NCBI GenBank assembly: GCA_028706295.1
Contig: JAQWBQ010000043.1
Location: forward strand, 1 to 32,961
DNA from: Bacteroidales bacterium
Lineage (GTDB): Bacteria > Bacteroidota > Bacteroidia > Bacteroidales > FEN-979
Direction: 5' to 3'
Length of the DNA: 32,961 nucleotides
Shown: one piece after another, positions 1 through 32,961 of the stretch
Numbering within the stretch: position 1 is the first letter of the stretch
Layout of the letters: the number at the start of each line of letters is the position of its first letter
Notes under the pieces: generated by a model
Told to the model about the DNA's origin: nothing
Database searches by the model: none
Seen by the model: only the letters and a program-made list of their open reading frames with translations
Position numbers and translations under genes: made by a program

Positions 1-1156
1 TGTATTTGTGGCCTTCAACGGCATTAACAATAGTAATGGTTTGACCGGTCCCGACCACCGTCGGACTACAGGTTGAACAATAGGGTCCGGACCATTGGTA
101 CGTAGCAAACCCGGGCGGAGCATTCAGAACGGCTGTTCCTGAACCTGAACAACCGCTCATCATCACTCTTTTAGGTTGACAAAAGGCTGAGATATACGCA
201 TAACCGGCATGACCACCAGGGGAACATCCATGGGTGGTAAAGACAACATTGACGGTCTCACCATGCCATTCAGAAAGATCCAGACCGATGGTGTTCCAGT
301 CTTTCCAGACGTAATTCCCGGTCGAATTCCAACCGGTCAGAAGCGGATCAGGGAATACATCATAAAATCCACAATCCGGATTTAACAGATAAGTGTTGGT
401 GTTGTCTTTTATTTCAATGGTGAATCTTGGCCTTTCATCGGGTTCATCATGACCGGTCCCGCTGTAAATATTATACAGGACCACGGCATAGCGGTAAACA
501 AAGAAATTGTTCGAAAGATTCCCATTGTTAGTGTCCACTGCAATTGAATATACAAGCGTATTGATATCTCCTCCTGACGGGGTTTTCCCAAGCCTGACGG
601 AATAGGGCTCTCCCGGAAAAACAGTTGATGGCAATGGAACATGCGGGTCAGGTGTTCCCGGCGCTGCATTCATGTAATAATATCCACCGTTGGGTGTATC
701 GTGCCAGGGTTGGTTCGGGTTGTTGCAGGGTGGTGTGTAACTGGAATTCCATGACCCCCAGCAACCGGCCCAGTTTACAAAAGTACCGGTAGAAAAATTT
801 GAATTGGGACAGTTTGTTGTTTGTGTGGAAGTCTGGCTGTCAAAATTCCCGGCGAATGGATAATTCTCAATGTAATATTTATAAGCAGCAGAATCGGCCG
901 GTGTTGGCGTTACAACAGGTTCCCATTCTTCATTTTCCTGTTTGATGCTGTCCGGAACAACGATGGAATGATCATGTACATTAGGAGCCAGGTATAAATT
1001 CGGAGGCGACACCGGGGCTCCCGGTTGTTGTGCAAACCCACTGTGAAATCCTGAGAGAAAAGTGAAAAAAATGAAGACGCAAAAGGATCTCAAGGACATC
1101 AATAAATAGAAATGATCTCTTATCTGCTTCCGCAAAACCGATGGGTGTTCATTCAT
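1..1156 (-). CDS. Large secreted protein with PKD-like region, 3' part missing
   Basis: Open frame of 385 codons that runs off the left edge, so the C-terminus is not visible. The first Met gives an N-terminus of about 20 mostly polar residues before a hydrophobic stretch (FCVFIFFTFLSGF) ending near FAQQ. A second in-frame ATG at 1099 would start directly at this signal peptide (MSLRSF) and is an equally good start. The mature part is rich in Asn, Thr, Gly, Pro, aromatics and paired Cys. The last visible part (FATYQWSGPYCSTC) resembles the PKD-like/Ig-like units of Bacteroidetes gliding- and surface-associated proteins. It is likely exported to the surface or medium. It precedes two more large secreted genes on the same strand but is separated from them by the plus-strand 1410-2293 pair. 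No enzyme motif was recognised. The function is unknown; export is inferred from the signal peptide. Confidence 0.8.
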   Translation of the reverse strand, partial: MNEHPSVLRKQIRDHFYLLMSLRSFCVFIFFTFLSGFHSGFAQQPGAPVSPPNLYLAPNVHDHSIVVPDSIKQENEEWEPVVTPTPADSAAYKYYIENYPFAGNFDSQTSTQTTNCPNSNFSTGTFVNWAGCWGSWNSSYTPPCNNPNQPWHDTPNGGYYYMNAAPGTPDPHVPLPSTVFPGEPYSVRLGKTPSGGDINTLVYSIAVDTNNGNLSNNFFVYRYAVVLYNIYSGTGHDEPDERPRFTIEIKDNTNTYLLNPDCGFYDVFPDPLLTGWNSTGNYVWKDWNTIGLDLSEWHGETVNVVFTTHGCSPGGHAGYAYISAFCQPKRVMMSGCSGSGTAVLNAPPGFATYQWSGPYCSTCSPTVVGTGQTITIVNAVEGHKY

Positions 1157-1397
1157 TTCAAAGAGTTGGTCTGTGTGTGCTTTTTATATAATACGATGAT
1201 TCAATGATCAAGGTTCTAAAATTACGAAATTTTTCCACCAGACACATTATCAGAAGGACAAAATAATTGTGAAATGGTTGTCTGTGGACAGGATTAAATG
1301 AGCGCTGCTGCCCGGCTCGCTGTTTTCTGAATGACCGGATTCGGGTCATTACGCTGGCACTGTTTCTTGATACCTGGTAATTTTCTTCAAAATAGGA

Positions 1398-1405
1398 TAT
1401 CTTTG
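1398..1405 (+). promoter_or_regulatory. TAnnTTTG promoter motif before the DUF6922 gene
   Basis: TATCTTTG matches the Bacteroidetes -7 element. The start codon of the next gene lies only 5 bases after it, so the transcript would begin at or within a few bases of the ATG, close to leaderless. Confidence 0.55.
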
Positions 1406-1409
1406 TTCC

Positions 1410-1712
1410 ATGGAAAACAAACCCAAACCCATCTTCGACAAACGCATTTTCTGGGATGTTGATTTTGAGAAACTCGACTACGACCTGCGCGCCAACTTCG
1501 TGATCGAACGGGTTTTTGAACGCGGCGACGTAGACGACATCCGCCAGTGCCGGCGCTATTACGGCGACGAGAAAGTGACAGAAGCGTTGCTGAAGGCTAA
1601 GTTCTTGCCTGAACACCGAACGCACCTGGCAAGTGCAGTAATTAATAAACCCCTGAATGAATTCAGATGTTATTTACTTCGACAGTCGAATCCGGGACTT
1701 TTACCCTATTAG
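1410..1712 (+). CDS. DUF6922-like small protein, probable antitoxin partner
   Basis: A 100-residue protein without signal peptide or membrane segment. The pattern FWDVDFEKLDYDLRANFVIERV followed by an RGD-x-DD segment and a segment ending FRCY resembles the DUF6922 proteins that often sit directly before AbiEii-type nucleotidyltransferases in Bacteroidetes. That family memory, not a search, is the basis for the name. Its last 46 bases overlap the start of the AbiEii gene in another frame, which suggests translational coupling. By context it would be the antitoxin of a type IV-like pair. A promoter motif ends 5 bases before the ATG. The antisense frame across this gene shows no recognisable protein. 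DUF6922 identity is moderately sure; the antitoxin role is inference. Confidence 0.75.
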   Translation: MENKPKPIFDKRIFWDVDFEKLDYDLRANFVIERVFERGDVDDIRQCRRYYGDEKVTEALLKAKFLPEHRTHLASAVINKPLNEFRCYLLRQSNPGLLPY

Positions 1713-2293
1713 AAAAGCTTATGTCGTTAGAGACCCTTCAGCCATTTGCTTTGGTTGGAGGAACCGCTCTTGCATTGAGGTATGGTCACCGTAGTTCGGT
1801 CGATCTTGACCTTTTTTGCACACATAAATTCGACCACACCCCGATTGAAGCGGAATTAAGACGGGTGTTCGGAGATGGTTTTTATTATGAGGGTGGGCAC
1901 AAAACCTTTGGGATTTTCTGTTATATCAATAAAATTAAAGTTGATCTGGTATATACGCCTCATCAACTTATTGCGAAGAACAAAGTTACTGATGGCATCA
2001 GAATGTTCAGCAGCAATGATATTGCAGCAATGAAAATTCAGGCTATTTTAGGCAGGGGAAGAAAAAAAGACTTTTGGGACCTGTATGAATTGCTGCAACA
2101 TTTTTCACTCGAAAAAATAATTCATTGGCATCAATTAAAATATCCTTCACAAATGCTGGCAATCAGCATTCCTAATGCCATCACCTGGTTTGTGGATGCC
2201 GATGAAACAGAAGCCCCGGTAAGCTTCAAAGGACAGACCTGGGAACAGGTGAAGAAAGGAATCTCGAAAGCCGTACGGGATTATCTAAGCTGA
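1667..2293 (+). CDS. AbiEii/AbiGii-family nucleotidyltransferase (toxin-like)
   Basis: A 208-residue protein of the AbiEii toxin family, members of which act as nucleotidyltransferases in type IV toxin-antitoxin and phage-defence systems. The hallmark GGTALAL segment (residues 31-37) is followed by GHRSSVDLDLF, with the acidic pair at D46 and D48 expected to bind metal. A third acidic residue lies in KVDLV at about D93. The KKDFWDLYELL segment near residues 133-143 is also typical of the family. Length fits the family. The ATG lies inside the upstream DUF6922 gene, giving an overlapping two-gene operon. The pair is transcribed opposite to the large secreted genes on either side, consistent with a small acquired defence or addiction cassette. 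Toxicity is not shown by the sequence. Confidence 0.88.
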   Translation: MLFTSTVESGTFTLLEKLMSLETLQPFALVGGTALALRYGHRSSVDLDLFCTHKFDHTPIEAELRRVFGDGFYYEGGHKTFGIFCYINKIKVDLVYTPHQLIAKNKVTDGIRMFSSNDIAAMKIQAILGRGRKKDFWDLYELLQHFSLEKIIHWHQLKYPSQMLAISIPNAITWFVDADETEAPVSFKGQTWEQVKKGISKAVRDYLS

Positions 2294-2316
2294 GAATTCA
2301 TTGTTTTACTAGGGAT

Positions 2317-2617
2317 CAAAGCTCAAAGCTCAAAGCTCAAGCCGTTTCAGGGTTTGAGGGTTTGAGGGTTTCAGAGTTTCAGGGTTTCAGAGTTTCAGAG
2401 TTTCAGAGTTTCAGGGTTTCAGGGTTTCAGGGCACTGAGCCTGTCGAAGTGCCCAACGTTTCAGGGTTTTAAAGTTCAAATCAGGCAATAGGCAATAGGC
2501 AATAGGTAGTAGGCAATAGGGGAAAAAACAATAATTATAAATTTTCACATTCTCAAATCCTCACATTCTCAAATCGTTTTCCGTTTTCCATTTTCCATTT
2601 TCAATTGTCAATTGTCC
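2317..2617. repeat. Chain of 7- and 8-base drifting repeats filling a convergent intergenic gap
   Basis: Almost all of the gap between the AbiEii stop and the stop of the next gene is repeat. It holds three CAAAGCT units (2317-2337), eleven in-phase octamers of TTTCAGGG type (2345-2432), a 26-base interruption, a further TTTCAGGG, five heptamers of CAATAGG type (2486-2520), an AT-rich block with CACATTCTCAAAT repeats, and six heptamers at 2576-2617 that drift from GTTTTCC through ATTTTCC and ATTTTCA to ATTGTCA and ATTGTCC. The last units run into the coding sequence of the gene ending at 2608 and contain its stop codon. Confidence 0.9.
2430..2454. repeat. Small palindromic element interrupting the octamer array
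   Basis: GGGCACT and AGTGCCC form a perfect 7-bp inverted repeat around GAGCCTGTCGA. The element sits inside the TTTCAGGG array, which stops at 2432 and resumes at 2459. The core resembles REP-like palindromes seen in many bacterial genomes, from memory and not from a search. Confidence 0.6.
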
Positions 2618-5600
2618 TTCACGCATCGTACGGGGAACGCATCGGCTTTCGATCCTTCATAGAACGACACGCTGGGATTCACGTCGTTAAGACCACGTGC
2701 AACGGCCCGTCCGGCAGTTATCACAGTAGAGGTCCAGAAAAAAGAGGCATTAAAAGCCTGGCCTGAAAAGGCCTCGAGGGAATTAAGGTAAAACACTCCG
2801 GCAGGACCTGCTTTAAAAAGCCCCGTGGTATTGACATCACGAAGATATGAACCTGCAATGCCGTCACCCGGCGTGAGCGAAGAGATGGCATTGATCAGCA
2901 CAGCCCATTCGGCATCATCGGGGACATGCCATCCCGGCGGGCAGAATCCCTGGCCTTTAGTGGCCGTGGTGTATTGCATAAGTTCATCCCACTGGTACAT
3001 TCCACCGTACAGCGAGCAGGTGGGATCGGTAGAAAGGCAGTATTTTTCCCAGACACAATTGTCGGTTTGTGGCGAAAGGTGCGAGATGGCCGGATTTGCG
3101 GTGTGGTAACGAAGGTTTTCCTGCATCCAGCATTTACCCCCGATCATCACGGTTTTATAAACCTGGTTATCGCGCGGATCGGTGAGGAGGCTTCCGCATG
3201 AAAAGCCTGCATTGGAGGCATCAACGCGAAGGATTTTGGAATCGGATGCGATGCATCCGTTGTTGTCGGTGTAGGTGTAATAAATCGTGTGGTTGCTGGT
3301 GCTTAACGCTGACGGTGTGATGGTCGTGACAGGTGAGCCGCTGAGGTTATCAACCCTGAAAACTCCGGAACTACCCAACGGCAATCCTCCTTTCAGAACA
3401 AAGGGTTTGGCGTTCTGGGTGGTAACGGCATCAAAACAGATTTGAAGTTGTGTTTTTGGTTTCGGATTGATGACCACGGTCATCGGGAGTGAGGTCAGGC
3501 TGCAAAGCGGGGGAGCGCCGGTGGTGGTTGCGGTCACCCTGAGCTGTGCCGATTGTGCCGACGTCCCGGGCAACTTCCAGGTTACGGATAAGGGGTTTGC
3601 CGTTGGATCGGCCATCACACCCAGCGTTGGCGGGGTGATCTGCCACAGGTAGGTTGATGCAGGTCCGCCGGCATCGACGGTAAACAGCGAAGGCGTTGGA
3701 TAATCCTGACAAACCGGCGACGGTGTTGAAGTCGTAAAGGTCGCCACAGGTAAAGGATGAATTGTTACGGGTTGGTTGGTGATATTGGAACAACCCAGCG
3801 AATTGGTGTAGCTTACCGAAACGGTTTGGTTGGCTGTCGCTGTGGTCATCCAGTTGATCAGAACGGAGTTGTTGGTGGCAGGACCCGAAATGATACCACC
3901 CGATGAAACACTCCACGCATAGATGCTCAACCCGGCGGGAATGGAGTAGGAAACACCGGTGGTTCCGGCGCAGACTGTCTGGTCGCCGGTTACAGTATAA
4001 CTCGGCGAAGCATTGACATTTACGATCCGACGTTCGGGAGTGACCGCGGTGCATCCGTTACCATTGATGTAGTTGACCTCAACCCATTCTGAACTTCCGA
4101 TTACATTCCAGGTCACCGAAGCTGAATTACCGCTGGCAACCAGGGTATTACCGGGAGAAACATTCCATACATACCCGGTCATTCCGGATTCAGTGGTATA
4201 GGTATATGTTTTTTGATAGCATACGTTATTGTTCCCGGCAACGGTCGGTACGGGTAAGGAATTCACGGTAACCTGATAGTTGGCGGGAATGGTCTGGCAG
4301 CCGTTGGGATCGGTATAGATCACCGAAATGGTTTTCACACCGGTGGTGTTCCAGGTGATCGACCGGGTCTCGGGGGTGGCGCCCGTGATGATGCCGTCAG
4401 GACTTACCGACCATTGGTAAGAGGAGGGCACCATTCCACCGTCGGTGCTGTAACTCTGCGCGACTCCGATGCATGCGGTGGCGCTGCCGAAAAGGTTCGG
4501 AGTGATCAACCCCTGGACTACAACGCTTTTCTGATCGCTGCTGGTGCATCCGTTCAGGTCGGTGTAGGTGTAAGTGATGGTATGTACGCCGACACCCATC
4601 GTTGCCGGATTGAAGGTAGTGATGGGGTTGCCCTGGTAAAGGTAAGTACCCCCCGCGGGAGTCCCTGTCGAAAGGGTGAAAGCCGGGGTGTTGAGGCATA
4701 CCGGGGCAAAGGGCGGAAGTACGACATCCGGAAGTTGAAATACAGTCACTGCGTAATTTACCGGATCGCCGGCACAGCCGCCATAAGTCGGGGTGATGGT
4801 GTAAATGACCGATCCCGGGAGGGTATTGGTTCCCAGGATCAGGGTATTGCTGATTGGAGAAGTAGTTCCGGAAGTCGGACAGGTTTGTATGTTGTTGCAG
4901 TTACCCGGAAGCACTTCCCAGTTCCAGCTCAGCGACGGGCCGGTGAGCCCCGACTGAAGCAAGACGTTGGTGCTGCCGCCGGAGCAGAAGCTTTCACCGG
5001 AGGTTGACGGGGAGGTGACATTCGGCTTGGGCGCCACGGTGACCACAATCGTTTTAGTGGCCCCGGTACAGATCCCTGCCGAAGGAGTCACATGATAAAC
5101 CACAGTGCCGGGATTCAAATCCGTGACCGAGAGATTGCCATTGATCGACGCGCCGCTGAAGGTCCCGGTAGGACAGGTGGTAATGTTTGAACTGCAGTCG
5201 CCTGCCCCCACACTCCATGAATAAGTAGTTCCTGCCACGGGTGACGACAACGAGATGCTGAATGGTACACCTGCACAGGTGTTCTGCGATACGTTGGTTG
5301 TCAACACAGGAACAGGTAGCAGGGTTATGGGAACAGAGGATGTCGGACCTGTTTCCGCGCAGTTTGTGTTGGTTCCGTATACACTTAAAGTTCCTGACAG
5401 CGCACCGGCCCCGAATGACAGGGTGACAGAATTACTGCCTGGCGTTGATTGATTAATGGAAACGCCTGTTGGTGGGTCATAGCTCCAATGATAAACGTCG
5501 GTATTGAGATCCGGATTCACCGAGAACAACACCCCGGATGAATTTTCACAAAAAATGTAAGGCGCAGATTGGTTTATTACCAATGGCTGGGGATTTCGGA

Positions 5601-6972
5601 ATTCCGTAATATTGATTGGATTTGTGCTTGCTGAAACATTATACCACCAGGTATTGACCGTATTCAGATTCCCAAATTGACCATTCCAGGTATGGCATCC
5701 CGGACTCAGACACCCGATAAGGTTTATGTTTCCGTTTGGGATATTCAGATCGTCCCAATAAACAAGAGGCGGAGTGCCAACCGGCGCCACGATTCCGATG
5801 TTGAATCCATTGGGATTCCCTTCGACATCGAAAAAAGGCATGTTCGTCAGTCCGTTTATATAACTTACTGTAAAGGTCACTGTGGTATTATTGGGAACAG
5901 GAATCCCTGTAGGCGTTGTTCCGTCCAGCCCGTCCCAGTCAATCAGATTCTCCCCGACCACAACAGTCTGGTTGAGTTTTCTGTTAAGATATGGCGCCGT
6001 GAAACTAAGTGTTATCTCAACGTTTCCGGGACGGTCGACATTAACATGGAATATGATATGTCCGGTATTGCAAAACCGCTCTCCCCACGGGTCGGGAGGA
6101 ACAACCTGCCCCAATGTGGTGGCGGGAGGAAACAGGGTTTGATCCGGTGAATTCAGAAAAATCTTGTACTGTGGCAAATAGGTCTCTGTTGCAGGATGAT
6201 AAAGAGATTTCCGGTCGATCGCGAAATTATTCGTGTTTTGGCATCCCCACTGGTTACAAAACTGGATCCAGGTTCCGCCATCCATATTATTGAACTGGGC
6301 AAATGTGATGATGCTGTCGTTTGAATACACGTACGTTGTCGCGGAACAATTGAAACTCTCGGTAAACTGCCAGGCTTTTGAATGAAGTCTGCCCGGCTTG
6401 ACAACGTGAGCCACGGTATCACATATTGTTATGTCAAATAAATCAATGTTGAAACCTCCGATTGAAACGCTGCCGGAAGGTGTTTTGCGGTTAAACTCGA
6501 TATAGTACGTGCCGGGAACTGCAGGATGCCAGTTTATAGCTGTATATCCGCTTGTCCCGCTGATCTGAATGGGTCCTGACCGGGCTTCATTGATATTTGC
6601 AATAAATCCCGTTCCTGATGTCGGCAGGTTCATTTCATTGTAAACAATATTTCCGGAAATATCTTTTATTCTGAAAACCAGATGATTACCTGAACCGGCA
6701 CCACTTCCGCTGAATCCCAGGTAAACAGTTTCACCCGGACTTGATGTGATGAAATATAACCGATCGGGTTCCGGGCAATCATAGACCGCGAATGGGCTTC
6801 GATTTCCATATCCAAACTGGTTGCAGTGGTTATTGAGATCGTTGCAACAGTATAAACCCGTGTTGTTTGTATTGATGTATAATTCTTTGGAACCTTCTGC
6901 CCGGACTGATAAACGGGTTATCAGGAAAAATAACGAAAAAAAGAGAATTCTGAAGTAAAACCTTTTCTTCAT
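2608..6972 (-). CDS. Giant secreted PKD-like protein with C-terminal FISUMP domain
   Basis: A 1454-residue exported protein. The signal peptide is clear (FYFRILFFSLFFLITRLSVRA, ending near residue 25). An N-terminal region of about 450 residues, with several Cys, is followed by many Ig/PKD-like units recognisable by repeated V-C-x-G and Y-x-W-x-V motifs (roughly residues 480-1180). The C-terminus (about 1258-1454) is a Fib_succ_major/FISUMP domain: DPRDNQVYKTVMIGGKCWM, YGGMYQWDELMQY, CPPGWHVPDDAEW, FWTST and a final PVRCVKDN. No T9SS sorting domain follows; the FISUMP domain is last. The neighbouring gene at 7114-11097 ends the same way. The last two codons and the stop (GAC AAT TGA) lie in a heptamer repeat. 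Likely a surface or extracellular adhesin-type protein; ligand and anchoring are unknown. Confidence 0.88.
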   Translation of the reverse strand: MKKRFYFRILFFSLFFLITRLSVRAEGSKELYINTNNTGLYCCNDLNNHCNQFGYGNRSPFAVYDCPEPDRLYFITSSPGETVYLGFSGSGAGSGNHLVFRIKDISGNIVYNEMNLPTSGTGFIANINEARSGPIQISGTSGYTAINWHPAVPGTYYIEFNRKTPSGSVSIGGFNIDLFDITICDTVAHVVKPGRLHSKAWQFTESFNCSATTYVYSNDSIITFAQFNNMDGGTWIQFCNQWGCQNTNNFAIDRKSLYHPATETYLPQYKIFLNSPDQTLFPPATTLGQVVPPDPWGERFCNTGHIIFHVNVDRPGNVEITLSFTAPYLNRKLNQTVVVGENLIDWDGLDGTTPTGIPVPNNTTVTFTVSYINGLTNMPFFDVEGNPNGFNIGIVAPVGTPPLVYWDDLNIPNGNINLIGCLSPGCHTWNGQFGNLNTVNTWWYNVSASTNPINITEFRNPQPLVINQSAPYIFCENSSGVLFSVNPDLNTDVYHWSYDPPTGVSINQSTPGSNSVTLSFGAGALSGTLSVYGTNTNCAETGPTSSVPITLLPVPVLTTNVSQNTCAGVPFSISLSSPVAGTTYSWSVGAGDCSSNITTCPTGTFSGASINGNLSVTDLNPGTVVYHVTPSAGICTGATKTIVVTVAPKPNVTSPSTSGESFCSGGSTNVLLQSGLTGPSLSWNWEVLPGNCNNIQTCPTSGTTSPISNTLILGTNTLPGSVIYTITPTYGGCAGDPVNYAVTVFQLPDVVLPPFAPVCLNTPAFTLSTGTPAGGTYLYQGNPITTFNPATMGVGVHTITYTYTDLNGCTSSDQKSVVVQGLITPNLFGSATACIGVAQSYSTDGGMVPSSYQWSVSPDGIITGATPETRSITWNTTGVKTISVIYTDPNGCQTIPANYQVTVNSLPVPTVAGNNNVCYQKTYTYTTESGMTGYVWNVSPGNTLVASGNSASVTWNVIGSSEWVEVNYINGNGCTAVTPERRIVNVNASPSYTVTGDQTVCAGTTGVSYSIPAGLSIYAWSVSSGGIISGPATNNSVLINWMTTATANQTVSVSYTNSLGCSNITNQPVTIHPLPVATFTTSTPSPVCQDYPTPSLFTVDAGGPASTYLWQITPPTLGVMADPTANPLSVTWKLPGTSAQSAQLRVTATTTGAPPLCSLTSLPMTVVINPKPKTQLQICFDAVTTQNAKPFVLKGGLPLGSSGVFRVDNLSGSPVTTITPSALSTSNHTIYYTYTDNNGCIASDSKILRVDASNAGFSCGSLLTDPRDNQVYKTVMIGGKCWMQENLRYHTANPAISHLSPQTDNCVWEKYCLSTDPTCSLYGGMYQWDELMQYTTATKGQGFCPPGWHVPDDAEWAVLINAISSLTPGDGIAGSYLRDVNTTGLFKAGPAGVFYLNSLEAFSGQAFNASFFWTSTVITAGRAVARGLNDVNPSVSFYEGSKADAFPVRCVKDN

Positions 6973-7113
6973 GTCTGGGCCCGAATATCAGAGAATGATT
7001 TTACGGTTTTATCCCGGTAAAGTTACTAAATTTCAGCGATAAACACCAATAATGATGAAGACAATATTTTTGAAAGAAAGTTGCCTGGAGGGAAATTATT
7101 CGGAATCTTCGGA

Positions 7114-10100
7114 TCAATCCCTGACACATCTCACCGGAAGTGCATTATCACGGGTCGAAAAATACCTTGAAACACTCGGATTGTTATAATTCAATCCCCT
7201 TACGGAAATTCTGTCATCGGCAGTAAGGGTTGAAGTCCAGAAGAGGGTGCCAGCCAGTGTTCCGGTTGTTAAGGCCCAGGATTGACCGTGGTAAAAAACG
7301 CCGCCCAGCAACGCGTTGAAATGGCCCGGCGAAGTATTGGGATCTTTCAGGAAACTTCCGGCGATGCCATCCGGGGGAGATACACCGGTTCCCAGAGATG
7401 CGAGGAACTGGGTCCATTCAGCCTCCGACGGCAGGTGCCATCCCGGGGGACAGAGATCCTGAAAATAACTACCCGATTGATATTGCATCAATTCATCCCA
7501 TTGGTAAAATCCCCCATAACCGGAACATTCCGACGGGAGATTGTTCCGGCAGTATTTTTCGATGGTGCAGTTGTCGGTCTGTGGTTGCCCGTTCGAAAGG
7601 AATTCTCCGTAGTTCAGGTTCCGGGCCATCCAGCATTTTGCCGCTGCCCCGCTTCCCGCGAGTAACGTGGGATAGACCTGCCCGTCGCGCAAATCAGTCA
7701 CCGTCCCGGGGCATATCTGCCCGGCGCCGGATGGAAAGACCGTTATGGTTCTGGATGCTTCCCTGAAACAGTTGTATGTATTGGTGTACCGGTAGGTTAT
7801 TTCATACGGTGTGCCGCCGGCCGATACCGTCACCTGCGAATTCCCTGGATCAAAGGCATACACGCCGGGCGAAATCTGCGATACGCCGGTACCCGAGAAA
7901 ATCCCACTTGTACCCAAAGGGTTCCCCCCGCTTAACCGGATGGGGCGGCTGTTTTTCGTGGTCTTCAGATCGAAACAGGCTGCAAGAGCGACGGTAGGCT
8001 TTGGATTGATGGTGATGGAAAGCGGATTCGAAACAGGTCCCGCACCGCAGCCATTCATTCCGGCAACCGTCAGAAAGGCCTGTCCCGTGAAAAGCTCAGT
8101 CCAACTGACTGTTGCCGGCGAAGTGGAACTGTTTACCGTACCCGCGTTTGACGGAGAAAGGTTCCAGGCATAAGAAAGGGTGTTGGGATCTGGACTGGCG
8201 ACCGTGTAAGAGATCCCGGGCTCACCCTGGCATACCGTGGTCAAACCCGAGATAGTCCCGGTTGCTCCGGGAAGCGGATTAACCAGGATGTTGATGGAAT
8301 TGCGACAGCCGGCTCCGCAGGTTGCATTGATCCCGCGAACCGTAATCGGTCCGCTGATCGCGATGGTATTGAACGAAACTGTGATCTGAGAGGTTCCCGA
8401 TCCGCTCGTGATGGTACACCCCGATGGCACCGTCCACAGGTAAGAACCGGTGTAACTGAGGGGGACAATGGAATAGGTGACGTTGTTTTGAGATTGACAT
8501 ACGGTTGATGATCCGGTAATAGTCCCTGCAGGCGCCGGCAGGGGATTGATGGTCAGAGATACGGAAGAAGCGGGTCCGTCACCGCAACCGCTGTGCCCTC
8601 TGACCGCAACAGAACCCGGGGTGGCAGTGGAATCAAAGGAGATCGTAACGGCGTTTGTACCTTGTCCGGCAGTGATAACACCTCCCGGGGGGGCGGTCCA
8701 GATGTAACTGGTTGCTCCGGGTACCGATGCAATGCTATAAACTACATCGGTTTGTCCCTGGCAGACCGACGTCAGACCTGTAATCGGTCCGGCGGCTACC
8801 GGTAATAGGCCGGTCAGGATGGGAAGCGATGCCGATAATCCTGCACCGCATGCTGTATTGGTTCCCGCGACGGTGACATTCCCCGACGTCGCGCTGGCAC
8901 TGAAAGAAACCGTGATGGTATTGGTCCCGGCGCCGCTGGTGACTGTGCACCCTGCCGGCAGTGTCCAGGAATAATTGGTGGCCTGGTCAATGGGTGAAAC
9001 CGAGTAAACAACTCCTGTTTGTCCCTGGCAGACTTCATTCGGACCGGAGATGCTGCCGGCTGGCACAGGGAGCGGATTCACCGTGACGGGAAGGATCACA
9101 TCCGGACCGTCGCCGCATTGGTTGTGGCCGTGCACCGTGATGGTGCCCGGAGTGGCCGATGTGGAAAAGCTTACGGTAATGGTTTTCGTGGTGCTGGTGC
9201 CGGTGGCGCCTGGCGATAAGGTCCACAGGTAAGAAGTAGCGTAACGCAGGGTATCGATATAATAGATTACCCCGGCTGCTCCCTGGCAAACCGTGACGGG
9301 ACCGGTAACCGGATGGTCAGCGAGAGGAAGGGAATCGACATAAACCATGACCGTGTCGGTGGCAATACAGCCGTTGTTGTTGAGAACCCTTACCCAGACT
9401 GTGTCTTGGATGCCTGTGGTCATTGTAGTTGCAGCGGTTCCATTGCTCCATAGATAATTCTGAAACGTACCGGGACTGAAGGTGACCGTCGTTCCCTCGC
9501 AGATTGTCTGATCCGCGCCGAGATTGACAGTTGCGTTGGGATAAAACGAGATGTGTATGGTGTCGAGCAGGGTACAGAAATCGCCATTGGTCATGCACGC
9601 GTAGTAACCCGTGTCGGTAACCAGATAGGTTTGCATGGTCCCGACCGGGGTCCAGACCCCGCTGATCAGTTTTTTCCATTCATAGGCATCGCGGTAAGGA
9701 CCTCCGTCGAGCAACATGCTGTCGCCCGGGCAAATGTTGGCATCGGAACCCAGGTAGAGGGTGCTGAAGTCGGAAAAATAGCCATATTCGGAACTTGCGG
9801 ATACATTGTTCAGGATCCCGAGATGGAATTTCCCATGTGAATTGACGAGATAGTTGGCTCCCAGGCGTACCTGAGCCGTTGTAAGGTTGTTCTGGCGGTA
9901 AAAAACCCACTCCCCATTCGTACCGGGAACCACATTAAAATTGGCGCCGGTGATAATACCGGCATCCCCGTTCAGGGTGAAATAATCCTGATTTCCATCC
10001 CGGGTAAGGATCAACAGGGCAAATGCGTTGTTACTCGAACGGTTGAACCCGATATTCCGCGATCCGGTGCATGAATCCTGGGGAAGTATCGAAGCACCGG

Positions 10101-11097
10101 CTTCACCGCTGTGGCCCGTCAGATGATACACGTACGCAGGTTTGGAGGTATGGATAAATGCAGTGTTAGAACCGGGCGGAATGGCATAGTCATATTGCTG
10201 ACTTGCACTCAGCGTTGCAACAGGAACCGGGTCGCCGTCGATGTAAACTACGGTGTTGTCCATGGTCGCCGTGATGTAAACACGCTCGTCGTTGTTGTTT
10301 GGTGGGTTATTGTCCGCGAATCCCTTGATCACAATGTACTTCATCCCCAGTAAATTCACCGGGATGAGCTGGTCGCCGATAATATCCCATCCTCCGGTTA
10401 CGATGGAATCATCACTGATTGTAATGGCAATAGGTTTATCCGAAACCACATGTGATCCTGCCAGGGAGGCCTCTGCCGTAGTGATGAGCGTTCGCGCAGA
10501 ATAGGACTGCCCTTTGTGCAATACGATTTGAAATGGAACATTGGCAGGATGTCCTACAATGTCGATGGATGGAGTGATCGTGATGGTTGTAGTGTCCTGG
10601 GTGGCAACAATATCGAATGCTTCACTTCCGTTGTTGACATGATTTGGATAATCGGTCTGTCCAGGAATGTAGAATTCCGTACCCACCCCGTTTTTCCCTT
10701 TCATCGGGAATATGGCCGGGTTGCTTCCATTATTGATCTCGTAATAGGCCGTGACATAGCTGTCGGAGGTAAGCAACAAACCCTTTCTCAGAACCTGGTC
10801 GGCAGGCCGGTTTTCGATGCTGTCGAGCCAGGAATTGTTGCCGTCGATCTGGTCCAGCCGGATCGATACAGTTGAATAGGGGAGAATATTTTGCTGAATG
10901 GGAACGAATTTGGGATTGGCGGGCATCCGAAGCTTGATATTGGCCGCGTTTTCCATAGTCGAAACCCTTACGTAAACGGGCTTATCGCCATGGTTGGCCG
11001 ATGCTTCCGGACCGACAAACCAGAACTCCTTGTCGATCTGTGCCAAAAGTGGGGAAAGTGTCAGAACAAACAGCAGTGTACAGAATAGGTGCTTCAC
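7114..11097 (-). CDS. Giant secreted protein: IgGFc-binding-like N-terminus, five PKD-like repeats, FISUMP C-terminus
   Basis: The frame is open to 11337, but the segment above 11097 has no export signal and overlaps the divergent lyase gene. A GTG at 11097 starts a good signal peptide (VKHLFCTLLFVLTLSPLLAQ), giving 1327 residues. Residues about 20-435 resemble the IgGFc-binding N-terminal domain of bacterial surface proteins (EFWFVGPEASANHGDKPVYV, GTEFYIPGQTDYPN, AYVYHLTGHSGEAGASILPQ). Next come an Ig-like segment and five PKD-like units about 88 residues long, each with TVCQG or a close variant and a Y-x-W core. The C-terminal 200 residues are a FISUMP domain closely related to that of the gene ending at 2608 (KCWMARNL, YGGFYQWDELMQY, CPPGWHLPSEAEW, PVRCVRD). 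Probably extracellular adhesin-like. The IgGFc name describes homology only. Confidence 0.87.
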   Translation of the reverse strand: MKHLFCTLLFVLTLSPLLAQIDKEFWFVGPEASANHGDKPVYVRVSTMENAANIKLRMPANPKFVPIQQNILPYSTVSIRLDQIDGNNSWLDSIENRPADQVLRKGLLLTSDSYVTAYYEINNGSNPAIFPMKGKNGVGTEFYIPGQTDYPNHVNNGSEAFDIVATQDTTTITITPSIDIVGHPANVPFQIVLHKGQSYSARTLITTAEASLAGSHVVSDKPIAITISDDSIVTGGWDIIGDQLIPVNLLGMKYIVIKGFADNNPPNNNDERVYITATMDNTVVYIDGDPVPVATLSASQQYDYAIPPGSNTAFIHTSKPAYVYHLTGHSGEAGASILPQDSCTGSRNIGFNRSSNNAFALLILTRDGNQDYFTLNGDAGIITGANFNVVPGTNGEWVFYRQNNLTTAQVRLGANYLVNSHGKFHLGILNNVSASSEYGYFSDFSTLYLGSDANICPGDSMLLDGGPYRDAYEWKKLISGVWTPVGTMQTYLVTDTGYYACMTNGDFCTLLDTIHISFYPNATVNLGADQTICEGTTVTFSPGTFQNYLWSNGTAATTMTTGIQDTVWVRVLNNNGCIATDTVMVYVDSLPLADHPVTGPVTVCQGAAGVIYYIDTLRYATSYLWTLSPGATGTSTTKTITVSFSTSATPGTITVHGHNQCGDGPDVILPVTVNPLPVPAGSISGPNEVCQGQTGVVYSVSPIDQATNYSWTLPAGCTVTSGAGTNTITVSFSASATSGNVTVAGTNTACGAGLSASLPILTGLLPVAAGPITGLTSVCQGQTDVVYSIASVPGATSYIWTAPPGGVITAGQGTNAVTISFDSTATPGSVAVRGHSGCGDGPASSVSLTINPLPAPAGTITGSSTVCQSQNNVTYSIVPLSYTGSYLWTVPSGCTITSGSGTSQITVSFNTIAISGPITVRGINATCGAGCRNSINILVNPLPGATGTISGLTTVCQGEPGISYTVASPDPNTLSYAWNLSPSNAGTVNSSTSPATVSWTELFTGQAFLTVAGMNGCGAGPVSNPLSITINPKPTVALAACFDLKTTKNSRPIRLSGGNPLGTSGIFSGTGVSQISPGVYAFDPGNSQVTVSAGGTPYEITYRYTNTYNCFREASRTITVFPSGAGQICPGTVTDLRDGQVYPTLLAGSGAAAKCWMARNLNYGEFLSNGQPQTDNCTIEKYCRNNLPSECSGYGGFYQWDELMQYQSGSYFQDLCPPGWHLPSEAEWTQFLASLGTGVSPPDGIAGSFLKDPNTSPGHFNALLGGVFYHGQSWALTTGTLAGTLFWTSTLTADDRISVRGLNYNNPSVSRYFSTRDNALPVRCVRD
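8225..9292 (-). repeat. Five tandem PKD-like coding repeats
   Basis: Within the 7114-11097 gene, codons for the CQG-type motif recur near 9281, 9025, 8757, 8491 and 8227, a pitch of 256-268 bp (about 85-89 residues). The units have diverged, so this is a domain-level repeat rather than a recent duplication. Confidence 0.75.
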
Positions 11098-11258
11098 GAG
11101 TATCCGAGTTCCGGTTGATGCCGTAAAATTAAGGAAAATTCGCTTTGCTAATCGTTTCGGGTTGGTTTTCGGAAACGGATGCTTCGGTTGTCTGTTTTTT
11201 TTTATAAACTTTGTAATCGGAAACCATAGAATATCCAGCCTTCTCAAAAATATATACC

Positions 11259-13103
11259 ATGCGAAAGGAATCAGATTTTTTAGGCTCAATGCAGATTCCG
11301 GAAGAAGCCTTATACGGCATTCATTCCCTGAGGGCAAGGAATAATTTTCCCGACCGGACCCCTTTTCATGCTGAATGGTATCGGGCTCTCGGGTTGGTCA
11401 AAAAGGCTTGTTATCTGACTGCCCGGGACTATTTTGAGGCGATGATCAGAAAGTATTTTGGACAAACGGCCGAGCAGACGAAGAGCGGACGAAAAGCGGA
11501 CGAAGAGTTGGACGAAGAGTTGGACCATCAGAAGAATGTTAACAGTCTCCACGGCACCATGGCACCACGGCACCATGGAACAAGCGGACCGGCGGACGAG
11601 GAGAAGAATCTTATCAGTCGCCACGGCACCACGGCACCACGGCACCATGGAACAAGCGGACAGGTGGACGAGCGGCGGGGAGGGTTTAGTTTGGACAAGC
11701 TCCGTAAACAGAAGGAGACTTTAAATCTGTTGATCGCGGCTGCATCAGAAATGGCAGAGGGGCGGTATTTTGAACATTTTATTGTTCCGGCGGTCTCCGG
11801 GGGTGCGGGGACCAGCATCAACATGAACATCAATGAGATTCTTGCCAATGCGGGGTTGATAAAAGCCGGCACAGAGCCCGGAAACTATCAGCGGATCGAT
11901 CCCATCGAAGATGCCAACATTTTTCAATCGACCAATGATGTGATTCCGACGGCCCTCAGGGTCTCGGCCATGTTCCTGCTTGGCGATCTGGAGAAGGCCA
12001 TCAATGAATTGCAGTTCGGAATCGAACAACATGAGACCCTCCATCAGAACGACCTGCGTACCGGCTTCACCCAGATGCAGGAGGCTGTGCCTTCATCCTT
12101 CGGGAAGTTGTTCAGCACATACAGCGAGGCGCTTTCGCGCGACTGGTGGCGGGTGTCAAAGTGTTTTGAACGGATCAAACTGGTGAATCTCGGCGGAGGA
12201 GCCATCGGAACCGGGCTGAGCGTGCCCCGTTATTTCATCATGGAGGTGGTTTCGAACCTGCAAACCCTCACCGCGCTTCCGCTGGCACGCAGCGAAAATC
12301 TTTCCGATGCAACTTCCAACCTCGACGCCTTCGTCGAAGTACATGCCATCCTTAAATCTCATGCCGTGAACCTCGAAAAGATGGTTTCCGACCTCCGACT
12401 TTTAGCCTCCGACCTGGTGAACAGCCATGCGGACAAGTGGACCAGCGAACAGGCGGACCAGCGGACTAGCGGACCAGTTAAATCCTCATACCCTCATACC
12501 CTCTTACCCTCTGACCCTGTAATCCCGGAACGCGAAACGCAAAACGCGAAACTCGAACCGCGAAACGCTAAACGCGAAACCCGTCAGCTGGAAATCCCCC
12601 GCGTACAGGTTGGTAGTTCGATCATGCCGGGAAAGATCAACCCGGTGATCCCGGAATTCGTGATCAGCGCGGTCCATAAGATCTATGCAAATGATCAGGT
12701 CATTACCTCACTTTGTGCCCAGGGATGCCTGGAGCTGAATGCCTACCTGCCTGTAATCGGCCATGCCCTTTTAGAAAGCCTGAAACTGCTCATCGCCTGT
12801 GATCAGACACTGAAAAAGAACCTTTTCGACGGACTGGCCATCCATCCTGCGATAAGCCGTGAAATGTTGTTCCGGAGCCCCGCCGTGACAACGGCCCTGA
12901 TCCCGTTGATCGGCTATAATAAAGCCGCGGAACTGGCAAAATACATGTTAACGCAGGGAAGTGACATCTTTTCGGCAAACCATGACCTTCAATGCGTGAC
13001 AGAGGAGCGGCTACACCAGTTGCTGCTTCCCGAGAACCTGCTGAAACTCGGGTACACGCTCAGCGATTTGGAGAAAGAAGGGGAGGAGAATGAAAAAAGT
13101 TAA
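11259..13103 (+). CDS. aspA: Aspartate ammonia-lyase-like enzyme with two repeat-derived insertions
   Basis: A fumarate lyase superfamily member that would reversibly convert aspartate to fumarate and ammonia. Seen are IPEEALYGIHSLRARNNF (residues about 13-30), GGAGTSINMNINE, QSTNDVIPTALR, GGGAIGTGL and the signature loop GSSIMPGKINPV (about 453-464). It has 614 residues, whereas aspartases have about 470. The excess lies in two low-complexity stretches, about residues 70-142 (with HGTMAPRHHGTSG and a near copy) and about 390-442, both coded by 7-, 8- and 11-base repeats. Without them about 490 residues remain. The frame stays open throughout. The gene diverges from the secreted protein on its left and converges with the glycosyltransferase on its right. 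Aspartase is the likeliest member of the superfamily; whether the enlarged protein is active is unknown. Confidence 0.82.
   Translation: MRKESDFLGSMQIPEEALYGIHSLRARNNFPDRTPFHAEWYRALGLVKKACYLTARDYFEAMIRKYFGQTAEQTKSGRKADEELDEELDHQKNVNSLHGTMAPRHHGTSGPADEEKNLISRHGTTAPRHHGTSGQVDERRGGFSLDKLRKQKETLNLLIAAASEMAEGRYFEHFIVPAVSGGAGTSINMNINEILANAGLIKAGTEPGNYQRIDPIEDANIFQSTNDVIPTALRVSAMFLLGDLEKAINELQFGIEQHETLHQNDLRTGFTQMQEAVPSSFGKLFSTYSEALSRDWWRVSKCFERIKLVNLGGGAIGTGLSVPRYFIMEVVSNLQTLTALPLARSENLSDATSNLDAFVEVHAILKSHAVNLEKMVSDLRLLASDLVNSHADKWTSEQADQRTSGPVKSSYPHTLLPSDPVIPERETQNAKLEPRNAKRETRQLEIPRVQVGSSIMPGKINPVIPEFVISAVHKIYANDQVITSLCAQGCLELNAYLPVIGHALLESLKLLIACDQTLKKNLFDGLAIHPAISREMLFRSPAVTTALIPLIGYNKAAELAKYMLTQGSDIFSANHDLQCVTEERLHQLLLPENLLKLGYTLSDLEKEGEENEKS
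11466..11685 (+). repeat. In-frame repeat insertion 1 in the aspartase gene
   Basis: About 220 bp of tandem units: four 11-base units of GCGGACGAAGA type from 11474, then two longer blocks (about 71 bp apart, near 11550 and 11621) made of CACCATGG/CACCACGG octamers followed by AACAAGCGGAC. They encode Arg/His/Thr/Gly-rich peptide not expected in a fumarate lyase. Confidence 0.85.
12425..12580 (+). repeat. In-frame repeat insertion 2 in the aspartase gene
   Basis: Three repeat families lie side by side: octamers GCGGACCA, GCGGACTA, GCGGACCA (12453-12476); octamers CCTCATAC twice, CCTCTTAC, CCTCTGAC (12484-12515); and seven in-phase heptamers of GCGAAAC type (12532-12580). The same GCGGACCA-GCGGACTA pair starts the intergenic chain at 32788. 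Confidence 0.88.
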
Positions 13104-13226
13104 AGCTCAAGGCTCAAAGTTTAAAGTTCACATTCTCAAATCCTCAAATTTTCAAACCAGCATTCACTCCTTCGTAATTCTAAAATCTTGTCAATCGTAA
13201 ATCTTGTCAATCGTAAATCAATTTGT
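13103..13226. repeat. Heptamer/octamer chain between two convergent genes
   Basis: Starts inside the TAA stop of the aspartase gene: heptamers AAGCTCA, AGGCTCA, AAGTTTA, AAGTTCA (13103-13130), octamers CATTCTCA, AATCCTCA, AATTTTCA, AACCAGCA (13131-13162), then two identical 16-base units AATCTTGTCAATCGTA (13184-13215) and the partial unit AATCAATTTGT, ending 9 bases before the stop of the glycosyltransferase gene. Confidence 0.85.
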
Positions 13227-13234
13227 CCGCTCTT

Positions 13235-15328
13235 CTAGTAAACCCTCCTGTACAGTCCGTAGATAACAGGATTCCCTGATCTTACCTTGATGGTAAATTG
13301 ATCTAAAAGATAAGGCGTTTTCATCGGGTTCCACACGAAGGCCTTGAGGAGCAATCCGTGGTGGCGCAGTTCGATGTCGCATAGCCGGAGTGAAATGTAG
13401 GCGCGTCCCTGTTGCCCCGGCTTTAAATAGTCGGCCACTGCCACCGATTTCCAAAAAACTTCTTTGCCGTTTGCCGTCACCGACATAACCAGCCACGCCC
13501 CCGGGAATACTTCTGGAAGCCGCAGGTCGACTGACATGTCGATCACGTCGTCGGGACTCCGCATCAGGTCGCGAATCGGCATGGAAAAGGTAGGACTGAA
13601 TTCGTCGCCTTCCCGGACCAGAAAACTGTATTTTCCTTCAATAGGCAGCGAATCGGTGATCTGGTCCTGATCGATCCATCCCCATTCGGGCGGAGCGGGT
13701 TCGAAGTTGTTTGTGAGGGTGTAAAAATATTCTTCAGGCGGAGGCCCCAGCTTTCCGTCATTTTGAAACTGGCCTTTGCGTGAGGGGTTGGCAGGATTCA
13801 TCCGGGAATCCCTTTTGGAAGGCAGGTTATAATCACTGCCGGCATTTATCTTGTGAAGCTGTCTCCTCTGCTGGGCACTATCACCATTCAGCCGGGGATC
13901 ATTTTTGGAAAACAGGTAAAAATCCCCGCCGGCGTAAGTCCTGTGAACCTCAAGAATGGGGAAGCGGGAACGAATTAAAGCATAGTTTTCCCATGGTGCA
14001 GTCGAGAGGCATCCGTAAACCAGGCAGGGCCGCTTGCAAGAGTCGAGCAGCGAAAGTAGTTTTCCCCGGGTTCCGGCCGAATCGGCGTACAGGAACGGTA
14101 GGTCGCGGCAACCCGGTTTTTCAAGATAGTACGGATTGATCTCCCGGCGGGTGTCGAGAATTACCAGACAATTCGCGGCTCCCAGTGAGTCGACGGCTTT
14201 TTTTGCTTCCACGACCATTTCCCGGTAGGGGGATTTGTAAAAAAGATCATAATGACGTCTTTCAAAGATCAGCGACGGGATCACAATCGCCGCAATCAAC
14301 GTCACCAATACTGCCTGATGTAACGGCTTTTCGGTTTTGAAAAGGGAGAAGGGGATGAACAACAGGTAGGGGAAGGAAAAGATGAGCACCGAATATTGTA
14401 AAACGGAACTTCTGAAGGTGGAATATAGGTAGCCGATAAGGAAGGGCAGCAGGAACCACGTTGCAGAGATCAATACAAACCGGATCCGGATCTTCGGTCG
14501 ATCGGAATACCAATATAATGACAAACTGACGAGCAGGAAGATCAACAGGTAGAGGAACACCGAAAAATGGAAAATGTACTGGATGAAGTCGGTGATGAAA
14601 TCGAACCTCGGCTTCCGGAGCCACCCTTCGATACCGCCCACACCGAGCTGGTAAAAAAAGATAGGCAGGTGGGGAAGGTAAAGCACAATGACCATGGCAC
14701 ACGCGACCAGGTATGGCAGCAGCCTCTTGCGGTTACAAAGAAACAGTCCGGTGATCCCAACCATTGCGGCAAACAGCATGCTGAAGTGGTGGTTATAAGC
14801 GCACAGGGCGCCGGCTACCGTGAATCCTGCCAGGTTCAGCAAAAATTTCCGTTCGGGGCGGAACAATACCCGGGTCCAGAACCAGACCAGTAAAAGTGTA
14901 AAGAACAATCCGCTGGAATAGGGACGCGCAATCTGACTGTACATCACCGGGAACTGCAGGAAGGAGACGAAGGCCGCTGAGGTAAGTCCTACTGTGGAAT
15001 TGAACCACTCTTTCCCGATCAGGTAAACCATCCAGACTGAAAGAAGTCCGAAGAGGATGAAGGGAAGTTTCAAAGCGATGACCGACACACCAAACCATTT
15101 GATCAGCAGCCAGATGAAGATCTGTACGCCGGCCGGGTGACCGTCGATCTTCACTCCTTTCTCAATCAGGTCGCCGAAGGTGCCGTACTGTGCCCGGATG
15201 ATGGCGGAAAACTCATCGTGTGTGAACGGGATGTCGGGGAGCCGGTACAGGCGTAGCGCTGCTCCGGCCAGTAAAATCAATATGATCAGGATGTGATCAA
15301 TCTGAAACCGGTTCCTCGAATTCAGCAT
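13235..15328 (-). CDS. GT39-type (PMT/ArnT-like) membrane glycosyltransferase
   Basis: A 697-residue polytopic membrane protein. The first transmembrane helix (ILIILILLAGAALRLY) is followed by IPFTHDEFS, with the acidic pair D38/E39 expected in the first periplasmic loop of GT-C enzymes that use lipid-linked sugar donors. Many further hydrophobic segments extend to about residue 350. After that comes a soluble C-terminal region of about 330 residues. It contains a diverged duplication (VHRTYAGGDFYLFSKNDPRLN and LHKINAGSDYNLPSKRDSRMN) and ends in a beta-rich part with no recognised family. The ATG at 15328 directly precedes the hydrophobic N-terminus. Likely role: transfer of a sugar to a lipid, glycan or protein at the periplasmic face. 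Donor and acceptor cannot be told from sequence. It converges with the aspartase gene. Confidence 0.8.
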   Translation of the reverse strand: MLNSRNRFQIDHILIILILLAGAALRLYRLPDIPFTHDEFSAIIRAQYGTFGDLIEKGVKIDGHPAGVQIFIWLLIKWFGVSVIALKLPFILFGLLSVWMVYLIGKEWFNSTVGLTSAAFVSFLQFPVMYSQIARPYSSGLFFTLLLVWFWTRVLFRPERKFLLNLAGFTVAGALCAYNHHFSMLFAAMVGITGLFLCNRKRLLPYLVACAMVIVLYLPHLPIFFYQLGVGGIEGWLRKPRFDFITDFIQYIFHFSVFLYLLIFLLVSLSLYWYSDRPKIRIRFVLISATWFLLPFLIGYLYSTFRSSVLQYSVLIFSFPYLLFIPFSLFKTEKPLHQAVLVTLIAAIVIPSLIFERRHYDLFYKSPYREMVVEAKKAVDSLGAANCLVILDTRREINPYYLEKPGCRDLPFLYADSAGTRGKLLSLLDSCKRPCLVYGCLSTAPWENYALIRSRFPILEVHRTYAGGDFYLFSKNDPRLNGDSAQQRRQLHKINAGSDYNLPSKRDSRMNPANPSRKGQFQNDGKLGPPPEEYFYTLTNNFEPAPPEWGWIDQDQITDSLPIEGKYSFLVREGDEFSPTFSMPIRDLMRSPDDVIDMSVDLRLPEVFPGAWLVMSVTANGKEVFWKSVAVADYLKPGQQGRAYISLRLCDIELRHHGLLLKAFVWNPMKTPYLLDQFTIKVRSGNPVIYGLYRRVY
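13801..13951 (-). repeat. Diverged internal duplication in the glycosyltransferase gene
   Basis: Two stretches of about 59 bp, beginning near 13801 and 13893, share CCGGGRATC, TTTTTGGAA, CAGGT, CGCCGGC and CCTGTGAA-like blocks. They encode related 21-residue peptides lying about 30 residues apart. Confidence 0.65.
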
Positions 15329-15445
15329 TGTGCGACTTTTTCGCGGTAAAATTAATTAAAAGAATGTCACTTTCCGGAAAAGAAAAGCGACGCGTTAAAC
15401 CCCCCTTCCGGTAATGAGTTCAGAACAGCCTGCAATATCAAAGAA

Positions 15446-15470
15446 GAAGGCGGCCTGTTGAGCCGCCTTC
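15446..15470 (-). terminator. Rho-independent-like terminator of the tricorn protease gene
   Basis: A perfect 9-bp stem (GAAGGCGGC/GCCGCCTTC) with a 7-base loop lies 37 bp past the stop at 15507. On the minus strand the stem is followed by a pyrimidine-rich TTCTTTGAT stretch. Confidence 0.7.
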
Positions 15471-15506
15471 CATAAGCATTGAATCATTCTGATTTCTCCT
15501 GATGGG

Positions 15507-18500
15507 TTATTTCGTTTTATCGGGGAAAGGAGGCATTCCCGGGAATTCTTTCGGCCAGCTTTTCAGCTCTTCCTTCATCAGCTCAATGGCTTTGTTGAGT
15601 TGCTGATCTTCGCCCGCGTATTCCCGTGCAGGATCATTATCGACTTCAATATCCGGATCAACGCCATATCCTTCGATGATCCAGTTTTTACCTTCCGTGT
15701 CGTAGGGCGCAAATTCCGGCCGCATCAACTGTCCGCCGTCGATGAATGGCAGTGTGCCCCTGATTCCGACCACACCGCCCCAGGTTCTTTTTCCGATTGC
15801 TTTCCCGATCTTGAGTTTCTTGAATTGATAGGGAAACAGATCGCCATCGGAAGCCGAGTAGTTATCGATCAGGATGCATTTCGGCCCCCACTGCATTTCC
15901 AGCCTGCCGGGAGCTGCGTCGGTGTTGCGGGCCATCGTCATCATGGTCATTTCGCGGTTGAGCCTTTCGATAATCATGGGAGAAACATTTCCGCCGCCGT
16001 TTCCGCGGTCATCGATGATGAGGGCCCGTTTATTCAGCTGGGGATAGAAATGTTTCACGAATTCGTTCAGTCCGGCCGGGCTCATGTCGGGAATGTGAAT
16101 GTATCCCACCTCGCCGTTCGTGGCTTCGCTGACCTTCCGGGTATTTTCAGCGACCCAGTTATAGTAATAAAGCTGGGCTTCATCGTCAACCGGAACGACA
16201 ATCGTCTTACGCGCACCGGTCTCCGAAGCCGTTGCATTCACCGTCAACTCTACCTGCTGATCGGCCCGGTTAACCATTGCCTCATTAAAGTCCTTCAGAT
16301 CCCGGGTCGATTTTCCGTTGACGGCCAGGATAAGATCACCCTCCTTAACATCGACGCCCAGTTCGGTCAGGGGCGACCGGGTGTTTTTGGTCCAGTTCTC
16401 GCCCTTCAGAATTTGATCGATCCGGTAGTATCCTGAAGCATCCCGGCTGATCTTGGCTCCCAATAACCCCAGCTTGATCCTGCGGGGTTCGGGTTTGTCG
16501 CCGCCACCCACATAGGAATGCCCGATGCTGATCTCTCCGACCATTTCACCGATTACGTAGTTCAGATCGTTGCGGTTATTGACAAAGGGCAGCAATGCGG
16601 CATATCTATCCCTGATGGCAGGCCAGTCAGCACCATGCATGTTCGGCGCATAAAGGAAATATTTCATTTGCCGCCACGATTCATTGTATATCTGCGCCCA
16701 CTCAGCCTTGAAATCGACGACCAGCTTCATGTCCGACAAATCGGCCCAATCCTTCACGTCAACTTTGCCTTTGGGAAGATCAACGACTCCAAACTTTCCC
16801 GAGGAGGCCACAACCATCTTTTTCTGGTCTGCTGAGATTTCATACGTTCCGAAATCACCCAGTTGGGTCTCCTTCTGATCCTTCAGGTTGAAAGTCATAA
16901 GTCCGCCAGGCCTGCCTCCGCGTCCTCCTTTGATGTAATAAACATTGTCGCCAACACAATTCAGATTAAAATAGGTGCCGGCATCTACCGGTAATCCCAC
17001 GATCCGGCCGATAATCCCGTCAAGGTCAATAACTACATCCTTTTTGTCATCCCCTTTATTCCCTTCATCCTTCTTGGCTTCCTCCTTCTTGCCCTCATCT
17101 TTCTTCCCTTCTTCCTTCTTTGCTTCATCCTTTTTAACTGTCACCTCATCATTTTCCGGTGCAAACGGGTTCGGGGTGGCCTTGGCCAGGGTCACGAAAT
17201 AGATTTTTGACATATCGGTGTACACGTGGTTCCATTCGGTCCAACTGTAGGTCGGATTAAAATCGCGGTTCGAAGTGAAAAACAGGTACTTTCCATCACT
17301 GCTGAAACATCCGTCGCCGGAATCATACCAGGTGTCGGTAACCGGAGTTTTCGTTTTTGAAGAAATTTCATAGAGATAAATGCGCGATGCAACGCGGCGC
17401 TCAGGATAGGTGTAAACGATCCATTTACTGTCGGGTGACCAGTTAAAGTCGGTAAACTCCCAGTTTTTTGCAGTTTCGACCAGGGTTACCTCTTTACTGT
17501 CGATTTCAACATACTGGAGGCGGAGCAGCTTATCGGACCATAAAAGTTTTCTGCTATCGGGCGACCAGATCATGGTAAATTTATAGGTGTCGCCGTTTTT
17601 CGTGAGCTGAACGGGATCGGATAATCCGTCCTGTTTCTGGATGAAAATCTCATCTTCACCGGTACGATCCGAAATATAGGCAACATATTGTCCGTCGGGC
17701 GACCATGCCACTTCCCGTTCATGGATGCCAGGAGTTTGCGTCAGGTTTTTGGTGATGCCGCTTTTGGCCGGAACCGTCCATACATCGCCGCGGGCCCCGA
17801 ATGCCAGCCGTTTTCCGTCGGGAGCCAGGGAGAATGCGTTGATGAATTTCCCGGCATCCCTTAGGCGGTCGCGCCCCGACAACATATCATTTGCGATCCG
17901 GACAGTCACCTTTTGGGTTTTTTGGGTAGCAAAATCGTAGAGATAGATGTATCCCCCGTTCTCGAAGACCACACCGGTATTGCCCAGCGAAGGGAATTTT
18001 ATATCGTATTCTTTGAAATCGGTCACTTTCCTGGTCTCCCGGGTCTTCAGATCGTAACAATATAAATTGGTGGGACGCTCCCGTTCTGAAACAAAATAGA
18101 TCTTGTCGCCGTTCCACATGGGAAACATGTCCTGAAATTTATTCCCGGTGATATTTTCGGTCTGTTTGGTTTTAAAATCATAGATCCAGATATCATCGGC
18201 CATGCCGCCCTGGTAATGTTTCCAGGTGCGGAATTCACGAAACACCCTGTTATAGGCCAGTTTGGACTGATCGGGCGAAAATGAACAGAAACCGCCGCAG
18301 GGAAGCGGCAACTCTTCGGAAAGACCGCCATTCACGTTGACGATAAAAAGCTGTCCTTTAAAATCGTTGAAACTTTGTTTACGCGACCGATAAACGATGT
18401 TGGAGTTGTCCTTCCAGGTCATCACGATGTTGTTGGGGCCCATCCGGTCGCTGATGTCGTCGCGCCCGAGGGTGGCCGTGTAGGTGAGTCGTTTTGGCGA

Positions 18501-18791
18501 CCCGCCAACTGAAGGCATCAGGTAAACCTCGGTGTTCCCATCGTACTGGGCGGTGAAGGCGATCTGCTTGCCATCTGGAGAGAACCGGGCGAACATTTCA
18601 TAGCCATCGGCGTCGTTGGTCAGCTTTTGGGCAATACCGCCGGCCTTATCGACTGTGTAAAGATCACCGGCATAGGTGAATACAATCTGGTCGCCGTGAA
18701 TGGCCGGAAACCGCAACAGCCTTGCCTCTTCCTGGGCAAATAACAGGGTGCAGCTCAGCAGGGCCGCAAGGAATAACATACTTTTTTTCAT
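15507..18791 (-). CDS. Tricorn protease homologue (S41 family, TolB-like beta-propeller, PDZ)
   Basis: A 1094-residue exported protein with a short signal peptide (MKKSMLFLAALLSCTLLFAQ). Residues about 25-540 are PD40/WD40-like propeller units (FSPDGKQIAFTAQYDGNTEVY, WSPDGQYVAYISDRTGEDEIF). A Lys/Glu-rich linker at about 549-585 (KKDEAKKEEGKKDEGKKE) is unusual and presumably flexible. A PDZ domain at about 780-830 (GVDVKEGDLILAVNGKSTRD) leads into the S41 core: IIDDRGNGGGNVSP, then NYSASDGDLFPY (979-984 region, probable nucleophile Ser981), then GKRTWGGVVG. Domain order and length match tricorn proteases, which trim peptides; here it would act in the periplasm. A promoter motif lies about 70 bp upstream and a hairpin terminator follows, so it is probably transcribed alone. 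Confidence 0.92.
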   Translation of the reverse strand: MKKSMLFLAALLSCTLLFAQEEARLLRFPAIHGDQIVFTYAGDLYTVDKAGGIAQKLTNDADGYEMFARFSPDGKQIAFTAQYDGNTEVYLMPSVGGSPKRLTYTATLGRDDISDRMGPNNIVMTWKDNSNIVYRSRKQSFNDFKGQLFIVNVNGGLSEELPLPCGGFCSFSPDQSKLAYNRVFREFRTWKHYQGGMADDIWIYDFKTKQTENITGNKFQDMFPMWNGDKIYFVSERERPTNLYCYDLKTRETRKVTDFKEYDIKFPSLGNTGVVFENGGYIYLYDFATQKTQKVTVRIANDMLSGRDRLRDAGKFINAFSLAPDGKRLAFGARGDVWTVPAKSGITKNLTQTPGIHEREVAWSPDGQYVAYISDRTGEDEIFIQKQDGLSDPVQLTKNGDTYKFTMIWSPDSRKLLWSDKLLRLQYVEIDSKEVTLVETAKNWEFTDFNWSPDSKWIVYTYPERRVASRIYLYEISSKTKTPVTDTWYDSGDGCFSSDGKYLFFTSNRDFNPTYSWTEWNHVYTDMSKIYFVTLAKATPNPFAPENDEVTVKKDEAKKEEGKKDEGKKEEAKKDEGNKGDDKKDVVIDLDGIIGRIVGLPVDAGTYFNLNCVGDNVYYIKGGRGGRPGGLMTFNLKDQKETQLGDFGTYEISADQKKMVVASSGKFGVVDLPKGKVDVKDWADLSDMKLVVDFKAEWAQIYNESWRQMKYFLYAPNMHGADWPAIRDRYAALLPFVNNRNDLNYVIGEMVGEISIGHSYVGGGDKPEPRRIKLGLLGAKISRDASGYYRIDQILKGENWTKNTRSPLTELGVDVKEGDLILAVNGKSTRDLKDFNEAMVNRADQQVELTVNATASETGARKTIVVPVDDEAQLYYYNWVAENTRKVSEATNGEVGYIHIPDMSPAGLNEFVKHFYPQLNKRALIIDDRGNGGGNVSPMIIERLNREMTMMTMARNTDAAPGRLEMQWGPKCILIDNYSASDGDLFPYQFKKLKIGKAIGKRTWGGVVGIRGTLPFIDGGQLMRPEFAPYDTEGKNWIIEGYGVDPDIEVDNDPAREYAGEDQQLNKAIELMKEELKSWPKEFPGMPPFPDKTK

Positions 18792-18862
18792 GGTATCGGA
18801 TTTGGTTTGTATCGGAAATTATCGGAAAGATTACCGGATTAACATATCCGGCCGATCTTAAG

Positions 18863-18870
18863 CAAAGATA
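18863..18870 (-). promoter_or_regulatory. TAnnTTTG promoter motif of the tricorn protease gene
   Basis: TATCTTTG reads on the minus strand, 71 bases before the start codon at 18791, which implies a 5' leader of roughly 65 nt. Confidence 0.5.
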
Positions 18871-18995
18871 TTTACTTTCGGCCATCACCATCCCGTTTTT
18901 CGATTTTTAAGGCCATTTACTCGATGAACCGGCATTTGAACTTAGTGAACCGGCGTTACCTATCCCGTTCCCTGACCCCTTTCGGAAGAATTTAC

Positions 18996-19003
18996 TATCT
19001 TTG
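18996..19003 (+). promoter_or_regulatory. TAnnTTTG promoter motif before the candidate small RNA
   Basis: TATCTTTG ends 5 bases before the terminal helix of the RNA candidate at 19009, so the expected start site falls almost exactly at the base of that helix. Confidence 0.5.
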
Positions 19004-19008
19004 CCCGG

Positions 19009-19115
19009 ATTCCGTAAGCCTCACTCCGGATCAGCTACACGGGAAGGACCATCTGAACTTCCGGGTCCGACTGCGAAAACCTGGATTCAGCGATCAGAAT
19101 ACGGAATGTTTTTTT
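19009..19115 (+). ncRNA. Candidate structured small RNA with own promoter and terminator-like end
   Basis: ATTCCGTA at 19009-19016 is the exact complement of TACGGAAT at 19100-19107, and the second arm is followed by seven T (19109-19115). Between the arms lie two largely unpaired flanks and an apical part that can form either GGAAG/CTTCC (19042-19046 with 19058-19062) or GGACC/GGTCC (19046-19050 with 19064-19068). A TAnnTTTG promoter just upstream would start transcription at the helix. A closed base, open centre and apical hairpin recall 6S-type RNAs, and a 6S-like family is known in Bacteroidetes. The signature bases of SRP RNA (GGAA loop with opposing AGCA) are absent. It could also be an attenuating leader of the OsmC gene 24 bases downstream. 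The remainder of the 348-bp gap holds only the tricorn promoter. Confidence 0.4.
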
Positions 19116-19139
19116 GTATCAGTTTAAATCTTAAGATAT

Positions 19140-19541
19140 ATGTCAGTACAAGTATATTTCGACGGCAACAAAAAGGTCAATGCCATAGTCGACGGATTCA
19201 CGGTTTTTACAGATCAACCCGTTCAGGCAGGTGGCGACAACTCAGCTCCCACGCCCTTTTCCATGTTCCTGGCTTCATTGGGAGCCTGTGCAGGGATCTA
19301 TGTCAAAGGATTCTGCGATCAGCGTGGTATAAAGGCCGATTCCATTACCATCGATATGGATAGCCTGTTTGATCCGGTCAAAAAAATGATCGGAAAATTT
19401 GTCATGAAGATCAATGTGCCGGCCGATTTTCCTGCACAATACGATGAGGCGGTCATCCGTACTGCATCGCTTTGCACCGTGAAACGCCACCTCCATCCCG
19501 ACATTGAGAATGAAATCACCATCGTACGCCGCAATTCCTGA
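19140..19541 (+). CDS. OsmC/Ohr-family protein
   Basis: A 133-residue cytoplasmic protein of the OsmC superfamily, typical length. Members reduce organic hydroperoxides with a Cys pair. Both expected Cys are present: C50 in SLGACAGIYVKGF and C112 in ASLCTVKRHL. The preceding PTPFSMFLASLGAC segment is characteristic. A third Cys (C59) lies one helix turn or two after C50. The small-domain subtype (like YhfA or YedE-linked OsmC) cannot be separated from true peroxidases by eye. The ATG follows an AT-rich stretch (AAATCTTAAGATAT) without Shine-Dalgarno. The trans-sulfuration-type gene follows 138 bp later, which would fit sulfur or thiol metabolism; that link is inference. Confidence 0.88.
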   Translation: MSVQVYFDGNKKVNAIVDGFTVFTDQPVQAGGDNSAPTPFSMFLASLGACAGIYVKGFCDQRGIKADSITIDMDSLFDPVKKMIGKFVMKINVPADFPAQYDEAVIRTASLCTVKRHLHPDIENEITIVRRNS

Positions 19542-19550
19542 AAAATTACA

Positions 19551-19605
19551 GATATTCCATCTGACCAATGAAAGATAGAAACAATAACACATGAATTATT
19601 CATAG
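19551..19605 (+). promoter_or_regulatory. Leader motif copy 1 with orphan four-codon ORF
   Basis: GATATTCCATCTGACCAATG begins the copy, and an ATG stands exactly 40 nt after its first base, as in the two other copies. Here the ATG (19591) opens only Met-Asn-Tyr-Ser before TAG, so no real gene follows. It may be a duplicated leader, a leader peptide or a decoy site. Confidence 0.5.
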
Positions 19606-19639
19606 GAACCACCTGCGCAATACGCGGATGACAATAATG

Positions 19640-19682
19640 GATATTCTATGTGACCAATGAAAATTAAAATTATTAACAAATG
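19640..19682 (+). promoter_or_regulatory. Leader motif copy 2 at the PLP-enzyme start
   Basis: GATATTCTATGTGACCAATG, then an AT-rich stretch ending AATTATTAACAA directly before the ATG at 19680. The first base lies exactly 40 nt before the ATG. It is nearly identical to the leader of the amidase gene that starts at 29407. Confidence 0.55.
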
Positions 19683-20867
19683 AAACATAAACCTTCAGGC
19701 TTCAATTCGAAGCTCGTCCACGGGGCCGGTCCGAAGGACCCCCTGGGAAGCGTAATCACCCCCATCTACCAGACCTCGACCTTCGCCTTCGAGTCGGCCG
19801 ACCATGGCGCTGCCTGTTTTGCAGGTGAAAGCGATGGATTTATCTACACCCGGATCGGAAATCCGACCATCCGCGATCTGGAAAAGACCATTGCAGAACT
19901 GGAACATGGATTCGACGGGATCGGGTGCTCCTCCGGTATGGGAGCAGTTAATACGGTTTACATGGCTTACCTGGGCGCAGGGAAACATATTCTCAGCCAC
20001 AATGCCGTTTACGGACCATCACGCGGGATCATCGAGAATACTTTTTCCCGGTTCGGAGTGGCATCGACTTATGTGGATACCACCGATCTGAAACAGGTTG
20101 AAAATGCCATCCGGCCGGATACTGCGTTGATCTACCTGGAGACCCCGGCCAATCCGACGATCGGAATCTCCGATATCCCGGCCATTTGCGAACTGGCCCA
20201 CCGGCACAACATCCCGGTATGCGTCGACAATACCTTCTGCAGCCCCTACCTTCAGAATCCGCTCGACATGGGCGCCGACGTGGTGCTTCATTCCCTTACA
20301 AAATTTTTAAACGGTCATGCCGACATCGTGGGCGGAATAATCGTCACTAAAAATGAAACCGATTACAAAAAGGTGCGTCAGATGATGGTGACGCTGGGAT
20401 GCAACATGGATCCCCACCAGGCATTCCTGACCCGCCGCGGATTGAAAACATTGGCACTTCGTATCGACCGGGCTCAGGAAAATGCCATGAAAGTGGCTAC
20501 TTTCCTCGAAAATCATCCCAATGTCGCGTGGGTTATGTATCCCGGTCTGAAATCGCATCCGCAGTATGAACTCGGGAAAAAAATGATGCGGGGACCCGGG
20601 GCGATGATGAGTTTTGGTCTGAAGGGCGGATTGCCGGCCGGAAAACGGCTCATGAACGAGGTTAAGCTTTGTGTCCTTGCAGTTTCGCTCGGCGGTATCG
20701 AAACCCTGATCCAGCACCCGGCATCGATGACCCACAGCAAACTCTCGGCAGCAGCCAAAAAAGAGGGTGGCATCAGCGACGAACTCGTAAGGCTGTCGGT
20801 CGGAATTGAAGAGGCGGAGGATATCGTCGCTGATCTGGAACAGGCGTTGCAGAAAATTGACAATTGA
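19680..20867 (+). CDS. Trans-sulfuration-family PLP enzyme (methionine gamma-lyase or cystathionine gamma-lyase/synthase type)
   Basis: A 395-residue Cys/Met-metabolism PLP enzyme, normal family length and cytosolic. Seen are YTRIGNPT (residues 56-63), CSSGMGAV (83-90), the PLP-contacting Tyr111, ETPANPT, D183 in VCVDNTF, and the Schiff-base K208 in HSLTKFLNGHADIVGG. Overall wording (GAGKHILSHNAVYG, NGHADIVGG) is closest to methionine gamma-lyases from memory. The residue two after Tyr111 is Pro (YGP), where characterised methionine gamma-lyases have Cys (YGC), so substrate preference is open. Reaction: elimination or replacement at the gamma carbon of sulfur amino acids. A leader motif shared with the amidase gene precedes it. 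The last codons (Ile-Asp-Asn-stop) lie in a heptamer chain. Confidence 0.9.
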   Translation: MKHKPSGFNSKLVHGAGPKDPLGSVITPIYQTSTFAFESADHGAACFAGESDGFIYTRIGNPTIRDLEKTIAELEHGFDGIGCSSGMGAVNTVYMAYLGAGKHILSHNAVYGPSRGIIENTFSRFGVASTYVDTTDLKQVENAIRPDTALIYLETPANPTIGISDIPAICELAHRHNIPVCVDNTFCSPYLQNPLDMGADVVLHSLTKFLNGHADIVGGIIVTKNETDYKKVRQMMVTLGCNMDPHQAFLTRRGLKTLALRIDRAQENAMKVATFLENHPNVAWVMYPGLKSHPQYELGKKMMRGPGAMMSFGLKGGLPAGKRLMNEVKLCVLAVSLGGIETLIQHPASMTHSKLSAAAKKEGGISDELVRLSVGIEEAEDIVADLEQALQKIDN

Positions 20868-20904
20868 CAATGGACAATTGAAAACCAAAAACGGACAATT
20901 GAAG
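20856..20904. repeat. Seven in-phase heptamers over the stop codon of the PLP-enzyme gene
   Basis: ATTGACA, ATTGACA, ATGGACA, ATTGAAA, ACCAAAA, ACGGACA, ATTGAAG. The first two units encode the last residues and the TGA stop at 20865-20867. Confidence 0.85.
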
Positions 20905-20967
20905 ATTGATATTGTTGGGTTGATCAGTGTTCTGCGATGGAAGGGAGGCATTTTTCCGGGTAAAGAT

Positions 20968-20975
20968 TATCTTTG
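20968..20975 (+). promoter_or_regulatory. TAnnTTTG promoter motif of the patatin gene
   Basis: TATCTTTG, 27 bases before the GTG start at 21002, just downstream of the heptamer chain. Confidence 0.5.
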
Positions 20976-21001
20976 GTTTTTAAGATGAATCAATAATTCT
21001 G

Positions 21002-23311
21002 GTGAGAAACATCCTACGATACCTTACCATCATTTTTTTTATAATTGTCATTTGTCAATTATCATTTGTCAATTATTCTCATGCGCAGAAGGTGGGTGTA
21101 GTTCTCAGTGGCGGGGCTGCAAAGGGGGGTGCGCATATCGGGGTTCTCAAAGCCCTCGAAGAACAGGGGATCCCGATCGATTATATAGCCGGCACTTCGA
21201 TCGGGGCTATTGTCGGGGCTATGTACGCCAGCGGCTATACGCTGAAGGAAATTGAGGATCTCATGAGTTCCCAGGAGTTCCAGCGTTGGGCCACGGGAGT
21301 GACCGATGAAGATTATACCTACTATTTCTGGAAGGAGGATCCCAATGCCTCCTGGGTTTCAACCAACTTCAATTTCAAAAAGAAGCTTACCGCCCTGTTG
21401 CCCACCCACCTGATCAATACTTTTGACATCGACTTTCATTTGATGCACATCTTTTCGCAGGCGGGAGCCGTTTGCAAAGGGAATTTCGATAGCCTGATGG
21501 TACCGTTTCGTTGTGTGGTCGCCGACATCGACTCAACCAAGCCGTTGATTCTGCAACAGGGCGACCTGAGCGCTGCGGTACGCGGTTCGATGAGCATCCC
21601 GCTGGTGTTCAATCCGATAGTGCTTGATAACCGACTGGTTTTTGACGGCGGCATGTATAACAATTTTCCCTGCGATGTCATGTTCAGCAATTTTCATCCC
21701 GATGTGATCATCGGGAGCCGGGTGGCTCAACGGTACAAGAAACCCGACCGGGATGATGTTGTTTCACAGATTCTCTCCATGCTGATGGAAAACCAAAGCG
21801 ATACAATCCGGTATCCCGGATCGGTAATGATCACCCCCGATATCCCGGTCATCAGTGCGCTCGATTTTTCACGTACCCGTGAACTTTCCGACAGCGGGTA
21901 CAAAGCCGCCATGAGAAAAATTCCCGAGATCAGAAAGTATGTCCGCGATTCCGTTTCAACTGAAAACATGCAGCGTAAAAGGGCTTCCTTCAATGCCGAT
22001 AAACCCGCGATACGGTTTGACTCGATTCACGTAACCGGCATGAATAAAACGCAGGAACGGTACATCCGGCAGATCCTGAAACACGGAGAACCAACGGTGA
22101 CGCTGGAAGAACTCAAACACGAATATTTCAGGTTCGTGAGCGAAGGTTTTATCCAGAATATTTTCCCCGTTGCACGGTATAACCCCACCACCGGCTTTTT
22201 CGATCTTTACCTGGATATCAGGAAGGCTGATAATTTCGGTGCCGCGTTCGGAGGGAATTTCTCCCTTGCCAACACCAGCGAGGCCTTCCTGCAAATCGAT
22301 TATAAATATCTTTGGACGAAAGGACTCCGTTTTTATATGAACGGCTATTTCGGACGGATCTACAGCGCGGCAAAACTGGGCGGTCGCATCGATTTTAATT
22401 CAAAGGTTCCCTGGTTCATTGAGGCCGCTTACACGTACAACCATTTTAACTTTTTCATGAGCACCAGTTTCTTTTTCGATGACAAGACTCCGAATTACAT
22501 CATCGAAGGCGAGTATTTCGGTGATGTCAGGATCGGGATACCTGCCACTGCCAACGGGAAAGTAATGGCGGGGTTTACCGATGCTTATACCAACAAAAAA
22601 TATTATCAGAGTAATATTTTTTCACGCACTGATACTGCAGATCAGACCACTTTTCGGTTTATCTCACCCTCCATTACTTTCGACCTGAACAGCCTCAATC
22701 GTAAACAGTATCCCTCAGCCGGAGTCCGGTTGATGATCGACCTTGGCTACTTCAATGGGAAAGAGGACATGATTCCCGGGTCCACGGCCAAGAGCAGGAT
22801 TCCGGTGACCCATTTCCGAAGCTGGTTCAGGTTGAGATTTTTGTATGATAACTATTTTGAGACTTTCGGACCCCTGAAACTGGGATTTTACGGCGAGGCG
22901 GTGATCTCGGATCAGCCGCTTTTCTCCAATTATGTCTCCAGTTTGTTGTACGCGAGCGCTTTTCAACCGGTGCCTGAATCCCAGACGTACTTTCTTCCCT
23001 CGTTCCGTGCCCAGAGCTATGCCGCGGCAGGACTGAAGATCGTGCTTCGGGTTTATAAGAAGATCGAATACCGGCTCGAAGGATACATCTTCCAGCCATA
23101 CCGGGAAATCCTTGAGAACCAGGATGACTATACGGCTTACTTCGGACCGCTTTTTGGACGGCGGTCCTATATGGCCTCAACTGCACTGGTCTATCACAGC
23201 CCGATCGGTCCGCTTAGTATCGTAGCCAATTATTTCGATAAATTTCCCGAAACCGTCACCGTCAACTTTAACATCGGGTACCTGATATTTAACAAGAGGG
23301 CTATGCCGTAA
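21002..23311 (+). CDS. Patatin-like phospholipase fused to POTRA-like and Omp85-like beta-barrel (PlpD-type)
   Basis: A 769-residue outer-membrane protein. The GTG at 21002 begins a signal peptide (YLTIIFFIIVICQLSF, then YSHAQ); no upstream ATG stays in frame. The patatin domain (about 30-310) carries the oxyanion loop GGAAKGGAHIG, the nucleophile Ser66 in GTSIG, and the catalytic Asp near 215 in DGGMYNNFP. A POTRA-like segment (about 335-405, starting IRFDSIHVTGMN) leads to a C-terminal 16-strand-type barrel rich in alternating aromatics (FGGNFSLANTSEAFLQIDY onward). This order is that of PlpD/type Vd proteins, whose lipase domain is moved across or displayed on the outer membrane. Residues about 15-26, inside the signal peptide, are coded by a heptamer chain. 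Lipase substrate unknown. Confidence 0.92.
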   Translation: MRNILRYLTIIFFIIVICQLSFVNYSHAQKVGVVLSGGAAKGGAHIGVLKALEEQGIPIDYIAGTSIGAIVGAMYASGYTLKEIEDLMSSQEFQRWATGVTDEDYTYYFWKEDPNASWVSTNFNFKKKLTALLPTHLINTFDIDFHLMHIFSQAGAVCKGNFDSLMVPFRCVVADIDSTKPLILQQGDLSAAVRGSMSIPLVFNPIVLDNRLVFDGGMYNNFPCDVMFSNFHPDVIIGSRVAQRYKKPDRDDVVSQILSMLMENQSDTIRYPGSVMITPDIPVISALDFSRTRELSDSGYKAAMRKIPEIRKYVRDSVSTENMQRKRASFNADKPAIRFDSIHVTGMNKTQERYIRQILKHGEPTVTLEELKHEYFRFVSEGFIQNIFPVARYNPTTGFFDLYLDIRKADNFGAAFGGNFSLANTSEAFLQIDYKYLWTKGLRFYMNGYFGRIYSAAKLGGRIDFNSKVPWFIEAAYTYNHFNFFMSTSFFFDDKTPNYIIEGEYFGDVRIGIPATANGKVMAGFTDAYTNKKYYQSNIFSRTDTADQTTFRFISPSITFDLNSLNRKQYPSAGVRLMIDLGYFNGKEDMIPGSTAKSRIPVTHFRSWFRLRFLYDNYFETFGPLKLGFYGEAVISDQPLFSNYVSSLLYASAFQPVPESQTYFLPSFRAQSYAAAGLKIVLRVYKKIEYRLEGYIFQPYREILENQDDYTAYFGPLFGRRSYMASTALVYHSPIGPLSIVANYFDKFPETVTVNFNIGYLIFNKRAMP
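21044..21078 (+). repeat. Heptamer chain inside the patatin signal-peptide codons
   Basis: ATTGTCA, TTTGTCA, ATTATCA, TTTGTCA, ATTATTC are five in-phase heptamers. They are the reverse-complement type of the ATTGACA units just upstream at 20856. Confidence 0.8.
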
Positions 23312-23342
23312 GCGTTTTTTGTTTTGGTTTTGAAATAATTGT

Positions 23343-23350
23343 TATTTTTG
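23343..23350 (+). promoter_or_regulatory. TAnnTTTG promoter motif before the DUF349 gene
   Basis: TATTTTTG, 80 bases before the DUF349 start and 10 bases before a short upstream ORF. Confidence 0.4.
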
Positions 23351-23359
23351 CCCCTCATT

Positions 23360-23410
23360 ATGAAACAGAATTTACCGGCGAAAGTCGGACTCTCAAGATT
23401 GTATTATTAA
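23360..23410 (+). CDS. Possible 16-codon upstream ORF before the DUF349 gene
   Basis: ATG to TAA encodes MKQNLPAKVGLSRLYY. It would start a few bases after the predicted transcription start and ends 19 bases before the DUF349 ATG. No regulatory residue run is evident. It may be chance; comparison with relatives would decide. Confidence 0.25.
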   Translation: MKQNLPAKVGLSRLYY

Positions 23411-23429
23411 AAAGGATGATTAACAACGA

Positions 23430-25754
23430 ATGGAAAAAACTAAGAAGGTCCCTCAGAATCCTGAGCCGGAAGAACATTCCGGACTGGAGGAGAATGCTGT
23501 CGCAGTAGAAATTACTGCAGAAAATACAAATTCCCCGCTCCCAACTGATCCCGATCAGACAGAAGTAATAAACCAGACCACCGGGGTTGCCGATAAGGCA
23601 GCCGAACCTGAAGAGGCTCCTGTTGTTGAAGCTGATTCAGAATCCGATCTTTCCGGCGAAACAGAGGCAGTTACCGCAGTGGATGAAACCGTTGCCGGGT
23701 CTGCCCCTGAAGTGGTTTTACCCGGGAGTGAAGAACCGCTCCCGGTTCAGGATGAAACCGTTGAAAACGCCGTTCCCGGAGAAATATCATCCCCGGAGGT
23801 TGAGGAACCGGCCGTGGATGTCACTGCCGAGTTGCCGACGACTCCCGAAGCAGAGGTACTCCCGGAGCAACCTGAAGAATCTGACTCTGAATCCGTCGAA
23901 CCGGCAGATCCGACTTTCGGGATGGCCGAAGAACAGACCGTGTCCGTTACATCGCCGGAGTCGCTCGAAGAGACTCTTGAGGAGCATCTTGATGAAGTGA
24001 CAGAGGAAACCGTGGAGCAGATCACGCATGAAGAGGAACTTAATTACGAAACGTATAACCGTGCCGAATTGGTCGACCTGCTTGAAACCGCGGTGAAAGA
24101 ACCCGATTTTAACGCGACCAAGACCCGGATCGCACTTATCAAGGTTGCCTTCCTGAAAAAGAAAAAGGAAGATAACCTGAAAAAATACGAGGCTGTCATG
24201 GAGGAGGGCGGATCGAAGGAAGAACTCGCCCCGGAACAGGACGAACTCGATATCCGCTTTAATGAACTGTTCAATATTTATAAAGCGAACAAAGCACGCC
24301 ATTCTGAAGAACAGGAGCGCCAGAAGGCTGAGAACCTGAAAATGAAATTCGAGATTCTCGAGGAACTGAAAGTGCTAATTAACTCGGAAGAGACGCTTAA
24401 AAAGACTTACGACGAATTCAAAACCTTACAGGAACGCTGGAAAGAGATCGGAATGGTTCCCCGGACCGAGATCAACAACCTTTGGCAGAATTACCATTTC
24501 CTCGTCGAGAAATTCTTTGAAAAGGTAAAGCTGAACAAAGAACTCAAGGATCTGGATCTGAAGAAAAACCTTGAGGCAAAAATAGCCCTTTGTGAAAAGA
24601 CCGAGGAGCTTCTCCTGGAGTCATCTATCATCAGATCATTCAAAAAATTACAGAAATATCACGAAGAGTGGAAAGAACTCGGTCCGGTTCCGGTCGATAA
24701 GAAAGATGAAATCTGGGAGCGGTTTAAAATCGCTACCGATAAGATCAACGAACGCCGCCGCGAACATTACGCGATAATCGAGGATGAACAGAACAAGAAT
24801 CTGGAGACCAAAACCGCCCTGTGCGAACAATGCGAGGTGGTTTTAGGTCAGCCCAACGATTCGATCCGTGACTGGCAGGATAATACCAACAAAATCAATG
24901 ACCTGCTGAAGATATGGAAGAACATTGGTCCCGTTCCCCAGAAAGTGAATTCAGAAATATGGAACCGGTTTAAATCGACCCTCGACAATTTCTTTGCCAA
25001 CAAGAAGGAATACTTCGATAAGCTCAAGGAACAGCAGACACACAATTATAACCTGAAGGTCGAATTGTGCCTGCAGGCGGAAGCGTTAAAGGGAAGCAAC
25101 GACTGGAAAAAGACAACAAACGAACTCATCCGGCTCCAGGGCGAGTGGAAGAAAATCGGGCCGGTACCCAGAAAACATTCCGACAAGATATGGAAACGGT
25201 TCCGCGGCGCCTGTGATGAGTTCTTCAACGCCAAACAGTCCTATTTCTCCAATATCCAGGCCAGTGAAGGCGAAAATCTCAACAAAAAGCTCGATCTGCT
25301 GAACCGTTTGAAAGAGTACCAGTTCGGTGAGGATAAGAGCGCCAATCTCGAGGTTCTGAAGAATTTCCAACGGGAGTGGACGGATATCGGCCATGTTCCG
25401 ATGAAAGAGAAGGACCGGCTGCACAACGAATTCCGCACCCTGATCAATGGTCATCTGGACAAGTTAAAGATCAGTGAAGTGGAGATCAGCACGGTCAATT
25501 ACCAGGCACGTTTCGACCACCTCAAAGGCGATCCGAACGCCCACCGTGTGATCGGGAAGGAACGGGAGTTCCTGGCCAACAAGATCTCCAAGATGAAAGA
25601 GGAGATCACACTTTGGGAGAACAACATCGGGTTTTTTGCCAAATCAAAGAGCGCTTCCATTGTAAAAGAGGAATTTGAGAACAAGATCAACAAAGCCAAG
25701 AGTGAGCTGAAAGTGCTCGAGGCTAAAATGAAGATTTTGCGCCAGCAGGCCTGA
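23430..25754 (+). CDS. DUF349 repeat protein with acidic N-terminal region
   Basis: A 774-residue protein, without signal peptide or membrane segment. Residues 1 to about 205 are very rich in Glu, Pro, Val and Thr (acidic and probably disordered). The rest is helical and charged. It contains five DUF349 units whose landmark (W-K-E-I-G-x-V-P and variants) falls near residues 335, 413, 496, 572 and 649, a pitch of about 78. Each is followed by a pattern like DKIWKRFRGACDEFF. The C-terminus is a predicted coiled coil (KINKAKSELKVLEAKMKIL). DUF349 proteins are common in Bacteroidetes; their biochemical function is not established. It stands alone between the patatin gene and aroC, with its own promoter motif. 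Confidence 0.85.
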   Translation: MEKTKKVPQNPEPEEHSGLEENAVAVEITAENTNSPLPTDPDQTEVINQTTGVADKAAEPEEAPVVEADSESDLSGETEAVTAVDETVAGSAPEVVLPGSEEPLPVQDETVENAVPGEISSPEVEEPAVDVTAELPTTPEAEVLPEQPEESDSESVEPADPTFGMAEEQTVSVTSPESLEETLEEHLDEVTEETVEQITHEEELNYETYNRAELVDLLETAVKEPDFNATKTRIALIKVAFLKKKKEDNLKKYEAVMEEGGSKEELAPEQDELDIRFNELFNIYKANKARHSEEQERQKAENLKMKFEILEELKVLINSEETLKKTYDEFKTLQERWKEIGMVPRTEINNLWQNYHFLVEKFFEKVKLNKELKDLDLKKNLEAKIALCEKTEELLLESSIIRSFKKLQKYHEEWKELGPVPVDKKDEIWERFKIATDKINERRREHYAIIEDEQNKNLETKTALCEQCEVVLGQPNDSIRDWQDNTNKINDLLKIWKNIGPVPQKVNSEIWNRFKSTLDNFFANKKEYFDKLKEQQTHNYNLKVELCLQAEALKGSNDWKKTTNELIRLQGEWKKIGPVPRKHSDKIWKRFRGACDEFFNAKQSYFSNIQASEGENLNKKLDLLNRLKEYQFGEDKSANLEVLKNFQREWTDIGHVPMKEKDRLHNEFRTLINGHLDKLKISEVEISTVNYQARFDHLKGDPNAHRVIGKEREFLANKISKMKEEITLWENNIGFFAKSKSASIVKEEFENKINKAKSELKVLEAKMKILRQQA

Positions 25755-25945
25755 ACAACACGCTAAACCGTTCTCTGCCTCCTGATAGAGACCCCGGCGG
25801 CGAAAAATCGACAATACACTGCCTGTTCTTCGGAAATCCGCATTATTGCTGCATTCTGACTAATCTCCAATACCAGGTCAAAATGTCACTTACCTCTTTT
25901 ATCTTATTACAATCCATCAAAGATGTTAATTCGTAAATCGAAATC

Positions 25946-27124
25946 ATGTCCGGAAATTCCTTTGGCAAAGCACTGGTGCTGACCACTTTTGGCGAGTCTC
26001 ACGGCGAGGCGGTAGGAGGGATACTCGATGGATTTCCTCCCAACATTGAGATACCCCTCGATTTCATCCAGTCGGAACTCGACCGGCGCAAGCCTGGTGG
26101 CAATTCCGGCGTTTCGTCGCGGGGTGAAACCGACCGTATTGAGATTCTTTCGGGGATCTTTGAGGGTAGGAGTACGGGAGCGCCCATCGCGTTTTTGGTT
26201 CAAAACCGGGATCACCGGAGTGAGGATTACGATGAACTCCGTGAAATTTACCGCCCTTCGCACGCGGATTTTACATGGCAACACAAGTATGGGATACGGG
26301 ATCACCGGGGCGGGGGAAGGGCATCGGCCCGCGAAACCCTGGCACGTGTGGCCGGAGGTGCATTTGCAAAGTTATTGCTCAATTCAGCCGGGATCCGCGT
26401 GATTGCGTCAACCGATCAGATCGGACCCTTTCTGATTATCCGCGAACCATCCGATCCTGCAGCCGGTTTAACCGGTGTATCGACGGGAACCGGAGTTGAC
26501 CAACCCGACCGGGAATTCTCCTTCAGCGAAAATCCCCGGAGTACTTATCCCTCTCCGGAGACCGGCATTCGCACTCCGGTCCGCTATTTACGCTCGGATC
26601 CCGTGGTACAGCATTATCTGGAACAAATGTTTGCGGAGGGCGATTCAACCGGGGCGGTAGTCTTTTGTTCAGTAACCGGCGTTCCTGCCGGTCTTGGCGA
26701 ACCCGTTTTCGACAAACTTCAGGCCGATCTGGCGCAGGCTGTGATGAGCATCAATGCCGCACGTGGATTTGAATACGGATCGGGATTTGACGCGGCATCC
26801 ATGCGGGGATCTGAACATAATGATCCATTCACTTTTAAGGAGGGAAGGATCCGCACCACGACCAATCGTTCGGGTGGGATACAGGGAGGCATTTCAAATG
26901 GAGAGGAGATCTTTTTCAGGGTGGCATTCAAGCCGATCCCTTCCCTGAAGATACCGCAGCAAACCGTCGATAAAGAGGGGCGATCCGTTATCCTTAAAGG
27001 GAGCGGCCGTCACGATGTCTGCGTGATTCCCCGGGTTCTGCCGGTCGTCGAGGCTATGACAGCCCTGGTCATCGCGGATCACCTCATCCGGTACGAAGCA
27101 ACGAAAGCATTAAAGGGAGAATGA
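25946..27124 (+). CDS. aroC: Chorismate synthase
   Basis: Last common step of the shikimate pathway: 5-enolpyruvylshikimate-3-phosphate to chorismate with reduced FMN, in the cytosol. Seen are LTTFGESHG (residues about 12-20), VGGILDGFPP, RRKPGG, SGIFEGRSTGAPIAF, HADFTWQHKYG, RGGGRASARETLARVAGGA and, near the C-terminus, IKGS/LKGSGRHDVCVIPRVLPVVEAM. It has 392 residues, somewhat longer than the usual 350-370. The extra length is mainly a loop around residues 165-205 (GVSTGTGVDQPDREFSFSEN). The start ATG follows an AT-rich stretch without Shine-Dalgarno. The 190-bp gap before it shows no recognisable element. A heptamer chain begins immediately after the TGA stop. Confidence 0.96.
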   Translation: MSGNSFGKALVLTTFGESHGEAVGGILDGFPPNIEIPLDFIQSELDRRKPGGNSGVSSRGETDRIEILSGIFEGRSTGAPIAFLVQNRDHRSEDYDELREIYRPSHADFTWQHKYGIRDHRGGGRASARETLARVAGGAFAKLLLNSAGIRVIASTDQIGPFLIIREPSDPAAGLTGVSTGTGVDQPDREFSFSENPRSTYPSPETGIRTPVRYLRSDPVVQHYLEQMFAEGDSTGAVVFCSVTGVPAGLGEPVFDKLQADLAQAVMSINAARGFEYGSGFDAASMRGSEHNDPFTFKEGRIRTTTNRSGGIQGGISNGEEIFFRVAFKPIPSLKIPQQTVDKEGRSVILKGSGRHDVCVIPRVLPVVEAMTALVIADHLIRYEATKALKGE

Positions 27125-27282
27125 TGGACAATGGACAATGGACAATGTGCTAATGTGCTTATGTGCTGATGTGCTAATTTGAGAATTTGAGAATGTGAAA
27201 ATTTTTAATTGTGGTATCTTCCCCTATTCGCTAATCCCTAATCGCTATTCGCTAATAACTATTAGCTAATTTGAATTTAGAA
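27125..27282. repeat. Stop-to-stop chain of heptamers and octamers
   Basis: The whole gap between the aroC and agmatine deiminase stops is made of in-phase units: TGGACAA three times (27125-27145); octamers TGTGCTAA, TGTGCTTA, TGTGCTGA, TGTGCTAA, TTTGAGAA twice, TGTGAAAA and others (27146-27233); then heptamers ending mostly in CTA (27234-27268), ATTTGAA and TTTAGAA. The last unit contains the agmatine deiminase stop. Confidence 0.88.
27169..27229 (+). repeat. Left arm of a perfect 61-bp inverted repeat around agmatine deiminase
   Basis: Starts ATGTGCTAATTTGAGAA and ends TCTTCCCCTATTC. It is the exact reverse complement of 28409-28469. Similarity continues with interruptions towards the gene on both sides (CGCTATTCGCTAAT, then TTGAATTT-GAATTG). 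Confidence 0.88.
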
Positions 27283-28344
27283 TTGCTTTTCTTGCGCCGG
27301 TTCCTGCTGGGAGAGGCAATGGAAGGAACCGAGACCCCAGATCAGTTCCACCGAATCGATCCCGATGATCGTCCGTCCGGGAAAACATTCCTCTAAAATG
27401 CGCATTGCCTGATCATCTTCTTTACACCGGAAGTTCGGAACAATCAATACCTGGTTCGCGATGTAGAAATTGGCATAGGAGGCAGGTAACCGTTGATCTT
27501 CATAAATGACGGGCTTGGGCATCGGAATTTCCGCGATGTCAAGTTGTTTGCCGTTCAACAGTCGGAACGACTTCAGTGTTTTCAGGTTTTTTTCAAGGAT
27601 GGCATGGTTGACATCTTTTTTATTCGGTTCAACCATGGTGACAACTGCATCTTCACGGATAAAACGGGTGATATCATCAATGTGCCCGTTGGTATCGTCC
27701 CCGTCGATTCCTTCGTCAAGCCAAAGGATCTGATCGACGCCGTAATAATTTTGAAGGTAGGTTTCTATCTCTTCCTGCGACAGGTGTGGATTGCGGTTCT
27801 CGTGCAGGAGGCACTGCGTGGTGGTGAGCAGGGTTCCCCGGCCATTCAGGTCGACCGATCCCCCTTCCATCACGATTCCCGGGTAAAAAACAGGTAGATT
27901 GAGGTAGCGACCGACCAACCCGGGTATCTGCTCATCGAGATCATGATCGTATTTGTTACCCCATGCATTGTAACGCCAGCTCACGATCACCTTTTTCACC
28001 GGAGCATCGGGATTGATGAGAAAAGCAGGACCGTGGTCGCGGCACCAGGCATCGTTGGTGGGATGGATCAGCAGGGTGATGTTTTGCATTGCTACTCCAA
28101 GCTGGTTCAGGTCGCGGTTCACCTTTTCGCGGAGGGCTTCATCCCTGACGTTGATGCAAACGGCTTCGACGCGGGCAAGTTCTCTGATGAACCGGTTGTA
28201 AAAAGGGAAGATCCTTGGGAGTGTTCCGGGCCATGAATAGGAATCGTCGTGCGGGTAACTGAGCCAGGTAGCCCTGTGAGGCGCCCATTCAGCGGGAAAA
28301 AAATATCCCGATTCCCTGGGAGTATTTTGAAGAAGATTGATCAT
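27277..28344 (-). CDS. aguA: Agmatine deiminase
   Basis: Converts agmatine to N-carbamoylputrescine plus ammonia; cytosolic member of the guanidine-modifying superfamily, 355 residues from the ATG at 28344 (a TTG two codons earlier is less likely). Seen are WCRDHGPAF near residues 103-111, WRYNAWGNKYD, MEGGSVDLNGRGTLLTT, TQCLLHENRNPHL and DGDDTNGHIDD. The catalytic Cys343 lies in WGLGSFHCLSQQEP, where most relatives read GGGNIHC, a modest change beside the active site. The partner amidase for the next step lies upstream on the same strand, so the pair makes putrescine from agmatine. The gene is bracketed by a 61-bp perfect inverted repeat and by repeat chains on both sides. Confidence 0.93.
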   Translation of the reverse strand: MINLLQNTPRESGYFFPAEWAPHRATWLSYPHDDSYSWPGTLPRIFPFYNRFIRELARVEAVCINVRDEALREKVNRDLNQLGVAMQNITLLIHPTNDAWCRDHGPAFLINPDAPVKKVIVSWRYNAWGNKYDHDLDEQIPGLVGRYLNLPVFYPGIVMEGGSVDLNGRGTLLTTTQCLLHENRNPHLSQEEIETYLQNYYGVDQILWLDEGIDGDDTNGHIDDITRFIREDAVVTMVEPNKKDVNHAILEKNLKTLKSFRLLNGKQLDIAEIPMPKPVIYEDQRLPASYANFYIANQVLIVPNFRCKEDDQAMRILEECFPGRTIIGIDSVELIWGLGSFHCLSQQEPAQEKQF

Positions 28345-28529
28345 AGTCAAATCAATTCAAAATTCAAATTAGCGAATAGCGATTAGGCAATAGGCAATAG
28401 GGAATAGGGAATAGGGGAAGATACCACAATTAAAAATTTTCACATTCTCAAATTCTCAAATTAGCACATTCTCATTCCCTCAATCCTAAATCTTGGCAAT
28501 CGTAAATCTTGGCAATCGTAAATTAATTT
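28345..28529. repeat. Heptamer/octamer chain between the two agmatine-pathway genes
   Basis: Seven heptamers drift from TTAGCGA to ATAGCGA, TTAGGCA, ATAGGCA, ATAGGGA twice and ATAGGGG (28369-28417). They are followed by 14 in-phase octamers (28418-28529), including ACATTCTC, AAATTCTC, AAATTAGC and the pair ATCTTGGC-AATCGTAA twice. The final octamer covers the amidase stop codon (TAA on the minus strand). Confidence 0.9.
28409..28469 (-). repeat. Right arm of the 61-bp inverted repeat
   Basis: Exact reverse complement of 27169-27229. The core AAGATACCACAATTAAAAA is also recognisable, less perfectly, in the 2486-2575 chain. Confidence 0.88.
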
Positions 28530-29407
28530 GTTCGTTTGTCAATGTACCGCTTCAACAAAGGTTTGTAGCTGTCGATCCTGCGGTCGCGTAAAAAGGGCCA
28601 GTGTACCCGTATTTCATCGATGCGGTTCAGATCGAGCGAGGCCACGTGAACCTCTTCCCGGTCGTGAGGCGCCTGGTGAAGTACCACGCCGAAAGGATCC
28701 GAGATGAAAGATCCTCCCCAGAAATTCATGGATCCTTCTGTTCCGGTACGGTTCACTGCAATTACGTAAACACCGTTGGCAACTGCATGCCCGCGCTGAA
28801 TGGTTTGCCAGGCCTGGTACTGTTCCCGGTTCAGCTTTTCAGACTGCGAATCGGCCCATCCGATCGCCGTAGGATAAAAGAGTATCTGGGCTCCTTTAAG
28901 GCTGGTTATCCGCGCGGCCTCGGGATACCACTGGTCCCAGCAAATCAGAGTGCCTATGGTTCCATACTTCGTGTCGAAAACCTGGTAATCGTTATCACCC
29001 GGCGTAAAATAAAATTTTTCAAAGTACCCGGGATCATCCGGAATATGGTGTTTGCGGTAACGACCCAGGTAACGCCCGTCGGCATCGAGAACGGCAACGG
29101 TATTATGATAAAGGCCCTGGGCACGCTTTTCGAACAGTGAGGCGATGATGACCGTCTTCAGTTCGGCAGCCAGCGTACCCAGCATCCGGGTTGTCTTTCC
29201 CGGGATCTCCTCTGCAAGGCGGAAATGATCATAATCCTCCTCCCGGCAAAAATAGAGCGATGTGAAAAGTTCCTGCAAACAGATGATCTGGGCGCCGCGT
29301 GCAGCCGCTTCCCGAATCCGGGATACAGCTTTGGCAAGGTTTTCCTCCACATCAGCGTTACAGGTCATCTGAACAAGTCCGACTGTGACGGTACGTTTCG
29401 GTTTCAT
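28523..29407 (-). CDS. aguB: N-carbamoylputrescine amidase
   Basis: A nitrilase-superfamily carbon-nitrogen hydrolase of 294 residues, normal length and cytosolic. It hydrolyses N-carbamoylputrescine to putrescine, CO2 and ammonia. The catalytic triad is visible: Glu46 in CLQELF, Lys119 in YRKHHIPDDPGYFEKFYF, and Cys156 in LICWDQWYPEAAR. The HHIPDDPGYFEKFYFTPG segment and the C-terminal FLRDRRIDSY are typical of AguB. The downstream gene on the same strand is agmatine deiminase, 178 bp away across a repeat chain. They could form an operon if the chain does not terminate transcription. The leader carries the 40-nt motif also found before the PLP-enzyme gene. Confidence 0.94.
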   Translation of the reverse strand: MKPKRTVTVGLVQMTCNADVEENLAKAVSRIREAAARGAQIICLQELFTSLYFCREEDYDHFRLAEEIPGKTTRMLGTLAAELKTVIIASLFEKRAQGLYHNTVAVLDADGRYLGRYRKHHIPDDPGYFEKFYFTPGDNDYQVFDTKYGTIGTLICWDQWYPEAARITSLKGAQILFYPTAIGWADSQSEKLNREQYQAWQTIQRGHAVANGVYVIAVNRTGTEGSMNFWGGSFISDPFGVVLHQAPHDREEVHVASLDLNRIDEIRVHWPFLRDRRIDSYKPLLKRYIDKRTN

Positions 29408-29447
29408 TTGTTAATAATTTTATATTTCATTGGTAAAATGGAATATC
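29405..29447 (-). promoter_or_regulatory. Leader motif copy 3 at the amidase start
   Basis: On the minus strand GATATTCCATTTTACCAATG starts 40 nt before the ATG at 29407, followed by an AT-rich stretch ending AATTATTAACAA, as in copy 2. Confidence 0.55.
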
Positions 29448-29541
29448 ATGATTATCATATTCGATTTACATGAGTTTGTTTTCTGCAAATATTTCACATA
29501 CTTATACAGATTACAGGGTTCTTCAAAAAACCGGGTCTTGT

Positions 29542-30483
29542 TTATCTGATGCCGCTTTCCAGGAATATTTTTTTGTTGTACCGCTGCCCGTCGTGAAGAA
29601 TTTCAAGAAGGTAAATACCGGTCTTAATGTGGTCGTAACCGACGATAACCCGGCCCTGACGGATGAATTCCGGTCCGGTCGCGCTGACCCTGCTCCCCAT
29701 GAGGTCATAAAGCCTGACCAGGGTATTCCGGGATTCCGGAAAATCGAAAAAGAGCATGATCCGCCGTGTTTCACGGTCGTTATAGATCCTGATCCCGGCC
29801 GAAGGATCCGTCCGGTCGAAACCGGTGGTATAATCCAGGTAGAGGTCATCCACGTAAAGAATGGTACCGGGAGTCATCACCTCCTGGGCGGTCGACATGG
29901 CAATGATGTTCATGGTGTCGGGTTGAACGGGCGACAGGTAATCGATCCAGGCCGAAAAGGGGGTCCAGTCAGAAACCGTATCCTTAGTCGAAAAATATCC
30001 AAGCCCGATGGTGTCCAGTGTAGTCCCGCTGGTTTTGGTCAGCCCGATCCCGATCAGACAGCTGTCGCCTCCTTTGGGTTGGTACTTGAAATAACCTTTC
30101 AGATGGGTGGGCATGTCCACCACAGGCGCCCCGCCGGAAAGAATATAGGAGGCGGTGGTAATGTTGACGGTCAGTTTCCCGCAGGTCATGAAACCAGGAA
30201 CATCGAGCGGGGGAAAGGAGAGGTGCTTGGTTTCAAGTTTGGCGGAATAGCTACCGGTTCCATGATGATCGGTGCTTTTGGTGACCACGGAAAAACCGAA
30301 GAACGGAATAGACATCAGCTCCTCATTCGGGGTATCCCAATCCGTTGGATTGGAGTAGTTACCGGTACTGGTCCACGTTTCAAAACCCGAATTGGGGATA
30401 ACCGACTGTGCATAAACGGTGGAGGGCGCCAGAATCCCTGTAAACAAAAGAATAATCAATGAAATGTTAAGTGCATTTTTCAT
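29542..30483 (-). CDS. Secreted PCMD-like protein with T9SS C-terminal sorting domain
   Basis: The frame is open up to 30588, but the Met at 30483 begins a clear signal peptide (ISLIILLFTGILAPSTVYAQ), giving 313 residues. The mature N-terminus (NSGFETWTSTGNYSNPTDW) and the following beta-rich domain resemble PCMD domains, a jelly-roll-like family thought to bind carbohydrate. The C-terminal 80 residues (from about IRIYNDRETRRIMLFF) match a type A T9SS sorting domain: LVRLYDLMGSRV, GIYLLEI and a terminal YNKKIFLE. The protein should cross the outer membrane by T9SS and be released or attached to the surface. It is divergent from the PorE-like gene, which fits a T9SS-using organism. The ligand is unknown. 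A long antisense frame across it has no recognisable protein. Confidence 0.86.
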   Translation of the reverse strand: MKNALNISLIILLFTGILAPSTVYAQSVIPNSGFETWTSTGNYSNPTDWDTPNEELMSIPFFGFSVVTKSTDHHGTGSYSAKLETKHLSFPPLDVPGFMTCGKLTVNITTASYILSGGAPVVDMPTHLKGYFKYQPKGGDSCLIGIGLTKTSGTTLDTIGLGYFSTKDTVSDWTPFSAWIDYLSPVQPDTMNIIAMSTAQEVMTPGTILYVDDLYLDYTTGFDRTDPSAGIRIYNDRETRRIMLFFDFPESRNTLVRLYDLMGSRVSATGPEFIRQGRVIVGYDHIKTGIYLLEILHDGQRYNKKIFLESGIR

Positions 30484-30687
30484 GGGTGGGTTTCTTAAAA
30501 TATTCCAGCAAATATCATAATTATTCGTGAGACTTCTGTTTTTAAAGGGATGAAAGTTAGACCGCATTTGAGTGAAAATGCGAAGCATTGCCTTTTTGAT
30601 ACAGTGATTGGGGGAGGAACTGCGGTCATTATTTGCACACTTTTCCGATTCGGTATACCCGATGGAAACATATTAAATTTTAACCCC

Positions 30688-30695
30688 TATCTTTG
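30688..30695 (+). promoter_or_regulatory. TAnnTTTG promoter motif of the PorE-like gene
   Basis: TATCTTTG ends 12 bases before the chosen ATG at 30708, implying a leader of under about 10 nt. The in-frame TTG at 30693 lies within this motif and is therefore an unlikely start. Confidence 0.55.
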
Positions 30696-30707
30696 GGAAA
30701 AAAATCC

Positions 30708-32783
30708 ATGTCATTATTAAGGATGTCATCGCCCATGTCCGGGTTCCAGATGGTAATTCTGTTGTTTTTTTTTATACCTATGCTTGGATTCGACCTGAAA
30801 GGATCAGAATCGGTGACAGGGTTCGGCCGGAGCTCCGATTACCGGAATGGATTTTTGACAGGCGGTCTTCAATCTTTATTATCGGATTCATGCAAGGTCG
30901 TTCTTGACAAGAAGACGGATAAGGCTTACCAGGATGGTATCGGTTATTTCAGGAAAGGAAATTACACCCTCGCCGCGCAGCAGATGCGCCGGGTGGTCAG
31001 GGATGAGCCTGAATGTGTGGATGCATGGTATGTTCTGGGTCTGATTAATTATAAAAGGACGAATAACAATTTTCGCGAGGCGGAAAAAATGTTCACGCGG
31101 GTAGTGGAGTTGTGCCCGGATTATGATTGTTACGCGTACCTGTACCTTGCCGAGATCCATTATTCAAGGGAGGAATTTGAGGAGGTAGTAAAGTATCTGA
31201 ACAATTTTCTGAAGGATGTCGACAAAATCAAGAAGGATGAAGATTATGACCGTGCCATCGATTTGTTGAACTATTCAAAATTTTACCTGGAGTTGACCCG
31301 CAATCCGGTACCCTTTGCGCCCCATGTGGTCGAAGGTGTTTCCACCCGTGAAAATGAATACCTTCCCATCCTGACGCCTGATAACCAGATTGCATTTTTT
31401 ACCCGTGAAAAGAAGCTGGAACCCGACCGGAACAGCCTTGTTCAGGAATCGAAGCTGAAGGAGAAGTTCTATTTCAGCCAGCGCGGGGAGGATGGGAATT
31501 TTAATGAGGGTGAAGAGATGCCTGAACCATTCAACATTCAGGATCATGAGGGAGGGGCCACCCTTACGGCCGACAACAACACCCTTTTTTATACCGTCTG
31601 TAAAATGGATCCGACCCGGCAGTATCTGAATTGTGATATTTATGTTTCTGAAAACAATCAGGGATACTGGAGCCCGATCCGAAGTGTGAGTAATAAGATC
31701 AACAACCCCGCTTCCTGGGAGTCGCAGCCGGCCATCTTGCCCGACGGGAAGACCCTCTATTTTGTGAGTGACCGGGCAGGCGGGTACGGCGGTTATGATA
31801 TTTACAAATCGGTAAAGGACAACGATGGCGAATGGGGCTCTCCGATGAATTTGGGACCGGTGATCAACTCGAAAGGAAATGAGAAATCCCCCTTTGTTCA
31901 TCCAGATGGTAAGACCCTCTACTTTTCGTCAGACGGTTGGATGGGGCTGGGCGGTTATGATATCTTTTTCAGCCGACTCGGCAGCGACGGCGCCTGGTCC
32001 AAACCCAGGAATATCGGTTATCCCATCAATTCACCCGATGATGACCTGGGCTTCTTCGTAAGTACCGATGGCGATAAAGGGTATTTTGCTTCAAACAAGT
32101 ACAAAGGCGAAGGAGGCTGGGATCTTTACAGTTTTGACCTTTACGATGGCGCACGTCCCGAAAAGGTACTTTTTATAAAGGGTACTGTCAAGTCGGAAGC
32201 GAATGCCGAACCAGTGAAAGCGCGCATAGAGCTGAAAAATATCGAGTCGAAAAAGGTCTCTGAAATCCCCATGGATACCCTCACCGGTAATTATGTTGCG
32301 GTTGCGCCGTTCAACAGCGACTATATTATGACCGTGAAGAAGGAAGGCCACGTTTACGAATCAAAATATATCTCGAAAGTCGACAGTGTCTTTAAACTGA
32401 TGGCCCGCGTGGATGTGGATATCAAACCCATCGAGCTGAATAAATCATACCGCATCAACGATATTTACTATGGATTTAACTCGTTTGAGCTGACAACAGA
32501 GTCGAAGCCGATTCTCGATCAGCTGATCAATTTCCTGAATGACAATCCGACCATCGCTATTCAGATACAGGGACATACCGACAACATTGGAAACGATGCC
32601 AGCAATTTAAAGCTTTCGGAAAACAGGGCTCAGAGTGTCTATTCATACCTGATCGAAAAGGGTATTCTTCAAACCAGGCTTACTTTCAGGGGATTGGGAG
32701 AGTCGATGCCGGTGGCATCAAACGACACGGAGGAGGGCAGAGCCAGGAACCGTCGTACTGTTTTTGTGATCACGGGAAAGTAA
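30708..32783 (+). CDS. PorE-like OmpA-family protein (TPR, PD40 propeller, CRD, OmpA)
   Basis: A 691-residue envelope protein. A hydrophobic N-terminus (MVILLFFFIPMLG) acts as signal peptide; Met10 or Met15 are alternative starts. TPR-like helices lie at about 65-165. Propeller blades follow, the clearest at about 338, 393 and 448 (PDGKTLYFVSDRAGGYGGYD, HPDGKTLYFSSDGWMGLGGYD). A carboxypeptidase-regulatory-like domain starts near 482. The C-terminal OmpA peptidoglycan-binding domain starts near 585, with IQGHTDNIGNDASN, LSENRAQSVYSYL and RARNRRTVFVI. This order is that of PorE, a T9SS component linking the machinery to peptidoglycan. PorE of P. gingivalis is a lipoprotein; no lipobox Cys is seen here, so it may be a paralogue. 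An octamer chain starts 5 bases after the stop. Confidence 0.9.
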   Translation: MSLLRMSSPMSGFQMVILLFFFIPMLGFDLKGSESVTGFGRSSDYRNGFLTGGLQSLLSDSCKVVLDKKTDKAYQDGIGYFRKGNYTLAAQQMRRVVRDEPECVDAWYVLGLINYKRTNNNFREAEKMFTRVVELCPDYDCYAYLYLAEIHYSREEFEEVVKYLNNFLKDVDKIKKDEDYDRAIDLLNYSKFYLELTRNPVPFAPHVVEGVSTRENEYLPILTPDNQIAFFTREKKLEPDRNSLVQESKLKEKFYFSQRGEDGNFNEGEEMPEPFNIQDHEGGATLTADNNTLFYTVCKMDPTRQYLNCDIYVSENNQGYWSPIRSVSNKINNPASWESQPAILPDGKTLYFVSDRAGGYGGYDIYKSVKDNDGEWGSPMNLGPVINSKGNEKSPFVHPDGKTLYFSSDGWMGLGGYDIFFSRLGSDGAWSKPRNIGYPINSPDDDLGFFVSTDGDKGYFASNKYKGEGGWDLYSFDLYDGARPEKVLFIKGTVKSEANAEPVKARIELKNIESKKVSEIPMDTLTGNYVAVAPFNSDYIMTVKKEGHVYESKYISKVDSVFKLMARVDVDIKPIELNKSYRINDIYYGFNSFELTTESKPILDQLINFLNDNPTIAIQIQGHTDNIGNDASNLKLSENRAQSVYSYLIEKGILQTRLTFRGLGESMPVASNDTEEGRARNRRTVFVITGK

Positions 32784-32787
32784 ACAG

Positions 32788-32851
32788 GCGGACCAGCGGA
32801 CTAATTAATTGACTGATTGACTGATTGACTGATTTATTGAGTGAATGAGTT
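32788..32851. repeat. Octamer chain after the PorE-like gene
   Basis: Eight in-phase octamers: GCGGACCA, GCGGACTA, ATTAATTG, ACTGATTG, ACTGATTG, ACTGATTT, ATTGAGTG, AATGAGTT. The first two equal those in the second aspartase insertion. The last 110 bases of the window show no recognisable gene. Confidence 0.85.
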
Positions 32852-32961
32852 TATACAAAATACTTTTACAATAATCGAAAGAAACAGGTAGCTTCGCTTT
32901 GATAACAAGTTCTTTGCAAAAATGCCCACAGTTTCTTTGGTGCTATAAGCCCGTGAATGAG

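What the first reader, a model, noticed from the sequence alone, without database searches (positions are those of the whole stretch)
27125..28529. Phase-locked 7/8-base repeat chains whose units drift stepwise
Arrays across the window keep an exact 7- or 8-base step while the unit changes by one or two bases at a time, or switches family without losing phase. At 28369-28529, seven heptamers (TTAGCGA to ATAGGGG) are followed by 14 octamers with no phase break. At 32788-32851, eight octamers pass from GCGGACCA to ACTGATTG types. Ordinary microsatellites slip with a constant unit; many related but different units in one phase suggest a templated or processive origin. The nearest known analogue is the heptanucleotide STRR arrays of cyanobacteria, which usually keep one unit per array. 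No linked protein is evident in the window.
Basis: partly seen in the sequence, partly recalled or inferred. Interest (0 to 1): 0.85.

Follow-up and report, generated by a model that had tools for sequence, protein, structure and literature searches.

The report
Fast-rewriting 7/8-base repeats behind genes
Many gaps behind genes in this uncultured bacterium are filled with chains of 7- or 8-letter DNA words that keep their places but are rewritten between close relatives, which looks like DNA being copied between scattered sites and then filtered by the genetic code's stop signals.

Summary
The repeat chains are real. In the window and about 0.6 Mb more of its genome, periodic segments occur mainly at lags 7 and 8, their multiples, and 4. 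Chains are built from few word families (heptamers H1-H3, octamers O1-O4, a 16-mer) in a preferred order, mostly oriented with the gene whose stop codon they follow. The close relative G006 (anchors 96.8% identical) usually has chains at the same sites but with other content: median identity 0.65, against 0.97 for chain-free gaps. In 7 of 10 pairs the best match is at another locus. Most genus members sampled have chains, with their own words. Chains just behind a gene carry sense-strand stop codons; distant ones show no bias.

My reading: slippage in 7/8-base steps plus copying between loci, filtered by stop codons. Register is kept within a family, not shown between families. No reverse transcriptase or Y1 transposase was detected in G000. 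Stop-proximal heptamers at conserved sites are known from Xanthomonas. New here: several 7/8 families, ordered modules, species-specific words, wholesale replacement.

The parts
27116..27284 (+). Composite chain behind chorismate synthase (stop at 27124): H1 heptamers (about 27116-27154), O1 octamers (27140-27208), core (27201-27220), H2 heptamers (27222-27261), H3-like tail to 27284; convergent with PAD
   Evidence: 27169-27284 is 91% identical to the inverted copy beginning at 28354
28354..28523 (-). Composite chain between the stop of a carbon-nitrogen hydrolase gene (28523, minus strand) and the start of PAD (28350): on the minus strand X16, O1, core, H2, H3-like
   Evidence: G006 has H1 then H2-like words at the same site, anchors 97.6% identical
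28418..28437 (-). Non-repetitive core between O1 and H2 (minus strand ATTTTTAATTGTGGTATCTT), identical to 27201-27220 (+)
   Evidence: lies in the 61-nt exact match of the two PAD flanks
2308..2620 (-). Composite chain at the 3' end of the minus-strand gene 2608-6972: on the minus strand H1, O1, core, H2, O2, H3
   Evidence: O1 here was found by tandem repeat search and by eye, below the lag-8 threshold
11472..11672 (+). First array inside the aspartase/fumarase-like ORF 11259-13103: 11/12-mers and octamers, stop-free in frame
   Evidence: among 16 relatives aligned only G006 has an insertion of comparable length here (G001 lacks this part)
12429..12584 (+). Second array inside the same ORF: octamers GCGGACCA and CCTCATAC, then heptamers AACGCGA, stop-free in frame
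13104..13225 (-). Composite chain between the convergent genes 11259-13103 (+) and 13235-15328 (-): on the minus strand X16, O1, H3 words; below the lag 7/8 threshold in G000, seen at lag 16 and by similarity
   Evidence: G006 has H1 in place of X16
20850..20909 (+). H1 chain overlapping the stop codon (20867) of a Cys/Met metabolism PLP enzyme gene
32788..32851 (+). O4 to O3 octamer chain starting 5 nt behind the stop (32783) of an OmpA/TPR gene
27277..28350 (-). PAD_porph (Porphyromonas-type peptidyl-arginine deiminase family) gene flanked by two composite chains; used as anchor for comparison

Best explanation
These are dispersed short-tandem-repeat chains that evolve together as a network. 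(1) Ordinary replication slippage adds and removes 7- or 8-base units, and point mutation makes the units drift. (2) Chains at different loci share enough sequence to template each other, so ectopic gene conversion or template switching copies modules between loci; this spreads a species' words and their order through its genome and replaces chains wholesale. (3) Purifying selection decides where a chain survives: directly behind a gene it must supply stop codons on the sense strand, inside a gene it must be stop-free in frame, and between divergent genes it is mostly lost. Shown: length differences by whole units, wholesale replacement between relatives, exact non-allelic sharing, orientation, order, stop bias. 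Inferred: that the copying is done by the cell's own recombination or replication enzymes, and that the chains are tolerated rather than needed.
For: Unit-step length differences: at L051:7232 the G006 spacer is 28 nt shorter (four heptamers; remaining units differ too), at L039:7158 14 nt shorter. Drift. Replacement: of 64 orthologous spacers, 10 have chains in both genomes, 2 and 2 in one, 50 in neither; median allelic identity 0.652 (n=13) with chains against 0.967 (n=46) without, p=7e-6. Copying: exact matches of 61 and 73 nt between non-allelic loci; better non-allelic score in 7 of 10 pairs. Orientation by region in tandem spacers: 26 sense, 6 antisense, 1 tie in G000; 16 to 0 in G006. 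Order: 88 of 101 module pairs in G000 (rule made on these data), 26 of 28 in G006. Stop filter: chains starting 0-30 nt behind a stop have 9.4 stops/100 nt sense against 3.4 antisense (22:3, n=27, p=1.6e-4); beyond 100 nt 24:28 (n=53); chain-free control 91:110 (n=261). Density (my sums): 9 arrays in 41 kb of divergent, 42 in 16 kb of convergent, 158 in 98 kb of tandem spacer. MutS is present, so its loss is not the cause (MutL not tested).
Against: Slippage does not explain why 7 and 8 dominate. 6 of 32 untied tandem regions in G000 are antisense. In 3 of 10 pairs the allele is the better match, and best-of-43 favours non-allelic matches. One chain (L033:5215) differs by 16 nt, not a multiple of 7. 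The stop bias could equally mean an active role. G006 and the other close relatives named are metagenome assemblies, so single arrays may be misassembled; syntenic flanks on both sides argue against this as a general cause. More than half of the G000 sample was chosen because it held hits. Spacers of G006 and G000 are partly orthologous, so the G006 tests are not fully independent. No recombination gene was linked to chain density.
Confidence: 0.6

Rival explanations
1. Functional stop traps: chains behind genes are kept because steps of 7 or 8 put stop codons into all three frames, catching ribosomes after read-through, frameshift or loss of the native stop.
For: Sense stops just behind genes about twice the level of chain-free spacers (9.4 against 5.0 per 100 nt), antisense stops below it (3.4 against 5.0). 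The bias is also seen with other species' words: genus set 20:5 of 29 for chains starting within 30 nt, own stop and upstream part included. 7, 8 and 4 are not multiples of 3.
Against: Lags 5 and 10 would serve as well but gave none, lag 11 gave 0 and 3. No significant sense bias at 31-100 nt (23:15, p=0.26) or beyond 100 nt. 50 of 64 compared spacers have no chain in either genome. A passive filter predicts the same pattern. The first words behind a stop include AATGGAC, which holds no stop.
Confidence: 0.15
2. A dispersed non-autonomous mobile element whose body is the ordered chain H1-O1-core-H2-H3-O2, inserted behind genes and then decaying by slippage.
For: Shared core and preferred order; 72 matches to one 177-base query in G000; inverted near-copy around PAD.
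Against: In the ten alignments viewed no clean empty site or target duplication was seen; one presence/absence difference (L031:733) has ragged ends. At shared sites content is exchanged rather than added. Other genus members have quite different words at the same junction. No Y1 transposase detected in G000; other transposase families were not searched. No chain match in the plasmid or phage collections.
Confidence: 0.1
3. A dedicated template-based writer (a reverse transcriptase or telomerase-like enzyme with a short RNA template) adds heptamers and octamers.
For: Unit sizes of 7-8 with small drift, register kept within a family, species-specific words.
Against: No PF00078 match at 1e-8 in G000 although it is chain-rich and 95.6% complete. 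RT matches do not follow chains: G001, G011, G013 and G016 have lag-7/8 segments and no RT match; G005, G010 and G017 have an RT match and no such segment in samples of 7-14 kb, though G017 has an array at the PAD flank. No specific search for a template RNA was made; Rfam found nothing in the window.
Confidence: 0.05
4. Assembly artefact of metagenome short reads.
For: The 13 best-matching named records (L160-L172) are all labelled MAG; repeats are hard to assemble.
Against: Chains at the PAD upstream flank in 15 of 18 loci from separate genomes. Two arrays lie in frame inside one conserved enzyme gene in G000 and G006. Heptamer arrays also occur in records of the named strains Niastella yeongjuensis DSM 17621 and Longitalea luteola SYSU D00799, which are not labelled MAG.
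Confidence: 0.05

Closest known systems
GGGAATC and GGGGA(C/T)T heptamer repeats of Xanthomonas and Nostoc (PMC4692102; passages and Discussion section seen)
   Same: Heptamers, mostly intergenic, close to or overlapping stop codons (mean 28 nt to the 5' neighbouring ORF), strand bias near the stop, under-represented between divergent genes, mostly the same gene pairs in Xcc and Xac with extensive length and sequence variation.
   Different: There G-rich words able to form quadruplexes, with a preference for four units. Here several mostly AT-rich words of 7 and 8, ordered modules, content replaced by other families; a quadruplex pattern in 2 of 130 arrays.
TAACTGA direct repeats of Beggiatoaceae, Cyanobacteria and five Bacteroidetes (PMC4679880; abstract, passages and section 12 seen)
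   Same: Intergenic heptamer repeats; in Gramella and Elizabethkingia other heptamer repeats are present as well; relatives with the same neighbourhood but shorter spacers.
   Different: One fixed word, in BOGUAY mostly just upstream of start codons, with related heptamers rarely repeated; the word 'octamer' does not occur in that text. The doublet TAACTGATAACTGA is absent from the window and G000 sample.
Repeat motifs of the Nostoc trnL intron P6b region (PMC4476775; passages seen)
   Same: Two repeat classes at one site, with several independent replacements of one class by the other.
   Different: One intron stem-loop; not a genome-wide network.
Tandem repeats of archaeal Borg elements (PMC9879509; passages seen)
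   Same: Fast-evolving repeats in spacers and ORFs, making new repetitive peptides.
   Different: Borg units are perfect copies and in-ORF units are divisible by three. Here units drift and in-ORF units include 7 and 8.
Long simple sequence repeats with excess heptanucleotides (Mrazek 2007; not read, known through PMC4679880 and PMC4692102)
   Same: Excess of 7-base units, explained there by the length of DNA contacting the polymerase and slippage.
   Different: The passages seen mention no ordered families, species words or copying between loci.

Membership tests
Heptanucleotide long simple sequence repeats / STRR | Tandem units of 7 nt in excess over shuffled sequence, mainly intergenic | tested here: met
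   Lag 7 in excess; 11 of 130 arrays inside called genes
   Units drift and families change within a chain; octamers about as common as heptamers in G000
Xanthomonas-type stop-proximal heptamers | Close to the upstream stop, strand-biased near it, rare between divergent genes | tested here: met
   nearer to the stop than to the next start in 47 of 75 (G000), 18 of 33 (G006) and 27 of 50 (genus) tandem arrays, so the closeness is moderate
Xanthomonas-type stop-proximal heptamers | G-rich unit able to form a quadruplex | tested here: not met
   G3+N1-7 pattern on either strand in 2 of 130 arrays
TAACTGA repeats | The word TAACTGA in direct repeats | tested here: not met
   0 doublets in 642,303 bases of window and G000 sample, both strands; a related word stands behind PAD in G003
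REP elements with Y1 transposase (RAYT) | A Y1 transposase gene in the genome | tested here: not met
   0 matches to PF01797 in G000 at 1e-8
Reverse-transcriptase-written repeats | A reverse transcriptase in the genome | tested here: not met
   0 matches to PF00078 in G000 at 1e-8; genome 95.6% complete, so a missed gene is possible
Borg-type tandem repeats | Perfect units; in-ORF units divisible by three | tested here: not met
Intrinsic terminators | GC-rich hairpin followed by a T run | tested here: inconclusive
   Home-made scan of convergent spacers of 30 nt or more: hairpin in 2 of 21 with chains, 7 of 53 without

The most novel reading that the evidence does not exclude
A genome-wide, actively rewritten network of 3'-end arrays: a mechanism with a fixed 7-8 nt step writes and overwrites chains at conserved sites using a species-specific set of words, and the chains serve as all-frame stop traps, so that word set and step size are under selection together.
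Probability: 0.12. Interest if true: 0.9.

Novelty: new variant of a known kind. Interest (0 to 1): 0.6.

Why it matters
The excess of heptamer repeats in bacteria has been noted for years without an agreed cause or a view of how the repeats change. This genus offers a natural series: the same gene junctions, many species, different words, and one pair at about 97% identity where replacement can be seen. It makes testable whether short repeats spread by copying between loci, how fast, and whether reading-frame and stop-codon constraints alone can create orientation and order. It also warns that ordered, oriented, stop-proximal repeats can look like regulatory elements without being any.

Tried and rejected
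Mobile element: no clean insertion in the ten alignments viewed, no chain match in plasmids (its three hits are deiminase coding sequence) or phages. Known RNA: no Rfam match in the window. Loss of MutS: MutS is intact in G000; its linker is longer in G000 and G006 than in the three relatives aligned, but no array was detected there. Terminators: underpowered. The first drift test was set aside because lag detection itself favours similar neighbours; there 20 of 147 arrays were order-correlated at p<0.05 (my sum). One search uses order-free windows; the octamers of other genus members show no decay with distance. The first aspA DNA alignment was useless because the G006 locus is on the other strand; the protein alignment replaced it.

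Dropped rows and weak points: L062 and L064 are all N and were left out of gene-based counts (39 of 41 sources used). L107 was not parsed. G009 gave no aspA frame. In one search, 5 of 64 region pairs with a spacer under 30 nt were dropped; the chain-free set ranges from 0.03 to 1.0, so some of its mappings are poor. The row L044:312 is a truncated mapping and gets no weight. Three of the in-gene arrays (L068:9684, L150:4303, L150:6326) carry the label H1 but read as ATGCAAA-type words by eye, so the label is wrong there. Loci L260-L271 were fetched and not read. An earlier count said 14 of 16 genus members and another said 8 of 10 non-allelic; the correct counts are 13 of 16 and 7 of 10. These corrections did not move my odds.

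Full report
WHAT WAS CHECKED. The window is contig C81 of a 3.99 Mb, 149-contig genome, G000. Array criterion: at least 19 of 24 matches at a given lag. In the window, lags 7 and 8 give 8 segments each. In the hit-independent sample they give 13 and 8; lag 4 gives 5, lag 12 gives 6, lag 6 gives 2, lag 9 gives 1, and 2, 3, 5, 10 and 11 give none. At 21 arrays in 244 kb the genome would hold roughly 340.

WHAT THEY ARE. Read out in phase, most arrays fall into few families. Heptamers: H1 (AATGGAC, AATTGAC, AACGGAA), H2 (CTAATCG, CTATTCG, CTAATCC, CTATTGC), H3 (TTTGAAC, TTTGAGC). Octamers: O1 (TGTGCTAA, TTTGAGAA, TGTGAAAA), O2 (CCTGAAAC), O3 (TGACTGAT), O4 (GCGGACCA), and a 16-mer X16 (ATTTACGATTGCCAAG). 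The labels are mine, made on the window and sample. Within a family the subtypes keep one register (O1 70 of 70 pairs over three comparisons, H1 28 of 33, H2 35 of 36 and 2 of 2); between families they do not do so regularly.

WHERE THEY SIT. Genes were called with a simple hexamer model, which misses some starts. In tandem spacers H1, H2, H3, O1 and O2 arrays are sense 62 times and antisense 11 times in G000 (my sum) and 27 to 1 in G006 (my sum). By region: 26 sense, 6 antisense and 1 tie in G000; 16 to 0 in G006. The order O4, H1, O1, H2, H3, O2 holds for 88 of 101 module pairs in G000, where the rule was made, and for 26 of 28 in G006; 18 of 24 and 10 of 12 multi-module regions are fully ordered. 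G006 regions are partly orthologous to those of G000, so the second test is not fully independent. Densities (my sums over three sets): divergent 9 in 41 kb, tandem 158 in 98 kb, convergent 42 in 16 kb.

STOP CODONS. Independently of family names, arrays that start 0-30 nt behind a stop (the gene's own stop excluded) have 9.4 stop triplets per 100 nt on the sense strand and 3.4 on the antisense strand (22 against 3, n=27, p=1.6e-4). Arrays starting upstream of the stop give 26 against 4 (n=35), but there the definition of the gene end itself favours stops. At 31-100 nt the count is 23 against 15 (n=41, p=0.26), beyond 100 nt 24 against 28 (n=53), and in the first 50 nt of chain-free tandem spacers 91 against 110 (n=261). 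Inside called genes, H3 and O3 arrays lie in the stop-free orientation and give peptides such as FKVQSSKLKIQN and QSINQSVNQS. The aspartase-like gene 11259-13103 holds two arrays in frame. Among the 16 relatives aligned only G006 has comparable insertions, with altered content; several others have short extra residues in the second loop, VTRH for instance, that fit their own heptamer words (the link to words is my reading).

TURNOVER. G006 is the nearest relative found (same genus; anchors 96.8% identical). Of 309 G000 spacers tested, 64 could be placed in the G006 sample. Fifty have no array in either genome, 10 in both, 2 and 2 in one. Allelic identity over the alignment is 0.652 (median, n=13) with arrays and 0.967 (n=46) without (p=7e-6). 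At 28344-28522 G000 has X16-O1-core-H2 and G006 has H1-H2; even the last codons of the upstream gene differ. Two spacers differ in length by 28 and 14 nt, four and two heptamers; a third differs by 16 nt. In 7 of 10 pairs the G006 array matches a non-allelic G000 array better than its allele, in 3 the allele is better. Exact matches of 61 nt (the two PAD flanks, core included) and 73 nt (two different contigs) are shared between loci.

THE GENUS. At the upstream flank of PAD, 15 of 18 loci (G000 and G006 among them) carry arrays; three (L103, L104, L106) have none. Words differ by species: CTATTGC in G008, AATATCG/AATAATG in G002, ATGACGA in G013, TGAAATGG in G014, AATCGTA in G018 (in L091, L092 and L102 the upstream gene differs or is missing). 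In samples of 5-20 kb, 13 of 16 other genus members have lag 7 or 8 segments, G002 only a T-rich one. Of four outgroups in the order, two have one such segment each and two none. The H1 word GACAATKGACAATKGACAATKGA occurs in 12 of 395 genomes of the phylum (43 hits in G000, 19 in G377 of another family) and the O1 word in 3 of 395. Records of the named strains Longitalea luteola and Niastella yeongjuensis also hold heptamer arrays.

MECHANISM. MutS is present. No reverse transcriptase and no Y1 transposase were detected in G000. The simplest account is slippage plus ectopic copying by normal enzymes, filtered by reading frame and stop codons. Why the step is 7 or 8 remains open; the polymerase-contact idea is from Mrazek 2007, which I know only through PMC4679880 and PMC4692102.

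PRIOR ART. The Xanthomonas study (PMC4692102; passages and Discussion seen) already reports stop-proximal heptamers, rarity between divergent genes, and shared sites with variable content. MacGregor (PMC4679880; abstract, passages, section 12 seen) reports mixed heptamer repeats in Bacteroidetes spacers. Replacement of one repeat class by another is reported for the Nostoc trnL intron (PMC4476775; passages seen). Nine searches listed no paper whose title or abstract start describes ordered 7/8 modules with species words; only open-access text was searched, with few terms, and most listed papers were not opened.

Noticed in passing
L160 (SACF01000043.1): The record title says Alphaproteobacteria, but the contig encodes a deiminase 97% identical to that of the window and has the length of G006 contig C323, which is syntenic with the window; the label looks wrong.
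   Followed up: partly
window 11259-13103: An aspartase/fumarase-like enzyme gene carries two stop-free repeat insertions; whether the enzyme still works is unknown.
   Followed up: partly
L244 (G007) and L164, L168, L169: Some relatives have 9-base arrays such as GGTTAACCT, a step that preserves reading frame.
   Followed up: no
window 21043-21076: A 14-base repeat of H1-like words lies near the possible N-terminus of a patatin-like gene and could encode part of a signal peptide; the start codon is uncertain.
   Followed up: no
L272, L273 compared with L274-L276: MutS of G000 and G006 has a longer linker near the C-terminus than three relatives, without a detected array.
   Followed up: no
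window 2608-6972 and 7114-11337: Two adjacent very long genes with PKD-like repeats and Fib_succ_major domains.
   Followed up: no
G153: The reversed control pattern of H1 has 28 matches in this genome, suggesting another species-specific heptamer word.
   Followed up: no
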